Positions 1 through 64,000 of a stretch of 64,000 nt of DNA are shown piece after piece. The position numbers and the translations under genes were made by a program. The notes under the pieces were generated by a model. It saw only the letters and a program-made list of their open reading frames with translations, ran no database searches and was not told the origin of the DNA. Each line of letters opens with the position of its first letter. Positions within the stretch are counted from its first letter, which is position 1. The stretch is from Aureibaculum luteum (GTDB lineage: Bacteria > Bacteroidota > Bacteroidia > Flavobacteriales > Flavobacteriaceae): assembly GCF_003449015.1 (NCBI RefSeq), contig NZ_QRGD01000005.1, positions 186,001 to 250,000 on the forward strand, written 5' to 3'.

Positions 1-203
1 ATGATTTAGATAAAAATGGCATAGGTGACATTCCTTATCGTCCTGTAAAGTTATTCTCTTACATTGTAAACAAGACTCCAGAAACCATTATTTTATTGCG
101 AAGTTTATTTGTAGATATTATCAATTTTTCAGAAAAAGTATCTCCAGTGTTCACACCTGATGAATTGGTAGACAGTTCACCATTAATGACCCCCATTAAA
201 TGA
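1..203 (+). CDS. nosD: NosD, copper-binding periplasmic protein for nitrous oxide reductase maturation (C-terminal end only)
   Basis: The window opens inside a reading frame that is open from base 3 to a TGA at 201-203. The 66 visible residues include DLDKNGIGDIPYRP, followed by a stretch rich in hydrophobic residues and ending in SSPLMTPIK. This matches the C-terminal end typical of NosD, a right-handed beta-helix periplasmic protein that works with the NosFY transporter in supplying the copper centre of nitrous oxide reductase. The stop codon overlaps the start of nosF in an ATGA arrangement, which supports a nosDFY operon. The rest of nosD and any nosZ lie outside the window. The family call rests on this tail plus the two genes that follow. 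Confidence 0.85.
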   Translation, partial: DLDKNGIGDIPYRPVKLFSYIVNKTPETIILLRSLFVDIINFSEKVSPVFTPDELVDSSPLMTPIK

Positions 204-919
204 TAGAAATAAAAAATTTATATAAAAAATTCGGAAAGGTTGAAGTCTTAAAAGGGCTAGATCTAACCATTAACCCCAATACTTCTGAAGGTGGCATTTT
301 TGCAGTTTTAGGTCCTAACGGCTCCGGTAAAACGACATTAATTAAAAGTATTTTAGGTATGGTTATTCCCAATAATGGGGAAATAGAAATTCAAGGAAAA
401 AGTGTCTTAAAAAAACATCAATATAGAAATAACATCAATTATTTACCACAAATTGCCAATTTTCCAAGTAATTTAAGCGTAAACGAATTGATTAAAATGG
501 TTAAAAACCTAAGACCTAAACCTGCAGCTGATCAAGAATTTATTGATTTGTTTCGTTTAGAACCTTTTCTAGACAAAAAATTAGGCAATTTATCAGGGGG
601 TACGAAGCAAAAAGTAAACATCCTATTGACTTTTATGTTTGATAGTGAACTTATTATCTTGGATGAGCCCACAACTGGTTTAGATCCAATTTCTTTACTC
701 AATCTTAAAAAAATAATAGTAGCTGAAAAAGAAAAGGGTAAAATGATATTAATTACTTCGCACATTATGAGTTTTGTGGAAGAAATGGCTGATGAAATTG
801 TGTTTCTATTAGATGGTAAAATCTATTTTAAAGGAACATTAGCTGCCATAAAAGAGCAGACCAAACAAACCGATTTAGAACATGCTATTGCAGCAATTTT
901 AACAAAAGAAAATGTTTAA
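200..919 (+). CDS. nosF: NosF, ABC transporter ATPase for nitrous oxide reductase maturation
   Basis: This is a 239-residue ABC ATPase. A Walker A motif GPNGSGKTT lies near residues 38-46, the signature LSGGTKQK near 132-139, and the Walker B with D-loop LIILDEPTTGLDP follows. The switch histidine is seen in ITSHIM. It starts on the ATG that overlaps the nosD stop by one base step and ends by overlapping nosY by 8 bp, so the three genes are translationally coupled. By family knowledge NosF powers NosY in moving a sulfur- or copper-related species needed by NosD for NosZ assembly. The ATPase alone could be any ABC family, and it is the flanking NosD tail and NosY that fix the assignment. Confidence 0.93.
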   Translation: MIEIKNLYKKFGKVEVLKGLDLTINPNTSEGGIFAVLGPNGSGKTTLIKSILGMVIPNNGEIEIQGKSVLKKHQYRNNINYLPQIANFPSNLSVNELIKMVKNLRPKPAADQEFIDLFRLEPFLDKKLGNLSGGTKQKVNILLTFMFDSELIILDEPTTGLDPISLLNLKKIIVAEKEKGKMILITSHIMSFVEEMADEIVFLLDGKIYFKGTLAAIKEQTKQTDLEHAIAAILTKENV

Positions 920-1694
920 AATATTAAAATATAGTTTTTACGATTTAATGCGTAGCAGTTGGAGTTACGTATATTTTTTATTCTATTTAGGCTTAGGTTC
1001 TGTATTACTATTTTTAAATAATGACGTGTCAAAAGCGGTTATTACTTTAATGAATATTATTGTGGTACTAACACCGTTAATAGGAACCATTTTTGGTGTT
1101 ATGTATTATTATAACTCCCGCGAGTTTACAGAGTTATTATTAGCCCAACCCTTAAAAAGATCAACCATTTTTATTGGTCAATATTTAGGAGTGGCTATTT
1201 CACTCTCTTTAAGTTTAGTGATTGGTTTGGGTATACCATTTTTAGCATATGGACTGCTACAATCATCAGAAATTTTTAATTTTTTATCGCTAATAATCGT
1301 TGGGGCATTTTTGACTTTTATTTTTGTGGCCTTGGCATTTAACATTGCTCTTTCTAACGAAAATAAAATAAAAGGTTTTGGTTATGCCATTTTAATGTGG
1401 CTGTTTTTAGCTGTAATTTATGATGGGTTATTTTTGATTTCTCTAGTGATGCTTCAAGAATATCCATTAGATAAATTCTCTTTAATAGCAACCATGTTTA
1501 ACCCTATAGATTTATCGAGAATTTTAATACTTTTAAAATTAGACATCTCCGCCCTACTCGGCTATACAGGTGCTGTTTTTCAAAAATTCTTCGGTACAAA
1601 CTTCGGTATGGTAATTTCTTTTAGTGTACTTTCGCTTTGGGTTGTTTTTCCTATCTTAAGAATATTGTTTAAATCAAAAAGGAAAGATTTTTAA
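912..1694 (+). CDS. nosY: NosY, ABC transporter permease for nitrous oxide reductase maturation
   Basis: This 260-residue membrane protein has about six hydrophobic spans and belongs to the ABC-2 permease type. The first cytoplasmic loop contains YYYNSREFTELLLAQPLKRS, a stretch characteristic of NosY, where the transporter contacts its ATPase. It overlaps nosF by 8 bp and is the last gene of the visible nosDFY operon. nirK starts 46 bp downstream with no clear terminator between, so transcription may continue into the nitrite reductase gene. The protein sits in the inner membrane and forms the channel part of the NosFY complex. Confidence 0.92.
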   Translation: MFKILKYSFYDLMRSSWSYVYFLFYLGLGSVLLFLNNDVSKAVITLMNIIVVLTPLIGTIFGVMYYYNSREFTELLLAQPLKRSTIFIGQYLGVAISLSLSLVIGLGIPFLAYGLLQSSEIFNFLSLIIVGAFLTFIFVALAFNIALSNENKIKGFGYAILMWLFLAVIYDGLFLISLVMLQEYPLDKFSLIATMFNPIDLSRILILLKLDISALLGYTGAVFQKFFGTNFGMVISFSVLSLWVVFPILRILFKSKRKDF

Positions 1695-1740
1695 ACAACA
1701 CCCAAAATTAAAAACCATATTACTCAAAATCAACTAAACC

Positions 1741-3195
1741 ATGTCCAATTTTTTAAAATTAGTGCTACTTATTATTTCATTCTTCTTTATAAATTGTAAA
1801 AATGGTAAATCAGAAAAAGAAAACTTTGCTCAAAACAATACACGAGATATTGTAATCTCAGGTACAATGGATGCCGAATTGACTTCGCCACCGTTTGTCC
1901 CTGCTCCAGTGGGTAACAGAACAGCTAAGAAATTAATAGTAAATTTAGAAATAATTGAGAAAGAAGGTGTTTTATCTTCTGGGGTTAGCTATATGTATTG
2001 GACATTTGGTGGCACGGTACCTGGTAGTTTTATAAGAGCAAGGATTGGAGATGAAATACACTTTACACTTTCAAACCATCCCGATAATAAACTACCTCAC
2101 AACATTGATCTTCATGCCGTTAATGGTCCTGGAGGTGGTGCTGAATCTTCTTTTGTGGCACCCGGTTATGAAAAATTATTTTCTTTTAAAGCTCTAAATC
2201 CTGGCTTGTTTGTTTACCATTGTGCCACAGCTCCTGTTGGAATGCATATTGCAAACGGAATGTATGGTTTAATATTAATTGAACCGGAAGGTGGTTTACC
2301 AAAAGTAGATAAGGAATATTATATTATGCAAGGTGAATTTTATACTCCTGGTGAAATTGGTGATCGTGGTTTACAACCCTTTGACATGAAAAGAGCGATA
2401 AAAGAAGATCCGAATTATGTAGTTTTTAATGGATCAACTGATGCCTTATTAGGTGATAAAGCTATTACCGCAAAGTCAGGAGAAACTGTTCGGCTATTTG
2501 TCGGTAATGGAGGACCAAATTTAACATCATCATTCCATGTAATAGGTGAAATTTTTGATAATGTAAATATAGAAGGTGGCAGTACTATGAATCACAACGT
2601 ACAAACGACTTCAATTCCTTCTGGTGGTGCTGCCATTGTAGAATTTAAAGTTGATGTTCCTGGAAATCTTGTTATTGTTGACCATGCCATATTCAGGGCT
2701 TTTAATAAAGGAGCATTGGGAATTTTAAAAGTGGGTGGCGAAGAAGATAAACGAATTTATTCAGGGGTACGGCAAGAAGGTATTTACCATCCAGAAGGAG
2801 GAACTATACAAGAAATTCCGATTTCTAAAAGTGAGATCATCGAAACAGTTGTTAAAAAGACATTGGCGGAAAAAATAGAACATGGTAAAATAATATACAA
2901 CAGTACATGTTTAGCTTGTCACCAAGGGGAAGGTCAAGGGATTAAAGGTGTTTTTCCACCCTTAGCTAAATCAGATTATTTAAATGCTAATGTTAGTAGA
3001 GCTATTGATATAGTACTTCATGGTAAGAGTGGTGAAATAAAAGTAAATGGAGAGAAATATAACAATATAATGCCTAAACAAACCTTAACCGATAATGAAG
3101 TTATGGACGTACTTAATTATGTATATAATTCTTGGGGCAACAACAAAACAGAAATTACTTCAGAAATGGTAGCTAAAGTTAAAGCTTCAATGTAG
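1741..3195 (+). CDS. nirK: Copper-containing nitrite reductase (NO-forming) with C-terminal cytochrome c domain
   Basis: This 484-residue lipoprotein reduces nitrite to nitric oxide. A short hydrophobic leader ends at Cys19, a likely lipidation site. Two cupredoxin domains follow. Type 1 copper ligands are seen as His120, Cys161, His169 and Met174. Type 2 ligands are His125, His160 and His315, and the catalytic pair is Asp123 and His266. After about residue 375 there is a fused heme c domain with CLACH at 390-394 and a probable axial Met444. Heme c-tethered NirK is a known variant in which the extra domain can hand electrons to the copper core. It lies between nosY and a NirV-like gene, which places it in a denitrification cluster. 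No norB is visible in the window. Confidence 0.95.
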   Translation: MSNFLKLVLLIISFFFINCKNGKSEKENFAQNNTRDIVISGTMDAELTSPPFVPAPVGNRTAKKLIVNLEIIEKEGVLSSGVSYMYWTFGGTVPGSFIRARIGDEIHFTLSNHPDNKLPHNIDLHAVNGPGGGAESSFVAPGYEKLFSFKALNPGLFVYHCATAPVGMHIANGMYGLILIEPEGGLPKVDKEYYIMQGEFYTPGEIGDRGLQPFDMKRAIKEDPNYVVFNGSTDALLGDKAITAKSGETVRLFVGNGGPNLTSSFHVIGEIFDNVNIEGGSTMNHNVQTTSIPSGGAAIVEFKVDVPGNLVIVDHAIFRAFNKGALGILKVGGEEDKRIYSGVRQEGIYHPEGGTIQEIPISKSEIIETVVKKTLAEKIEHGKIIYNSTCLACHQGEGQGIKGVFPPLAKSDYLNANVSRAIDIVLHGKSGEIKVNGEKYNNIMPKQTLTDNEVMDVLNYVYNSWGNNKTEITSEMVAKVKASM

Positions 3196-3233
3196 TTTGA
3201 TAGTTTTTTTTAAAAAATAATAGCATAAATAAA

Positions 3234-3980
3234 GTGGGTAAAATTTTCTTCATATTTTCATTGTTAATGTTCTATTTAAGCAATGCTCAAAGCCAAATGG
3301 AAACAATAAAAAAGGGTTCATTTATCCCTCTTTATGGAGCCGTCGAAGCCGTGAAAATTAATACTTTTGAGATGGATGTTTATCCCGTAACCAATGCTGA
3401 TTATTTAGAATTTGTAAAAAAATATCCAAAATGGCAAAAATCAGTAGTTATCAAATTGTTTGCTGATAAGAATTATCTTAACGAATGGGTTTCTGATACC
3501 ATTTATAATGTTTCTTTTAAGCCCAACTCACCCGTGACCAATATTTCCTGGTATGCTGCAAAAGCGTATTGTGAATGTCAAAATAAACGTTTACCTACTA
3601 TAGATGAATGGGAATATGTCGCCATGGCCAATGAATCACAAATTGATGCTCGGAAAGTTAAAAGCTATAATGATTATATTTTAAGTTGGTACGAAAAACC
3701 TAAAACCAATGTGAACGAAATTGGAAGTACTTATAAAAATTATTGGGGAATTTATGATTTGCATGGCTTGGTTTGGGAATGGACAGCTGATTTTAATTCA
3801 ATAATGCTTGGTGGAGAGTCACGTGGCGACGGTGGTCAAGATTCCAATTTATTCTGTGGTAGTGCTTCTATTGGTGCAAGTGATTTAATGAATTATGCTG
3901 CTTTTATGCGATATGCTATGCGGAATAGTTTAAAAGCGAATAATACTTCGAAAAATTTGGGGTTTAGATGCGTAAAGTAG
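3234..3980 (+). CDS. nirV: SUMF1/formylglycine-generating-enzyme-fold protein, NirV-like
   Basis: The 248-residue protein begins on GTG at 3234, chosen because the leader GKIFFIFSLLMFYLSNAQ is a good signal peptide and would be lost at the next ATG. The mature part is a single SUMF1-type domain: EMDVYPVTNADYLEFV near the start, SPVTNISWYAAKAYCECQNKRLPTIDEWEY in the middle in overlapping motifs, then GLVWEWTADF and a final NLGFRCVK. Proteins of this fold called NirV often lie beside nirK in denitrifiers, but their function is not settled. Here it follows nirK by 38 bp on the same strand and is probably cotranscribed. The catalytic cysteine pair of true formylglycine-generating enzymes is not obvious, so an enzymatic role is not claimed. 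Confidence 0.8.
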   Translation: MGKIFFIFSLLMFYLSNAQSQMETIKKGSFIPLYGAVEAVKINTFEMDVYPVTNADYLEFVKKYPKWQKSVVIKLFADKNYLNEWVSDTIYNVSFKPNSPVTNISWYAAKAYCECQNKRLPTIDEWEYVAMANESQIDARKVKSYNDYILSWYEKPKTNVNEIGSTYKNYWGIYDLHGLVWEWTADFNSIMLGGESRGDGGQDSNLFCGSASIGASDLMNYAAFMRYAMRNSLKANNTSKNLGFRCVK

Positions 3981-4082
3981 TTAACAGTCTACTGAAGGAT
4001 AAAAAACGGATACTCATATTCAAACACAAAAAGTGAAATTATCATTTTTAATTACATCAATAGAATTCAAATTAACGAATAC

Positions 4083-4793
4083 ATGATTAAAAGTAAATTT
4101 TTTATTATCATTATATCCTTTTTATTATTATCTGCTTGTCATAATAAAAAAGAACAAGCCACTACCCTAGCCTCTTACGAATGTCCTATGCATTGCGAAG
4201 GTGACCAAACATACGAAGAACCAGGCAGCTGTCCTGTTTGTAAGATGGATTTAGTACTAGTTACTGATGATAAACCAATACTCGAAACTTCAAATGAAAT
4301 TTCTGAAACTTCCATTTTTAACTTAACTTCGGATTGGAAAACACAGAATAACAAATCAATCAAATTAAAAGAACTGCAAGGTAAAACTTTAGTTATGGTA
4401 ATGATTTATACGTCATGCCAAGCAGCTTGTCCTAGATTGGTTGCAGATATGCGTAATATTGAAAAGCAAATTCCAGTTGATCGACTAGATAATATAGCTT
4501 TTGTGTTTGTAAGTATTGATCCAGAAACAGATACTCCTCAAAAATTGAAAGCCTTTGCAAAAGAGAACAGGATGGACGATAACAGTCATATCTTTTTACA
4601 GGGTTCTTTGGCTGACGTTAGGGAATTTTCAAATGTATTATCGGTAAAATACAAGCAAATTTCTCCACTCGATTTTTCACATTCTAATATCATTAGTGTA
4701 TTTGATAAAAATGGAGAATTGGTAAAACAACAAGAAGGCTTAGGTGTTGATAATAAAGCAATTGTTTCTGAAATTATTCAAACTTCAAAATAG
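4083..4793 (+). CDS. SCO1/SenC-family copper chaperone lipoprotein with N-terminal heavy-metal-binding domain
   Basis: This 236-residue lipoprotein has a lipobox ending at Cys19. Residues 32-56 form a small heavy-metal-binding domain with Cys34, Met36, His37, Cys38, Cys50, Cys53 and Met55. From about residue 75 it is a thioredoxin-fold SCO domain with the copper ligands Cys112 and Cys116 (SCQAAC) and His200 (DFSHSN). SCO proteins deliver copper or reduce copper-site thiols in cytochrome oxidases and sometimes in nitrous oxide reductase. The position directly after nirK-nirV, and the copper enzymes NosZ, NirK and cbb3 encoded nearby, suggest service to one of these. The exact client cannot be read from sequence. 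An imperfect palindrome upstream (around 4033-4052) has the wrong spacing for the Fnr-type operators seen elsewhere. Confidence 0.88.
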   Translation: MIKSKFFIIIISFLLLSACHNKKEQATTLASYECPMHCEGDQTYEEPGSCPVCKMDLVLVTDDKPILETSNEISETSIFNLTSDWKTQNNKSIKLKELQGKTLVMVMIYTSCQAACPRLVADMRNIEKQIPVDRLDNIAFVFVSIDPETDTPQKLKAFAKENRMDDNSHIFLQGSLADVREFSNVLSVKYKQISPLDFSHSNIISVFDKNGELVKQQEGLGVDNKAIVSEIIQTSK

Positions 4794-4886
4794 ACAATTA
4801 CGAATATTATTAAACTGTCTTTTATTTTGGTTACATCACAAATAACCCTTCCCTATACCTTTTAAAAAAATCTTTATACTCGTATA

Positions 4887-4936
4887 TAAAATATGATTAA
4901 AGTCATATTTTATTAAATTCTCACAGTTTACTTTTA
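4887..4936 (+). promoter_or_regulatory. Crp/Fnr-type operator and promoter upstream of the hemerythrin/PAS gene
   Basis: Bases 4887-4896 (TAAAATATGA) and 4903-4912 (TCATATTTTA) are a perfect 10-bp inverted repeat separated by 6 nt, giving the TGA-N6-TCA dyad read by Fnr-type regulators. A -7-like box TACTTTTA follows at 4929-4936, 29.5 nt from the dyad centre. This spacing recurs at three other sites in the window and fits an activator placed at about -41.5. It leaves a leader of about 330 nt before the gene at 5271. Confidence 0.75.
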
Positions 4937-4940
4937 CCAA

Positions 4941-5270
4941 AATTCATAAAAAGATAATAATATCTTTTTATACTCTAACTTAATATGTCAACTATATTAT
5001 AATTATCAAAAAATAATTAATAATTAGTTATTTAAGTAAAGTACAAGGTTGAAGTAACTAAGGAGTCCAATGATTATGAAGAATACGATGCAAAACATAA
5101 CAGTATTGATGAAAATCAGGCTTTACAAGTCCAAAATAGTAGAAATATAAATTCTTAGTCTCTTGACATGGAAGTACAATCAAAATTATTATTAGATTTT
5201 GCAAAGCTGTTGCATAGAAAAATCCTTAGTTAAGTTATAAAATAAAACACCAATATTAATTAAAGAAAAT
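4941..5270 (+). other. Long leader or decayed coding region between the Fnr-type promoter and the hemerythrin gene
   Basis: No convincing gene is visible here. A frame open from 5036 to a TAG near 5156-5158 encodes a plausible polar peptide ending VQNSRNINS but has no start codon. A 21-codon frame begins at ATG 5168. A 26-codon frame begins at ATG 5071. These could be remains of a lost first gene of the operon or simply leader RNA. The area is very AT-rich and lacks strong hairpins. Confidence 0.4.
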
Positions 5271-6248
5271 ATGAATTCATTTTTACCAATTGTAGAAAAC
5301 TTGCCTATAGGGCATCCTGTGAAAGTTTATTATGAAGAAAGTAATTTAATTGAGAAGATTTTATCTGAATTAGTTGAAGCAGATCCGTCAGAAGATTTTC
5401 AAAAATATTTTAACATCTTTAATCAATTAACCACCATCGAAAAACGATTTTCAAGAAAAGAAAATCAATTATTCCCATATCTTGAAAAATATGACTGGAA
5501 AGGACCAAGTCAGGGAATGTGGTCTTTTCATGATACTTTACGCTCTCAAATAAGATTGCTTAATGACTATAATGCAAATAAAAATATAGAAAAGATAACG
5601 ATCAATATTCCTTATTTAATAGATGGTATAAAACGTTTATTAGCCATTGAGGACGCTAAATTATTTCCAAATGCAATGGAACTCCTTACCGATGAAGATT
5701 GGAAAGAGTTTTTTGAAGGTGATGAAGAAATTGGTTGGATGTTGACTCAAAAACCTTTGCCCTATCCTCCAATTGTAGAAGAAAAATACGTGCATCCAAG
5801 CGATGATTTCACACAACGTGAATTGTCTTTTTCATTGGAAAACACTTCACATTATGACGAGGGCTATATGACCCCTGAGCAAGTAAACCTACTTTTGCGG
5901 TTTTTACCTGTTGACATTACCTATGTCGATGAAAATGACAAGGTCATATTTTATAATAGGGGTGATAAAAGAGTTTTCCCACGCAGTAAAGGTATAATTG
6001 GACGTGAAGTCCGATTTTGTCATCCACCTAAAAGTGTTGATATGGTATTGAGAATTGTGGATGAATTTAGAAATGGCACCAAAAATGAAGCAGAATTTTG
6101 GACAAACTTCAAAGATAGGCTAATCCACATAAGATATTTTGCAATTAGGGATAATGATAAAAACTATAAAGGAGTTATTGAAATGTCTCAAGATGTTACT
6201 GATATACAAAAGTTAGAAGGACAGAAGCGTTTATTAGATTGGGATTAA
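5271..6248 (+). CDS. Hemerythrin-like/PAS domain protein of the DUF438-associated family
   Basis: The 325-residue protein has an N-terminal helical hemerythrin-like part (about residues 10-150) with spaced His and Glu residues (GHPVKVYYEE, IEKRFSRKENQLFPYLEK, FHDTLRSQI, AIEDAKLFPNAMELLTDEDW). It then has a PAS domain from about residue 195 (MTPEQVNLLLRFLPVDITYV) ending EMSQDVTDIQKLEG. Related proteins usually carry an additional N-terminal DUF438 domain, which is absent here. The family is thought to sense or bind O2 or NO through the di-iron site, but that role is not shown by the sequence. A perfect TGA-N6-TCA operator lies upstream, so expression under low oxygen by an Fnr-like protein is likely. 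No histidine kinase or cyclase output domain is present. Confidence 0.8.
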   Translation: MNSFLPIVENLPIGHPVKVYYEESNLIEKILSELVEADPSEDFQKYFNIFNQLTTIEKRFSRKENQLFPYLEKYDWKGPSQGMWSFHDTLRSQIRLLNDYNANKNIEKITINIPYLIDGIKRLLAIEDAKLFPNAMELLTDEDWKEFFEGDEEIGWMLTQKPLPYPPIVEEKYVHPSDDFTQRELSFSLENTSHYDEGYMTPEQVNLLLRFLPVDITYVDENDKVIFYNRGDKRVFPRSKGIIGREVRFCHPPKSVDMVLRIVDEFRNGTKNEAEFWTNFKDRLIHIRYFAIRDNDKNYKGVIEMSQDVTDIQKLEGQKRLLDWD

Positions 6249-6420
6249 GATTCCACAATGAGCAGTGATCAATTTAAATGATAATTAGCTTAGTGTAATG
6301 GCTTGTTTGAACTATCAAATTATTATTGGTGATTTTAATATTATCGAATAAAAAGATGCTAATAATCAGATTTTTAGTGCTACTAAATACTAATATTTTA
6401 ATTGCCAAATGTTTCTTAAA

Positions 6421-6475
6421 TAAGTAAAAACATGATGATTATCATGTTTTTACTTATTTGTTAATTCTACTTTTG
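6421..6475 (+). promoter_or_regulatory. Crp/Fnr-type operator with 15-bp perfect palindrome and -7 box
   Basis: Bases 6421-6435 and 6442-6456 form a perfect 15-bp inverted repeat around a 6-nt spacer; the inner halves read ACATGA and TCATGT. A -7 box TACTTTTG lies at 6468-6475, starting 29.5 nt from the dyad centre at 6438.5. The predicted transcript start near 6480 gives a leader of about 30 nt before the ATG at 6512. The palindrome is the longest of the four in the window. Because the match extends beyond the Fnr core it could also act as a small RNA hairpin, but it lies upstream of the predicted start. Confidence 0.85.
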
Positions 6476-6511
6476 ACTTTGCTAGGTTTATACAAATTTT
6501 AATCATAAAAC

Positions 6512-8320
6512 ATGACAAAAGCACATTCTTTTCATATACCTGTTATGGGTATCGGTTACACTATAGACACTCCTTATAAAGTTGCTCATTTAGGCATCGA
6601 TTCCGTTATTTCTTTAGTGGATGACATTTTACTTGAAAAACTCAGGAAAATGTATAGTGAAAAACTCGAAATTCCATATACTGCAATTACTGATAAAATT
6701 AATGATTTCAGAGCCAAACGAATTACGTCTTATTTAAATATGATGAATAATTTGGTCGATAAAAAATTTGAAGAATTAAAGAATTCAGCCGCTGATGTAA
6801 AAGATTATTTTAATCGGTTACCAGATAGCTCATCCATAAAAAAAGAGTTTAAAAAAATTACAGCGAATCATTTTAACTTGGATGATATAAGAACATGGAT
6901 TGACACTACGATTACCAAAGGTAGTATAGATGTTAATATCATGACCAAGGTTGACAAAGACAATTATATTGGTGACGAAAAATTACCTATTGAATTTAAT
7001 GATGCTCATGCTGCCTTAAGAGGTTTTGCCGAAAGCGATTTAAATGCCTCTGTAATTCTTTCTGCTGGTATGAACCCTAGACTTTATGCTTATCTTGAAA
7101 ACTTTGACGCATTTTATCCAAATGAAAAAGGTGAAGTTGACAAAAAGGTTGTTTTAAAAGTTAGCGATTATCGTTCTGCATTAATTCAGGGTAAATTTTT
7201 AGCAAAAAAAGGAATTTGGGTTTCAGAATATCGCGTTGAGTCCGGCTTAAATTGTGGTGGACATGCATTTGCAACTGATGGTAATTTATTAGGCCCAATA
7301 TTGGCAGAATTTAGAGACCATAAACAAGAAATTACGCAAACAGTTCATGAACTCTTAATAAAAACGTTAGCGGATAAAAACAAAACCGTCCCAAAAGAAC
7401 CTTTAGCTTTAAAAATAACAGCACAAGGTGGTGTTGGCACCTCTGAAGAGCATGACTTTTTATTAGATCATTACAAAGTTGATTCTGTAGGATGGGGTAC
7501 GCCATTTTTACTAGTTCCAGAAGCTACAACCGTTGATATTGATACCTTAGAAAAATTAGAAGACGCAAAAGAAAAAGATTTATACTTAAGTAATATCTCT
7601 CCTTTAGGAGTTCCTTTTAATAACCTGAGAGGAAATACAAAAGATGAACAAAAGTTTAAAAATATCGCAAAAAATAGACCTGGAAGTGCATGCCCAAAAA
7701 AATACGTAGCCTTAAACTATGAGTTTGATGAAAAAGGCCTGTGTACAGCTTCCAGACAATATCAGCATTTAAAACTGAAGAGCTTAGAAGAGCAGAATTT
7801 ATCAGAAATTGAACATGAAAAAGAATATACTAAAATTATAGAAAAATCTTGTGTTTGTGTTGGGTTAGGAACCTCTTCTTTATTGAGCCATGGTGTAGAA
7901 ACTAAAAAAGAAGGCACTGGTGTTTCTATTTGTCCTGGTCCTAATTTGGCGTATTTCTCTGATAAAATGAGTCTAAAAAACATAACTGACCATATTTATG
8001 GAAGAGCAAACATGATTTCTAGATCTGATAGACCTAATATGTTTATTAAAGAACTGAATATATATATTGAATATCTTAAAAACAAATTAGAAGAAACGGC
8101 AACTTCTATGGATGCCAAACAAGAAAAGTATTTTAAGAAATTTAGTAATAACCTAAATGAAGGAATTACCTATTATCACAATTTATTTAATTCAGTTACC
8201 GCAAATTTTAGAGATGCAAAGGTTTCTATTTTCAATGAACTTGAAACGAGTAAACGTAACTTGAAACAAATTGTAACTGATATAGACCAAATAAAAGAAA
8301 GTATGCTGGAAAAAGCATAA
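6512..8320 (+). CDS. Conserved-looking 602-residue cytosolic protein of unknown function, under Fnr-type control
   Basis: I do not recognise a characterised family. There is no signal peptide or membrane span. The first part (MTKAHSFHIPVMGIGYTIDT) reads like the opening strand of a TIM-barrel-like enzyme. Cysteines sit in glycine-rich turns: GLNCGGHAFA (Cys248), GSACPKKY (Cys394), Cys411, KSCVCVGLGTSSL (Cys447, Cys449) and VSICPGPNLAYF (Cys474), a pattern that could bind a metal or Fe-S cluster. AQGGVGTSEEHDFL near 304-317 resembles a nucleotide or flavin loop. The last 90 residues are charged helix. It is not an anaerobic ribonucleotide reductase, since the C-terminal glycyl radical motif is missing. 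The 15-bp Fnr-type palindrome upstream suggests induction at low oxygen. A strong terminator follows, so it is monocistronic. Confidence 0.75.
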   Translation: MTKAHSFHIPVMGIGYTIDTPYKVAHLGIDSVISLVDDILLEKLRKMYSEKLEIPYTAITDKINDFRAKRITSYLNMMNNLVDKKFEELKNSAADVKDYFNRLPDSSSIKKEFKKITANHFNLDDIRTWIDTTITKGSIDVNIMTKVDKDNYIGDEKLPIEFNDAHAALRGFAESDLNASVILSAGMNPRLYAYLENFDAFYPNEKGEVDKKVVLKVSDYRSALIQGKFLAKKGIWVSEYRVESGLNCGGHAFATDGNLLGPILAEFRDHKQEITQTVHELLIKTLADKNKTVPKEPLALKITAQGGVGTSEEHDFLLDHYKVDSVGWGTPFLLVPEATTVDIDTLEKLEDAKEKDLYLSNISPLGVPFNNLRGNTKDEQKFKNIAKNRPGSACPKKYVALNYEFDEKGLCTASRQYQHLKLKSLEEQNLSEIEHEKEYTKIIEKSCVCVGLGTSSLLSHGVETKKEGTGVSICPGPNLAYFSDKMSLKNITDHIYGRANMISRSDRPNMFIKELNIYIEYLKNKLEETATSMDAKQEKYFKKFSNNLNEGITYYHNLFNSVTANFRDAKVSIFNELETSKRNLKQIVTDIDQIKESMLEKA

Positions 8321-8336
8321 TTATAATAAAAATATC

Positions 8337-8374
8337 AATCCCCTTTTGTATACTGTACAGTAGGGGATTTTTTT
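8337..8374. terminator. Bidirectional intrinsic terminator between the 602-residue gene and nadB
   Basis: AATCCCCT at 8337-8344 and AGGGGATT at 8362-8369 form a perfect 8-bp stem with a 17-nt loop. T tracts follow on the + strand (8368-8374). It lies between two convergent genes and overlaps the last bases of nadB by two positions. Confidence 0.8.
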
Positions 8375-9962
8375 AGTTATCAATCAAATCCAAATTATAA
8401 AAACCTCCACAATTGGATTTTCTATTCTTTGAAAATTGGGTTATTAAATAGGCCGTTGTTATTAGGTTTCTTAATTCGCAAAGGTCTATAGATAATTCGG
8501 AATGATCATACAATCTTTTATTGTCTTCATACAAGCCTTTTAGCCTTCGTTCTGCTCTTAACAATCTTTCATCAGATCGTACGATACCTACATAATTACT
8601 CATTATTGTTTTAACTTCTGCCCTATCGTGCGTAATTAATATGTTTTCCATATTCTTAACAACACCACTATCATTCCAAACGGGAATATTATCTGGCATG
8701 TTCACCTTTACATACTTTTTAGATACATTTAAAAAAGCTCGGTGTGAATACACAAGAGCTTCTAATAATGAGTTTGATGCTAATCTGTTTGCACCATGTA
8801 AACCTGTTCTCGAAACCTCTCCACAAGCATATAAATTTTTGATTGATGTTTTTGCTTTCTTATTTACATTTACGCCTCCACATATATAATGTGAAGCAGG
8901 TACTACGGGTATAAAATCGTTGCGAATATCAATACCTAAAGAGGCACATTTCTCTGTAATATTTGGAAAATGGGCTTGAAATTTTTCAAAATCTAAATGC
9001 GTGCAATCTAAATATACATGGGCCGCACCACTCCTTTTCAATTCATTATCAATAGCTCTAGCCACAATATCTCTAGAAGCTAATTCTTCACGATCGTCAT
9101 AACGATGCATAAATTTTTGCTTCTTAAAATCTCTTAATTTAGCACCAAAACCTCTAACGGCTTCAGAAATTAAAAATGCCGGATATTCACCTGGGTTATA
9201 CAAGGCGGTTGGATGAAACTGAATGAACTCAACTTCAGATATTTCAGCTTTTGCCCTATAGGCTAATCCTAATCCGTCTCCTGTTGCTACTTCCGGATTT
9301 GTAGTCGTGGTATAAACCTGCCCACTTCCTCCTGTTGCTAACAAGGTGAATTTAGACACAAATGTTTTTACAACATTGGCTTTAGCATCCAAAACATAAG
9401 CTCCAAAACATGATAATTTAGAATTTCTTTTCGTTTTTTTCTTTTGAACTTGATGCTCTGTAATTAAATCAATGGCATAGTGATAGGTCAAGTAATTGAT
9501 ATTATCAGCTTCTTTAACTTGTTTAATCAAAGCCCGTTCTATTTCGCCACCAGTAATATCTTTATAATGTAAAACTCTATTTTGTGAATGACCACCTTCT
9601 TTACCTAAGTCAAAAGTTCCTTTCTTATTAGTATCAAATCTCGTACCCCAATCAATCAATTCTTGAATTCTGGTCGGAGCATCTTTTATAACCATACGCA
9701 CCACCTTTTCGTCACACAAGCCATCTCCTGCAACCAACGTATCTTCAATATGTTGCTCAAAAGTATCTACTGATTGATTATAAACAGAAGCAATTCCGCC
9801 TTGAGCATATTTGGTGTTAGATTCATCTATCTCATTTTTTGTAATAATAGTAACGGTGGCATCTTTATATTTTTCAGCTATTTTTAAAGCAAAACTTAAT
9901 CCTGAAATACCAGAACCCAATACCAAAAAATCCGTTTTATACAATTCTGTATTACTTTTCAT
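8373..9962 (-). CDS. nadB: L-aspartate oxidase, first step of NAD biosynthesis from aspartate
   Basis: The 529-residue flavoprotein oxidises L-aspartate to iminoaspartate. It has an N-terminal FAD-binding motif VLGSGISGLSFALKIA, then NTKYAQGGIASV, GGHSQNRVLHYKDITG, EFIQFHPTALY, SEAVRGFGAKL, SHYICGGVNVN and LYACGEVSRTGLHGANRLASNSLLEALV, which is the NadB rather than succinate dehydrogenase pattern. The C-terminal helical domain is intact and ends NCGGFYNLDLID. It lies 6 bp after nadA in the same operon, so the two enzymes make quinolinate together. No nadC is visible in the window. Confidence 0.96.
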   Translation of the reverse strand: MKSNTELYKTDFLVLGSGISGLSFALKIAEKYKDATVTIITKNEIDESNTKYAQGGIASVYNQSVDTFEQHIEDTLVAGDGLCDEKVVRMVIKDAPTRIQELIDWGTRFDTNKKGTFDLGKEGGHSQNRVLHYKDITGGEIERALIKQVKEADNINYLTYHYAIDLITEHQVQKKKTKRNSKLSCFGAYVLDAKANVVKTFVSKFTLLATGGSGQVYTTTTNPEVATGDGLGLAYRAKAEISEVEFIQFHPTALYNPGEYPAFLISEAVRGFGAKLRDFKKQKFMHRYDDREELASRDIVARAIDNELKRSGAAHVYLDCTHLDFEKFQAHFPNITEKCASLGIDIRNDFIPVVPASHYICGGVNVNKKAKTSIKNLYACGEVSRTGLHGANRLASNSLLEALVYSHRAFLNVSKKYVKVNMPDNIPVWNDSGVVKNMENILITHDRAEVKTIMSNYVGIVRSDERLLRAERRLKGLYEDNKRLYDHSELSIDLCELRNLITTAYLITQFSKNRKSNCGGFYNLDLIDN

Positions 9963-9968
9963 TTGAAA

Positions 9969-10964
9969 TTACTTAGATAATTCTAACATTCTATTAATTG
10001 AAACTATGGCTTTTTTACTTAGGTCTTTGTCAACTTCAATAGCTGGTAATTCATACTGCATACATAAATATAATTTCTTCATGTTATTCATTTTCATATA
10101 CATACATTCACTACAGGCACAGGTATTATCTTCTTTAGCCGGAGCTGGTATAATCTCTTTATCAGGATTATCTAACATCATTTGATATAAAATACCCGCC
10201 TCTGTGGCTACAATAAATGTTTTTTTATCGCTATTCTTTACATGATTTAACAAACCTGATGTAGAACCAATATAAGAGGCTGTTTTTAAAATATGAGCTT
10301 GAGATTCTGGATGAGCAATAATTTCAGCCGTTGGATGCTTTTGATAGAGTGTAATTAACTTTTCAACAGAAAATGCTTCATGAACCATACAAGCACCATC
10401 CCAAAGTAACATTTCTCTACCAGTTTCCTTATTTAAATAAGCACCTAAATTTCTATCGGGTGCAAAAATAATGGGTTGGTCCAAAGGAATAGAATCAACT
10501 ATCTTTTTCGCATTAGAAGAGGTACAAACAATATCACTTAAGGCCTTAATTTCTGCCGAACAGTTTATATAAGTAACCACAATATGATTTGGATGCTCTT
10601 TTTTGAATGCTGCAAATTCTTTTGGCGGACAACTATCTGCCAATGAGCAACCCGCTTTTAAATCGGGTAATACCACTTTTTTGGTTGGATTTAAAATTTT
10701 AGCGGTTTCCGCCATAAAATGTACCCCAGCAAAAACAATCATATCTGCATCAGTTTCAGCGGCCTTTTGAGCTAAATACAAGCTATCACCAACAAAATCT
10801 GCTATGGCCTGAATTTCATCAATTTGATAATAATGAGCTAGGATTACGGCATTCTTTTCTTTTTTTAATCTTTTTATTTCAGCTACATAATCAATATTTG
10901 GTGTATTTATTTCTAAAAACCCCTTATTCTCTAAGTTTCTCTTTGCGTGTTCTAAAATCTCCAT
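9969..10964 (-). CDS. nadA: Quinolinate synthase (4Fe-4S)
   Basis: The 331-residue enzyme condenses iminoaspartate with dihydroxyacetone phosphate to quinolinate. It has the NadA hallmarks ILAHYYQ near residue 42, [35 protein letters not shown] and IIAHPES. Cluster-ligand cysteines are expected at 106, 192 and 284 or 287 ([10 protein letters not shown]). It is the first gene of the nadA-nadB operon. A -7 promoter box TATCTTTG lies on the minus strand at 10999-11006, which gives a leader of about 28 nt. Confidence 0.96.
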
Positions 10965-10998
10965 AGTTCAATTTTATCGTATTTTTTTTGATGCTCCA

Positions 10999-11006
10999 CA
11001 AAGATA
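10999..11006 (-). promoter_or_regulatory. -7 promoter box of nadA-nadB
   Basis: The minus strand reads TATCTTTG here, matching the Bacteroidota TAnnTTTG box, about 35 nt upstream of the nadA ATG. The -33 element is only loosely matched by a TTG further upstream. Confidence 0.55.
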
Positions 11007-11189
11007 GTTTTTGTTTATAAGGTTGACAATTTATTTACTTTAGAAAAAAAACTTACATAATTTATAGCAATCTCATTTCATAAATTAGTTAGGGATATTA
11101 ATGTCTATTTCACCACTATGTTCTTCCCTTTTTTGTAAATTTACACCTCACAAATTTGATTATTTTATATAATATTTGATGTAGATTAT

Positions 11190-12647
11190 ATGCTCGAAAA
11201 AACACATGCCCCTCTTACATTAACCAAAGAGGAAATGCAACAATATGGTTATAAAGTTGTAGATTTAATTGTTTCGCATTTTGGAGACTTAAGCTCAGCA
11301 AAAATAGTTAGTCTTGCTGATAGAAAACAGATGGATGAACTCCTTCAACAACCTATCCCCAATAAACCCAGCTCACCAGAAAAAGTGCTACAAGATGTTG
11401 TCGATAATGTTTTAACCAATGTAGACTTTTTAACACATCCTAAGTTTTACTCGTTTGTTCCTAGTCCAAGTAATTTTATTAGTGCCATGGCAGACGCTAT
11501 TGCTTCCGGGTTTAACATTTTTTCTGGTGGGTGGTCAAATTCTCCAGCAGCAGCAGAATTAGAAATTGTAGTGATCAACTGGTTTTTAGAAATGTTTCAT
11601 TTTCCTGTTGTAGAAGGCGGCGGTATTTTAACCAGTGGTGGCTCAATGGCAAATTTAACAGCCTTAACTACTGCAAGGCGTATAAAATGTAAAAACGATT
11701 ATTCAAAAGCCACCATATATCTATCTGATCAGGCTCATTCTTCGAACATTAAAGCAATTAGGGTATTAGGTTTTAAGGAACAACAAGTACGGATAATTCC
11801 TACAGACATGGAATTCAAAATGTCTTTAAATAAACTTAAAAACGCCATTGCTAAAGATAAAATTGAAGGTAATAAGCCCTTTTGTATCATAGCTTCAGCG
11901 GGCACAACAAATACAGGTACTGTTGATCCCTTAGAAGAAATAGCCGATATCTGTGCCAAAGAAAATTTATGGATGCATGTTGATGGTGCTTATGGTGGAG
12001 CGGCAATTTTAGCTGACAAAGGAAAAACCTATTTAAAAGGCATTGAAAGAGCAGATTCTCTTACGGTAGATCCTCATAAATGGTTTTTTCAACCTTATGA
12101 AATTGGATGTCTTTTGGTGAAAAATCACAAATGGTTAAGTAAAACGTTTAGCGAGAAACCCGTTTACTTACGAGATATTGAAGGAAATGAATCTGAAATA
12201 AATTTTTATGATCATGGTATTCAATTAACACGTGGTTTTAGAGCGTTAAAACTTTATATGTCTATAAAAACGTTTGGGTTAGACCAATTTAAAGAAGCCA
12301 TACAGTCAGGTATTTCACTTACCGAAAATGTAGAAGATTTCTTACGAAAAAGTTCAAAATGGGAAGTAGTTTCACCTGCAACATTAGCCATTATTAACTT
12401 TAGGTGTAATCCGATTGAACAAAACTTAACTGAAAAAGAATTAGATGCGTTAAATCAGTATATCTCCAAAGAAATATTAAATTCTCACAGTGCTGTTTTG
12501 GTGACTACTATTTTACAAGACCAAGTTGTATTGAGAATGTGTCTTATTAACCCGAGAACTACACTTGACGATATAAAAGACACGCTTAATTCTTGCGAAA
12601 AATTTGCGACAACATTTATAAAAAATATGACACATGAATCTATATAA
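11190..12647 (+). CDS. PLP-dependent group II amino acid decarboxylase (aromatic-L-amino-acid/diaminobutyrate decarboxylase-like)
   Basis: The 485-residue enzyme carries the group II decarboxylase pattern: PKFYSFVPSPSNFISAMADA near the start, GGILTSGGSMANLTAL, DQAHSSNIKAIRVLG, CIIASAGTTNTGTVDP, WMHVDGAYGG with the cofactor aspartate, and the PLP lysine in TVDPHKWFFQP near residue 298. The family decarboxylates aromatic amino acids, glutamate, diaminobutyrate or aspartate, and the substrate cannot be assigned from these motifs. It is soluble. The following lipoprotein gene overlaps it by 14 bp, which suggests a two-gene transcript. Confidence 0.9.
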   Translation: MLEKTHAPLTLTKEEMQQYGYKVVDLIVSHFGDLSSAKIVSLADRKQMDELLQQPIPNKPSSPEKVLQDVVDNVLTNVDFLTHPKFYSFVPSPSNFISAMADAIASGFNIFSGGWSNSPAAAELEIVVINWFLEMFHFPVVEGGGILTSGGSMANLTALTTARRIKCKNDYSKATIYLSDQAHSSNIKAIRVLGFKEQQVRIIPTDMEFKMSLNKLKNAIAKDKIEGNKPFCIIASAGTTNTGTVDPLEEIADICAKENLWMHVDGAYGGAAILADKGKTYLKGIERADSLTVDPHKWFFQPYEIGCLLVKNHKWLSKTFSEKPVYLRDIEGNESEINFYDHGIQLTRGFRALKLYMSIKTFGLDQFKEAIQSGISLTENVEDFLRKSSKWEVVSPATLAIINFRCNPIEQNLTEKELDALNQYISKEILNSHSAVLVTTILQDQVVLRMCLINPRTTLDDIKDTLNSCEKFATTFIKNMTHESI

Positions 12648-13296
12648 ATATTTATTCTTTTTAACATTAATTGCAATAGTTGGCTGTACAAAAAAGTCTA
12701 TAAAAATTCCTGTACTAAATGTTGCGGGTATTCAAGATACTATTTATGACAATTCTCAAATTTGGATTTTTGCGGAAGAAAAAGATGGTGATACCATTGC
12801 TACATTAAATAGAAAAAATAGTATTGCTACGACAAGTTGGATCTATAATATTGACAAAAGCTTACCCATGTCTTTGGTGGTGCCTTATTTACAGAAGCTT
12901 ACAGAAAAAAGAGAAAAGCCTGCTTTACATGAAAAAGATGAAGACGATTTTAATTACTTCTCTTATGTAGATTCTGATGCGAACCTCTTATCTATGGTTA
13001 AGTTTGATGTTATTTATTATGATACTAGTAAAACGATGGATACCAATAAATTTGTAAAAGATACTTTAAATAAACATGTTGTAATAAATTATAATCAAAA
13101 TGGTTTGGCTATAAATGACAGCGTAATTTCAATAAACAATTTGAACAACTATTTTGTAAAACGATCACCAGAAAAGGAAATAAATGTCCACTTAACTTTT
13201 GATAAAGATATAAAATATAATGACTATTTACTTTTAAAAGCTCGCTTGCAAAATAGCAACAACATTAAGCTTGACACCATTGAATTTGTAAATTAA
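12634..13296 (+). CDS. Small lipoprotein with weak ExbD/TolR-like C-terminal segment
   Basis: The 220-residue protein has a lipoprotein leader MNLYKYLFFLTLIAIVGCTK with lipid Cys18. The remainder is predicted periplasmic. The last 70 residues (NNLNNYFVKRSPEKEINVHL, then YNDYLLLKARLQNSNNIKLD) resemble the folded periplasmic part of ExbD/TolR, but the usual N-terminal membrane anchor and aspartate are replaced by a lipid anchor. It starts inside the end of the decarboxylase gene. I cannot assign a function; the ExbD resemblance is inference from pattern only. Confidence 0.75.
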   Translation: MNLYKYLFFLTLIAIVGCTKKSIKIPVLNVAGIQDTIYDNSQIWIFAEEKDGDTIATLNRKNSIATTSWIYNIDKSLPMSLVVPYLQKLTEKREKPALHEKDEDDFNYFSYVDSDANLLSMVKFDVIYYDTSKTMDTNKFVKDTLNKHVVINYNQNGLAINDSVISINNLNNYFVKRSPEKEINVHLTFDKDIKYNDYLLLKARLQNSNNIKLDTIEFVN

Positions 13297-13380
13297 ATAC
13301 TAATTATATTTACGGATAGTTCAAGTATGCTTGTATAATTGTTGTATGTCATTTAAAAAATCATAATTAGAATATTATAT

Positions 13381-13480
13381 TTATATGCTAAAACATATAA
13401 ATTAATGTTTTAGCATCAAATTATATCTAATTGCATATAATTTAATATATTTGTTTAATATTATATTTAAAAGCATATAA
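13381..13480 (+). promoter_or_regulatory. Operator/promoter region of the hipBST operon
   Basis: ATGCTAAAACAT (13385-13396) and ATGTTTTAGCAT (13405-13416) form a perfect 12-bp inverted repeat with an 8-nt spacer. Copies of a GCATATAA box lie at 13432-13440 and 13472-13480, and in reverse orientation at 13381-13389. A -7 box TATATTTG lies at 13446-13453, between the operator copies, and the last copy abuts the hipB start codon. This layout fits autorepression by the HTH protein HipB. Confidence 0.7.
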
Positions 13481-13689
13481 TGAAGCAATTAGCAGAGTTT
13501 GTCAAAGAACGGAGAAAAGAAGTTAATCTGACTCAGAAAGAATTCGCTGAACGAGCAGGAGTAGCACTAACTGTAGTGCGTAAAATCGAACAGGGTAAAA
13601 CGAATCTAAATATGGATAAGGTAAATCTAGTTCTTAATATGTTTGGACATGAATTAGCTCCTGTTAATAGTAAAAAACGGGCTGAATGA
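13480..13689 (+). CDS. hipB: HipB-like HTH antitoxin/autorepressor of a HipBST system
   Basis: This 69-residue protein is essentially one Cro/C1-type helix-turn-helix (FVKERRKEVNLTQKEFAERAGVALTVVRKIEQGKTNL). It is shorter than E. coli K-12 HipB and lacks an extended C-terminal tail. It overlaps hipS by 4 bp (ATGA). In HipBST systems HipB binds the operator and, through HipT, forms a repressing complex. Inverted repeats cover the promoter just upstream. Confidence 0.88.
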   Translation: MKQLAEFVKERRKEVNLTQKEFAERAGVALTVVRKIEQGKTNLNMDKVNLVLNMFGHELAPVNSKKRAE

Positions 13690-14024
13690 GAAAGGGAAAG
13701 GTATTTTATAAAAACCATTTGGCTGGCATTATTACGGAGACGAATGAGGGCGAATATGAATTTCAATATAACAATCAATACGCCAAAGATCATCCAAATG
13801 ACTTCATTACGTTCACTATGCCAGTTAGAGAGAAGCCATATAAAGAGAAGCGACTCTTTCCTTTTTTTGAAGGATTGATACCTGAAGGGTGGTTGTTAGA
13901 TATAGCTTCCAAAAACTGGAAAATCAATAAAAATGATCGTATGGGATTACTTCTGACCTGCTGTCAGAATTGTATCGGTGCAGTAAGTGTGGAACCTATA
14001 ACAGAAGAAGAAAATGAAGCATAA
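13686..14024 (+). CDS. hipS: HipS, stand-alone HipA N-subdomain antitoxin
   Basis: The 112-residue protein equals the N-terminal subdomain of HipA only: RKGKVFYKNHLAGIITE, DFITFTMPVR, LFPFFEGLIPEGWLL, and NDRMGLLLTCCQNCIGAVSV. It overlaps hipB by 4 bp and hipT by 11 bp. In characterised HipBST systems this piece has separated from the kinase and acts as the antitoxin. The split here looks natural rather than a frameshift, since both open frames are intact and the downstream frame starts with its own ATG and CxxC-containing segment. Confidence 0.88.
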   Translation: MRKGKVFYKNHLAGIITETNEGEYEFQYNNQYAKDHPNDFITFTMPVREKPYKEKRLFPFFEGLIPEGWLLDIASKNWKINKNDRMGLLLTCCQNCIGAVSVEPITEEENEA

Positions 14025-14961
14025 ATGCTTATATTGTTATGAACCTGTTGAAAATGAACTGGACTTTCACGAAAAGTGTTCAATTGAATTCTTTGGAACA
14101 CCAACATCTCCTAAAATTGAATATTCGCTTGACCAAATGGACGAACTTGCGAAAAATGTCGTAGAGCGAAGTATTGCTATCCCAGGAGTTCAGCCGAAAC
14201 TATCTATGTCTATGGTCAAAGAAACCAAGGAGAATTCGGATACACGACTGACTGTAGTTGGTGCATTAGGTGGACAATTTATATTTAAACCACCTACTGA
14301 CAGATTTCCAGAAATGCCTGAAAACGAACATGTAACAATGCGAATAGGTGAAGCTTTAGGAATTCGAGTAGTACCATCATCATTGATTCGAATTTTATCT
14401 GGAGAACTTTCCTATATAACTAAACGAGTTGACCGAACAGAAACTGGAGAAAAAATCCACATGCTCGATATGTTTCAGATCACTGAAGCATTTGATAAGT
14501 ATAAAGGTTCAATGGAGAAAATTGGAAAAGCATTAGACCACTATTCTAGTAACACATTGCTTGATAAAACCTTTTTCTTTGACTTAGCTCTTTTCTCCTT
14601 TTTAACGGGAAATAGCGATATGCACTTAAAGAACTTCTCGATGATCGAAAGCCCTTCTGGTTGGATTTTGTCTCCTGCCTATGATCTTTTGAATGTTGCA
14701 ATTGTGTTTCCAGAAGATACAGAAGAACTTGCACTGACAATAGTTGGGAAGAAAAAGAAGTTAAAACGTGAACACTTTGAACAGTTCGCAGAAGGATTAG
14801 GATTAACTCCTAAACAAATTAAAGGAGCTTTTAATCGAATGATAAAGAATAAATCAAAAGCATTCAATTGGATTGATCGATCGTTTCTATCAAATGAAAT
14901 GAAAACTGCCTATAAAGAGTTGCTAAAAAGTAGATACAAACAATTAGGACATAAAGAATAA
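14014..14961 (+). CDS. hipT: HipT, serine/threonine kinase toxin of a HipBST system
   Basis: The 315-residue HipA-like kinase lacks the N-subdomain. It begins with a small cysteine-bearing segment (Cys5, Cys8, Cys22). The Gly-rich loop region is RSIAIPGVQPKLS (about residues 52-64), the catalytic segment is LTGNSDMHLKNFSM, and the metal-binding DFG-equivalent is SPAYDLLNV. In E. coli O127 HipT the loop is preceded by a two-serine SIS motif used for autophosphorylation; here Ser53 is present but the second position is Ala55. Known HipT phosphorylates tryptophanyl-tRNA synthetase; the target here is unknown. It is the last gene of the operon. Confidence 0.88.
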   Translation: MKHKCLYCYEPVENELDFHEKCSIEFFGTPTSPKIEYSLDQMDELAKNVVERSIAIPGVQPKLSMSMVKETKENSDTRLTVVGALGGQFIFKPPTDRFPEMPENEHVTMRIGEALGIRVVPSSLIRILSGELSYITKRVDRTETGEKIHMLDMFQITEAFDKYKGSMEKIGKALDHYSSNTLLDKTFFFDLALFSFLTGNSDMHLKNFSMIESPSGWILSPAYDLLNVAIVFPEDTEELALTIVGKKKKLKREHFEQFAEGLGLTPKQIKGAFNRMIKNKSKAFNWIDRSFLSNEMKTAYKELLKSRYKQLGHKE

Positions 14962-15142
14962 GACGAAACCACTACTACCACTATCATCCATTGTGTCAGT
15001 AGCTAAGCTTTGGGCTTTTACCAAAAATTGCTATTTTTGAACCATGGCTTAATTCTCTTGGAATAGTCCATGCAAGATCCGATAATTCCACAACAAACCA
15101 AATTCATAGACGTTACAGACAATCATAACAAATCAATAATTG

Positions 15143-16204
15143 ATGATAAAGATAAAGGATATAGGAACATTTGAAAGTGTTCCACAAATTGTTGAAAATA
15201 TAATTAACAGCAATTTAGAGGCCTTAAACGAGCACTCAAACCAAGGCTGGGATATTGAAAAGTTAATTGTAATAGATGAATATATAGAAGAAACACCACT
15301 TGATTTAGCCTTAATTATGAACGCCTTTGAATCAGTCAAATGGCTTGTAAAAAAAGGTATTGACCTCAATAGAAAAGAGAATCCAAGTTTTTTGAGAGCA
15401 GTGCGATATTGTAATGAAGATATTATTAAATATGTCGTTGCACATGGAGCAAAAGTTAACCTTGTTAATAATGTTAAATCAGATGCATTTGAACAAGCCC
15501 TTTATGGGAAGCAATTTAAGCACCTTCCACTAATACATGAATTAGGCTATTCCGTTAGTGCATATGGAGGAAAGGCTTTTCGCAAAGTTGTGAGCGACCA
15601 AAACTACAAGGCCATTGATTTTTTTATAACAAATGGAGTTGATATTAATTATAATGAACCTGATATGGTTTATTCCTTTAAACCAACCCCTTTGTGCGTA
15701 GCAGCCAGGTATGTAGATTTAAAAATGTGTAAATACTTGATTAATCAAGGTGCTGATGTAACCATCGCTGAAAAAGACGGCATGCGACCTTATAGTATTG
15801 CCATAGAAAAAGGAGACGCTGAAATGGCAACATATTTCAAATCATTAGAGCCAGCTGAATATCACAACTTACAGAATAAGTTAGAGGAGTTAAAGCCTTA
15901 CAAATTACCCAAAGATTTAATTGATTATCTGAGTGGCGATAATTTACATTTAGAATTACCGGATAGCGATTTTGAGTTCTTTGATTTCTTTTCACTTACT
16001 GATACCGTTCCTTTTAAATTTGGAAGAAAAAAACTGTTAAGAATCTCTAAAACATCAGGAGATTATGATCATCTCATGCTTGTATGGAATCCTAAAACAA
16101 AAAAAATTGCTTTCTATGATCTGGAACATGAAGAATTGACTGATTTATGTAATTTTAAAGAGTTTTTTAAAAACCCTGATTTCCATTTAGAAAAAATATT
16201 CTAA
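15143..16204 (+). CDS. Ankyrin-repeat protein with C-terminal SMI1/KNR4 (SUKH)-like domain
   Basis: This 353-residue protein starts at ATG 15143; a TTG one codon earlier is also possible. Residues about 45-230 contain ankyrin repeats, for example TPLDLALIMNAFESVKWLVK, NEDIIKYVVAHGAKVN and DLKMCKYLINQGADVT. The last 110 residues (LPKDLIDYLSG to FKEFFKNPDF) have the length and pattern of a SUKH domain, including the phrase DHLMLVWNPKTKKIAFYDLE. SUKH proteins often act as immunity proteins against secreted toxins, but no toxin gene is adjacent. It lies between hipBST and the repeat-separated cassette genes and may be the first, decayed-edge cassette of that array. Confidence 0.75.
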   Translation: MIKIKDIGTFESVPQIVENIINSNLEALNEHSNQGWDIEKLIVIDEYIEETPLDLALIMNAFESVKWLVKKGIDLNRKENPSFLRAVRYCNEDIIKYVVAHGAKVNLVNNVKSDAFEQALYGKQFKHLPLIHELGYSVSAYGGKAFRKVVSDQNYKAIDFFITNGVDINYNEPDMVYSFKPTPLCVAARYVDLKMCKYLINQGADVTIAEKDGMRPYSIAIEKGDAEMATYFKSLEPAEYHNLQNKLEELKPYKLPKDLIDYLSGDNLHLELPDSDFEFFDFFSLTDTVPFKFGRKKLLRISKTSGDYDHLMLVWNPKTKKIAFYDLEHEELTDLCNFKEFFKNPDFHLEKIF

Positions 16205-16224
16205 TAAAAGACAGCCTATAAATA

Positions 16225-16334
16225 TGTATAATTTAAAATAACCCAATCTCTTGAGCTTCATAATTCAAGAAAAAAACTATAGTAAGTATAACGAATATAA
16301 ACGCTCCCGAAGTATCGGGACGTTTATACAAATG
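16225..16334 (+). repeat. Partial cassette-repeat unit (3' half only)
   Basis: This stretch shares the AGCTTC, TAATTCAAGAAAAAA and ACTATA..AAG blocks and the TTTATACAA(A)T end with the longer units downstream. It carries the near-palindromic hairpin at 16300-16324, whose inner bases run in the inverted orientation relative to those at 17485, 19206 and 20300. The 5' half seen in the complete units is missing. Confidence 0.65.
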
Positions 16335-16377
16335 TTGTGTGCAATAAATAGTATAAATTAAAAAAAGAATATATAAA

Positions 16378-17205
16378 ATGAATTTGAAATTATACTTTAT
16401 CCTTTTTTATGTTAGTTGTTTTTCACAGAAAGAAAATAATTTAATTGAAAATGATAAACTAAAATTAAATTACATCTATCATAAAGATGGCGAAGGAATA
16501 AACCCTACTTATTTCTTTGACTTTATAATTTATAAAAACGGAAATAAAATTCAGGTAATTAAAAATTTGGAAGCATATCCAAAAGCTTATTTTGAAGATC
16601 TAAATTTTGACGGGATAACAGATATACGTATTTCAGCTGGTGCATCTAGAAACCCATACAATGCATATTCTTATTTTTTTATATATAACCCAAAGACTAA
16701 AAAATTTGAAGACAGAAAAGAATACAAGGAAATCTCAAGACCAAAATATGATAGTAAAAAAAGAGAGATAACTTCAATTCATTATGAGAAATATGGTAAC
16801 AAACAAGTTGTAAAGAAATTTAAAATATTCAAAAACTCAATACGAAAAATTAGAATGTTTAGTATTTATGATGGATGGGAAATTGGATGGATGAATAAGA
16901 GAATTAGAGAGGAATATGATTACACAAAAAATATTTTAATAAAATATATCGAAGATAGAGATGGTGTTTTAAACCAAACAAAAGAAATTTATAAGCTAAA
17001 AGGGGAATCAAAGACTTTAATTGAAAAGATTATTACTGTAGAATATCTTTGTGCACTTTGTCCTGATGGAGAAACAAAATCTTATACTGAATATTGGAAA
17101 ATGAAAAATTCAAAATTAAAATTTATAAAAAAAACGGAAAAACTGACCAAATTCAATATAGACTTCAAGTTTATTGAACATAATGAGGAAAGTATATATA
17201 AATAA
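16378..17205 (+). CDS. Secreted protein of unknown function with XAC2610/FG-GAP-like calcium-motif segment
   Basis: The 275-residue protein starts MNLKLYFILFYVSCFSQ, a short signal peptide. Residues around 75-110 read FEDLNFDGITDIRISAG followed by YSYFFIYNPKTKKFEDRKEY, matching the pattern of small secreted XAC2610-type proteins that carry a DxNxDGxxD calcium-binding loop. The second half is Lys-rich with repeated Tyr and lacks recognised motifs. It is the first gene clearly framed by the array repeats. Its left boundary is GTTGTGTGCA, but the matching right boundary is absent, so the cassette is probably incomplete. Confidence 0.6.
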   Translation: MNLKLYFILFYVSCFSQKENNLIENDKLKLNYIYHKDGEGINPTYFFDFIIYKNGNKIQVIKNLEAYPKAYFEDLNFDGITDIRISAGASRNPYNAYSYFFIYNPKTKKFEDRKEYKEISRPKYDSKKREITSIHYEKYGNKQVVKKFKIFKNSIRKIRMFSIYDGWEIGWMNKRIREEYDYTKNILIKYIEDRDGVLNQTKEIYKLKGESKTLIEKIITVEYLCALCPDGETKSYTEYWKMKNSKLKFIKKTEKLTKFNIDFKFIEHNEESIYK

Positions 17206-17519
17206 TATTACTACGGACTCTCTCCTATTAGTGATTAATAACCTTAACAATATTATTTTTAAAAAATACTGCAGTTAACAAAGTACTGCAGTAAAAAACA
17301 TCAAAAAACACCCTTTTTTCACAACACATTTTCACCATAAGTATGACCTAAATCTTCTATTTGCTTTATTACCATTTTATTGCTACATTTGAAAGGCTGT
17401 CGCTAAATAAAACCCTACTCCAACCCTATTGAAGTGCTGTTCTCTTTAGCTTCGTAATTACAATAAAAAAATGATAACGAGTAAAACGTCCCGATACTTC
17501 GGGAGCGTTTATACAATTG
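17206..17519 (+). repeat. Cassette-repeat unit A (3' half intact, 5' half replaced)
   Basis: The conserved 3' module (ATTGCTACATTTGAAAGG to CTCTTTAGCTTC, then the hairpin at 17485-17509 and TTTATACAATT) runs from about 17377 to 17519. The first 150 nt differ from the complete units and contain TACTGCAGT twice in direct order (17267-17275 and 17284-17292), each including the palindrome ACTGCAGT. The loss of the usual 5' module explains the absent right boundary of the preceding gene. Confidence 0.7.
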
Positions 17520-17533
17520 TTACCATACATTAG

Positions 17534-18100
17534 ATGAAACGCACCATATTTAAAATAATTGGAATAATTTTAATTATATATTTCTTTGTATCATATGCTT
17601 TTCCTAGATTTATTGCTGTACCATTCGCAGCTTGGAATTCTCAACAAGTATGGAAAGAAATTGAAAAAGAACATTTAGAAAATCAAAAAACAGACTATTA
17701 CGAAATAATTGGAGTTTACGAATATCAATCGGAAAATAAAGAAGAAAATCATTCCATTTTTATTGACACTATTGACACCAAATTAGTTGGGTTTTATTTC
17801 GGAACTGAAGATGGAAAAGGACACGGAGTTTTTCATTACGGAAATCCACTCTTAAATTTTAAACTGACTGAAAATATAATCGAGTTTGAAATTGGACAAA
17901 GAGAATTATTTGAAGCGACTCGAAATAAAGTTTATAAAGTAGACGAAAAACCTAAAAAAGAAATCAAAGTCGGAATTTCAAAAAGTCTATTAAAGTTTTC
18001 TGGAGAATTGACTGAATTTGGATTTATATTAAATTGCGAATCTAAATTTAAAGATTGTTGGGAAGATAAAATGAAATTTAAGAAAGTTCACGATTTATAA
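17534..18100 (+). CDS. Membrane-anchored protein of unknown function (cassette gene)
   Basis: The 188-residue protein has one N-terminal hydrophobic span (IFKIIGIILIIYFFVSYAF) and a soluble remainder rich in charged residues with two late cysteines (NCESKFKDCWED). I do not recognise a family. The cassette edges disagree: the left edge is GTTACCATAC but the right edge is TTTGCCAAC, so this unit looks like a hybrid of two cassettes joined by deletion or recombination. Confidence 0.6.
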   Translation: MKRTIFKIIGIILIIYFFVSYAFPRFIAVPFAAWNSQQVWKEIEKEHLENQKTDYYEIIGVYEYQSENKEENHSIFIDTIDTKLVGFYFGTEDGKGHGVFHYGNPLLNFKLTENIIEFEIGQRELFEATRNKVYKVDEKPKKEIKVGISKSLLKFSGELTEFGFILNCESKFKDCWEDKMKFKKVHDL

Positions 18101-18116
18101 AAAATAACGATTTGCC

Positions 18117-18332
18117 AACACCACCTATATGCCATTAATTTGGGCATATTTACTGGGTTTTGGGCAATGGCTATTAAAATATTTTTTCTTCAAACAACTC
18201 ATGCTCTTAGTAGGTATTGTTCTGGGAAACGCAAGGGCTACGTAAAAAAATATTTTAAAAGCGAAAAGGTCTGTGTTTAATCTATTAACTTTATTGCTTA
18301 ATCAAAGAAAATTAACGACATATAGCCAAACG
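18117..18332 (+). repeat. Cassette-repeat unit B, a different sequence family
   Basis: This 216-nt spacer shares little sequence with units A and C-E but has the same logic. Its start (AACACCACCTATATGCC) and the reverse complement of its end (CAACGTTTGGCTATATGTC) align over about 30 nt with few mismatches, so the two ends can fold on each other. The element begins with the AAC of the previous boundary and ends with the GTT of the next. Confidence 0.6.
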
Positions 18333-18350
18333 TTGTAAGTAATTTGACCA

Positions 18351-18644
18351 ATGACAATCTACAATATTAACGGAAGAAAAATAAAAGACTGGAAATCCTT
18401 TCATCGTGAATTTAAAAAGGAATTGAATTTTCCAGATTATTATGGCGAAAATATGGATGCTTGGATTGATTGTGTGGATGAATTGAGTGAAAAACCAACG
18501 CTGATTAATATTAAAAACGGAAAAGTTTTAAAAGAGAACTCGCCTGAAATATTTGAAGCGATTTTAGAGTGTTCTGCTTTTGTAAATCACAGAAAATTGG
18601 ATGTTGGAGAAAAACCAAACTTAATAATTTCAACAGAATATTAA
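18351..18644 (+). CDS. Barstar family protein (ribonuclease inhibitor-like)
   Basis: The 97-residue protein shows the barstar core: INGRKIKDWKSFHREFKKEL, FPDYYGENMDAWIDCVDEL, and a strand near LINIKNGKVL. The YGxNxDAxxDC signature is the family hallmark and forms the helix that blocks the barnase active site. No barnase-type nuclease is adjacent. It sits 5 bp ahead of a 63-residue gene in the same cassette. Isolated barstars often serve as immunity proteins against toxins delivered by other cells, and that role is inferred here. Confidence 0.88.
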   Translation: MTIYNINGRKIKDWKSFHREFKKELNFPDYYGENMDAWIDCVDELSEKPTLINIKNGKVLKENSPEIFEAILECSAFVNHRKLDVGEKPNLIISTEY

Positions 18645-18649
18645 AGAAA

Positions 18650-18841
18650 ATGGCATTTAAAAGACCAAAGATTATTGGAACAATGAAAATTCAAAGAATG
18701 ATGGCTGGAAATTTAGCCGTAATAAATGATATAAAAAATGCACCAAATAAAATAATAGTTCAATGTGATGATTGGGAACACGGAGAAGAAATTATTGAAA
18801 GAATAAAAAACGCTAAATTTGGAGACATACTACACTTTTAA
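18650..18841 (+). CDS. 63-residue protein of unknown function, partner of barstar gene
   Basis: The gene opens at ATG 18650, 5 bp after the barstar stop, and gives MAFKRPKIIGTMKIQRMMAG, then a charged helix with CDDWEHGEEIIERIKNAKFG. A longer frame beginning at 18569 would overlap barstar and lacks support. No signal or membrane segment is seen. The tight spacing and shared cassette borders suggest it is cotranscribed and inherited with the barstar. Confidence 0.55.
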   Translation: MAFKRPKIIGTMKIQRMMAGNLAVINDIKNAPNKIIVQCDDWEHGEEIIERIKNAKFGDILHF

Positions 18842-18854
18842 AAAAACTACTTAC

Positions 18855-19240
18855 AACACAGGTAATCGTTGGACAAGTATCAAAAATGACATATTGAACA
18901 AATAATCGGCTTGATTGTAGCTGTTTTAATGGACGTTATAATTTTTCGCACTACTAATTTCAACTTTTTTAAGGAGATTGTACCACCTTGTTTTGCACTT
19001 AAGAAGTACCGTGCTAAAAACAACCAAAACACACTCTTTTTCACACTACATTTACACCATAGTTACTCCCCAACGCTTCTATTTGTTTTATTGTCTTTTT
19101 ATTGCTACATTTGAAAGGCTGTCGCTAAATAAAACCCTACTCCAACCCAATTGAAGTGCTGTTCACTTTAGCTTCGTTATTATAAAAAAAAACGATAACA
19201 AGTAAAACGTCCCGATACTTCGGGAGCGTTTATACAATTG
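18855..19240 (+). repeat. Cassette-repeat unit C (complete, about 386 nt)
   Basis: The unit runs from the AAC of the previous cassette end to the GTT of the next cassette start. Its 5' module begins AACACAGGTAATCGTTG; its 3' module includes ATTGCTACATTTGAAAGG and the hairpin at 19206-19230. The first 30 nt and the reverse complement of the last 50 nt share AAC, GTA and AAGTATC in order, so the ends can pair. A 67-codon frame at 18911-19114 lies in the repeat and is not regarded as a gene. Confidence 0.75.
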
Positions 19241-19363
19241 TTAGCACCAATTAGAACTCAACAAATCAATGAGAGGCAAGAATGTCGTAAAAATGTCGCA
19301 TTTATACCGTTATCAAAATGATAGTTTCATAAATAGTTTTGTCAAACATAAACTTAATTATTT

Positions 19364-19939
19364 ATGAATAAAATTGGACAAAAAATAAGAAACGTTAGAA
19401 AGAAAAAAGGGCTATCTCAAGAAGAATTAGCTGAATCTGCAAAAATCAATTTGAGAACAATTCAACGGATTGAAAATAACGAAAGTGAACCGAGAGGAAA
19501 AACTCTGAATTTAATTTGCCACGTTTTAGACATAAGGGCAGAAGACATTCTGGACTATGGAAAGCAAACTGACAAAAGTTATTTAATTTACTTTCATTTA
19601 TCCGTGTTATTCGGTCTTATTATACCAACTGGTAATATTGTTATTCCCTTTATTTTATGGATAACAAAAAAGAATAAAATAATTGATTTGGAAGCCATTG
19701 GAGCAAACCTTCTGAATTTTCAGATTATTTGGACTTTTCTAGCTTTTACATCATTAATAATTGGTTTATTTATGAGAATTATACATTTCGAAATTGGGCC
19801 TGGAAATTTAATATTTTCATTTTGCATTTGGATAATTTTATCTATTGTAAATATTATTTTATCTATAACTTTTGCAAATAAAATTAGAAATGGAAAAATC
19901 GGAAATTTTTATCCGAACATAATTAAATTTATAAAATAA
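19364..19939 (+). CDS. XRE-family HTH regulator with C-terminal membrane domain (DUF4870-like)
   Basis: The first 65 residues are a classic XRE helix-turn-helix (IGQKIRNVRKKKGLSQEELA, RTIQRIENNESEPRGKTL). From about residue 75 to 180 there are four hydrophobic segments in the pattern of DUF4870 membrane proteins (LFGLIIPTGNIVIPFILWI, then further spans), so the regulator is membrane-tethered. Such fusions are common in Bacteroidota and respond to unknown envelope signals. The unit is framed by matching 10-bp cassette ends at 19240 and 19941. An upstream interval of 115 nt with no obvious promoter box precedes it. Confidence 0.8.
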   Translation: MNKIGQKIRNVRKKKGLSQEELAESAKINLRTIQRIENNESEPRGKTLNLICHVLDIRAEDILDYGKQTDKSYLIYFHLSVLFGLIIPTGNIVIPFILWITKKNKIIDLEAIGANLLNFQIIWTFLAFTSLIIGLFMRIIHFEIGPGNLIFSFCIWIILSIVNIILSITFANKIRNGKIGNFYPNIIKFIK

Positions 19940-19947
19940 CTGGTGCT

Positions 19948-20334
19948 AACACCAGTAATCGTTGCACAAGCATCAAAAATGACATATTGACCAAATAATC
20001 GGCTTGATTGTAGCTGTTTTATGAGACGCTATAATTTTTCGCACTACTAATTTCAACTTTTTTAAGGAGGTTGTACCGGCTTGCTTTGCACCTAAGAAGC
20101 ACCGTGCTAAAAACAACCTACCACACCATTTTTTCACACTACACCTTAACCATAGTTACTACACAACTATTCTATTTGCTTTATTGTCTTTTTATTGCTA
20201 CATTTGAAAGGCTGTCGCTAAATAAAACCTTACTCCACCCCAATTGAAGTGCTGTTCTCTTTAGCTTCATTATTACAAGGACAAAACTATAACGAGTAAA
20301 ACGTCCCGATACTTCGGGAGTGTTTATACAATTG
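19948..20334 (+). repeat. Cassette-repeat unit D (complete, about 387 nt)
   Basis: The unit starts AACACCAGTAATCGTTGCAC and contains TTTAAGGAGGTTGTACC, CTAAGAAGCACCGTGC, ATTGCTACATTTGAAAGG and the hairpin at 20300-20324, which has one stem mismatch (GTGTT instead of GCGTT). It ends TTTATACAATT followed by the GTTAGGC of the next cassette, which matches the classical GTTRRRY integron core site exactly. Confidence 0.75.
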
Positions 20335-20356
20335 TTAGGCAATATTTGAAAAAAGA

Positions 20357-21667
20357 ATGAACGAAGACTTGAGAGAAAAAATATTATCCGACTTGAATGG
20401 TCGGAATTATCAAGAATCAACTGTAAAAAATTACTCAAGTCAGTTATTCCAATTGTTCGACTATTATTCGTCAATTAATCCTTTGGATATAACAAACAAA
20501 CAGGTTAGCAAATATGCCCAATCCCTAATCACCCAAAAAAAATCAAGGTCTACAGTCAAAACACTTATTTACGCTTGTAACTTCTTTTTTGACGAATTAA
20601 ATAATAAAAAACACGGATTATATAAGTTCAAATTACCACCCGAAAAACCAAAAAAGGCAGAATTTTTCACTCAAAGCGAAATCTTGGAACTTATTGAGAC
20701 CAAGCAAAACTTAAAACATAAGTCCATAATTCTATTAATGTATTCAAGTGGATTAGAGATTGGAGAATTATTGAATTTAAAAGTAGAAAATATCAGGTCA
20801 AAGGAAAAAAGACCAAACATTCAGGTTCACGATAATAAAGGACAAATTAAAAGAAAAGCATTTCTATCTAAAAGAGTTCTTCCGACTTTAAGAGATTATT
20901 ATTTTGCTTATGAACCAACTAATTGGCTCTTTTATAGTCCAGATGATAAAAACAAACAATACTCACCTACAAGTGTGAGGAAAATGATTGATACTTCTGT
21001 AAAGGAACTTAATATGAGTCCATTACTCAAGTCTAAATCAATTAGACATTCTTATATCAAGCATTTAAATGAGCTCGGAGTTCCTTTAATAAAAATTTTA
21101 GGGAGTCTTTCTTTAGAATCGTATGATACTCATTTAAAGTATTCCAAATTAATTCACGGAACTGATGAAATATATTTTTCGCCTCTTGACAAACGTTTAA
21201 ACGAAGAAATACAAGTTGAAGATTTTAAAGACCTTGAACATCTTGTGTTTGAATTAGAAGACAAAAACGAAATTGATTACTTAATGGAAGGATTAGATTG
21301 TTTCAGATGTGGAGCATTAAGAGCAGGAGTCATTTTTATTTGGTCTGCTTCAATAAAAAACATTAGGCAGAAGATAATAGATTCCACAAAATTAGTTGAA
21401 ATAAACAAGGAACTTCAAATCATTGAACCTAAAGCTAAAAAAATAAAAAATGTAGAGAGTTTTGAATTTATAAAAGATGAAACTACTCTTCATTTAAGTC
21501 AAAAAGTAGGTCTTTACGACAAATTTGAAAAGAACGAACTAATTAATAGTTGTCTAGGTTTAAGAAATAAATGCGGACATCCTTCAAATTATAAACCGGA
21601 AATTCAGAAAGTAAAGGCATTTGTCGAAGACATTTTGAACTTGGTGTATAAAAAAAACATTGCCTAA
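20357..21667 (+). CDS. Degenerate tyrosine recombinase fused to a HEPN-like domain
   Basis: The 436-residue protein has a SAM-like N-terminal domain (residues 5-95) and a tyrosine-recombinase catalytic fold (105-265). The catalytic set is damaged: the first arginine position is Glu134 (SSGLEIGELLNL), the HxxR histidine is Lys227 (KSIR, Arg230 kept), and the LGH histidine is Ser250 (LGS). The candidate nucleophile Tyr262 remains (HLKYSKL). Residues 290-436 form a second helical domain with LRNKCGHP, an Arg403-x4-His408 motif typical of HEPN RNase-like proteins. The cassette ends overlap the stop codon. Strand exchange activity is unlikely; DNA binding coupled to a HEPN effector is a plausible inference. 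Confidence 0.72.
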   Translation: MNEDLREKILSDLNGRNYQESTVKNYSSQLFQLFDYYSSINPLDITNKQVSKYAQSLITQKKSRSTVKTLIYACNFFFDELNNKKHGLYKFKLPPEKPKKAEFFTQSEILELIETKQNLKHKSIILLMYSSGLEIGELLNLKVENIRSKEKRPNIQVHDNKGQIKRKAFLSKRVLPTLRDYYFAYEPTNWLFYSPDDKNKQYSPTSVRKMIDTSVKELNMSPLLKSKSIRHSYIKHLNELGVPLIKILGSLSLESYDTHLKYSKLIHGTDEIYFSPLDKRLNEEIQVEDFKDLEHLVFELEDKNEIDYLMEGLDCFRCGALRAGVIFIWSASIKNIRQKIIDSTKLVEINKELQIIEPKAKKIKNVESFEFIKDETTLHLSQKVGLYDKFEKNELINSCLGLRNKCGHPSNYKPEIQKVKAFVEDILNLVYKKNIA

Positions 21668-22074
21668 CACCAGTAATCGTTGCACAAGTATCAAAAATGA
21701 CATATTAACCAAATAATCGGCTTGATTGTAGCTATTTAAAGAGACACTATAATTTTTTTCAACTAGATTACCACCTTGTTTTGCACTTAAGAAGTACCAC
21801 GGTAAAAAACAACCAAAACACACTCTTTTTCACACTACACTTACACCATAGTTATTAACCAATTCTTCTATTTGCTTTATTACAATTTTATTGCTACATT
21901 TGAAAGGCTGTCGCTAAATAAAACCCTACTCCAACCCAATTGAAGTGCTGTTCTCTTTAGCTTCTTAATTCAAGAAAAAACTATAATAAGCATAACGGAA
22001 ATAAACGCTCCCGAAGCATCGAGACGTTTAGCCAACCTTACAAGAGAATTAAACACATTGCGTTTATACAATTG
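21666..22074 (+). repeat. Cassette-repeat unit E (complete, about 409 nt)
   Basis: The unit starts AACACCAGTAATCGTTGCAC and carries the conserved 3' module from about 21887. Its hairpin at 22004-22028 is in the inverted inner orientation and is followed by a 40-nt insertion (from about 22029 to 22062) that begins GCCAACC and repeats the GTTTA flank. The insertion may be the relic of a deleted cassette end. Confidence 0.7.
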
Positions 22075-22098
22075 TTGGCAAACATTAAAAAAAACTGA

Positions 22099-24678
22099 AT
22101 GGAATACTACCCTTTAAAAAAACTTAAAGAAAAAGTTGAACTATCAAAGCAGGAATCTGACTTAAGCTATTTTTATGAGTTATTAAATTATGCAGAATTT
22201 CTTACAAAGAACATTACACTTTTTCTTGTGTCTACGATAAACGAAGATTCAGAAAGAACAAAATATCGTTATCAATATAATTTATGTAGAGCGAATGCTT
22301 TAGGTGATTTTTCAAAGGCCATTGATGATATAGTAATTGGACCAGCTTCACAATTAATGACATCAAACATTAGAGACTATGAACTTAAGGAATTAACGCA
22401 AAGATGCAGTAAAGGTGATTGGCAATATGATTGCCAAGTACTAATGGATGAATGTCTTTCAATATTTAAAATTGAGCATAATAAATTATCTACTAAAAGC
22501 CCATTGAGAAACTGGTTTATTTTATTAACACAGTTGAGAAATAAAACCAAAGGACACGGAGCTCCAAATATTGATTGTTGTAATCAAGCTTGTCCCAAAT
22601 TAGAAAAATCAATTGAACTAATTACTGATAATTTTAGTGCATTTAAAAGGACTTGGGCATATTTACATCAAAATCTATCAGGAAAATATAGAATTTCTCA
22701 TCTAACACAAGACAATGAAAAAAAATTCGATACACTAAAAAAAGAAAACTCTTTTAATTTGCCGAATGGAATTTATGTTTATTTAGACGAGCCGAGAAAA
22801 ATAGATTTGTTTTATTCAAATGCAGAATTAACCGATTTTTGGATAACGAATGGTAATTTGAAAGGCGACAGATTTGAAACACTATCTTATATTAGTGATG
22901 AACGAATTTACAAATCAGCTCAAGCCTATTTAATTCCTATAACTCAGCTTCCAAAAAGCCACACTGAAGGAGTTAAAGATTTAAATGTTATAGGCAATTG
23001 TTTAACAAATTTACCTAGTTCGCCTGAATTATACGTAAAAAGAAAAGACCTAGAGGAGGAACTTAAGTCAACTTTACTGCAAGAAGATAGATTCCCAATA
23101 GTTACGCTTTTAGGAAAAGGAGGAGTTGGTAAAACATCACTTGCTATAAATTTGATAACTAATATTGCCAATAGTGAAAGATTTGAATTAATTATCTGGT
23201 TCAGCTCACGAGATATTGACTTGTTAATAGATGGCCCAAAACAAGTTCAAACTAAGGTTTTAAAAATTGAAGATATGGCAAAAGACTATTGTTCATTGCT
23301 CTATCCAGATGCTAAAAAACCTGAATATGAACAATTATTTGCAAATGATTTAACTAAAAACACTTTTGGTAAGTCGTTATATATATTTGATAATTTCGAA
23401 ACCATAACAAATCCAGTTGAGGTTTTCGAATGGATAAATACTTACATAAGAAACCCAAACAAAGTTTTAATTACATCGAGGATAAGCAGGAATTTCAAGG
23501 CTGATTATCCCATTGAAGTACAAGGAATGTCAGATGAAGAATGTAAAGAATTAATTAATGAATTTGCAAAAGAATTAAATATAACAAGTTATCTAACAGA
23601 TAATTATATTCAAGAATTAATTTTAGAATCTGATGGACATCCGTATATTATAAAAATTTTATTAGGTGACGTTGCTAGAAATAAAAAAGTAAACAAAATC
23701 AAACGTGTAGTTGCTGAACAAGAAAAAATATTAGATGCTTTATTTAAGAGAACATTTAACACTCTTTCGCCTGCAGCTAAAAGAGTTTTTCTAACACTTT
23801 GTAGCTGGAATTCGATGGTTCCCACAATCGCCTTAGAAGCTGTTTTATGGAGACCAGAAAACGAAAAAATGAATGTTCAATCTGCTATCGAAGAATTGAG
23901 ACAAAGTTCATTTATTGAAATAATTACAAAAGAAGATGACGAAATAATAAATGTTCCATTAGCAGCAACTATTTTTGGTAAAGGAGAATTAGAAATCAAT
24001 CCAGATAAAATTAAAATTATGTCGGATCGAGACCTTCTAATGGAATTTGGTACTACAACATTTAATAATTTAAGTTCTGGTCTATCTATCCAAATAGAAA
24101 GAAAATTTAAATCAATCGCTAAAAGAATAAAATCTATAGCAGAGTTTGAAAACGAATTACCACTATTAGAATACATTGCGTCAAAATATCCAAAAACATA
24201 CAAGTATATTATTGAAGTTTTTGAAGAATACGATGACTATGAAAAAATAAAATATTATTTACGAGAGTATATAAAGTCTAATATTCCAGCTAATGAAAAA
24301 TCTCGTTTATGGCATAAACTTGCAGCAGTTTGCAGATATAGTAAAGATTGGGATGGTGAGAGCCACGCTTTGACAGAACTGATACAGTTACCTAATGTAA
24401 GCCTAGAAGAAATCAGCGAAGCTGCAAACAGAATTAACAATCATTTCTATCATAATATGGCCGCCAAGAGAGATGAATATAAAACAGAAATGCTAGATTT
24501 AATAATTAAAATATTTACCTCAAAAATAAGTGATGGTAACGCTACAGATTATTCAAGGTTAGGTTGGTTATTACTTAATAATAATAATAGACCTGAAGCA
24601 AAAAAGATGGCGGAAAAAGGCTTAAAACTTGATATAACTAACAATTATTGTCAACGACTAATTGAAATATTAGAATAA
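22099..24678 (+). CDS. HEPN-like/STAND NTPase, probable anti-phage defence protein
   Basis: The 859-residue protein has three parts. Residues 1-200 are helical and contain LRNKTKGHGAP with Arg147-x5-His153, the HEPN nuclease pattern. Residues about 310-620 form a STAND-type P-loop NTPase with Walker A LGKGGVGKTS (338-347), Walker B LYIFDNFE near 427, an Arg finger-like TSRISRNF and GHPYIIKILLGDVA. Residues about 640-859 are helical repeats suited for ligand sensing. Such effector-NTPase-sensor proteins (Avs/NLR-like) usually kill or arrest the cell on phage detection. The gene is bracketed by GTTGGCAAAC and its complement and is the last cassette. The HEPN call rests on the motif and helix content only. 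Confidence 0.75.
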   Translation: MEYYPLKKLKEKVELSKQESDLSYFYELLNYAEFLTKNITLFLVSTINEDSERTKYRYQYNLCRANALGDFSKAIDDIVIGPASQLMTSNIRDYELKELTQRCSKGDWQYDCQVLMDECLSIFKIEHNKLSTKSPLRNWFILLTQLRNKTKGHGAPNIDCCNQACPKLEKSIELITDNFSAFKRTWAYLHQNLSGKYRISHLTQDNEKKFDTLKKENSFNLPNGIYVYLDEPRKIDLFYSNAELTDFWITNGNLKGDRFETLSYISDERIYKSAQAYLIPITQLPKSHTEGVKDLNVIGNCLTNLPSSPELYVKRKDLEEELKSTLLQEDRFPIVTLLGKGGVGKTSLAINLITNIANSERFELIIWFSSRDIDLLIDGPKQVQTKVLKIEDMAKDYCSLLYPDAKKPEYEQLFANDLTKNTFGKSLYIFDNFETITNPVEVFEWINTYIRNPNKVLITSRISRNFKADYPIEVQGMSDEECKELINEFAKELNITSYLTDNYIQELILESDGHPYIIKILLGDVARNKKVNKIKRVVAEQEKILDALFKRTFNTLSPAAKRVFLTLCSWNSMVPTIALEAVLWRPENEKMNVQSAIEELRQSSFIEIITKEDDEIINVPLAATIFGKGELEINPDKIKIMSDRDLLMEFGTTTFNNLSSGLSIQIERKFKSIAKRIKSIAEFENELPLLEYIASKYPKTYKYIIEVFEEYDDYEKIKYYLREYIKSNIPANEKSRLWHKLAAVCRYSKDWDGESHALTELIQLPNVSLEEISEAANRINNHFYHNMAAKRDEYKTEMLDLIIKIFTSKISDGNATDYSRLGWLLLNNNNRPEAKKMAEKGLKLDITNNYCQRLIEILE

Positions 24679-24689
24679 CGTTTGCCAAC

Positions 24690-25075
24690 AAAGAACTGAG
24701 CTAAAAAACAAACAATTCCTCATCAAATTTGTGCACTATTATTCTAGGCTCAAAATACTATTATTTGGTGTTATGAGCTTTGATTTTTCATATTGCTACC
24801 CCTTATTTAGATAAAATAGAGTCTTTTTTAGCCTCCTATTTCTTTACATTTTACTAAAAATAATAGGGTAGAAAGAATACAAAAAGACCAAATACTATAA
24901 TCTAGTAATTTTTAGAGTTATCAATATCTCAAAATAACCAACCTAAATTCTTGAAGCCATAATTTAATATTACAAAAATTTTTGAACTGGTAATTCACCA
25001 AACATAACCCGTCTAAACACCTCATCTTTTATAATAAAATGTATCTTTAGGTTTACGAACTTATATATATTTTAC
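24690..25075 (+). other. Non-coding right edge of the cassette array
   Basis: No gene is seen. The first 20 nt continue an attC-like end (AACAAAGAACTGAGC). Around 24933-24980 the block AAAATAACCAACC, then CTTGAAGCCATAATT, resembles the block AAAATAACCCAATCTCTTGAG at 16237-16262, so both are likely decayed repeat halves at the two ends of the array. The last 100 nt contain only AT-rich leader for the glycosyltransferase gene. Confidence 0.5.
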
Positions 25076-26320
25076 ATGCGAATAGGTATTATTATTGGTA
25101 GAATTGGTGGTGTAGATGGTGTAGCTCTTGAAACAGAAAAGTGGATAGATGTATTAAAAAAATTAGGACATGAAGTATTTATTATGTCAGGTGAATTTGA
25201 GTCCTGGAATATGGACTATGAACATGATTATCTTTTCCCTGCATTATCCTTTTTTTCAGTTGAAGCAGAATGGGGCCAACGAAAAGCTTTTTATGAACCC
25301 GATAAAGACCCTGCTCCACTCATAGAACATGTTGAAGACGCTTCTAATATGATTTTTAAAGCCATGCTTAAATGGGTTAAAGACAAAAAGATAGAAGCCA
25401 TACTTTCAGAAAATGCTTCCGCACTACCCTGTCATTTATCTATGGGTGTTGCCATTAAAAAACTGATTCTAAAAACCGGCTTACCTATTGTAACTCACGA
25501 CCATGATTTTCATTGGGAACGCGGGGAGCGTTATGTTTCCGCTCATCCTGAAATTAATCAATATGTAGATGATAACTTTCCGTTACTACTGCCTAATGTT
25601 AAACATGCAGTCATAAATACTTTTGGTGTTGAAACCTTTAAAAACAGATTTAATATTGACGCCACATTGGTGCCTAACGTAATGGACTTTAATCGTGTGT
25701 ATGGTCTCCCTACTGAAGAAAATCAGTTCTTCCTTAAAGATTTGGGCATTACACAAGATGAAATTGCCTTATTACAAGTAACTCGTATTGTAAGGCGTAA
25801 AGGTATTGAAACCGCCATTTCATTAATTGATAAGCTAGACGACAAAAAGCTTAAACTTGTAATTACGGGTAACAATAACGATGATGAAAACAAAGAATAT
25901 TACAATGAATTGATAGATCAGATTCATGAATTAAATTTAGCTAGTCAAGTCATATTTGCTGCACACAAAGTGTTAGACCATAAAGATTTATCTGATGTAT
26001 ATGCCCACGGTAGAGCCTGTACTTATTTTAGTACGTATGAAGGCTTCGGAAACGCCTTTGTAGAATGCGTACTTGCTAAAAAACCCATATTTGTAAACAA
26101 CTACAAACCTGTGTACATGCAAGATATTGGGAACAAAGGTTTTGAAACTGTGATGACAGAAGACGGTATACTCACCAACAAAAATGTGCAACAAATGTCT
26201 GACATCATTTATAACCCCAAACGTTGTTTAGAAATCGGAGAATACAATTTTAACCTCGGTAAAAAATACTTTTCTTTTGATGTCTTAGAAGAAAAATTAA
26301 ACAACCTATTTACATTTTAA
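25076..26320 (+). CDS. GT4-type glycosyltransferase
   Basis: The 414-residue protein has the GT-B fold of family 4. The N-terminal part is IGIIIGRIGGVDGVALETEKW with a glycine-rich acceptor loop. The C-terminal donor-binding domain holds LLQVTRIVRRKGIETAISLI, KLVITGNNNDDE and EGFGNAFVECVLAKKP, which contains the E-x7-E nucleotide-sugar motif. THDHDFHWERGERY near residue 140 is shared in spirit with NNHDFYWEGGNRA of the next protein, so the two are related. The gene pair is spaced by 9 bp and probably makes one glycoconjugate or storage compound. Confidence 0.85.
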   Translation: MRIGIIIGRIGGVDGVALETEKWIDVLKKLGHEVFIMSGEFESWNMDYEHDYLFPALSFFSVEAEWGQRKAFYEPDKDPAPLIEHVEDASNMIFKAMLKWVKDKKIEAILSENASALPCHLSMGVAIKKLILKTGLPIVTHDHDFHWERGERYVSAHPEINQYVDDNFPLLLPNVKHAVINTFGVETFKNRFNIDATLVPNVMDFNRVYGLPTEENQFFLKDLGITQDEIALLQVTRIVRRKGIETAISLIDKLDDKKLKLVITGNNNDDENKEYYNELIDQIHELNLASQVIFAAHKVLDHKDLSDVYAHGRACTYFSTYEGFGNAFVECVLAKKPIFVNNYKPVYMQDIGNKGFETVMTEDGILTNKNVQQMSDIIYNPKRCLEIGEYNFNLGKKYFSFDVLEEKLNNLFTF

Positions 26321-26329
26321 AAACTATAA

Positions 26330-29300
26330 ATGATTAAAACTAACACAAAGAAAATCACTACAATATTAAAAAAACTTAAAAACGAAAAAATAAATACTTG
26401 GTTTGATCTTGGTTTATTTATTGATAAATTTAAAGAACAAAATTCAACATCAGCCTTTAAAGGTGACCTTCCTGCATATGATGCTAATATTGAAAAAGGA
26501 GGCATTGCTTTTTTAACCTTTTACTTCACCATAGACGGCATAACTGTAGAAACAGAAAAGTATGCCAAAACCTTTAAAAAAATATATCCTAACATTCCTA
26601 TTCATTTTATTGCTGGAGATATAAAGCAAGAGGCAGATGAATTAATACCGAAAGATGCCTCAAGAAAAGTGATTCCAGAAATGGAAGCTTTTGATGCTTG
26701 GCCATTATATGACGATTTCTTTAGAATAAAAATGGAACGTGGTAGTGAAGAATATAATAACCTTATTGGTAAGTTTTGGAATGAAGTGCTAGTGTTAGTA
26801 GAAAAACTGGGTAGCTATATTGAAGAGAATGATATTTCGATATTGTATTTAATCAATGTATGTTCTAACCCTGGTAATGTTTCATTGGCATTGGCTACCG
26901 TGTTAATTTCAGAATATTTAGGCATACCTGTTATTAATAACAATCACGATTTTTATTGGGAAGGTGGCAATAGAGCTATTGATATTAAAAAGAAAGGCTT
27001 AAAAAAAGGCCCTAGAGATTTCTTTTTCCACAATGCACATGTGGGTGAATTTTTCTCCATTATTGAAATGATATATCCATGGGAAAGTCGCTCTTGGATG
27101 AACGTAAATATCAATAAAATACAGCAAAACCATCTTATTGATATCAATGGTCATAATCCCGCAAATGTTGCCTTATTAGGAACTGCGGTAGATACCAAAA
27201 TGCACCAAATGAGTAAGCGTGATATTATCAAAGCGTTTATGCAAGTCTCCTCTATTTTTGCCAATAAAAAAGAGACCATTACCGTACATACTGCCGCAAA
27301 TCATACCGATAGCCAACGTTCTTTAAAACCTATATTATTAGGTCACAAAACGATTCGGAAATTCGATTTCGTAAATAACAATATCATTTTTTTACAACCT
27401 ACACGGATTATAAGTAGAAAATCTATCGAGCTTAATTTCAAGCTCATTAAACGCTTATTTTCCTATGATTCCTTTGCTGATAAATTTATTACAAATCCGC
27501 AATTGAAATTATCCTTAATAGTATCTGGTCCCATTCCTCATGGGCAACAGCATTATTATCAAGACTTAAAAACCGATTTTAAAAACTTTCTAAAAGAACT
27601 TCCTAAAGAATTTAAATCGAGAGTACTTCTCGGATTTTTATTTAGTGAATTTGATAAAAATGATTTTAAGAAAAAATATAAAAAACCATTAGACATTGAG
27701 CAACTTTACGATGTAGCCTCTTTAATTTTATTACCCAGTCAAACTGAAGGTAGAGGCTTACCTATTATTGAAGCGGCCGCATGTGGTACACCTATATTTT
27801 GTAGACAATACGAACCAAGAGAAGTGTATGACGAAGTTATTGGTCGTCATTTAGATAAATCGCTACGTTTAAATGTACTTGAATTTAAAGGATCTAAGGT
27901 TCCTAAAAAACTAGCAGAAAGTATTTGTGATCACGTTTTTTATCCTCAAAATAGAATGGTTGATGTAACACATAATAGAAGTGTTATAAATAAGCGTTAC
28001 AGTTTAGAAGCCTTACAAAAAAACATGCAATATATTCTTGGTAGAATGCATTTACAGTTAGGTGCAATATCAAATAATGTTAATGGTCAAGTAGTTGATT
28101 TATTGAAAGATTACAAAGAGATGGTCAATTTTGAAAATGACGACTTACATGCTCTACTAAATAAAGAAGCGAGGCATTATTTACCTGGTTATGGTAGGTT
28201 GTCTTTTATGACGTATTTAAAATCATTAATTGATCCAAGTTTTTTTAGAGTGGAAGAACAACTTATAAAAGGAATGGTGATGAGTTATGCTCGAATGATG
28301 GAAAATGATATTCCTGACCTTGTAAACACCGACTTAAAACTGATTCATAAGTATTATAATGCCATTGATGATATTTTTAAATATGTTGATGGAGAATTTG
28401 CCATTAGACACGATCATGCCTTAGCATACAGACATAGAAACAAAAAAAAGTATGCCTATCAAGATTTTACCTATCAAGAAGTTACGGGTTTGGTAAACAT
28501 GATTTATAGTGATATTTTTAAACCAGAAAACTTACCCGATTTAACATTAGCTCCTCAATTTTTTGCCGATTGGGAATTGGCTTTATTTCAATTGACCAAC
28601 AGTAAATATTTAGGTATTGACGATCGAAAAATACTAACCCAAAAATTAAAAAATAATGTCCCAAAAGGATATTTCCCAGGACGTTTTATTAAACATGAAT
28701 TAGAATATTTTGTACTGCAACCTATTCGTGCACAACTCAAGCTTAAAATAGAAGAAGAACTTACCGCTGAAGTCCTTAAAGAAAAAGGACAGCACTTAGA
28801 AAAAGTTTATATTTTTATTCATGAACCAAGAATTACAAAATGGTTTTCTAATGCCAATATTAAAGAGTATTTAGAAAGCGAGAAAGAGCCCGAACTTGGT
28901 TTATTATTTAAGTCAGGCGTTGTACAAATCATAGAAACAAAACAATGGTCTGAAGGTGTTCATTTTCCACAAATGGGTGCAAAAGCAATTAAAATATTGC
29001 GTAACATTAAAGAAGCTAACGGTTTTATTATTACCAATGGCGAGTATGCCGCAATGATGACTGACATTATTGAAATTGATCATTTTCATATTGGTAAAGT
29101 AATGCATCAAATGACAGCTAAAATTATGGGCATTCCTAAAGATAGTGGTTTCATACAGTTTGTGCCTTCAGCGGTACGCACAACATTAGCCTTTCCTACC
29201 CCTATTCAAACGGCGAAAGATTTTGATATCGTTTTAAAAAGTGATTTGTTTCAAACACTTAAAAATAAGCTTGGTGAAAAAGAGTTGTTTGCTAGAATCT

Positions 29301-30523
29301 CTAAAGATGCTATTGAAAACGGTACGCCAATCAAGAAGTTATTAGAACACATAGAGACCAATTTAAAAGAGACTAAAACTGTCGAAAAAGTAACATCTTC
29401 ATTTGCTGGAGGTGTGTATGAAGATGGTTTACCTTGGAGTGGTGTATTGGCTGAAATTGATACCAAAAAACACCAGTGGAAATTCGCAGCACATATTGCC
29501 AACAAAGAGCCTAAAAATGTACCTTCTCTCGTTAAGGAATATCAAAAGAAAAGTAAAAACCCAAATAAGATTGAATTAGCTTGGAATGGTGGCTATATCT
29601 TAAATCCTGAATTGGTGGGTAAATTAGGCTTGCCAGAAACGTATATTGGCTCACCGTTAGGCCTTTTAATCATGAACAATAAGGTGTTTTGTCCACCGCT
29701 TTTTAATAAACCTGCATTTATCATCTATAAAAATGGCGATGTAGATATTCGAAAAGTAAATAGTAAGGCTGGTTTTATAGTAAAAGGAAAACAAGAAGTC
29801 TTATCGTTTGCCGCTAGCCAGTATAACAAACACAATGACACAGCACCTTGCTTTTATGATTTATCGTATACAGATGAGACCATAGAAGGTAACGGCAACG
29901 TTATTGTAAGAATTGCTGGACATACCGTTAAGCAAATTATTGAAACGAAACCTAAAGAAGTAGTACCGATAATTCCAGTAGGTATTACACTCTCCATTCC
30001 TTCACAATTGTTTTCAAAAGACATTTTTAAAGAAGGAAAGCCCTTAGATATTCAGTTATTAGAACCTGAAACCAATCCTTATAATTGGGATAAGATATCT
30101 TATGCCATAGAAGCCGGACCGATGCTAATTGATGGCGGCAAGCAAATTTTAAATATGGAAGATGAAGGTTGGAAAACATCAAACTCTATTAAAACACAAG
30201 CGGCACGATTAGACTTTACAGATATGCGTGGGCCTAAAATAGCCGTGGGTATTACCAAAGAAGGTAAACTGATGGTACTTATGGTAAATGGACGTATAAG
30301 AGAGTCTGTCGGAGCTACGCATTTTGATATGGTAGACATTCTGTTAAAGTATGGGATGGAAAAAGCCATGGGCTTTGATCCAGGAGGAAGCAGTACTTTG
30401 GTTGTTGATGGAGAAATTATGAATATTTCACCTTACAATAAGAATTACGAGGAAGACATTATCTCATTACCACCAGAACCTCGGTTTGTTGCCAATGCCA
30501 TTATGGGATGGATTGAGGACTAA
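26330..30523 (+). CDS. 1397-residue fusion: GT4 glycosyltransferase, unknown middle region, phosphodiester glycosidase (NAGPA) domain
   Basis: Three regions are visible. Residues about 50-585 are a GT-B glycosyltransferase with NNHDFYWEGGNR, IFLQPTRIISRKSIELNFKL and LPSQTEGRGLPIIEAAACGTP (E-x7-E near 475-483). Residues about 590-1020 are unassigned and contain KVYIFIHEPRITKWFSNANI and FIQFVPSAVRTTLAFPTP. Residues about 1020-1397 are a phosphodiester glycosidase domain with YAIEAGPMLIDGG, RGPKIAVGITKEGKLMVLMV and MGFDPGGSSTLVVDGE, the motifs of the family that includes the human uncovering enzyme. There is no signal peptide or membrane span, which is unusual for a NAGPA domain. The gene directly follows the related GT4 gene. 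Confidence 0.8.
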   Translation: MIKTNTKKITTILKKLKNEKINTWFDLGLFIDKFKEQNSTSAFKGDLPAYDANIEKGGIAFLTFYFTIDGITVETEKYAKTFKKIYPNIPIHFIAGDIKQEADELIPKDASRKVIPEMEAFDAWPLYDDFFRIKMERGSEEYNNLIGKFWNEVLVLVEKLGSYIEENDISILYLINVCSNPGNVSLALATVLISEYLGIPVINNNHDFYWEGGNRAIDIKKKGLKKGPRDFFFHNAHVGEFFSIIEMIYPWESRSWMNVNINKIQQNHLIDINGHNPANVALLGTAVDTKMHQMSKRDIIKAFMQVSSIFANKKETITVHTAANHTDSQRSLKPILLGHKTIRKFDFVNNNIIFLQPTRIISRKSIELNFKLIKRLFSYDSFADKFITNPQLKLSLIVSGPIPHGQQHYYQDLKTDFKNFLKELPKEFKSRVLLGFLFSEFDKNDFKKKYKKPLDIEQLYDVASLILLPSQTEGRGLPIIEAAACGTPIFCRQYEPREVYDEVIGRHLDKSLRLNVLEFKGSKVPKKLAESICDHVFYPQNRMVDVTHNRSVINKRYSLEALQKNMQYILGRMHLQLGAISNNVNGQVVDLLKDYKEMVNFENDDLHALLNKEARHYLPGYGRLSFMTYLKSLIDPSFFRVEEQLIKGMVMSYARMMENDIPDLVNTDLKLIHKYYNAIDDIFKYVDGEFAIRHDHALAYRHRNKKKYAYQDFTYQEVTGLVNMIYSDIFKPENLPDLTLAPQFFADWELALFQLTNSKYLGIDDRKILTQKLKNNVPKGYFPGRFIKHELEYFVLQPIRAQLKLKIEEELTAEVLKEKGQHLEKVYIFIHEPRITKWFSNANIKEYLESEKEPELGLLFKSGVVQIIETKQWSEGVHFPQMGAKAIKILRNIKEANGFIITNGEYAAMMTDIIEIDHFHIGKVMHQMTAKIMGIPKDSGFIQFVPSAVRTTLAFPTPIQTAKDFDIVLKSDLFQTLKNKLGEKELFARISKDAIENGTPIKKLLEHIETNLKETKTVEKVTSSFAGGVYEDGLPWSGVLAEIDTKKHQWKFAAHIANKEPKNVPSLVKEYQKKSKNPNKIELAWNGGYILNPELVGKLGLPETYIGSPLGLLIMNNKVFCPPLFNKPAFIIYKNGDVDIRKVNSKAGFIVKGKQEVLSFAASQYNKHNDTAPCFYDLSYTDETIEGNGNVIVRIAGHTVKQIIETKPKEVVPIIPVGITLSIPSQLFSKDIFKEGKPLDIQLLEPETNPYNWDKISYAIEAGPMLIDGGKQILNMEDEGWKTSNSIKTQAARLDFTDMRGPKIAVGITKEGKLMVLMVNGRIRESVGATHFDMVDILLKYGMEKAMGFDPGGSSTLVVDGEIMNISPYNKNYEEDIISLPPEPRFVANAIMGWIED

Positions 30524-30562
30524 ATGTTGCATATAGAAATAAAATCTGAAATCATATTAATT

Positions 30563-30597
30563 AAGACTCGCTTCATCAAAAAGCGGGTTTTAATTTT
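30563..30597 (+). terminator. Intrinsic terminator after the large GT fusion gene
   Basis: AAGACTCGCTT (30563-30573) and AAGCGGGTTTT (30581-30591) pair with two G-U steps over a 7-nt loop. A T-rich run follows (TAATTTTT). It lies 40 bp past the stop codon. Confidence 0.7.
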
Positions 30598-30756
30598 TCT
30601 AGATAGTCTTTAGGCTAACTATACTTCAAACAGCAATGCTGTTGTTTGTAGTGCATTAAAGCTTAAAATTACGCTTACGGATTGATTACAAAAGCAAAAT
30701 TAAACCTTAGGAAACCATCATCCAATTAGCTTATATTTGCCCAACTAAATACACAG

Positions 30757-31722
30757 ATGGCTTCTACTCTACTTTCATCACCTTTACAAGGTTTTACAGA
30801 CTTCAGGTTTCGTAATGCTTTTAACCATTACTTTGGTGGTATTGATACTTTTTATGCACCTTATATTAGGCTGAATGGAAAGTTAAAAATTAAGCAATCG
30901 TATCAAAACGATTTAGCTCCAGAAAACAACACCACGTTAGAAGTGATTCCGCAAGTAATGACGAACGACCCTGATGAGTTTTTATATGTGATTAAATACG
31001 TGCAAAGTTTAGGTTACAAAGAACTAAATTGGAATTTAGGTTGCCCGTATCCTATGGTTACTAAATCTGGAATGGGTTCTGGCTTAATTTGTAATCCTGA
31101 CAGAATTAATGAAGTTTTACACAAAGCACATAATGAGTCAGATATTGTCGTTTCTATGAAGATGAGAATGGGTTACGAAAACGCTGAAGAAATTCTCGAT
31201 GCCTTTCCTATTTTAGATAAATATCCACTAAAAAATATTGCCATACATGCAAGAATTGGTAAGCAACTTTACAAAGGCCCTGTAGATTTAGATGCTTTTG
31301 AAAAATGCATCAGTAGCACCAAACATAAACTATACTATAACGGAGATATAACGAGTGTTGCTTCATTTAAAGCCATTCAACAACGCTTTCCATCTATAGA
31401 TCATTTTATGATGGGTCGTGGCTTAATTACTGATCCTTTTTTACCGAGTATGATAAAAAATGACACCACGGAATATCCAGCAGATCGATGGTCCATTTTT
31501 TCAGAATTTCATGATACTATTTACCAGCAATATGATGAATACTTGTCAGGACCAACACCTATAAAAATGAAAATGCTTGGTTTTTGGGAGTTCTTTTCAC
31601 AAGCTACATCAAACCCAAAGAAAACCTACAAAGCCATAAAAAAGGCGACCAACCCTGTTAAATATAGGACAGCCGTTAATCAAATTTTAAATGCTGAAAT
31701 GAAAATTAAAAAAGATGTTTAA
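30757..31722 (+). CDS. dus: tRNA-dihydrouridine synthase
   Basis: The 321-residue FMN enzyme reduces uridine to dihydrouridine in tRNA. It begins LSSPLQGFTDFRFRNAFNHYFGG. The active-site cysteine is Cys96 in ELNWNLGCPYPMVTKSGMGS. Further motifs are VSMKMRMGYEN, IHARIGKQLYKGP, YYNGDITSVASF and MMGRGLITDPFL. The C-terminal helical domain is intact. It lacks the features needed to decide between DusA, B and C classes. Its end overlaps the convergent aldehyde dehydrogenase gene by 17 bp, so the two transcripts run into each other. Confidence 0.95.
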   Translation: MASTLLSSPLQGFTDFRFRNAFNHYFGGIDTFYAPYIRLNGKLKIKQSYQNDLAPENNTTLEVIPQVMTNDPDEFLYVIKYVQSLGYKELNWNLGCPYPMVTKSGMGSGLICNPDRINEVLHKAHNESDIVVSMKMRMGYENAEEILDAFPILDKYPLKNIAIHARIGKQLYKGPVDLDAFEKCISSTKHKLYYNGDITSVASFKAIQQRFPSIDHFMMGRGLITDPFLPSMIKNDTTEYPADRWSIFSEFHDTIYQQYDEYLSGPTPIKMKMLGFWEFFSQATSNPKKTYKAIKKATNPVKYRTAVNQILNAEMKIKKDV

Positions 31723-33076
31723 TTTTCTTTACAATTTTCATGGATAAATTATAGGGCGGATAACGTAATGGAGCATCAAACCAATTCGCTTTTTTAATAA
31801 TTGCTTTTTGATGTGAAAAAACATCAAATGATTCTTTTCCGTGGTAGGCTCCAATTCCACTTTGCCCCACACCACCAAATGGCAATCGTTTGTTTGTAAT
31901 TTGAATTACGGTATCATTAATGGCTCCACCACCAAAACTAAACGTAGTAATTATTCTTTTTTGAAATTTTTTGTTCGTTGAAAAAACATAAGTAGCCAAT
32001 GGTTTTTCATAATTCCCAATATACTGTTCTATATCTTCAAAGGTTTTATAAGAAATGACGGGTAGTATAGGTCCAAAAATTTCACCAGCCATTATTTTAC
32101 TGTCTAATTTCGGCTCATTTACTAAGGTTGGTGCCAAAAAATTATCAGCAACATTATGCTTTCCTCCAAAAAGTATCTCTTCACCATCAAGCATTTCTTT
32201 AAGGCGTGTAAAATGCTTTTGGTTGACTATACGTGCAAAATCGGGAGATGCTTCTACATTTTCTCCATAACATTTGGTGATACTTTGTTGCAATGCCGTA
32301 ATCAATTTATCTTTTACATTTTCATGTACTAAAATATAATCTGTGGCAATACACGTTTGACCTGCATTTAAAAATTTACCCCACACAATGCGTTTTGCCG
32401 CCAATGCTATAGATGCCGTTTCATCTACAATACAAGGATTTTTACCTCCCAATTCTAAGGTAACGGGAGTTAGATGTTTTGCGGCACTTTCATAAACAAT
32501 TTGACCTACAGTACTACTTCCTGTAAAAAAGATAGACTCCCATTTTTCGGATAACAATTGTTGAGATACTTCTACGCCACCTTCCACAACAGTAACATGA
32601 CAAGGATCAAAAACAGCTTTGATAATTTCTGAAACAATAGCGGCGGTGTGCGGTGTAACCTCTGAGGGTTTTACCACTGCAGTATTACCCGCGGCTATAG
32701 CACCAATTAAAGGTGCAATGGCCAATTGAAAAGGATAGTTCCATGGAGCAATAATGAGTACTGATCCATAAGGTTCTTTGTAAATAAAATCGGAAGATGG
32801 CCAATTCATCCAGCTAGAATCGACTCTTTCTGGACGAGCCCATTCATCAATATTTTGAAGTACATGTTTTAATTCAGCCAACACAAATTGCGTTTCTGCC
32901 GCCAAGGTTTCGAATCTTGGTTTCTTAAAATCAGCAAATAACGCATCACAAATGTCCTCTTCACGTGTAACAATCTCTTGCCGTAACCGCTTTAGAGCTT
33001 TCTTTCTAAATGAAACATCCTTTGTTTGTTGCGTTTTAAAAAAATCTCTTTGTTGTTGTATAATTTCTTTGATCAT
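31706..33076 (-). CDS. Aldehyde dehydrogenase, class 3-like NAD(P)-dependent
   Basis: The 456-residue protein is a full-length member of the short class 3 (fatty aldehyde) branch. Visible motifs are IIAPWNYPFQLAIAPLIGAI, NTAVVKPSEVTP, FFTGSSTVGQ, the general-base region VTLELGGKNPCIVD, the catalytic cysteine in FLNAGQTCIATDYILV, and AGEIFGPILPVISY. C-terminal LPFGGVGQSGIGAYHG is present. It oxidises aldehydes to acids; the physiological substrate is not evident. It has no signal peptide and stands alone on the minus strand. Confidence 0.93.
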   Translation of the reverse strand: MIKEIIQQQRDFFKTQQTKDVSFRKKALKRLRQEIVTREEDICDALFADFKKPRFETLAAETQFVLAELKHVLQNIDEWARPERVDSSWMNWPSSDFIYKEPYGSVLIIAPWNYPFQLAIAPLIGAIAAGNTAVVKPSEVTPHTAAIVSEIIKAVFDPCHVTVVEGGVEVSQQLLSEKWESIFFTGSSTVGQIVYESAAKHLTPVTLELGGKNPCIVDETASIALAAKRIVWGKFLNAGQTCIATDYILVHENVKDKLITALQQSITKCYGENVEASPDFARIVNQKHFTRLKEMLDGEEILFGGKHNVADNFLAPTLVNEPKLDSKIMAGEIFGPILPVISYKTFEDIEQYIGNYEKPLATYVFSTNKKFQKRIITTFSFGGGAINDTVIQITNKRLPFGGVGQSGIGAYHGKESFDVFSHQKAIIKKANWFDAPLRYPPYNLSMKIVKKIKHLF

Positions 33077-33165
33077 TATAGACTAGCTTATCTTCAAATT
33101 TATGAAAAATAAGACATTAAAAAGGTGGAAACCTATGCAATGTATTCAAATATGAAATCTAGACA

Positions 33166-35739
33166 TTAATTAACCTCTAATTCCACCTTATTTGTAGTGG
33201 CTGAGCTATCACCAACAAACACTTCAAAAACACCAGCCTCTATAAAAGCCTCACCATCATTATTAAAAATTGATAAATCTTTAGAATTAATTTCAAATTC
33301 AACAGTTTGTGAGGCTCCTTTTTTCAAAAATATTTTTTGAAAACCTTTTAAAGATTTTAAGGGCGTAGCTACACTAGCTTCTTTGTCGTTTATATACAAT
33401 TGAACTACCGTTTCACCGTCTAAATTACCTGAATTTGTAACCGTTACACTGACTTTGTTAACGCCATCTTTAGTCATGGTCATTTTTTCCAACTTCGGTG
33501 TTGAATAGGTGAAATTTGTATAGCTTAATCCGTAACCAAAAGGATATAAAGCCTCTCCGTTAAAATAACGGTAAGTACGTCCTTTCATGTGATAGTCTTC
33601 AAATGGTGGTAAATCATCCACTGATTTGTAAAATGTTACCGGTAATTTACCTGAGGGATTAAAATCTCCAAAAAGAATATCAGCCGTAGCTTCACCTCCA
33701 CCTTGTCCGGGATACCATACATTTAAAATAGCAGGCAAATTTTCCTGTTCCCAATTAATTGCCATGGCACTACCTGCAGTCAATACAAAAATAACTGGTT
33801 TTCCTGTTGCATTCAACTCTTTTAATAAGTCATGCTGTACTTTTGGCAATTTAAGATTTGTTCTATCTCCTTTATAAAACCCTTCAATATCTACGGGCAT
33901 TTCTTCTCCTTCCACTCGTGCTGAAATACCGCCCACAAAAATAACGGCATCACTTTCATTCACTTTTTGCATCATCTTTTCTTTACCTTGTCTGTGCTCA
34001 ACATCCCATAATAATTGTAGCGATGCCAACCATGGGTTTGTACATTTATACTCTAAAACAAGATTGTATTTCGTATTCTTTTTAACAAAAAATGATTGCG
34101 GTGTTACTTCTGTTTCATTCTCATCAGTACTTGAAAGTAACTCCTTTCCGTCAATCATTAACTTGTAAGTACCACCACTTTTCAATATATTTAGAGAAAC
34201 CTCTCCTGTAAAATCAGGTTTAATAGTGCCCGAATAACGAATTGAAAAATTTCCAGGTTCTAATACATCAACAGGTGCTGCTCCACCCCAGTCAAAATCA
34301 ATAATATCTTCCGTTTGTACAACAGCAGGGCTGTCTTCTAATTTTGAGTTGTTGTAATATTCTACCTTTATTTTTCCGTAATAACTATCTTTAGCAATAA
34401 CATCAAAAACAGTCTTATCATCTGCTAGATTTACCCCTTTAAAATAATGCACTTTTGTTTTTTTAGATACTTTATCCTTCACCGCTTCCAAAATAGTTTT
34501 TGAATACGTTGGGGTACCAAAATAATTCCCTAACACAAAATGACGATCATTAGCATTGGGTCCGATAACAGTGATGATTTTACTCTTTTTTGAGAGCGGT
34601 AATGTATTATTTTCATTCTTCAGCAGTACCATTGATTCGCGTGCTGTTTTCAACGCCAGTTGCTGATGTGCTTCTGACTCTAATGCATCATCAGAAATAT
34701 CTGAAAATGGTGTTTGCCCAGCAGGATTTAACATTCCTAATTTAATTTTAGCAATGATTAATCTTCTTAAGGCGATATCAATTTCTTTTTCTGTGATCAA
34801 GCCTTTTTCTACGGCTTTTTCTAAATAAGCATACGTATTACCACAATTTAAATCGCAACCCGCTTTTACTGCTAATGCAGAAGCTTCTTCAGCAGTTGCA
34901 ACAATATCATGGAATTTATAAATATCATAAACAGCACCACAATCAGATACCACATAACCTTTAAAGCCCCATTTATCTCTTAATATATCATTGAGCAATA
35001 ATGTACTTGCTGTAGCTGAAGAACCCAAATATCGATTATACGCTGACATCACTGAAAAGGCCTTACCTTCAACAACGGTGGCTTCAAAAGCAGGTAAATA
35101 AGTCTCCCATAAATCCTTTTTGTCTGTATACGCGTTAAAACTATGTCTGTTATGTTCAGGACCGCTATGTACTGCAAAATGTTTAGGTGTAGCAATAACT
35201 TTAAAATAATCAGGATGGTCACCTTGTAATCCTGTTACAAAAGCAACGCCCATCCGTGAAGTCAAATAAGGATCTTCTCCATACGTTTCTTGACCACGCC
35301 CCCATCTTGGATCTCTAAAAATATTGATATTTGGAGTCCACATGGTCAATCCTTGATACCGATTGTGTTGTCCCAATTTAATACTATGATTGTATTTAGC
35401 TCTCGCTTCCGTACTGATAACACTGGCCACTTCGTTAATTAACGGTGCATTAAAAGTGGAGGCCATACCTATAGCTTGCGGAAAAGAAGTAGCGTTACCT
35501 GCCCTAGCTACACCATGTAAACATTCGTTCCACCAGTTGTAATTTGGAATTCCCAATTTCTCAATTGCCGGAGCTACATCTTGCATTTGTGCAATTTTTT
35601 CTGATAACGTCAATCGCTGTAATAAGTCGTCTGCTCTAACTTGAGCATCTAAAGTAGAATCTTGAAAAGGGTAATCAACTTGTTGACCTGTAACCACTAT
35701 TGGAATAAAAGCTAATAAAAAAAGTACTATGTTTTTCAT
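33166..35739 (-). CDS. Secreted glycoside hydrolase family 3 with PA14 insertion
   Basis: The start is placed at the ATG giving MKNIVLFLLAFIPIVVTGQQ, a clear signal peptide; an upstream ATG would add 18 residues ahead of it. The 857-residue enzyme has an N-terminal GH3 barrel with TPKHFAVHSGPE and the catalytic nucleophile Asp in GYVVSDCGAVYDI, then the GH3 C-terminal sandwich split by a PA14 domain (SIRYSGTIKPDFTGEVSL, YKLMIDGKELL). A C-terminal fibronectin-like domain ends it (SVTVTNSGNLDGETVVQLYI). The VSDCGAV phrase is common among beta-xylosidase and beta-glucosidase types, so substrate is uncertain. No TonB/SusD pair is nearby. Confidence 0.9.
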   Translation of the reverse strand: MKNIVLFLLAFIPIVVTGQQVDYPFQDSTLDAQVRADDLLQRLTLSEKIAQMQDVAPAIEKLGIPNYNWWNECLHGVARAGNATSFPQAIGMASTFNAPLINEVASVISTEARAKYNHSIKLGQHNRYQGLTMWTPNINIFRDPRWGRGQETYGEDPYLTSRMGVAFVTGLQGDHPDYFKVIATPKHFAVHSGPEHNRHSFNAYTDKKDLWETYLPAFEATVVEGKAFSVMSAYNRYLGSSATASTLLLNDILRDKWGFKGYVVSDCGAVYDIYKFHDIVATAEEASALAVKAGCDLNCGNTYAYLEKAVEKGLITEKEIDIALRRLIIAKIKLGMLNPAGQTPFSDISDDALESEAHQQLALKTARESMVLLKNENNTLPLSKKSKIITVIGPNANDRHFVLGNYFGTPTYSKTILEAVKDKVSKKTKVHYFKGVNLADDKTVFDVIAKDSYYGKIKVEYYNNSKLEDSPAVVQTEDIIDFDWGGAAPVDVLEPGNFSIRYSGTIKPDFTGEVSLNILKSGGTYKLMIDGKELLSSTDENETEVTPQSFFVKKNTKYNLVLEYKCTNPWLASLQLLWDVEHRQGKEKMMQKVNESDAVIFVGGISARVEGEEMPVDIEGFYKGDRTNLKLPKVQHDLLKELNATGKPVIFVLTAGSAMAINWEQENLPAILNVWYPGQGGGEATADILFGDFNPSGKLPVTFYKSVDDLPPFEDYHMKGRTYRYFNGEALYPFGYGLSYTNFTYSTPKLEKMTMTKDGVNKVSVTVTNSGNLDGETVVQLYINDKEASVATPLKSLKGFQKIFLKKGASQTVEFEINSKDLSIFNNDGEAFIEAGVFEVFVGDSSATTNKVELEVN

Positions 35740-35816
35740 TTTAAATGATTTAAAGAAATGATAACGTAAACTATGAGGAACATTTTGCAACAATGGTTAC
35801 GATTTTGTAGCGATTT

Positions 35817-36521
35817 TTACTCGCAAGCTTCAGCATTATTTGATATTTGTAACTTGTTATCAGAGGGAGAAACATATGGAATGCCTAATCCCAACCCTCT
35901 AAGTATGAATAACAAGCCTATTATTACAACAAAAACAGGAATTGCTTTTTGAATTTTTGCTCTTATGGTGCCCTTTAAAAAATTTCCGGCCAATACTGCT
36001 GCACTCATCATGGGCACGGTACCCAATCCGAACAGAAACATATATAATGCTCCTTCTAAGGCACCTGAAGTAGCTATTGAACCTACCAATGCCATATAAA
36101 CCAAGCCACAAGGTAAAAAACCGTTAAAAAAGCCAATATATAAGAACGTACTGTTTGTTCGTTTTTTTAGATAGTATCCTAGCTTAGATCTCACATAGGA
36201 GATCCCTTTATAAATTGGTTTTGAAAAATTATACTTATTAAAGATATGGATTGGAACCAATACCATAAGAATCATTAATACACCTATAAGAATAGACAAA
36301 CGCTGCTGAAAACCAGCCAAATACAAACCTTTACCTACCAAACCGAAAATTACCCCTATTAAAGAATAAGTTAATAAGCGACCAAAATGATACAGCATGG
36401 TTTGAAACACCATTTTCGGTTTGCTTTTCCGATCAACAGGCAATGCAAAAGCAATGGGTCCACACATGCCAATGCAGTGAAAACTTCCTAGTAAGCCTAG
36501 TATGAATGCCGTGTAAAAAAT
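35817..36521 (-). CDS. TauE/SafE-family membrane protein of the cbb3 oxidase cluster (CcoI-associated type), apparent ATT start
   Basis: The first ATG in this frame is at 36467 and would give MCGPIAFALPVDRK, which lacks the usual first membrane helix. The frame is open for 54 bases further and encodes the conserved helix IFYTAFILGLLGSFHCIG before that ATG. The interval back to the ccoH stop has no in-frame ATG, GTG or TTG, so ATT at 36519-36521 is the best start, giving about 234 residues. Further hydrophobic spans include FLYIGFFNGFLPCGLVYMAL. Proteins of this family regularly follow ccoH in Bacteroidota and may help copper or heme handling for cbb3 oxidase, but this is inference. Confidence 0.7.
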   Translation of the reverse strand: MFYTAFILGLLGSFHCIGMCGPIAFALPVDRKSKPKMVFQTMLYHFGRLLTYSLIGVIFGLVGKGLYLAGFQQRLSILIGVLMILMVLVPIHIFNKYNFSKPIYKGISYVRSKLGYYLKKRTNSTFLYIGFFNGFLPCGLVYMALVGSIATSGALEGALYMFLFGLGTVPMMSAAVLAGNFLKGTIRAKIQKAIPVFVVIIGLLFILRGLGLGIPYVSPSDNKLQISNNAEACE

Positions 36522-36582
36522 AGACGTTGGTTTTAGCTATTTATAATTGGTTTTTTGTAAATTTTGATTATCAGACAGACTA

Positions 36583-37035
36583 TTAATAAAATAGGTTCTT
36601 TTTAAACATGTATTCCTGATCATCATATTTCCAATCCACTTTAACATTCCACCTACCGTTTATAAGTTTATCATCAACGACTAGCATGGTGTTTTTATCT
36701 AGAACAATTTCTTTTTTAAAATCTATTCTATTATCTGAAGGTCTTTGAAAGTAAACTATACCCGTAATTTTACTTTGTTCCATATCACTTGGAAAAGTAA
36801 CTTGCATACCTTCATCACCTCGCTCTACGACTAAATTCTCTTTAAGTTTACTCGCATTGTTCATTTTATCAATCTCATGTTGATAGTACAATTCATCCTT
36901 ATAATAATCTTCTGACACTAAATGATGTTCTAACGTATCATCTGTCAAGGTTCTATATACATATTGCAAAATAAAAGTCATAAATACAGCCATTGCAATG
37001 ACCATTGCCCATCCCCAGTTAATTTTTATCTTCAT
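36583..37035 (-). CDS. ccoH: FixH/CcoH, cbb3 oxidase assembly protein
   Basis: The 150-residue protein has one N-terminal membrane span (WGWAMVIAMAVFMTFILQYVY) followed by DDTLEHHLVSEDYYKDELYYQ and a periplasmic Ig-like domain ending FKKNLFY. The YYKDELYYQ stretch is typical of FixH. The family stabilises early cbb3 oxidase assembly intermediates. It follows ccoG by 20 bp and precedes the TauE/SafE gene. Confidence 0.9.
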   Translation of the reverse strand: MKIKINWGWAMVIAMAVFMTFILQYVYRTLTDDTLEHHLVSEDYYKDELYYQHEIDKMNNASKLKENLVVERGDEGMQVTFPSDMEQSKITGIVYFQRPSDNRIDFKKEIVLDKNTMLVVDDKLINGRWNVKVDWKYDDQEYMFKKNLFY

Positions 37036-37055
37036 AATTATACAATTTAATTCAA

Positions 37056-38471
37056 CTAATTAATCTTCATTGGTCCCGTGAAATTAGTGGAAGTCGTTTC
37101 AATTAATTTACCATCAGCATAAATACCTATTTTCAATCTTTCTTTAGACGATTCAAGGTCTTTTTTATCTATTTCAATAAATAAGGTACCATCTGTTAGA
37201 TCGCCTTTGGCTACTTTACTATTACCACCTACAATTCTAACCTCACCTGCATGAGAAATCAATTTAATTTCAACATCATCTAAATCCTTTACTGTTTTGT
37301 TTATCAATTTAAAATTATAAACATTACTGACTGTGGTTTCGGTAGTAGTAAAGGTTTGACCAGGTAACCTTAAAATAATTGCTTCAATATCTGACCGTAA
37401 AAATAGTAAGGTAACTAACACGGCTACTAAAATAGTTAAAACCGCTGTATAGGCTTTAATTCTAATGTTAAACTTAAATTTTTCACCATTCGTAATATTA
37501 TCTTCAGAAGCATAACGAATTAACCCCGGTTCAAATCCAGTTTTATCCATAATCTCGTCACAGGCGTCAATACAAGCGGTACAGTTAACACATTCTAATT
37601 GTGTTCCATTTCTGATATCAATACCCGTTGGACAAACAACTACGCATTGATTACAATCTATACAATCGCCATTACCAAGTTCATCTCTATCTTCATTTTT
37701 TCTAAACTTTTTTCGACCCTCTTCACCCTCACCTCTTTTATGATCATAAGCCACAACAATAGATTTTCTATCCAGTAAAACTCCTTGCAATCTACCATAA
37801 GGACAAACAATAATACATACTTGTTCTCTAAACCAAGCAAATACAAAAAAGAAAACTAACGTAAAGACTAATAATTTAATTAATGTACCAATGTGGTCTA
37901 ATGGATTACCTGTGATGTATTGTAACAAAACATCGCTACCAATAAAATAGGCTAAAAACACATTGGCTATTAAAAAGGATATGATGAAGAACAAAATCCA
38001 TTTCGTTACCTTTTTTCTAATTTTTTCAGCGTTCCAAGGTTGTTTATTTAATCTAATTTGTTTCCCTCTATCACCTTCTATCCAATATTCAATTTTACGA
38101 AAAACCATTTCCATAAAAATAGTTTGTGGGCAAATCCACCCACAAAAAATTCTACCAAAAATAACCGTAAATAAAATGATAAAAACAATGCCTACCAACA
38201 TAGACAAAACCAGTAAATAAAAATCTTGAGGCCAGAAGGGCTGGCCAAAAATATTGTATTTACCTTCCATAATATTAAATAGCAAAAACTGGTTGCCATT
38301 TATTTTAATAAACGGTGAAATAACAAGTAATGCTAATAAAAACCAACTCAGATAAGTTCTATAATTGGTGAATTTTCCGGATGGTTTTTTGGGATATATA
38401 TGATTTCGTTTACCATCTTCTGTTATGGTACCTATGGAGTCTCTAAAATTTTCTTGTTGCTCTACTGCCAT
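37056..38471 (-). CDS. ccoG: CcoG/FixG, membrane ferredoxin-like cbb3 oxidase copper-reductase/assembly protein
   Basis: The start is set at ATG 38471 (MAVEQQENFRDSIGTITEDG), because a -7 box TAACTTTG lies at 38510-38517 inside the longer reading frame. The 471-residue protein has several membrane spans (SWFLLALLVISPFIKINGNQ), CGWICPQTIFMEMVFRKIE, and 2[4Fe-4S] ferredoxin motifs CIDCNQCVVVCPTGIDIR and CVNCTACIDACDEIM. A C-terminal Ig-like periplasmic domain follows. CcoG reduces Cu(II) for the oxidase copper site in studied bacteria. It heads the ccoG-ccoH-TauE operon. Confidence 0.93.
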   Translation of the reverse strand: MAVEQQENFRDSIGTITEDGKRNHIYPKKPSGKFTNYRTYLSWFLLALLVISPFIKINGNQFLLFNIMEGKYNIFGQPFWPQDFYLLVLSMLVGIVFIILFTVIFGRIFCGWICPQTIFMEMVFRKIEYWIEGDRGKQIRLNKQPWNAEKIRKKVTKWILFFIISFLIANVFLAYFIGSDVLLQYITGNPLDHIGTLIKLLVFTLVFFFVFAWFREQVCIIVCPYGRLQGVLLDRKSIVVAYDHKRGEGEEGRKKFRKNEDRDELGNGDCIDCNQCVVVCPTGIDIRNGTQLECVNCTACIDACDEIMDKTGFEPGLIRYASEDNITNGEKFKFNIRIKAYTAVLTILVAVLVTLLFLRSDIEAIILRLPGQTFTTTETTVSNVYNFKLINKTVKDLDDVEIKLISHAGEVRIVGGNSKVAKGDLTDGTLFIEIDKKDLESSKERLKIGIYADGKLIETTSTNFTGPMKIN

Positions 38472-38509
38472 TTGATTTTTAAATAAAAAAATACTTTTAA
38501 TTACACTAT

Positions 38510-38517
38510 CAAAGTTA
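38510..38517 (-). promoter_or_regulatory. -7 promoter box of ccoG
   Basis: The minus strand reads TAACTTTG, about 39 nt upstream of ATG 38471. A predicted transcript start near 38503 gives a leader of 32 nt and excludes the ATG at 38546 as translation start. No Fnr-type dyad is seen at the expected position upstream, so ccoGH may be expressed without direct Fnr control. Confidence 0.6.
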
Positions 38518-38605
38518 CTACCAATAAATGAACATGAATGAAACATTTATTACACAACCAGGGCAGGTAAAGAAAAGTATTTTCAACTAATTTGAGTTAG
38601 TAATA

Positions 38606-39250
38606 TTATTTATCACCCTCTTTCCAAATCTCACCCTCTGGTGCTTTTGGTTTCTCAGGTGTTGTTCCTTTTAATGTCAAAATAAAACTGGCTAATTGTT
38701 GTCTTTCTTCTAAACTAATAGTTGATTCCCAAGCGATCATTCCTTTACCTGGTCTCCCTCCTTTAGCAAGTGTATGCATAATGTTTTTGAATCCACCACC
38801 TAAAATCCAATATTCGTCAGTCAGGTTTGGTCCAATACTACCACCAGCATCCGCTAGGTGACATGCAGTACAGGTTTTGCTGGCAAACAATTCCTTACCC
38901 TTTTGTATACTAGCAGCATCAGTCAACGCTACTAAATTAGCTGCGTCATATAATTCAGGGTGGTCTTTTTTATACTGTTCAACAGCCGCGTCTCCTTCTG
39001 CTACTGCATTAGCAAACTCAACCTTTTGGTCATATTTATCAGTAAAAAACACCATGATATAATAAAATATACCAACGGCAATAGTGATATAAAAACCTGC
39101 TAACCACCATGGCGGCAACACATTATCAAGCTCTCTAATGCCATCATAATCATGATCGGTCATGATATCTTCTTCACTCTCTATGGCTTCAGCTCGTGTT
39201 AGCTTTTGCGAAAGATTACTCCAAAATGATTTTTCCTTATTGTTGCTCAT
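38606..39250 (-). CDS. ccoP: CcoP, cytochrome c subunit III of cbb3 oxidase (one heme)
   Basis: The 214-residue protein has a membrane span (PPWWLAGFYITIAVGIFYYIM) after a soluble N-terminal region, and one cytochrome c domain with the CTACH heme site in GKELFASKTCTACHLADAGG and an axial Met in KGMIAW. Proteobacterial CcoP carries two hemes; Bacteroidota CcoP often carries one, as here. It overlaps ccoQ by 14 bp and belongs to the oxidase structural operon. Confidence 0.92.
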   Translation of the reverse strand: MSNNKEKSFWSNLSQKLTRAEAIESEEDIMTDHDYDGIRELDNVLPPWWLAGFYITIAVGIFYYIMVFFTDKYDQKVEFANAVAEGDAAVEQYKKDHPELYDAANLVALTDAASIQKGKELFASKTCTACHLADAGGSIGPNLTDEYWILGGGFKNIMHTLAKGGRPGKGMIAWESTISLEERQQLASFILTLKGTTPEKPKAPEGEIWKEGDK

Positions 39251-39434
39251 GGTTGTTATTGTTTTCGTCCTCTTCTAAAGGTAAATTACTAATACTTTCA
39301 ATACTCTCTTTTGGTATTCTCATAACATGAACTAGCATGGTTACAAATACCGCGAAAAATAAGATTAATGATATCATTGGGTAGATTTCTATATCTACCA
39401 TTGAATCAAAATTGTGTTTTATATATCTTAACAT
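39237..39434 (-). CDS. ccoQ: CcoQ-like small membrane protein
   Basis: The 65-residue protein has one membrane span (PMISLILFFAVFVTMLVHVM) and an acidic Asn/Glu-rich tail. Its position between ccoNO and ccoP, 5 bp after the former and overlapping the latter, is that of CcoQ, which stabilises the complex. Confidence 0.8.
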   Translation of the reverse strand: MLRYIKHNFDSMVDIEIYPMISLILFFAVFVTMLVHVMRIPKESIESISNLPLEEDENNNNHEQQ

Positions 39435-39439
39435 ATCTA

Positions 39440-41590
39440 TTAATTTTCAGCGGTTTCACCCTTTTTAATATCTGTACCTAAACGTTGTAAATAGGCAATA
39501 ACGGCTATAATTTCTTTGTCCTGCATGTTACTTTCACCATAATTTTTAACATATTCAGGGTCTTGTCTTAGACTCTTTTCAATTTCTTCCGCTTGATTTC
39601 TTAATAAGAATAAACCTTTATCAACTTCAGATTGTGAATAAGGAACCCCTAATTTAACCATAGCTTCCATTTTACCTTGTGTATTTGAAGTATTCAAATC
39701 ATCGGTATACATCCAAGAATAACGTGGCATAATTGAACCTGGTGAAGTTGATCTAGGATCTAACATATGGTTGAAATGCCAGTTGTTATTATACTTACCT
39801 CCAATTCTATGCACATCAGGACCTGTTCTTTTAGAGCCCCAAAGGAATGGGAAGTCATAAACAAATTCTCCTGCTTTTGAATATTCACCATAGCGTTCCA
39901 CTTCAGAACGAAATGGTCTAATCATTTGAGAGTGACAGTTATTACAACCTTCTCTAATATAAATATCTCTTCCTTCTAATTCTAATGGTGTATATGGTTT
40001 TACACTTGTAATTTTCGGAATATTCTCGTCTATAGTTAACAATGGAATTATTTCAACGGCTCCTCCAATAGCAATAGCTAACGTAGTTAACACTGTAAAT
40101 AATATGGTTCTTCTTTCTAACCATGAGTGCCATCCTTCTCCTGCAGTTCTTCTCGCTGTTATTTTTTTCAATGGTGCAGCTTCTACCAATTCATCTTCAA
40201 CTTTAGAACCTGCTTTAGCCGTTTTATAAACGTTATATGCTAATAAAATAAATCCAGTTAAATACAATGTACCACCAAAAGCACGCATAGCATACATTGG
40301 TAAAATTTGTGTTACCGTTTCTAAAAAGTTACCATAAACTAACGTACCATCAGGATTAAATTGTTTCCACATAGAGGCTTGTGTAAATCCGGCAACATAT
40401 AAAGGAATAGCATAAAATAAGATCCCCAATGTACCAATCCAGAAATGGGCATTGGCCAGTTTTTTAGAGTACAACTCTGTTTTCCATAATTTAGTGGCCA
40501 ACCAGTAAATAATACCTGCAGCCATAAAACCGTTCCATGCTAATGTACCAATATGAACGTGAGCAACAATCCAATCTGTATAATGCCCAATTGCATTAAG
40601 CGTTTTAAAAGACAACATAGGTCCTTCAAAAGTTGCCATACCATAACCTGTAATGGCAACAACAAAGAATTTTAAAACAGGATTTTCTCTTACTTTATCC
40701 CAAGCACCACGCAAGGTTAACAAACCGTTTATCATACCACCCCATGAAGGGAAGATTAACATAATAGAAAATACAGTACCTAAATTTTGTGCCCATTCTG
40801 GTAATGCTGTATATAATAAATGGTGTGGTCCTGCCCAAATATAAATAAAGATAAGTGACCAAAAATGCACTATAGAAAGTCTATAAGAATATACAGGTCT
40901 ATTTGCCGCTTTCGGTACAAAATAATACATCAAACCTAAAATAGGTGTGGTTAAGAAAAATGCCACCGCATTATGACCATACCACCATTGTACTAATGCA
41001 TCTTGCACACCTGCATACACAGAATAACTCTTAAATGCACTTACTGGCAATTCTAAATTATTAAAGATATGAAGTACAGCAATAGTTACGAATGTGGCTA
41101 AATAAAACCAGATAGCTACATAAATATGACGTTGACGTCTTTTTAAAATAGTACCAATCATATTGATACCCATTATTACCCAAATTACAGCTATTGCTAT
41201 GTCAATTGGCCATTCTAATTCAGCATATTCTTTAGAAGATGTTAAACCTAATGGTAATGTAATAGCAGCAGCAACAATAATTAATTGCCAACCCCAAAAG
41301 TGAATTTTACTTAAAGTGTCATTAAACATTCTAGCTTTAAGTAACCTTTGCAAAGAATAATACATCCCCATAAAAAAGCTATTACCCACAAAAGCGAAGA
41401 TAACAGCATTGGTATGTAACGGTCTTAGACGACCAAAACTTAACCAAGAAATGCCTTCCATGTAATTAGGAAAGTTAAATAAGAGAGCAACCATTAGGCC
41501 AACTGTCATACCTACAATCCCCCATACTACAGTAGCAATAAGGAACATCCTTACAATTTTGTTATCGTAATAAAATTGTTCTTTTTCCAT
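39440..41590 (-). CDS. ccoN: CcoNO, fused catalytic and monoheme cytochrome c subunits of cbb3-type oxidase
   Basis: The 716-residue protein joins the two subunits that are separate in most Proteobacteria. Residues 1 to about 470 are the heme-copper oxidase subunit with 12 spans and histidine ligands in LRPLHTNAVIF, WYGHNAVAFFLTTP, GPHHLLYTALPEW and DWIVAHVHIGTLAWNG. Residues about 500-716 are CcoO with a membrane anchor and the heme c site GCNNCHSQMIRPF. This fusion is typical of Bacteroidota. The enzyme reduces oxygen with high affinity at the inner membrane. It follows ccoS by 7 bp and is cotranscribed with ccoQ and ccoP. Confidence 0.96.
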   Translation of the reverse strand: MEKEQFYYDNKIVRMFLIATVVWGIVGMTVGLMVALLFNFPNYMEGISWLSFGRLRPLHTNAVIFAFVGNSFFMGMYYSLQRLLKARMFNDTLSKIHFWGWQLIIVAAAITLPLGLTSSKEYAELEWPIDIAIAVIWVIMGINMIGTILKRRQRHIYVAIWFYLATFVTIAVLHIFNNLELPVSAFKSYSVYAGVQDALVQWWYGHNAVAFFLTTPILGLMYYFVPKAANRPVYSYRLSIVHFWSLIFIYIWAGPHHLLYTALPEWAQNLGTVFSIMLIFPSWGGMINGLLTLRGAWDKVRENPVLKFFVVAITGYGMATFEGPMLSFKTLNAIGHYTDWIVAHVHIGTLAWNGFMAAGIIYWLATKLWKTELYSKKLANAHFWIGTLGILFYAIPLYVAGFTQASMWKQFNPDGTLVYGNFLETVTQILPMYAMRAFGGTLYLTGFILLAYNVYKTAKAGSKVEDELVEAAPLKKITARRTAGEGWHSWLERRTILFTVLTTLAIAIGGAVEIIPLLTIDENIPKITSVKPYTPLELEGRDIYIREGCNNCHSQMIRPFRSEVERYGEYSKAGEFVYDFPFLWGSKRTGPDVHRIGGKYNNNWHFNHMLDPRSTSPGSIMPRYSWMYTDDLNTSNTQGKMEAMVKLGVPYSQSEVDKGLFLLRNQAEEIEKSLRQDPEYVKNYGESNMQDKEIIAVIAYLQRLGTDIKKGETAEN

Positions 41591-41597
41591 TCTTTAA

Positions 41598-41810
41598 TTA
41601 TTGATTTTGATTAATTGATTTTGGTATTGATTTTGATTTGGTTTTTTTGTTTTTTGAGGTGTCAGTAACAAACTCATCTTCAAAAAGCATTCTAACTGAA
41701 GGTGTATACATATCATCATACTGACCAGACTTAACCGATTTAATAAAAAGTATAAAGAAGATTACAGCGATTAGAATACTTACCGCAATCATTACAAAGA
41801 TGATATCCAT
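41598..41810 (-). CDS. ccoS: CcoS, cbb3 oxidase maturation protein
   Basis: The start is placed at ATG 41810, giving MDIIFVMIAVSILIAVIFFI, which matches the family's usual N-terminus. An in-frame ATG at 41861 would place the operator one base from the start codon and add 17 residues that do not fit the family. The protein has one span and the hallmark SGQYDDMYTPSVRMLFEDE. CcoS is needed for cofactor insertion into CcoN. It sits 7 bp upstream of ccoNO and directly behind an Fnr-type operator. Confidence 0.9.
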   Translation of the reverse strand: MDIIFVMIAVSILIAVIFFILFIKSVKSGQYDDMYTPSVRMLFEDEFVTDTSKNKKTKSKSIPKSINQNQ

Positions 41811-41835
41811 TAAAGACTTATTGTTAAATTTTTCA

Positions 41836-41885
41836 CAAAAATAAGATAATACACTACTCATAAAACATGACTTTTATCATGTTTT
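41836..41885 (-). promoter_or_regulatory. Crp/Fnr-type operator and promoter of the ccoS-ccoNO-ccoQ-ccoP operon
   Basis: AAAACATGA (41862-41870) and TCATGTTTT (41877-41885) form a perfect 9-bp inverted repeat with 6-nt spacer. On the minus strand a -7 box TATTTTTG lies at 41836-41843, 30.5 nt from the dyad centre. The predicted transcript start near 41831 gives a 20-nt leader before ATG 41810. Confidence 0.88.
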
Positions 41886-41908
41886 GCATTATTTGTAAAT
41901 TTATAATT

Positions 41909-44275
41909 TTATTTTTTATGTGCAATTAAATTCGTGCCTAAGGTAACAAATATTACAATAGTAATAGAACTTAATGGCATTAAAATGGCCGCAACAATTG
42001 GCGATAAGTTACCTGTAACCGCAAAAAGCATCCCAATAAAATTATAAAGGATTGAAACGATAAAGCTCATTTTTATGATACTAAGGGTTTGTTTTGACAA
42101 TTTTAGAAATTTAGGTAAAAATTCAAAATGAGTAGCATCTACAATGCCATCAGAAGCTGGTGAAAACACATTAATATTTTCAGATACCACTAAACCAACG
42201 TTACTTTGAACCAATGCACCTGCATCATTTAAGCCATCACCAATCATTAATACATTTTTACCTTTATCTTGTAAATCTTTAATATATTTTAATTTATCGG
42301 CAGGTTTCTTATTGAAAATTAAGGTTGCATTATCAGGAAGCATCATTTGTAACTGTTCTCTTTCACCATCATTATCACCCGATAAAATTCCAAGTTCAAA
42401 ATCATCTTTTAACTGATTAAAAAGTGCATCCAATCCATTTCTATAAGAGTTTTCAAAAATAAAATTCCCTTTCACTTTTCCATCAATACTAATATAAGAT
42501 CGTGTTTGCAAGCTGTTTTCTGGTGCTATATCTACAAACTGAGCTGAACCTATTTTAATAGTCAAATCATTTACTTTTCCTTCTATTCCCTTTCCTATTA
42601 CCTGTTTAAAATCAGAAACCTCCTCTATCCCCTCTTCTTGTATATCTTCATATAACATTCTACTTAGTGGATGGTTAGATGACCTTAAGACACTTTTAAT
42701 AGCAACATTTTCATTCGTTGAAAGTGGTTCACCTTGATAGGAAATTTTCGCTTTACTATTGGTGATTGTTCCCGTTTTATCAAATATAACAGTATCTATT
42801 TTAGATAAATTTTCAATGACATCTACATTTTTTAAGTACAATTTTTGCCTACCAAATATGCGTAACATATTACCCAATGCAAAGGGTGCAGATAAAGCCA
42901 ACGCACATGGACAAGCCACAATAAGAACCGCTGTAACCACATTTGCTACCATCTTTACGTCAACAAAATACCAATACAATCCGGCTAGGAAAGCAATAAC
43001 CAACACAATTATAGTAAACCGTTTACTTATAGAATCTGTTAAGGTTTTTATACCGCTTGCTTTAGTGGTATTAAACACATCATTACTCCATAACTGGGTT
43101 AGATAACTTTGAGATACGGTTTGTAAAATTTCCATTTCTATGGCACCAGAAAGTTGTTTACCTCCAGCAAAGAGCTTATCGCCTGATTTTTTGTTTACGG
43201 GTAAAGACTCTCCTGTTACAAAACTATAATCTATCTCTGCATTGCCTGCAATTAAAATACCATCAGCAGGTATTAGTTCTTTATCTCTTATTAATAACCT
43301 ATCCCCTTTTTTAACATCATAAATAGCTACGTTAATTTCTTTCTTATCATTATCTATTTTTGTGACTGCCACTGGAAAATAGGATTTATAATCACGTTCA
43401 AAAGAAAGAAAACTATAGGTTTGTTGCTGAAATATTTTACCCAATAATAAAAAGAAAACAAACCCCGCTAAGCTGTCAAAATAGCCTTGACCAATATTGA
43501 AGAATATTTCATATCCACTTCTTAAAAACAACACCACAATACCTAATACAATAGGCACATCAATATTTAAAATTTTATGTTTTATCCCTTTGTAGGCGGA
43601 AATAAAATACTCGCTAGCGGAATAAAACACTACGGGTATCACCATAACAAAAATCAACAATCTAAACAGGGGTTTATAACGGTCTAACCAATATTCATCT
43701 GATTGAAAATATTCTGGAAAAGACAATAACATGATATTACCAAAAGCAAAACCTGCAACACCTAATTTATATATTAATGTTCTATCTATTTTACGTTTGC
43801 TTACCGTAGCGTCTTCAAGACTAATAAGTGGTTCGTACCCAATTGAGCTTAATAACTCTACTACTTTTTTTAAGGAAATAGTAGTACTGTTAAAAGTTAC
43901 TCTAACTTCCTTTTTTGGAAAATTAACCTGTGAAGAATTTATTGATGGATTTAGCTTATTTAAGTTCTCTAAAATCCATATACAGGAGCTACAATGAATA
44001 TGTGGAATATAAAAAGTGATGACACTTGATGCTTCATCTTTAAAATCGTAAAGTTTTTCTACAATTTTATCATCATCTAAATAATTGTATTTACCATTTA
44101 TTTCCTCCGGTATTTTACCAGGATTGTTTTCTAAATCGTAATAACACGTTAAATCATTTTCATTAAAAATCTGATAAACTGTTTTACATCCGTTGCAGCA
44201 AAAGCATTTTGAATCGTAAACAACTGGTTTAGAGCCACAATCATTTCCACAATGAAAACATTTTTCTTTTATCAT
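41909..44275 (-). CDS. ccoI: CcoI/FixI copper-translocating P-type ATPase for cbb3 oxidase assembly
   Basis: The start is placed at ATG 44275 (MIKEKCFHCGNDCG), because the longer frame to 44338 would begin inside an Fnr-type operator and lie upstream of the predicted transcript start. The 788-residue pump has an N-terminal cysteine-rich segment (CFHCGNDC, CFCCNGCKTVYQIF), an HMA domain with HCSSCIW, the transport CPC motif in VACPCALALSAP, the phosphorylation site DKTGT, the TGES phosphatase motif and GDGLNDAGAL. It exports copper into the periplasm for the oxidase. It is oriented as the first gene of the cco gene string. Confidence 0.94.
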   Translation of the reverse strand: MIKEKCFHCGNDCGSKPVVYDSKCFCCNGCKTVYQIFNENDLTCYYDLENNPGKIPEEINGKYNYLDDDKIVEKLYDFKDEASSVITFYIPHIHCSSCIWILENLNKLNPSINSSQVNFPKKEVRVTFNSTTISLKKVVELLSSIGYEPLISLEDATVSKRKIDRTLIYKLGVAGFAFGNIMLLSFPEYFQSDEYWLDRYKPLFRLLIFVMVIPVVFYSASEYFISAYKGIKHKILNIDVPIVLGIVVLFLRSGYEIFFNIGQGYFDSLAGFVFFLLLGKIFQQQTYSFLSFERDYKSYFPVAVTKIDNDKKEINVAIYDVKKGDRLLIRDKELIPADGILIAGNAEIDYSFVTGESLPVNKKSGDKLFAGGKQLSGAIEMEILQTVSQSYLTQLWSNDVFNTTKASGIKTLTDSISKRFTIIVLVIAFLAGLYWYFVDVKMVANVVTAVLIVACPCALALSAPFALGNMLRIFGRQKLYLKNVDVIENLSKIDTVIFDKTGTITNSKAKISYQGEPLSTNENVAIKSVLRSSNHPLSRMLYEDIQEEGIEEVSDFKQVIGKGIEGKVNDLTIKIGSAQFVDIAPENSLQTRSYISIDGKVKGNFIFENSYRNGLDALFNQLKDDFELGILSGDNDGEREQLQMMLPDNATLIFNKKPADKLKYIKDLQDKGKNVLMIGDGLNDAGALVQSNVGLVVSENINVFSPASDGIVDATHFEFLPKFLKLSKQTLSIIKMSFIVSILYNFIGMLFAVTGNLSPIVAAILMPLSSITIVIFVTLGTNLIAHKK

Positions 44276-44294
44276 TCCTTTACTAATCAACTCA

Positions 44295-44356
44295 CAAAGA
44301 TCATATGCAAACTTAATCAAGTCTATGATAAATGTCATATAATTTCGATATATTTG
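44295..44356. promoter_or_regulatory. Divergent promoter with shared Crp/Fnr-type operator between ccoI and the fnr-like gene
   Basis: TATGA (44324-44328), a 6-nt spacer and TCATA (44335-44339) give a perfect TGA-N6-TCA dyad. On the minus strand a -7-like box GATCTTTG lies at 44295-44302, 29.5 nt from the dyad centre, right for activation of ccoI. On the plus strand a box TATATTTG at 44349-44356 gives a start near 44361 for the regulator gene, so the dyad would sit near -29 for that promoter, a position expected for repression. Autoregulation is therefore likely. Confidence 0.78.
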
Positions 44357-44378
44357 TCTAATAATTCATTCCTTTCTT

Positions 44379-45065
44379 ATGAGTAAATGTCAACAATGTA
44401 TTATTCGCGAATTTAACACGCTAAGGTCTTTGACTGCAGACGAGTTAAAAACGATGTCTAAAGAAAAAGATGTATTAACCTTTAAAAAGGGTGACATTAT
44501 TTTTAAAGAGGGCAATGCTATAAATGGCGTTTATTGCGTTAAACATGGCATTTGTAAATTATCTAAACTAAATGCCAATGGAAAAGAGCAAATAGTTAGA
44601 TTTATGAAGGGTGGTGACATGTTGGGGTATCGTTCTATTTTAAGTGAAGAGCCTGTAACACTTACGGTTACTGCTTTAAAGGACATGGAAGCTTGTTATA
44701 TTCCAAAAAAAGAAATTTTAGATGCTATTAAAGAAAATCCTAAATTTTCGCTTGATATGATGAAAACTGTTTGTGGAGACCTACGTGATGCAAACGCTTC
44801 ATTATCTAATATGGCTCAAAAAAGTGTTAAAGAAAGATTAGCAGATACCATGATTTTCTTAAAAGAAACTTTTGGTGAAGATGAGGATGGCTATTTAGAC
44901 ATTGTATTGACTAGAGAAGAAATAGCTAGTGTTGTAGGCACTGCAACCGAATCAGCAATACGATTATTATCTGAATTTAAAAAGAAAGGATTTATTGAAT
45001 TAACAGGTAAAAGATTAAAAGTTATAGATGAAGTTGGGCTATTAAAATTATCACAAGGCTTCTAG
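44379..45065 (+). CDS. Crp/Fnr-family transcription regulator, probable oxygen-responsive Fnr-like protein
   Basis: The 228-residue regulator has a cyclic-nucleotide-binding-like effector domain (ITFKKGD type: LTFKKGDIIFKEGNAINGVY) and a winged HTH. The recognition helix is TREEIASVVGTATESAIRLL with Glu191 and Arg195, the spacing used by Fnr and Crp to read TGA/TCA half-sites, matching the four dyads in the window. Cysteines at positions 4 and 7 (CQQC) lie at the N-terminus, with Cys53, Cys59 and Cys106 later, so an Fe-S cluster sensor is possible but not proved. It lies divergently from ccoI behind a shared operator. Confidence 0.85.
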   Translation: MSKCQQCIIREFNTLRSLTADELKTMSKEKDVLTFKKGDIIFKEGNAINGVYCVKHGICKLSKLNANGKEQIVRFMKGGDMLGYRSILSEEPVTLTVTALKDMEACYIPKKEILDAIKENPKFSLDMMKTVCGDLRDANASLSNMAQKSVKERLADTMIFLKETFGEDEDGYLDIVLTREEIASVVGTATESAIRLLSEFKKKGFIELTGKRLKVIDEVGLLKLSQGF

Positions 45066-45139
45066 ATAATAGTAATCTTCAATATTATTCGTAGACTTTT
45101 TTAATAAAGTAGTTTTCATATTAATTATGTGGCGAACTT

Positions 45140-45823
45140 TTATTGCCTACCGTTACTTTCCCCCAATTTCCATCGTTCAATAACCTCCTCTACATGATTT
45201 ATCGTTTTTTTGGTCCAATCCAATCGTTTTTCATCTTTTTCAATAGCTGACAATTGCCAATTTAGTTGAGACGCTCTTAATCGTTGTGTTACGGATTGTA
45301 ATATAATAGCAGCCGCAACAGATATATTTAAACTCTCTGTAAATCCATTCATTGGAATTTTTAAATAGCCATCTGCTTCATTTAACATATAGTCTGAAAC
45401 ACCTTCTTTTTCTACCCCAAAAACAAAAGCAGATTTTTTAGAAATATCAAAATCTTGTAATAAACAAGAATCATTATGTGGCGTTGTTGCTATTATTTGA
45501 TACCCATTTTTCCGGAGTGTGTTTAAACAATTTTCTGTGTTATTTGCCTGTTGATTATATTCATGAAAATCGATCCATTTCTGAGCTCCTTTGGCAACTT
45601 GATTGGACACATAGCTGTTGTACTTATTTTCGATAATATGTAAATCTTGAATACCAAATACATCACAGGTACGCACTACTGCACTTGTATTATGTTTTTG
45701 ATAAATATCTTCTAAAACCACGGTAAAATGCCGCGTTCTTTCTTCTAATACTTTCTCAAAAAGTTCCTTTCTATGCTCCGTAATTAACCCTTGTAAATAG
45801 TGTAACAATTCTTTATCAAACAT
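45140..45823 (-). CDS. trmH: TrmH-family RNA ribose 2'-O-methyltransferase
   Basis: The 227-residue SPOUT enzyme has the three family motifs: NTSAVVRTCDVFGI (motif 1), KSAFVFGVEKEGVSD (motif 2) and MNGFTESLNISVAAAIIL (motif 3). An N-terminal helix precedes and a C-terminal helical tail follows. TrmH methylates guanosine 18 of tRNA in many bacteria, and this length and context fit TrmH better than the rRNA enzyme RlmB, but the target is inferred. Confidence 0.85.
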   Translation of the reverse strand: MFDKELLHYLQGLITEHRKELFEKVLEERTRHFTVVLEDIYQKHNTSAVVRTCDVFGIQDLHIIENKYNSYVSNQVAKGAQKWIDFHEYNQQANNTENCLNTLRKNGYQIIATTPHNDSCLLQDFDISKKSAFVFGVEKEGVSDYMLNEADGYLKIPMNGFTESLNISVAAAIILQSVTQRLRASQLNWQLSAIEKDEKRLDWTKKTINHVEEVIERWKLGESNGRQ

Positions 45824-45959
45824 TATTTTTGTTCCTTATAAATAAGCCTTAAATTTAAAGCTATATTTAACATTAGTTAGGTAAAAGTTTATAAATAAAA
45901 ACCTGAGGCGTATAAAATAAAGTGCTAACCTCAAGATTATAGTAACAATTATTTTAAGC

Positions 45960-46640
45960 ATGAAAAAACTAGTTGTATTAACAGGAGCCGGAATGAGTGC
46001 CGAGAGTGGCATCAATACATTCAGAGATGCTGATGGATTATGGGAAGGACATGATGTAATGCAAGTGGCCTCTCCAGAAGGTTTTAGAGAAAACCCCGAA
46101 TTGGTACTCAATTTTTACAATGAACGTCGTCGTCAATTACAAAGTGTAAAACCAAATGCCGCTCATATAGCGTTAGCTGATCTTGAAAAAGAATATGACG
46201 TTACCATAATCACTCAAAATGTAGATGATTTACACGAACGTTCAGGCAGTACAAATATCATCCATTTGCATGGAGAATTATTAAAAGCAAGAAGTATAGA
46301 TAATGACAATGAATTTTACAATTGTAACAAAGATATTCATTTAGGTGATTTATCCCCAAACGGTAAGCAACTAAGACCTCATATTGTTTGGTTTGGAGAA
46401 GCAGTACCCTTACTTGAAAAAGCAGCGGAAATTACGACAACGGCTGATGTTTTAGTAATTATTGGTACGTCCATGCAAGTATATCCAGCGGCAAGTTTAA
46501 TTAATTACGTAAAACTCGGTATTCCAATCTATTTTATTGATCCAAATCCTTCAATTCATAAATCTGATTTTAATAATTTAGAGATTATTGCAGAAAAAGC
46601 CACCGTAGGTGTCTCACAGCTGATTGCAAATTATTTATAA
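45960..46640 (+). CDS. cobB: SIR2-family NAD-dependent protein deacylase (CobB-type, class III)
   Basis: The 226-residue enzyme shows GAGMSAESGINTFRDADGLW, the NAD-binding TQNVDDLHERSGS, HLHGELLKARS and the IGTSMQVYPAASL end motif. The Tyr-x-x-Arg pair (FYNERRRQL) that accommodates succinyl-lysine in class III sirtuins is present, so desuccinylation or demalonylation is likely alongside deacetylation. The zinc cysteines are missing, a common feature of this branch. The next gene follows directly with its ATG after the stop codon. Confidence 0.92.
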   Translation: MKKLVVLTGAGMSAESGINTFRDADGLWEGHDVMQVASPEGFRENPELVLNFYNERRRQLQSVKPNAAHIALADLEKEYDVTIITQNVDDLHERSGSTNIIHLHGELLKARSIDNDNEFYNCNKDIHLGDLSPNGKQLRPHIVWFGEAVPLLEKAAEITTTADVLVIIGTSMQVYPAASLINYVKLGIPIYFIDPNPSIHKSDFNNLEIIAEKATVGVSQLIANYL

Positions 46641-47210
46641 ATGAAAGAAGCTACTTTTATATCACTATTAGCTGATGATTCCGAGCGTTTAAAATTTCGA
46701 AGCGAGCTTGTTGAGGCTACTTTAAAAAACCCACAATGGGTAGAAATTTTATTAACCAATATGGAAGCTATTGATGATGTAAATTCTAATTTTTCAGCTC
46801 GTATTTTAGAATTGGCTTGCAAAGATAAGTTAGGGCTTATCGTTCCGTATTTAGATACCTACTGTGATTTATTACCAAAAGTAAAACAAGGACCAGTCAT
46901 TAGAGCTTGTGCTAAAATTTGTGAATTACTTACGCTTCGTTATTTTAAAAACCATCCATTACCACTAAAAGAAAGGCATTTTGAAAAAATTATAGAGGCG
47001 GGATTTGATTGGATGATTTCCGATCAGAAAACAGCAGTAAAAGCCTATACGATGCAAACGCTGTACTTACTTGGTTTAAAATACGATTGGATTCATCCTG
47101 AATTGGTTTTAAATATAGAAAAAGACATTCCCACAGGTACCACGGGTTACGTAAACCGAGGTCGGAAAATTATTAAAGCTATTGAGACCAAAACGAAGTT
47201 CAAGATTTGA
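46641..47210 (+). CDS. Flavobacterial helical-repeat protein of unknown function
   Basis: The 189-residue protein starts immediately after the cobB stop. It is helical throughout and looks like a short HEAT-like repeat (FRSELVEATLKNPQWVEILLT, ARILELACKDKLGLIVPYLD, QKTAVKAYTMQTLYLLGLKY). No catalytic motif or signal is seen. Similar proteins are often found beside cobB or purB in Flavobacteria and are sometimes mislabelled as lyases. The function is unknown. Confidence 0.7.
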   Translation: MKEATFISLLADDSERLKFRSELVEATLKNPQWVEILLTNMEAIDDVNSNFSARILELACKDKLGLIVPYLDTYCDLLPKVKQGPVIRACAKICELLTLRYFKNHPLPLKERHFEKIIEAGFDWMISDQKTAVKAYTMQTLYLLGLKYDWIHPELVLNIEKDIPTGTTGYVNRGRKIIKAIETKTKFKI

Positions 47211-47300
47211 ATACTGTTCGTTGGTTTTATGTTCCGGCAAATTTCTTATTCTCGATACTCCCGAAGCATCAGGTTTTCAATTTAATTCACGAATACAACG

Positions 47301-47518
47301 TCCGTTCGAGTGCTTTTTTCTGAAGTGCAACGAAAGATAAAAGTGTATCGAGAACTTTTGAATCTAGATACACTATCACACACCTAGAAAAAATTATAAA
47401 AACGAATTTTAAATTCTCTAGTTAAAAACAACATTGCTACATCCGTGCGAGTGCTTTTTTCTGAAGTGCAACGAAAGAAAAAAGTGTATCGAGAACTTTT
47501 GAATCTAGATACACTATC
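47301..47518. repeat. Tandem copy of a 77-nt intergenic repeat
   Basis: Copy 1 spans 47301-47377 and copy 2 spans 47442-47518, with two differences (position 6 and one base in the GATAAAA/GAAAAAA run). Each contains AGTGTATC and GATACACT, 17 nt apart, as a hairpin. The copies are 141 nt apart. The surrounding 47211-47565 has no gene. It may work as a repetitive extragenic hairpin element and could also help terminate the cobB transcript. Confidence 0.75.
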
Positions 47519-47565
47519 TCTTGCAAAAACCAATTACATTTTTGACATCAAAGGCAAAGGTTGAA

Positions 47566-48030
47566 TTATTCAACTTTAGTATAATTAATTTGCGACTTTA
47601 TTTCTTTAAAATAGGCAATAAGTTCCAATTGTTGTTCATCACTAAGTTTTGCTTCTGGATGCATAGGTAGATAACTCTCTAAAGGCATTTCTTTTTCCTC
47701 AATCATCTCAATTGTTTCTTCCAACTTATGATCTTTCTTTTTTTCAGTATACGTGTCCCAAATTGAAAAATCAAAATGCTTTTTACCATCATTTACATGA
47801 TTGGCAACCCACCACGATACTGGAGCTACTTCAGCGTACCAAGGATAAGCCGTGTTATTTGAATGACAGTCATAACAAGATGCCTTAATAGTAGCTGCTA
47901 AATTGGCTTCGGTGCCATTGACAACCAGAAAGTCCGTGTCAGGCGTTTCAATAGAAATGTTCTTTTCGGGACGGTAAAATTGAATGGCTACAATAACTAA
48001 TAACAATCCAATAACTATTTTTTTAACCAT
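47566..48030 (-). CDS. Membrane-anchored heme-binding domain protein
   Basis: The 154-residue protein has an N-terminal membrane anchor (VIGLLLVIVAIQFY) and one c-type heme site ASCYDCH (Cys52, Cys55, His56) followed by SNNTAYPWYAEVAPVSWWVA, the hallmark of the haem-binding domain family. The conserved MPLESYLPMHPEAKLS near the end matches too. It likely carries electrons in the periplasm. It lies 17 bp after the DUF6495-type gene. Confidence 0.85.
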   Translation of the reverse strand: MVKKIVIGLLLVIVAIQFYRPEKNISIETPDTDFLVVNGTEANLAATIKASCYDCHSNNTAYPWYAEVAPVSWWVANHVNDGKKHFDFSIWDTYTEKKKDHKLEETIEMIEEKEMPLESYLPMHPEAKLSDEQQLELIAYFKEIKSQINYTKVE

Positions 48031-48047
48031 GATATATGAATTTTCAT

Positions 48048-48518
48048 CTAAGATATTAATTTAAACAATCCTTCGTACAATTTTCCGTCAGCAATTACAC
48101 TTCCCTTTTGAATTAAATCAAAAATTTCACTATTTCTATCACTTTCATACTTTTTTACACCTTTATAAAATGTAATAGATCCGTCTTTAGTATTGTCAAT
48201 AAACCATTGGTAATCTTTGTCATTGAAAAAACTAAAATCTGTTTTATTAATTTGAACTACAATTCTAGAAATATCTTTTTCTTCAACTTTAAATAGATTA
48301 ATACTTTTTTCTGAAAAGTGTTCTAAAAACTTTGTTCTATTCAACACATCATCCCAAACCACATCACTAAACAGATTTAATTCCTGTTCCGCTACTTCTG
48401 GTTTGTCTTTTTTAATAGTATTCCACTCATTAATATCAACTTGCTGACTTGCCAAAAACTGAGCAAACTCTTCGTGCAATGCTTCAAATTGTTCTTTTGT
48501 TAACTGTCTGTATTTCAT
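48048..48518 (-). CDS. DUF6495-type cytosolic protein
   Basis: The 156-residue protein begins MKYRQLTKEQFEALHEEFAQ and has SQQVDINEWNTIKKDKPEVA and DVVWDDVLNRTKFLEHFSEK, the pattern of a conserved Bacteroidota family with no known function. No signal peptide or membrane span is visible. It precedes the heme protein gene by 17 bp. Confidence 0.75.
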   Translation of the reverse strand: MKYRQLTKEQFEALHEEFAQFLASQQVDINEWNTIKKDKPEVAEQELNLFSDVVWDDVLNRTKFLEHFSEKSINLFKVEEKDISRIVVQINKTDFSFFNDKDYQWFIDNTKDGSITFYKGVKKYESDRNSEIFDLIQKGSVIADGKLYEGLFKLIS

Positions 48519-48543
48519 AATTTAATTTCGTTTTACAAAAATA

Positions 48544-48573
48544 AAAAACCACTCAAAATTTGGAGTGGTTTTT
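48544..48573. terminator. Bidirectional terminator between the TonB receptor and DUF6495-type genes
   Basis: AAAAACCACTC (48544-48554) and GAGTGGTTTTT (48563-48573) form a perfect 11-bp stem with an 8-nt loop. A and T runs flank both sides. On the minus strand it lies in the leader of the DUF6495 gene or just after the receptor gene's stop at 48594. Confidence 0.85.
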
Positions 48574-48593
48574 ACATTCTTTTTTAATTATTA

Positions 48594-51500
48594 TTAGAAA
48601 ATATATCTTAATCCTAATTGCACTTGCCATCTCGATAATAAACTAGCATCATAACCAAATGTTTCGGTTAATGTATCATCAAATGTAAACACAGGGTCAT
48701 TATTAGTATCAAACGCTACTGATAATGGTGTTAAATCATTAGGTTGTTGAATTACACCCCAATCAGAATTAATTAAGTTACCTATGTTTAATACATCTAC
48801 AGAAAATTGTATTGCATTGTCTTTAGACACTTTTAACTCTTGAATGAACTTCACATCCCACTTCCCTCTCCAAGGTGCTAGAGCTCCGTATCTATCCATA
48901 TAATCTCCACGATTATCATTCAAGTAATCATCTTGTTCAATATAGGCTTCTAATGCTGCTGCTTGACCAGGACCTGAAAAATTCATTTGTTGAACTTCTG
49001 AACTTGTAGGAATATATAATAAATCATTGTTTTGACCTGAAGGATCTCCATTAATATTACCTGCATACGTATAGTTGAACCTTCCTCCTTGTGCATATTC
49101 AAAGAACGTAGAAAAAGTTGTTGGAGCTTTTTCTCCAAAGAAAGTAAACCTTTTAGAAGCTACACCAATAAACCTGTGCGTATCACCATATTTAGAATAC
49201 GATAAAACATCATCATTAGCATTCCCTAAATTAGGATTAAAGTCGAAAGCATCACCAGTAATTTCCGCTTCAATTGAATTTACATCTTTAGCATTCAAAT
49301 AATTGTACGCAAAACTTGTGTATAATCCATTGTTAAATGTTTTTTGTGCCTTAAGGGTAGCATTTATAATTCTACCTTTATCAGAGTTTGTAAAAACATA
49401 TGCATTATTACCTTTATCACTTGCCGTATATACCGGTCTATTATCTCCTGGAGCATTCAAAGTTCCTGAAGGGTTTCTTATTCCCCAATTTTGAACATGG
49501 GCTGCATTTAAATCTTTAGTATAAGATAAATCACCCGTTAATACCAATCCATTTTCAAATCTATGATCCGCACCAATATTCGTACGCCAAACTTGAGGCC
49601 ATTGATAGTCTGGATCAATTAGCTGAAAGAAACCATCATCTGCACCACTTACCTGGTTACCTAACCATACAAAAGGAAAACGGCCTGTAAACAAACCTGT
49701 ACCACCTCTTACTTGTGTTATTCCTTCGTTCTTCACATCCCAATTAAAACCGACTCTTGGAGAAATTAACCAATCACTATTTGGCAATTGGGTTGAACTC
49801 AAATTAACGTCTTTATTTGTATTAGGATTATAATAGGTAACTGAATTATCTCTACTTGCACCATTATCAGTATCAATATATTTTTGAATTAAGCTTGAAG
49901 TATCAAAATATAGAGGTTTGTCAAAACGTACACCATATGTCAATTTAAAAGCATCATTTATATTCCAATCATCTTGAACATAAAATGACAATTGGCCCAC
50001 ATTTAATTCCGCCAATTTCCAACCACCATCATTACCATCTCCATTGGCATTAAAACTGTCAAAAGCATTTTGCGTAGCACCTAAATATTGCTCTACTACT
50101 CCACCCGGCTGTGCACTGTCTAAAAATGTTTGCATGTCTGGGTATGAATTAAATATTCCATAATATGGAAAAATACCAAAGTTAAATGACTCATAATTTA
50201 CTAAATTAAATGAGTTTTGAAAGGCAAATTTCTCATAAGAGAACCCCACCGTAAAAGTATGATTCCCTTGAACTATATTTAGGTTGTTCGTCAACTGAAA
50301 TACTTTTTGATCTAATTTATTATTGATAGAAAATGGTTCATGACCCGCAATTATATAATTAGAACTAGATCCGTCTTGAATGGTAATAATTGGTGCTGGT
50401 GCAGACATCGGATTTCTAAAATCGTCAAAATGTGTATAACCAACTTGAACCTTATTGGTTACATTATCAGCCAAGGTTGAATTCAATTCTAATTGTATTG
50501 ATTGTATCTTATTATTGATTTCGTACCCTGAATTTTCAAACTGTAACGTATTAAAACTTGGACCTCTTGAACCAATTGCTGTAGGATGAGCTGGTTTTTC
50601 TTTAGATGCATTTAAGAAATTATAGATTACTGCAAATCTATTATTGTCATTAATGTTCCAATCTAATTTAAAAATTCCTTTAGTTGATTCTGATCCATAA
50701 GTAAACCCTTGATACCTGCCGGTGTCATAACCTAAATTACCTAAAGCATTTTGAACAGCTATTAAGTCAGATTCTAATACTCTAGACTCATTTACAGCTC
50801 CAGAGTTGGTGTTTGGCACCCAACCATTAGAACCTAAATCAGTTCGGTCATCTTTTTCAAAATTGGCAAAGAAAAATAACTTATTCTTTACAATTGGTCC
50901 ACCTATACTTAAACCATATTGTACTTGTTTTAAATCTGAATTTGCAACATCTTCACCATTAATTTTTGATCCTGTTAAATTTTCATCTCTATAAAATGAA
51001 TACACAGTACCATGAAACTCATTTGTTCCACTTTTAGTTACTGCATTTACAGAAGCTCCTGTAAAACCTGATAACGTAACATCATAAGGTGCTAACGACA
51101 CCGAAATCTGATCAATAGCATCTAAAGAGATTGGTTGTGCATCCGTTTGACCTCCAGGAGTTGGAGCATCTAAACCAAATGGGTTATTAAAAATAGCACC
51201 ATCTAATGAAAAGTTATTGAATTGATCATTTCTACCTCCAAATGAATTACCTGATGAAGAAGGTTCTAATCTGGTAAAATCTGCGGCTGATCTAGAAATT
51301 GTTGGTAAAGTGGTTAATTCTCTTTTACCGACACTCGTTTCAGCCCCCGTTCTACTTGATCCAAATACATTACCTCTACTTGATCCTTTAAGTACTACTT
51401 CGTCTAATTGTTGAGCATCAGGCGTCATTTTTACGTCTAGAGAAAATGTTTTTCCTAAAGTTAAATATACGTCTGTAATTTCTTGAGTTTTAAAACCAAC

Positions 51501-51746
51501 ATAGCTTATTGTTATGGTATATGGTCCTCCAACTCTTAAATTTAAAAGGTTGTACCTTCCATCGAGGTTTGAAATACCTCCTTTTTTTGTACCCGTTGGA
51601 GTATGAACCGCAATGATGCTGGCTCCTGGCAAAGGCTCACTTTGGTCATCAATCACTACCCCTCGAATATCGGAGGTTGTAACTTGGCCAAATGATAAAG
51701 AAACAACACTAATTAATAGCATTGTTAAAAAATAATTTTTCATCAT
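48594..51746 (-). CDS. Oar-like TonB-dependent outer membrane receptor with N-terminal carboxypeptidase regulatory domain
   Basis: The 1050-residue protein has a signal peptide (MMKNYFLTMLLISVVSLSFG), then a carboxypeptidase-type regulatory domain (DIRGVVIDDQSEPLPGASII) and a plug region (RSAADFTRLEPSSSGNSFGG, FNNFSLDGAIFNNPFGLDAP). A long beta-barrel with repeated NDNNRFAVIYNF and DDWNINDAFKLTYGVRFDKP blocks ends in the C-terminal aromatic strand LSRWQVQLGLRYIF. Oar-type receptors import large or unknown substrates across the outer membrane with TonB energy. No SusD partner is encoded. Confidence 0.92.
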   Translation of the reverse strand: MMKNYFLTMLLISVVSLSFGQVTTSDIRGVVIDDQSEPLPGASIIAVHTPTGTKKGGISNLDGRYNLLNLRVGGPYTITISYVGFKTQEITDVYLTLGKTFSLDVKMTPDAQQLDEVVLKGSSRGNVFGSSRTGAETSVGKRELTTLPTISRSAADFTRLEPSSSGNSFGGRNDQFNNFSLDGAIFNNPFGLDAPTPGGQTDAQPISLDAIDQISVSLAPYDVTLSGFTGASVNAVTKSGTNEFHGTVYSFYRDENLTGSKINGEDVANSDLKQVQYGLSIGGPIVKNKLFFFANFEKDDRTDLGSNGWVPNTNSGAVNESRVLESDLIAVQNALGNLGYDTGRYQGFTYGSESTKGIFKLDWNINDNNRFAVIYNFLNASKEKPAHPTAIGSRGPSFNTLQFENSGYEINNKIQSIQLELNSTLADNVTNKVQVGYTHFDDFRNPMSAPAPIITIQDGSSSNYIIAGHEPFSINNKLDQKVFQLTNNLNIVQGNHTFTVGFSYEKFAFQNSFNLVNYESFNFGIFPYYGIFNSYPDMQTFLDSAQPGGVVEQYLGATQNAFDSFNANGDGNDGGWKLAELNVGQLSFYVQDDWNINDAFKLTYGVRFDKPLYFDTSSLIQKYIDTDNGASRDNSVTYYNPNTNKDVNLSSTQLPNSDWLISPRVGFNWDVKNEGITQVRGGTGLFTGRFPFVWLGNQVSGADDGFFQLIDPDYQWPQVWRTNIGADHRFENGLVLTGDLSYTKDLNAAHVQNWGIRNPSGTLNAPGDNRPVYTASDKGNNAYVFTNSDKGRIINATLKAQKTFNNGLYTSFAYNYLNAKDVNSIEAEITGDAFDFNPNLGNANDDVLSYSKYGDTHRFIGVASKRFTFFGEKAPTTFSTFFEYAQGGRFNYTYAGNINGDPSGQNNDLLYIPTSSEVQQMNFSGPGQAAALEAYIEQDDYLNDNRGDYMDRYGALAPWRGKWDVKFIQELKVSKDNAIQFSVDVLNIGNLINSDWGVIQQPNDLTPLSVAFDTNNDPVFTFDDTLTETFGYDASLLSRWQVQLGLRYIF

Positions 51747-51800
51747 AATTTAAATTTATTTGAGTTAAGTTAAAATATAGAACAAATTTATGAAAATAAA

Positions 51801-51828
51801 AAAAGCCTGTTCGAATGAACAGACTTTT
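51801..51828 (-). terminator. Terminator of the rpsF-rpsR-rplI operon
   Basis: AAAAGCCTGTTC (51801-51812) and GAACAGACTTTT (51817-51828) pair with one mismatch over a 4-nt loop. On the minus strand the hairpin is followed by a T run just after the rplI stop. Confidence 0.75.
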
Positions 51829-51853
51829 AATATCAACATATGTTAATAAGGTG

Positions 51854-52306
51854 TTATTTGCCTTCAGCAATTACATCAAACGGAAAATCAATGATTACCG
51901 CTCTATGTAAACGAATTTTTGCATTATAAGTACCTAATCTTTTTACTAAACCACCTAAAACAGTGATAAATTTTCTGTCAATCTCTACACCAGCTTTATT
52001 AATTGCATCAGCAAGATCAGCACTACTTACAGAACCGAAAAGCTTATCGCCAGTACCTACTTTTGCAGGTATCTTAATTTCTAATTCTTGTAATTTTTTA
52101 GCTGAAGCTTCCGCTTCTTTAATAACACTAGCTTCTTTATAAGCTCTTTGCTTTAATGTTTCAGCCAATACTTTCTTTGCAGAAGGTGTAGCTAACATAG
52201 CATATCCTTGTGGGATTAAAAAATTGCGACCATAACCATTCTTCACAGAAACCACATCGTCTGTAAATCCTAAATTAGCTACGTCTTGTTTTAATATAAG
52301 TTCCAT
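51854..52306 (-). CDS. rplI: 50S ribosomal protein L9
   Basis: The 150-residue protein matches bL9: MELILKQDVANLGFTDDVVSVKNGYGRNFL with the KNGYGRNFL RNA-binding motif, a long central helix and a C-terminal domain (GDKLFGSVSSADLADAINK). It is the last gene of the rpsF-rpsR-rplI operon. Confidence 0.98.
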   Translation of the reverse strand: MELILKQDVANLGFTDDVVSVKNGYGRNFLIPQGYAMLATPSAKKVLAETLKQRAYKEASVIKEAEASAKKLQELEIKIPAKVGTGDKLFGSVSSADLADAINKAGVEIDRKFITVLGGLVKRLGTYNAKIRLHRAVIIDFPFDVIAEGK

Positions 52307-52325
52307 ACTAGTTCTTAAATTTAGA

Positions 52326-52625
52326 TTATTTTAACATATCAGCTACATAAGGCAATAGTGCCAAATGACGTGCTCTTTTTATTGCTTGCGACACTTTTCG
52401 TTGAAATTTTAACGAAGTACCTGTTAAACGACGAGGTAAAATTTTACCTTGCTCATTTACTAAATACAATAAAAAATCTGCATCTTTATAATCTATATAT
52501 TTAATACCGTTTTTCTTAAATCTACAGTATTTTACCTTCTGTTTTGTATCAATGTCTAACGGAGTTAGATATCTGATCTCGGCTTTATTTCCGCCTTTTG
52601 CTTGTTGTTCTATTGTTGATGACAT
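52326..52625 (-). CDS. rpsR: 30S ribosomal protein S18
   Basis: The 99-residue protein has the uS18-type core [20 protein letters not shown] and [10 protein letters not shown]-like [20 protein letters not shown]. Its N-terminal tail is longer and more charged than E. coli S18. It follows rpsF by 3 bp and precedes rplI by 19 bp. Confidence 0.97.
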
Positions 52626-52628
52626 AAC

Positions 52629-52970
52629 TTAGTTTTTAGCAGCTTTATTACGTTCTTTTCTTTTTACAGCCCATTCAGCAGCATGTTTATCTAACTTTAC
52701 AGTTAAATAACGCATAATGCTATCATCTCTTCTAAACTCTAATTCAAAAGGATTAATAACTTCACCGGCAACTTTAAACTCAAATAAATGATAAAAGCCA
52801 GTTTTTTTCTTTTGGATTGGATAAGCTAATTTTTTTAAGCCCCAATCTTCTTTGTGGATCATTTCGGCACCTTTAGAAACCAAGTAGTCGTTAAACTTCT
52901 TTACTGTTTCCTTTACCTGAACATCAGATAAAACGGGATTCAAAATGAAAACAGTTTCGTAATGATTCAT
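52629..52970 (-). CDS. rpsF: 30S ribosomal protein S6
   Basis: The 113-residue protein begins MNHYETVFILNPVLSDVQVK and contains KEDWGLKKLAYPIQKKKTGF and FELEFRRDDSIMRYLTVKLD, the bS6 pattern. It opens the operon. A -7 box TATATTTG lies on the minus strand at 53004-53011. Confidence 0.98.
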   Translation of the reverse strand: MNHYETVFILNPVLSDVQVKETVKKFNDYLVSKGAEMIHKEDWGLKKLAYPIQKKKTGFYHLFEFKVAGEVINPFELEFRRDDSIMRYLTVKLDKHAAEWAVKRKERNKAAKN

Positions 52971-53003
52971 AATTAATTGTTTTTTTGTTTATTTTTAAGC
53001 GTG

Positions 53004-53011
53004 CAAATATA
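53004..53011 (-). promoter_or_regulatory. -7 promoter box of rpsF-rpsR-rplI
   Basis: The minus strand reads TATATTTG, an exact TAnnTTTG match, 34 nt upstream of the rpsF ATG. The predicted leader is about 28 nt. Confidence 0.65.
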
Positions 53012-53345
53012 CGATATTATCTCACTTTATCATATATATGCGATAGAAAATTAAACTATTCTTTTTAATTGGTGTTTTTGGTCTCAAAGTCGCATGATCT
53101 AAGATAACTGATAAAAGCCATACACATGTTAAAAACAAATGTTTCTATAAAAATCAAATACCATTATAAATGACGATGCCGATTATAATAATTTAACAAA
53201 CATTTTATTCCCCCTCTCCTATTTTGAACACAATATAAGTACTAGATCACCTCATCTTCTTTAGAAGTTGCTAACGCACAAAGATAAAGTCATTATAAAG
53301 TAGTATAATTTTTTCTTACTTTTGAACATGATCTTTGCACAACCC
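53012..53345. other. Gene-free divergent promoter interval
   Basis: No gene is seen. The left end holds the upstream part of the ribosomal promoter. A second -7 box TACTTTTG lies at 53317-53324 on the plus strand and serves the sterol desaturase gene. The middle is AT-rich with no clear repeat or hairpin. Confidence 0.5.
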
Positions 53346-54242
53346 ATGGAAATACCTGAAATTCCAAACTTAATCCACTATGCCATTCCCTTTTTTGCAA
53401 TTACATTGTTTATAGAAGTTATTGTAGATGCTCGTGAAAAAACAAATAGTTATGAAACTAAAGATGCTATTACTTCCATTACTATGGGATTGGGCAATGT
53501 TTTTCTAGGGCTGTTTAGCAAAGTATTGGTTTTTGCTGCGTTTATATTTATTTATAATAATTTTCGATTATTTACCATACCTTTTACATGGTGGGCTTGG
53601 GTATTGCTATTATTTACTGAAGATTTCTCTTATTATTGGATGCATAGAACAAGCCATACCAATCGATTTTTTTGGGCAAGTCATATTATACATCATTCAT
53701 CACAACGCTATAACTTAAGTACTGCCTTAAGGCAATCTTGGACAGGTGGTTTTATGACCTTTATCTTTTGGTTATGGTTGCCCTTGTTAGGTTTTCATCC
53801 GGTAATGATTTTGGCTCAAATGTCTATCAGTCTTATTTATCAGTATTGGATTCATACGGAACGTATCAAAAAAATGCCCAACTGGTTTGAAGCTATTTTC
53901 AATACACCTTCTCACCACAGAGTACACCATGCCACAAATCCCCAATATTTAGACCGAAATCATGCGGGGATCTTTATTATTTGGGATCGGCTTTTTAAAA
54001 CGCACGAACCCGAAGCTGAAAAACCTATTTACGGATTGGTAAAAAATATTAGTACTTTTAATCCGCTGTATGTGGCCTTCCATGAATGGATTAATTTATT
54101 CAAAGATGTAGTTCACTCAAAAACCACCATAAAAAACCGATTCAATTATTTAATTAAGCCCCCGGGATGGCGGCATGATGGAAAGGGCATGATTTCTGAA
54201 GATTTACGGAAAGAATGGGAGAAAAGTATTAAAAGTAAATAG
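53346..54242 (+). CDS. Sterol desaturase/fatty acid hydroxylase family membrane di-iron protein
   Basis: The start is set at ATG 53346 (MEIPEIPNLIHYAIPFF), because a -7 box at 53317-53324 would leave an upstream ATG at 53328 at or before the transcript start. The 298-residue protein has four to five membrane spans and the three histidine clusters of the family: HRTSH near residue 108, HIIHHSS and, after the last span, HHRVHH. These bind two irons for oxygen-dependent C-H hydroxylation or desaturation. SQRYNLSTALRQSWTGG is typical of the Bacteroidota branch. Substrate is unknown; alkylglycerol-like ethers and carotenoids are possibilities. Confidence 0.87.
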   Translation: MEIPEIPNLIHYAIPFFAITLFIEVIVDAREKTNSYETKDAITSITMGLGNVFLGLFSKVLVFAAFIFIYNNFRLFTIPFTWWAWVLLLFTEDFSYYWMHRTSHTNRFFWASHIIHHSSQRYNLSTALRQSWTGGFMTFIFWLWLPLLGFHPVMILAQMSISLIYQYWIHTERIKKMPNWFEAIFNTPSHHRVHHATNPQYLDRNHAGIFIIWDRLFKTHEPEAEKPIYGLVKNISTFNPLYVAFHEWINLFKDVVHSKTTIKNRFNYLIKPPGWRHDGKGMISEDLRKEWEKSIKSK

Positions 54243-54305
54243 TTGGCAACTAAATAATTAATTTTAAACCAACCTATATATCAATTATTTTTTCTTTTTT
54301 ATCAG

Positions 54306-54313
54306 TACTTTTG
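54306..54313 (+). promoter_or_regulatory. -7 promoter box of the TonB receptor gene
   Basis: TACTTTTG here matches TAnnTTTG and lies 16 nt before the ATG at 54330, giving a short leader of about 11 nt. No Fur-type palindrome is evident nearby. Confidence 0.55.
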
Positions 54314-54329
54314 ATTTCTATTTTCATAT

Positions 54330-56405
54330 ATGAAATACTGCTTAATTGTTACACTCTTACTTAGTACCTTGGTTTTTTCACAAAAGAAAATGGCAACGGA
54401 CAGTATCACTAATTTGGACGAAGTTGTATTGAATCAATCCGCAAAAGCAACACAAGCCAATGGCATCATACCCTCTGCCTTTATTGGTACCCAAATTTTT
54501 AAATACTTTAGTCCTCTTGAAATGACTTCCCATTTAAATCAGATTTCAGGGGTTTATATACTTTCTGGTGCTCTTAACACTAACAGAATTACCATTCGCG
54601 GTGTGGGTTCTAGAACTCCATATGGTACCGACAAAATTAGATTGTATTATAATGGTATTCCAGTAACTAATGGTTCTGGCTTTTCTACCATTGAGGCATA
54701 TGATCTTGAAAATTTGAATTCAATAGAAGTAATAAAAGGCCCAAAAGGAACTGCTTTCGGTTCTAATTTAGGTGGAGTAATCCTGTTGAAGCCTCAAGAA
54801 ACTGTAGATAAGACTACCGCTTTCCAAAATAATTTTACATTCGGTTCTTATAGGTTGCTTAAAAACAATTTGAGCTTAGCACATATAGCTGATAAACTTT
54901 CATTAGAACTACGTTATGGACATTTAGAAACTGATGGATTTAGAGAAAACAGCCAATACAAAAGGGACGGTGTACTACTAAACTCATCTTATAAATTAGG
55001 TGACAATAGTAAACTTAGTTTATTACTGAATTATATAGACTATACGGCACATATAGCCAGTTCAATTAATCTAGGTGCATTTAACGAAGACCCAACGCAA
55101 GCTGCTTTTACATGGAAATCGGCCAAAGGATATGAGGCCAATAAATATACCTTAGGGGGAATTTCACTTTCTAATAAAATCACACAGCAACTGAACAATA
55201 CCACAAGTGTTTTTTATACTCATCTAGATCATTATGAGCCTAGACCGTTTAATATTTTAGATGAAACCACCAATGGTTACGGATTAAGAACACAATTTAA
55301 AGGGAATTTTTATTTTAATAAAAGGATAACCAATTACACATTTGGTGTAGAAGTTTATAAAGATGATTACAATTGGTCAACATTTGAAAATTTATATGAA
55401 GATAATAATGATAAAGGTAGCTTAGAAGGTACTGTACTAAGTCGTAATAAAGAAAATAGAAGTCAGTTTAATGGATTTGCAACATTTACGTACCCGTTTA
55501 ACAATCATTTTACCGCTCAATTAGGCATTGCCATCAATAAAACAAAATATAATTATCGCGATTTGTTAAAAACAGGTACTGAAAACACCAGTGGCAAAAG
55601 AAGTTTTGACGCTATTGTGTTACCCAATTTTCAGCTGAATTATCAATTTGGTATCCACCAATTGGCATATGCAAATATAAGTAGGGGCTATTCCAACCCC
55701 AGCCTTGAAGAAACCTTGGCTCCAGAAGGAGTAATTAACCCAGACATTGCTCAAGAAACAGGAATGAATTATGAGCTAGGCAGTAAGCTGAAATTCTTGA
55801 ACAATAAATTGAGGTTAAATGTTGCGGTGTACCAAATGAATATTAAAAACATGTTGGTTGCTCAACGTATTGGCGAAGATCAATATATCGGCAAAAATGC
55901 GGGAAACACGAAACATCAAGGCTTAGAAGTGGATTTAAATTATCTTTACAGATTTACATCAAATTTCCTGTTAACCCCTTTTATAAGTTATTCTCACAGT
56001 AATCATAAATTTATGGAATTTATTGATGATGGTATTGATTATGGAGGCAATCCTTTAACTGGAGTGCCCAAACACAGAATCAATTCCGGTATGCAATTAC
56101 AATGGCAAAAGGGACTATCTGTAAATGCCACTTACGCACATGTTAGTAACATACCATTAACGGATGGCAATACAATTTCTAGTGCCTCTTATAATTTATT
56201 GAATTTAAACATAGGGTACAAAAAACAAATTTCAGACGCTTTTGCTATGGAAGCCAAGGTTGGCATACAAAATATGACCAATACACATTATGCACAATCC
56301 GTATTAATAAATGCAAGCAGTTTTGGAGGACAAGCACCACGTTATTATTATCCCGGTATGCCAAGAAATTACTATGGAAGTTTGCGGTTGCGTTACTGTC
56401 TGTGA
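54330..56405 (+). CDS. TonB-dependent outer membrane receptor (FecA-like siderophore/iron type)
   Basis: The 691-residue receptor has a signal peptide (MKYCLIVTLLLSTLVFSQKK), a TonB-box-like stretch ITNLDEVVLNQ, and a plug domain with HLNQISGVYILSGALNTNR, ITIRGVGSRTPYGTDKIRLY and IEVIKGPKGTAFGSNLGGVI. The 22-strand barrel follows with the typical ISRGYSNPSLEETLAPEGVI and the end RNYYGSLRLRYCL. The family moves ferric siderophores, heme, copper or other ligands. It has no N-terminal regulatory extension, so no FecR signalling is expected. The ligand is not known. Confidence 0.9.
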   Translation: MKYCLIVTLLLSTLVFSQKKMATDSITNLDEVVLNQSAKATQANGIIPSAFIGTQIFKYFSPLEMTSHLNQISGVYILSGALNTNRITIRGVGSRTPYGTDKIRLYYNGIPVTNGSGFSTIEAYDLENLNSIEVIKGPKGTAFGSNLGGVILLKPQETVDKTTAFQNNFTFGSYRLLKNNLSLAHIADKLSLELRYGHLETDGFRENSQYKRDGVLLNSSYKLGDNSKLSLLLNYIDYTAHIASSINLGAFNEDPTQAAFTWKSAKGYEANKYTLGGISLSNKITQQLNNTTSVFYTHLDHYEPRPFNILDETTNGYGLRTQFKGNFYFNKRITNYTFGVEVYKDDYNWSTFENLYEDNNDKGSLEGTVLSRNKENRSQFNGFATFTYPFNNHFTAQLGIAINKTKYNYRDLLKTGTENTSGKRSFDAIVLPNFQLNYQFGIHQLAYANISRGYSNPSLEETLAPEGVINPDIAQETGMNYELGSKLKFLNNKLRLNVAVYQMNIKNMLVAQRIGEDQYIGKNAGNTKHQGLEVDLNYLYRFTSNFLLTPFISYSHSNHKFMEFIDDGIDYGGNPLTGVPKHRINSGMQLQWQKGLSVNATYAHVSNIPLTDGNTISSASYNLLNLNIGYKKQISDAFAMEAKVGIQNMTNTHYAQSVLINASSFGGQAPRYYYPGMPRNYYGSLRLRYCL

Positions 56406-56649
56406 TAAGAGTGAATGAGCTTTTTTATATAAAATGTATGCAGACTTCTTTTCTTATTAAAATCAAAACTATAACTTTGATTTGATCAAATTACCCAGTT
56501 GGAAGCTTGTTAGCACTGGCATAATTTTTGATAACTTGTAAAAGGGAATGGCAAAGAGAGAATTCTAAGAACTGGGCAGAAAATTTGATTTTTTTAATAA
56601 TTTTTACGACCTTAGTTAATAAAGGTGCAAATTTTTAAAATCAAGCAAA

Positions 56650-57324
56650 GTGAAAAACGTACTTATACTACTTTTATTTATTGTTTTTTCTTGTAGCAAT
56701 GATTTTAACGCTTCATCAGAAAAAACTGAAACAACAGTTAAAGGAAACGTATCAGATATTGAACGAAATTTTCCAATTAAAAATTTTAAAATTGTTTTAT
56801 TAAGGGTTTGGGATGATTGGAGTGTTGTTCAATATGCTCCAGGTTCAGAAGTTATTGATTCCGTAAGAACAGATTCATTTGGAAATTATTCAATTACATT
56901 TAATTTCATTAAAGGAGAAAGGTATGCTTTTGAAAAACAATATTATGGAAATCCATATTATACAGAAAGCATAGGCAACACCGATATTATTGAAGGAAAT
57001 ATAAATATACGTAATATTAATGCTTGGTATCCAACAGTATTGAAATTGAATTTAAACATTCATAATAATAATTATCCAGCAATGCGTATCAGTAGTCATA
57101 TTCTTGAAAATAACAATTCGTATTTCCCAACAGTAGATATTTTTGATTCAGAAATAGATACAATAGCCTATATTAGAAGCAAACCTAATTCAAACGTACA
57201 ATTAAATTTTCATTATTCAACAGGCTATTCGAATGAGGATTATCACTATTTATTAAAAGAATTTACAACAGGCCTTCAGGATACCATAAGCTTATCTTAT
57301 AAAATAGATTGTTCAACTTTCTGA
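56650..57324 (+). CDS. Lipoprotein of unknown function
   Basis: The 224-residue protein starts on GTG 56650; the leader KNVLILLLFIVFSCSN ends at lipid Cys15. The mature part begins with TTVKGNVSDIERNFPIKNFK, a stretch like the beta-sandwich of carboxypeptidase-regulatory domains (FGNYSITFNFIKGERYAFEK). It has no enzyme motif. It stands alone between the TonB receptor and the serine hydrolase gene. Confidence 0.65.
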   Translation: MKNVLILLLFIVFSCSNDFNASSEKTETTVKGNVSDIERNFPIKNFKIVLLRVWDDWSVVQYAPGSEVIDSVRTDSFGNYSITFNFIKGERYAFEKQYYGNPYYTESIGNTDIIEGNINIRNINAWYPTVLKLNLNIHNNNYPAMRISSHILENNNSYFPTVDIFDSEIDTIAYIRSKPNSNVQLNFHYSTGYSNEDYHYLLKEFTTGLQDTISLSYKIDCSTF

Positions 57325-57453
57325 CAAACTTCCTTAAAATGTTTTTAGTATCATAGCAATTAGATTTTGAAATGACTGAATTAAGGAAATGTATTAAAAA
57401 CCAACCTTAAAGAAAAATATTTTAACTTCGCTCCTTTCTTTAAAATTACATCC

Positions 57454-58707
57454 ATGCAAAAAAAGCTCTTCCTCCTATTTTCTCTACTTTTTTTCACCCA
57501 TCACATTGTTACTGGGCAGAACTCTGCAAAACAAAAAACACTCATTACCAAAATCAATACTATTTTAGAAAACGAAATAAAGAAATCTAACATTCCTGGT
57601 GCGGTAATTTTAGTAAAACAAAGTGATCAAGTACTTTACAAAAATGCTTTTGGGTATGCTTCTTTAAATGATTTTAACAATAAACGTTTGAAAAACCCAG
57701 AAAAAACGACCGTAAATCATCTCTACGATATTGCTTCACTAACCAAAATTATTGGAACAACAACATCCATAATGCTATTGGTTGATCAGGGGCTTTTAAA
57801 TGTTGACGATCCTGTTTGCGATTATATTAAAGCATTTAACACACCTGATAAAAATAAAATTACCATCAGACATTTACTAACCCATACTGCTGGTTTAATT
57901 GAATGGTTTCCGTTCTATTATTATTCGAACAAAAGAAAAGACACGTATAAAATTATTGATAAACTACCCTTAAAATATGCCATTGGTAGTGGCAGACATT
58001 ATAGCGATTTGGGCTTTATACTCTTAGGTGAGATTATTGAAAAAGTATCAAACCTTCCGCTAGATCAATTTATGGAACAACATATTTTTAAGCCATTACA
58101 AATGGAACATACACTATTCAATCCGCTTGAAAAAGAAACACACAATAAGATTGCAGCTACTTCGCATGGTAATCCATTTGAAAATAGAATGGTTACCGAT
58201 GCTTCTCTTGGTTTTAAAATAGATAGTCTTCATCCAAACCAATGGAATGGGTGGCGACAATACACGCTAAAAGGTGAAGTTAATGATGGAAATGCATGGT
58301 ATGCCAATGAAGGGGTTTCTGGTCACGCAGGAATATTCTCTACAGTTGACGATTTACAAAAAGTAATTGATGTTTTAAAAAATAAAGGGAATTTAAATGA
58401 TAGACAATTTATTTCTGAAAAAACAATAAATTTATTTCTTACACAAGATGAATTTAAAAATGGATTGGGCTGGGTAATGAATAATAGTAGTGCCTATATA
58501 AAAAATGCTCCAAAAGGTAGTTTCGGTCACACCGGATTTACTGGAACAAGTATAGCGGTAATCCCTGAATATGACATCTCTGTTATCTTATTGATTAACC
58601 GTCAAAATATGGGACTATTAGCATCAAAATCTTATTATAATTTAAATCCCATAAGAGAAAAAATAATTACTTCGGTTCTTGATTATTGTAACAAAGGAAA
58701 AGACTAA
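57454..58707 (+). CDS. Secreted serine hydrolase of the class C beta-lactamase family
   Basis: The 417-residue protein has a signal peptide (KLFLLFSLLFFTHHIVTGQ) and a penicillin-binding-fold catalytic domain. The SxxK nucleophile motif is SLTK (Ser95, Lys98), the Tyr motif is HYSDLGF, and FGHTGFTGTS holds the third motif. HLLTHTAGLIEWF and NEGVSGHAGIFSTVDDL match the family's usual phrases. Members are peptidases, esterases or lactamases, and cell wall or D-amino acid peptide hydrolysis is likely. Confidence 0.9.
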   Translation: MQKKLFLLFSLLFFTHHIVTGQNSAKQKTLITKINTILENEIKKSNIPGAVILVKQSDQVLYKNAFGYASLNDFNNKRLKNPEKTTVNHLYDIASLTKIIGTTTSIMLLVDQGLLNVDDPVCDYIKAFNTPDKNKITIRHLLTHTAGLIEWFPFYYYSNKRKDTYKIIDKLPLKYAIGSGRHYSDLGFILLGEIIEKVSNLPLDQFMEQHIFKPLQMEHTLFNPLEKETHNKIAATSHGNPFENRMVTDASLGFKIDSLHPNQWNGWRQYTLKGEVNDGNAWYANEGVSGHAGIFSTVDDLQKVIDVLKNKGNLNDRQFISEKTINLFLTQDEFKNGLGWVMNNSSAYIKNAPKGSFGHTGFTGTSIAVIPEYDISVILLINRQNMGLLASKSYYNLNPIREKIITSVLDYCNKGKD

Positions 58708-58988
58708 AACTAAAAACTAGGAAAGCACCATATATTTATATGGTTTAATATCCTTCTATTTGCAATATAGGATTAACTAAAATCAATTAATAATCTTTCA
58801 TTTTTCTATCACCAAAAAAAAAAGACAACTTTTTAGCATCTATTTCTGAAATGAGCAATTTTGAAATGGGTTATAGAAAGATTATAAAGATTAAAACGCT
58901 GTTTAACTAGTTGGAATTTACTAAATTAGTGCTTTGAAATTTTTACGCTAAATTAACACAAAACATTAGACCTCTTTAAACACTAATT

Positions 58989-59831
58989 ATGAAATTAAAA
59001 TTAACTTTCTTTATTTTTGCAACGATACTTTTATCCTTTACAGTAGCAAGTGCACAAGAAATTCCTATTGAACATCTCAATATGAAATTACAGCCAAATC
59101 AGCAAGAGTATTCTAAAACAATACTTAAAAATGAAATTCCAGGTATAAAAGCGGAACATATAGCCTTAACAGGAAAATTTGTTAACGAAGATCAACTCAA
59201 AGAGGGATTTAAATATATTTACCTTTTTGTAAAAGGAAATGGTACTGTAGTTGCAAATAAAGAAAGTTATGACATTGTACCTGAAACAATATTCCTACCG
59301 AATTCTATTCAAAAAATTTCAATTAATGTAGCTAAAAATGATACACTTCATTTTCTGAAAATTTCTAGTGAGTTAACGGAACAAGACAAGCTAGATTTAA
59401 AAGAATTTCCAGAAGAAAATACACAGAATGTGTATTACACTAAATTTGAAGATACGGAACCCTATACGGAACCTATAAAAAGCCCAAATACTATAAGTCG
59501 TACCATATTACCTAATAAGTATATACCTCGTATTGCAATGGGTACTGTTCAAGCTCCAGGTCCTGACCATGTTGGTGCTCATGAACACGGAATGTTAGAA
59601 CAATTATTTTTAGGTTTAACTGATAACAACGTTGTTGTGCATGCAGATGAAGCTCAGGTTGATTTTCCTGAATATTCAGTGTTGCACATACCTTTAGGTT
59701 CTAGTCATTCTGTAGATGTAACTGACGGAGATGAAATGTACTATGTATGGATGGACTTTTTTAGAGATAAAAAAGGGGAAGAATGGTTAAAAACACATAA
59801 CACTGGTAAGAAAGAAAAAAAGGACTATTAA
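58989..59831 (+). CDS. Secreted two-cupin domain protein
   Basis: The 280-residue protein has a signal peptide ending after TVASA. Two cupin halves are visible: residues about 55-125 (KYIYLFVKGNGTVVANKESY, with IFLPNSIQKISI) and about 185-260 (PGPDHVGAHEHGMLEQLFLG, with YSVLHIPLGSSHSVDV). The second half keeps the histidine/glutamate metal ligands (HEHxxxEQ). A role in sugar or small-molecule turnover is plausible, but the substrate cannot be stated. An almost perfect hairpin ACCATATA/TATATGGT lies at about 58727-58744 upstream. Confidence 0.75.
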   Translation: MKLKLTFFIFATILLSFTVASAQEIPIEHLNMKLQPNQQEYSKTILKNEIPGIKAEHIALTGKFVNEDQLKEGFKYIYLFVKGNGTVVANKESYDIVPETIFLPNSIQKISINVAKNDTLHFLKISSELTEQDKLDLKEFPEENTQNVYYTKFEDTEPYTEPIKSPNTISRTILPNKYIPRIAMGTVQAPGPDHVGAHEHGMLEQLFLGLTDNNVVVHADEAQVDFPEYSVLHIPLGSSHSVDVTDGDEMYYVWMDFFRDKKGEEWLKTHNTGKKEKKDY

Positions 59832-60149
59832 TCAATATGAAATTATCTCTTTAAATATTAACGCTGTATATCTATTTTTAAATTGAATAGGGTCGTGACT
59901 TGGTATAGACTGAAAAGAATTTATTTTTTTATATCCCTAGGTAACATCTTTATTATGAAATCAATTTAAGGCAATAACAGTAAGAATAAAATTCTAAAAC
60001 CCAAGGTTTACAAGAAAGATACAGTGTAATTTTTCCTATAATTATAGTAAGGTTTCAATTTGATTCTAATGAAAAAATCAGAATTCACTTCCTTAACAAT
60101 TCTTAAAATAACGAATACCTCTGGAAATAATACAGAGGTTAAAATATTT
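59832..60149. other. Gene-free interval upstream of the FG-GAP gene
   Basis: No supported gene is seen. An in-frame ATG at 60060 extends the downstream gene by 30 residues, but that extension reads as unstructured polar sequence ahead of a signal peptide. No promoter box matching TAnnTTTG was found at a convincing distance. Confidence 0.4.
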
Positions 60150-61595
60150 ATGTTTAACACATTATTATTATTCCTTTTCCTTAGCTCACATTCCTTAATG
60201 GCTCAAAATACCTGGGCTAAAATTTTACCAGGTATTGGTTCATTTTCATCACCCAGAATTGCTGATCTAAATAATGATAAGGTCGGTGATATTATTCTTG
60301 GTGCTGGCCGGAAAGAATTTCAAGCTTGTGATTCTGCTGTCGTTGCCTTAAATGGCAAAACGGGTGAACTACTCTGGAAGGTTCATGCAAAAGATCAAAT
60401 TTTCGGGTCAGCCGCTCTTCAAGATATTACTGGAGATGGAATTTTAGATGTATTGATAAATGGGCGTTCAGCGGAACTTATTGCCATTAATGGGCAAACA
60501 GGAAAAGTATTGTGGCGATTTATAAAACCTAAAGGTGAAGAAAAAGAATGGTTCAATTTTTATAATCCGCAATTTATTAGAGATCAAAATAATGACGGAC
60601 AGAAAGATATTTTGATTTCCAACGGAGGAGACGTACTTGCTGAACCTAATGACCCAAACAGACCTACTGGGCATTTGGTTATTATCAATAGCAAAACGGG
60701 AAACGTGATCAGTAAGGCCCCTATGCCTGATGGTGGTGAAATATATATGTCGGTTTCCGTGCTTCCACATAAATCTGAAACTTTTAAAAATGTAATTTTT
60801 GGTACAGGAGGTGAGACTATTGGTGGAAACCTTTATGTGACTTCAATATCGGAAATCAAATCTGGTGACCTGTCTAAATCGATTAAACTAGCGACAAGTG
60901 AAAAGAAAGGTTTTGTAGGTCCTGGTGCTTGGGCCGATATTAATGAAGATGGCCATCATGACATTATTGCGAATTCAGTAGATGGTCGGTTGATGGCATT
61001 CGATGGCATTACCCATAAATCTATTTGGACGGTTACCGTACCAGATACGGAAGCTTATGGCTCTGTCGCAATAGGTTTATTTAATGATGATAACATTCCT
61101 GACGTTTTTGTTTCTTACGCTCAAGGCGTATGGCCAGACCTAGGATGGTCAAAGCAGATCATGGTAAACGGTAAAAACGGTACTATAGAGTTTGAAGATA
61201 CTTTAGGGTTTTATCAAATGAGTTCTCCAGTAGCAGTAGATCTAAATAATGACGGTAAAGATGAAGCTTTATTACCAATGAATTATCAAGTGAAAAATGA
61301 ATTTCAAATGAAATTTTTTCACAATAACATTATAGCTATCGAATTCACTGAAAAAGTTGCGGCCGAATTAGATCTGCAATACGAAGGCAACAATCTATCA
61401 TCAACACCTTGGATAGGTGATTTAGACGGAAACGGCTATCTAGATATCGTTTACCTACATGGTACAAATGTAAAAAAAACGTATACATTCGATGGTCTGA
61501 GAATAAACAGGATTGACACTAAATTTCCTATTACAGGAAAGATCCGATGGGGATCATATATGGGCAGTGATTATAACGGTGTGTTTACAAAATAA
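60150..61595 (+). CDS. Secreted FG-GAP/PQQ-like beta-propeller protein
   Basis: The start is set at ATG 60150, giving MFNTLLLFLFLSSHSLMAQ, a clear signal peptide; an earlier ATG at 60060 would bury it. The 481-residue protein consists of repeated blades of FG-GAP and PQQ-type pattern: SSPRIADLNNDKVGDIILGA, LNGKTGELLWKVHAKDQIFG, INGQTGKVLWRF, INEDGHHDIIANSVDGRLMA and DLNNDGKDEALLP. The DxNxDG loops would bind calcium. No enzymatic cofactor site is evident, so it is likely an adhesion or carbohydrate-binding surface protein. Confidence 0.85.
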   Translation: MFNTLLLFLFLSSHSLMAQNTWAKILPGIGSFSSPRIADLNNDKVGDIILGAGRKEFQACDSAVVALNGKTGELLWKVHAKDQIFGSAALQDITGDGILDVLINGRSAELIAINGQTGKVLWRFIKPKGEEKEWFNFYNPQFIRDQNNDGQKDILISNGGDVLAEPNDPNRPTGHLVIINSKTGNVISKAPMPDGGEIYMSVSVLPHKSETFKNVIFGTGGETIGGNLYVTSISEIKSGDLSKSIKLATSEKKGFVGPGAWADINEDGHHDIIANSVDGRLMAFDGITHKSIWTVTVPDTEAYGSVAIGLFNDDNIPDVFVSYAQGVWPDLGWSKQIMVNGKNGTIEFEDTLGFYQMSSPVAVDLNNDGKDEALLPMNYQVKNEFQMKFFHNNIIAIEFTEKVAAELDLQYEGNNLSSTPWIGDLDGNGYLDIVYLHGTNVKKTYTFDGLRINRIDTKFPITGKIRWGSYMGSDYNGVFTK

Positions 61596-61728
61596 ATTAC
61601 CCCTAATAACTACACACATCCACATTAAAACATTTTGGTCTAAAATCTGCAATGTACTGGTAAGAAAGAATAAACAGAATTAGGTTCTTCAATGAATGAA
61701 TCCGTAATTCATAATAAAACAATAACTA

Positions 61729-61762
61729 AAAACCTCTTTCAACAAATTGAAAGAGGTTTTCT
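61729..61762. terminator. Terminator between the FG-GAP gene and the B12-controlled lipoprotein gene
   Basis: AAAACCTCTTTCAA (61729-61742) and TTGAAAGAGGTTTT (61747-61760) form a perfect 14-bp stem with a 4-nt loop and flanking A and T runs, so it can work on both strands. Confidence 0.88.
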
Positions 61763-61793
61763 TATACCTGTAAAACTATTGTTTTTATTTAAA

Positions 61794-62864
61794 TTATTGA
61801 GTGATATACGCTTTGTCTGAGAAAAAAATGTCAATAGGTGAATTACCTACTTCTTTTATTGTTTTAAATAAAGAGTTGTCTTCATTATAAATAGATAGCA
61901 CACTTTTTTCAGTATCAAAATAGTCTTCAAGACCCAATACATAAACTTTTTTGGTAAGTGGATGCTCTTTAACCAAAGTTGTTAACATGACACCGTCAAA
62001 CAAAGGCGTGCAAAATTCTTCAAGTGTTTTTGTACTCGTATTAAATCTATAGATTTTACCTGAATTTGATTCTGACCAATAGGCGTTATAACTATTTTCA
62101 CTCATTATTAAGATGCTATTTTTATATAAGTTAACGCTTTCATCTTCAACCGTTACTGTTTCTGCTATTGAATAATCAGCATTTAATTTAACAAACGAAG
62201 CTTTTTCTGTTCGTTTTTCAGTGGCAATCCAAATAACATCATCTGCATCTCTTACAATACCTGAAATAGTTTCACTAAATTCTTGAAGCACCGAGATTTC
62301 TTTAGAAAGAATATCCATTGCTTTTAGCTCATTACCATCAGCAATTAAAACATTGTTATTATCTAATAATAAAGCGGAATTACTTGGCAACATGTCTTCA
62401 GAAATATCGTCAATGGCTTCACTTATACCCGTATTCATATCTACATGAGCTAAAAGGTATTTTTTACGCCTTCCACTACCTGAAGATCCTACAACCACTC
62501 CTTTATCTTCTGAATACATTAAAAGATTACTTGGGTTATCCATTTCAGAAGTCGCTACAACTCGTTCTTCCTGTAATGTTTCTTCATTGAGTTGGGTTAT
62601 AAAATTGGGTCCGCTTTGATTAACCAGATAGAGCTTATCATTAAAATTATGCATAGACAAAGCATCTCCATTTAATGATGTATACACATCTGGGGTATAA
62701 ACATATGCAGTATCCAAATGTTCAAGAGAAGTTTTACCCGTTTCAAATGTTAATATGTACGTATTATCATAAGTTGGTATAACCAATGGGGCATCAGAAT
62801 CTTCGGTACACGAAAACATAGTTAAAGCAAATAGAATTGCTGTGAAAATTGATAGTTTTTTCAT
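61794..62864 (-). CDS. Beta-propeller surface lipoprotein under cobalamin riboswitch control (BtuG-like candidate)
   Basis: The 356-residue protein has a lipoprotein leader MKKLSIFTAILFALTMFSCT with lipid Cys19. The mature part is a seven-bladed-type propeller of the DUF5074/YncE pattern, with repeats such as DKLYLVNQSGPNFITQLNEE, NPSNLLMYSEDKGVVVGSSG and DDVIWIATEKRTEKASFVKL. A cobalamin riboswitch lies directly upstream on the same strand. In Bacteroides, BtuG is a surface propeller lipoprotein that captures B12 for BtuB, so this gene may play the same role. The riboswitch link is seen in the sequence; the B12 binding is inferred. No btuB or further cobalamin gene follows before the terminator. 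Confidence 0.78.
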   Translation of the reverse strand: MKKLSIFTAILFALTMFSCTEDSDAPLVIPTYDNTYILTFETGKTSLEHLDTAYVYTPDVYTSLNGDALSMHNFNDKLYLVNQSGPNFITQLNEETLQEERVVATSEMDNPSNLLMYSEDKGVVVGSSGSGRRKKYLLAHVDMNTGISEAIDDISEDMLPSNSALLLDNNNVLIADGNELKAMDILSKEISVLQEFSETISGIVRDADDVIWIATEKRTEKASFVKLNADYSIAETVTVEDESVNLYKNSILIMSENSYNAYWSESNSGKIYRFNTSTKTLEEFCTPLFDGVMLTTLVKEHPLTKKVYVLGLEDYFDTEKSVLSIYNEDNSLFKTIKEVGNSPIDIFFSDKAYITQ

Positions 62865-62993
62865 TATATATATTTAAAAAGTTACTAAGTCAGGCAGCCT
62901 TATAGTCAATTATAACTAGTAATAGTATGATTAATAAAAGGTGCTTCAAATTGTATTTTTACTCTTTATCCGAAAGTAGAAAATACTGAATGT

Positions 62994-63187
62994 AGTTTTG
63001 GCAGGTCTCCTGGCTCGCGTCTTGTTAAAACCTTCCCGTGTAAACAGTGGTGTAAGAATATAACAAGCATCTCTATATTAAGACGAAGCTTACAGTTGCG
63101 GGTACAGCTCAGGATTTTTCTTAAAATAAATCACCTGATTCCCTATTAATTTCGTTTTTATTATTACTAAAAATAAAAACCAAAACT
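62994..63187 (-). ncRNA. Cobalamin (B12) riboswitch
   Basis: On the minus strand the element contains GGGAATCAGGTG, AATCCTGAGCTGTACCCGC, AACTGTAAGC and the B12-box-type end GAGCCAGGAGACCTGCC, the conserved series of this class. AGTTTTGG and CCAAAACT at the two ends (63180-63187 and 62994-63001) form a perfect 8-bp P1 stem. It ends about 130 nt before the lipoprotein ATG at 62864. A -7 box TACCTTTG lies at 63194-63201, so transcription would start right at the P1 stem. Confidence 0.94.
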
Positions 63188-63193
63188 GAGCAA

Positions 63194-63201
63194 CAAAGGT
63201 A
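63194..63201 (-). promoter_or_regulatory. -7 promoter box of the B12 riboswitch transcript
   Basis: The minus strand reads TACCTTTG, fitting TAnnTTTG, 6-7 nt ahead of the first P1 base at 63187. The distance matches a start at the beginning of the riboswitch. Confidence 0.65.
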
Positions 63202-63625
63202 CTTCGTTTTGTGTTTTTAGACTACTATATTTTGAAGAAATTTCATTAAAAAAAGGACATTATTTGATGCCGTTTTTAGGGAACTGTGAATGTGTAAGTT
63301 AGTAACTTAATTATAGGAATAAAAAGAGAAAATTTAAGTTTCAGCTATAAAAGAAAATCATTACTTATTACATTATTTTTTTGCAAAACATTAAACTTCT
63401 ATATTTTCTAGCCAACGAGAACACCTCATAATAACTGCTTCTTTTTTTTACTCATTAAGGCTAACAAAAACCCTAATCTACTGACTATCTGATACTAAAT
63501 TTGCACTTCTCAAGTTTTTGAACTAACTTACAATGCACCAATATACCATATTGGTAGACTAAGACTATCGCAATTAGATCATTTAATATAAGTATTGAGA
63601 ACTTCTATCTTTAAGCCAAATCTTT
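63202..63625. other. Gene-free interval before the methyltransferase gene
   Basis: No gene is seen. A plus-strand -7-like box TAAATTTG lies at 63496-63503, which would give a leader of about 115 nt for the next gene. The left part is upstream DNA of the riboswitch promoter. The interval has no clear repeats. Confidence 0.45.
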
Positions 63626-64000
63626 ATGAAAAAATCTGAAATACAAGGCGAACTTTGGGGTAAATCACCAAACGGTTGGGCAGAAATTCAAGAGCCGCTA
63701 CACAAACCCTTTTGGGAAGCCATGCTCAATGCTACAAAAGTGGGCACAGGCACTAGCCTATTAGATGTAGGTTGTGGTTCTGGTTGGTCATGTGTGTTGG
63801 CTAATGAACGAGGAGCGGATGTTCATGGAATAGACGTCGCTGAAGGATTACTTTCTTTCGCAATGCAACATGTACCTGAAGCAGATTTCAAGCTTGCAGA
63901 TATCGAAAACCTACCGTATGAAGATAATATGTTCGACGTTGTTTTTGCTGCCAATTCATTACAGTATTCTGAAGATCGGATAGCAGCGTTAAAAGAACTT
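63626..64000 (+). CDS. Class I SAM-dependent methyltransferase (5' part only)
   Basis: The gene runs off the window after 125 codons. It begins MKKSEIQGELWGKSPNGWAE. The SAM-binding motif I is LLDVGCGSGWSCVLANERGA, followed by an acidic loop GIDVAEGLLS and motif IV-like NMFDVVFAANSLQYSED. This is the ubiquinone/menaquinone-type methyltransferase fold. The substrate is not identifiable from this half. Confidence 0.85.
   Translation, partial: MKKSEIQGELWGKSPNGWAEIQEPLHKPFWEAMLNATKVGTGTSLLDVGCGSGWSCVLANERGADVHGIDVAEGLLSFAMQHVPEADFKLADIENLPYEDNMFDVVFAANSLQYSEDRIAALKEL

Follow-up and report, generated by a model that had tools for sequence, protein, structure and literature searches.

We conclude, with high confidence, that a single gene at positions 6512-8320 (+) of the 64-kb window of the Aureibaculum luteum genome that we analysed (the whole stretch of 64,000 nucleotides) encodes a flavoenzyme of the nitronate monooxygenase (NMO) superfamily, probably carrying an Fe–S cluster. 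As to what this enzyme does, we favour, at slightly short of an even chance, a FabX-like flavoenzyme for O2-independent unsaturated-fatty-acid synthesis, which would act as an acyl-thioester dehydrogenase/isomerase. We are fairly sure of the enzyme class and infer the substrate. Our evidence is computed and comprises remote homology, the predicted fold, conserved residues, a recurring operator core and genomic context. The original prediction had described a 602-aa open reading frame (ORF) with cysteines at residues 248, 394, 411, 447, 449 and 474; its coordinates, length and cysteines were all confirmed, and the protein has no other cysteines.

Searches of Pfam, NCBIfam and, by sequence, the PDB returned no significant match to the 602-aa protein, and the weak matches fell mostly in helical or coiled-coil regions. 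The protein was absent from the nine PF03060 matches of its own genome at E 10, and the NCBIfam FabK model TIGR03151 did not match it at E 1. None of the 296 Bacteroidota genomes sampled, which include 112 that carry the gene studied here, gave a match to the PfaD model TIGR02814 at E 1e-20. A plasmid search gave one chance match only, to an EAL protein, and no paper on the family was recognised in the literature searched, which took in few subscription papers. The earlier statement that the protein belongs to no known family thus holds for the HMM libraries but not in substance, as profile comparison, structural alignment and a tree all place it as a remote relative of FabX and the nitronate monooxygenases. 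Although it has no Pfam or NCBIfam label, the family was matched in 112 of the 296 genomes and in 66 of 139 genera; among the 112 carriers, G290 has just a fragment of 137 residues, and an internal stop interrupts two matches. For the named genomes, we took the best 80 of 401 stretches encoding a relative. The gene is single-copy in nearly all carriers, and A. flavum A20 encodes a protein that is 99% identical. In genome G095 (contig C1:4371176-4372868), a second copy broken by stops lies beside an intact one, as if it were a decaying paralogue.

To model the protein, we used AlphaFold2 on 81 sequences (model 1; pLDDT 74.6, pTM 0.80). An (alpha/beta)8 barrel was predicted, with eight strands in order (residues 5-8, 31-34, 139-144, 180-184, 212-217, 237-242, 301-305 and 325-329) and helices at 38-133 between strands 2 and 3, and the top structural matches came from the FMN nitronate-monooxygenase superfamily; residues 448-479 had a pLDDT below 50. 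VIA-align ranked H. pylori FabX (7e1q) best for model 1 (Z 18.6, rmsd 3.5, 318 residues aligned), with an alignment that spans FabX residues 5-363 and includes the Fe–S subdomain, followed by FabK (17.1), PA1024 (16.0) and PfaD (15.0). Foldseek alone returned PfaD and DfnA/MlnA enoyl reductases as all eight of its matches below E 0.001 (3e-7 to 1e-4). A second and poorer model, of residues 1-505 (pLDDT 69, pTM 0.67), gave a tie between PfaD (15.6), the MlnA enoyl reductase (15.4) and FabX (14.6), the alignment stopping at FabX residue 283, short of the Fe–S domain. Judged on these predicted structures, membership of the superfamily is firm, and FabX as the nearest relative is favoured, not proven.

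We compared profiles using hhalign. A profile of FabX with 29 FabX-like proteins of Bacteroidota matched the target family at E 2.7e-8 when the target profile held 110 sequences and at 5.5e-9 when it held 150; the corresponding values were 5e-5 and 3.3e-5 for 14 NMOs, 0.0044 and 0.0011 for FabX with two short FabX-like proteins, and 0.033 and 0.0033 for the 420-aa FabX-like proteins of Bacteroidota alone (27 proteins, L140-L166, 37-41% identical to FabX). The controls, which belong to the 110-sequence profile, were 20 neighbour families and four reversed profiles, all of which scored E 0.0052 or worse (reversed FabX, 0.21), so that with this profile the combined FabX and the NMO profiles stand clear and the two partial profiles do not. 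Sequence identity between the 602-aa protein and FabX is ~18%. In an LG+G4 tree built from 15 of the 150 target proteins, 7 of the 27 420-aa proteins, 3 FabX and 14 NMO (39 sequences in all), the target, the 420-aa type and FabX separated from the NMOs with a bootstrap of 93, and the target joined the 420-aa type with only 73; the target branch is very long, and long-branch effects are therefore possible.

Conservation was assessed in alignments of homologues (Table 1). None of the six cysteines varies, either in a first set of 110 proteins or in a later one of 150, which reaches down to 41% identity and includes a few near-duplicates. Also invariant among the 150 are G249-G250-H251, Q305-G306-G307, S363-P364-L365-G366 and others; SPLG is therefore found in every one, and the full SPxGxP in 138. 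Cys248 stands three residues before the catalytic His in all 150 target proteins, at a position that is Ser or Ala in three FabX rows and Ala in 27 of 27 proteins of the 420-aa type and 13 of 14 NMOs. The remaining NMO-type protein, L122, has Cys there (C-A-G-H). Between the aligned anchors of the strand 2-3 segment we counted 107 residues in the target, 51 in FabX and 66 in a protein of the 420-aa type. The FabX spacing C-x3-C-x3-C-x11-C is absent, and five invariant cysteines with another spacing occupy the equivalent domain. C394 is aligned with FabX C300 in both the hhalign and the MAFFT view; the partner of FabX C320 differs, being C447/C449 in the former and C411 in the latter. The motif K-[ST]-C-x-C-x-G was found in 96 of 150 target proteins, 23 of 27 of the 420-aa type and none of 14 NMOs. 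A metal or flavin enzyme had been proposed, and our results support both at once: an FMN-type barrel, and a cysteine domain located where FabX has its [4Fe-4S] cluster.

Table 1 Features of the gene, its product and the operator cores, in window coordinates
Feature	Position	Strand	Basis or remark
Gene for the 602-aa FabX-like / NMO-superfamily protein	6512..8320	+	ORF, homologue alignment, AlphaFold, VIA-align, profile comparison, tree
Palindrome with 19-nt arms and Fnr-type core ACATGATGATTATCATGT (core 6430-6447)	6418..6459	.	Centre 73 bp before ATG
Helical segment, residues 38-135, between barrel strands 2 and 3	6623..6916	+	Secondary structure; about twice FabX length
C-G-G-H, residues 248-251	7253..7264	+	His251 aligns with FabX catalytic His182
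QGGVGT, residues 305-310	7424..7441	+	Aligned with GG motif of NMO/FabX (FMN site)
SPLGVP, residues 363-368, start of C-terminal domain	7598..7615	+	Equivalent of FabX SPVGYP
Cysteine domain, residues 391-478, probable Fe–S site	7682..7945	+	C394-x16-C411-x35-C447-x-C449-x24-C474; aligned with FabX C300-C320 domain
C-terminal helical tail, residues 505-602, beyond the FabX end	8024..8317	+	Model and alignment
Second zero-mismatch operator core	41865..41882	.	Starts 275 bp before start codon of ORF 39440-41590 (-)

The gene lies behind a perfect Fnr-type palindrome, as had been predicted, with arms of 19 nt rather than 15 (6418-6436 and 6441-6459, 100% complementary, 4-nt loop). Zero-mismatch copies of ACATGA-N6-TCATGT occur twice in the window, here and upstream of an ORF whose sequence we read as that of a cbb3 oxidase; with three mismatches allowed, the core showed no excess over chance in the window (45 versus 42). 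The gene had also been placed alone between a terminator and a promoter. It does stand alone, as its upstream neighbour ends at 6248 and a convergent nadB ORF begins at 8373, but the only terminator-like site called in 6200-8450 is the palindrome itself. In A. flavum A20 the palindrome core is kept with outward arms of only 6 nt, and the long arms are particular to the Aureibaculum luteum strain. Since the core, unlike the long arms, persists in relatives, we favour an operator and disfavour a terminator.

We then looked upstream of the orthologues. The core TGA-N6-TCA was present within 250 bp of 70 of 109 orthologues (related sequences, several from one genus, rather than 109 independent cases), compared with a mean of 7.2 and a maximum of 14 in 200 Markov-shuffled runs, and its median centre lies 78 bp before the start codon. 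It occurred in 57 of 80 orthologue upstreams versus 76 of 497 control upstreams, which came from other genes at the same loci and were mostly intergenic; 23 of these 76 belong to ppc genes that diverge from the orthologue and have the same upstream region. The core fades with distance (8 of 40 loci at 41-53% identity). TTGA-N6-TCAA was found in none of the 109 upstreams, and a scan for TTGAT-N4-ATCAA with mismatches differed little from chance. The recurring operator form is TGA-N6-TCA. As far as an operator sequence can tell, low-oxygen control of the gene is supported.

Reading the translations, we identified before the gene nosF/nosY-like ORFs (200-1694, with an ABC_tran match for the first), a nirK-like ORF (1741-3195), SUMF-like and SCO-like ORFs and a hemerythrin/PAS gene, the last assigned by Pfam, and after it, in convergent orientation, nadB-nadA. 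With nosZ 2.7 kb beyond the left edge of the window, the predicted setting next to denitrification genes was borne out, and in A. flavum the orthologue stands directly behind nosDFY-like genes. From its translation, ORF 1741-3195 resembles a NirK-type copper nitrite reductase that seems to carry a cytochrome c domain (CLACH) at its C terminus. Further translations in the window suggested a 1397-aa glycosyltransferase-like ORF fused to other domains (26330-30523) behind a second glycosyltransferase-like gene, two adjacent ORFs of 112 and 315 aa resembling a split HipA-type pair (13686-14961), and, behind a tyrosine-recombinase-like gene, an 859-aa P-loop ATPase similar to STAND/NACHT proteins (20357-24678), possibly an island.

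To define the wider context, we compared 121 loci, with about 9 kb on each side where present. The neighbours were nadA/nadB (42 loci), ppc (33), Rrf2 (25), nos (16) and a norQ/D or COX3-like gene (11), and more rarely moa (7), cbb3-type (7), RIC-like (6) and nrdD (6) genes; 38 loci had one or more of the nos, nor, moa, nrdD, RIC or cbb3 families nearby. Pfam was run on one representative each of ppc, Rrf2, nosF, nosZ, norQ, norD, nrdD, moaA and the COX3-like gene, and the other labels were read from sequence. No fatty-acid gene was seen among the recurrent neighbours. In five loci (L015, L041, L045, L062 and L069), an NRDD (anaerobic ribonucleotide reductase) gene lies upstream of the target gene. 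The hemerythrin/PAS gene, which the original prediction had proposed to check for co-occurrence along with nirK and nosZ, is adjacent only in the Aureibaculum luteum strain and in none of the other 80 loci.

An association with nosZ was found. Across the 296 genomes, in tests that ignore phylogeny, nosZ occurred in 100 and both genes in 56 (Fisher p 8e-6); they lie within 20 kb of each other in 17 of these 56, in four families. The other 56 of the 112 carriers lack nosZ. Of the claim of a dedicated low-oxygen gene next to denitrification genes, low-oxygen control is supported by the recurring upstream core, and 'dedicated' is too narrow. FabX-type genes (E 1e-25) were present in 29 genomes, 25 of them from one family, and the target gene in none of the 29 (p 7e-7). 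NrdD, used as an anaerobic marker, showed no association (both genes in 8 of 18 NrdD genomes, p 0.62). Acyl-ACP desaturase was found in 81 genomes, and 54 of these carry the target gene versus 58 of the 215 without it (p 6e-10). In the 14 genomes with both genes on one contig, the nearest pair is 95 kb apart, which indicates no physical link. The host genome has one acyl-ACP desaturase and three FA_desaturase matches, and nothing in it scored over the cut-off for FabA. In another Bacteroidota genome (G238 C3:1059970-1062169), FabX-type and acyl-ACP desaturase matches are convergent neighbours 233 bp apart.

FabX and NGO1024 (UfaA) of Neisseria gonorrhoeae offer precedents, and the host is similarly placed, with O2-dependent desaturases and without a recognised FabA; for this reason we adopted O2-independent unsaturated-fatty-acid synthesis as our reading. 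The model that we propose involves FMN and Fe–S binding, a regulator, a substrate, a reaction and an electron acceptor. The barrel would hold FMN, with His251 as the catalytic base, and in the C-terminal subdomain four of the five cysteines 394/411/447/449/474 would ligate an Fe–S cluster. Like FabX, the enzyme may dehydrogenate an acyl thioester, of which acyl-ACP is the likeliest, by removal of two hydrogens, and move the double bond so that a cis-unsaturated intermediate open to elongation results, while flavin and cluster would relay the electrons to an acceptor other than O2. An Fnr/Crp-type regulator would switch the gene on at low oxygen alongside respiratory genes, and unsaturated fatty acids could then still be made by a bacterium whose desaturases depend on O2 and in which no FabA was recognised. 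With distinctly less assurance, we also offer the doubtful extension that these proteins form a separate deep class of FabX-type FMN/Fe–S enzymes, marked by the invariant Cys248, which in facultatively anaerobic Bacteroidota would make unsaturated fatty acids without O2 or FabA and pass the electrons to the denitrifying or another respiratory chain.

The fold and the gene neighbourhood also admit other readings. The same class of enzyme could work outside fatty acids, in a redox step that needs no O2 and is connected with NAD synthesis or with nitrogen-oxide metabolism; we consider this unlikely but worth serious attention, as it would explain the nadA/nadB neighbours (42 of 121 loci) as well as nos, nor and moa, but the neighbours vary by lineage, a pattern more in keeping with a common low-oxygen regime than with a single pathway. 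It also counts against this reading that both NadB and NadA are complete enzymes by themselves. We give a smaller chance to an enzyme with the same fold and cofactors that acts as a trans-acting enoyl reductase like PfaD/FabK and reduces enoyl-ACP at low oxygen. All of the significant Foldseek matches were enoyl reductases and PfaD tops the second model, but the FabK model does not match the protein, the PfaD model does not find the family, and the target has invariant cysteines where FabX has its Fe–S domain.

A nitronate monooxygenase, or a PA1024-like NADH:quinone reductase, that detoxifies nitro compounds or reactive nitrogen from denitrification is improbable. The NMO profile match (E 3.3e-5), the PA1024 structural score (Z 16.0) and the genomic link to nitrogen-oxide respiration speak for it; against it, the protein falls outside the PF03060 matches of its own genome, and the tree groups it with FabX. 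An enzyme that uses O2, as NMO does, would also be unexpected from a low-oxygen gene. We set aside a canonical nitronate monooxygenase on account of the better fit of the FabX-type profiles and the tree. Finally, the long helical segment and tail might suggest a barrel turned sensor or structural protein rather than an active flavoenzyme, but we think this very improbable given the aligned catalytic His, the FMN-loop glycines and the cysteines, all invariant in 150 of 150 homologues.

Should FabX-like, O2-independent synthesis prove right, it would explain the membrane fluidity of O2-desaturating flavobacteria during denitrification and supply FabX chemistry with a second answer to the electron-acceptor problem. 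With another substrate, the family would still represent a new probable FMN/Fe–S branch that is linked to low-oxygen genes of a major phylum.

Among known systems, NMO (PF03060) shares with the target the barrel, GGH, GG-I/V-x-T and G-S/T-x-F, but S-[PT]-x-G-x-P is absent from the 14 compared, which have no more than two cysteines beyond residue 220, and the target has no PF03060 HMM match. The PfaD and DfnA/MlnA enoyl reductases are its best Foldseek matches, whereas the PfaD model misses the target family; we know of no Fe–S domain in these reductases. The 420-aa FabX-like proteins are presumably the kind named FabX in PMC11300592. Like the target, they have C-x-C with an earlier Cys pair (27 of 27), N-x-M-x-K and, in their case, a segment of intermediate length; S-[PT]-x-G-x-P is found in 27 of 27 and SPxGxP proper in only 5. 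Unlike the target, they have an extra CxxC and lack the long tail. NGO1024 of Neisseria gonorrhoeae is reported to be induced anaerobically (PMC3032703) and is said to be indispensable for making unsaturated acyl chains under anaerobic conditions, the acceptor being unknown (PMC11300592, citing Isabella and Clark 2011). By these accounts, we liken the target to it as an anaerobically induced NMO-type gene for anaerobic unsaturated fatty acids (PMC3032703, PMC11300592). As reported in PMC8626469, H. pylori FabX makes unsaturated fatty acids via FMN and Fe–S, requires O2, binds its [4Fe-4S] cluster through C300, C304, C308 and C320, and uses His182. This acyl-ACP dehydrogenase/isomerase (HP0773, PDB 7e1q) shares with the target the NMO-type barrel, the His of GGH, SPxGxP and the C-terminal cysteine domain, and in model 1 the target matches it structurally over the whole FabX chain. 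The target differs in its cysteine spacing (x16/x35/x1/x24 versus x3/x3/x11), a strand 2-3 segment that is 56 residues longer, a 98-residue tail and Cys248 before GGH, and it presumably cannot rely on O2. With this spacing and an identity of ~18%, we do not class the protein as FabX, and we propose that it works like FabX.
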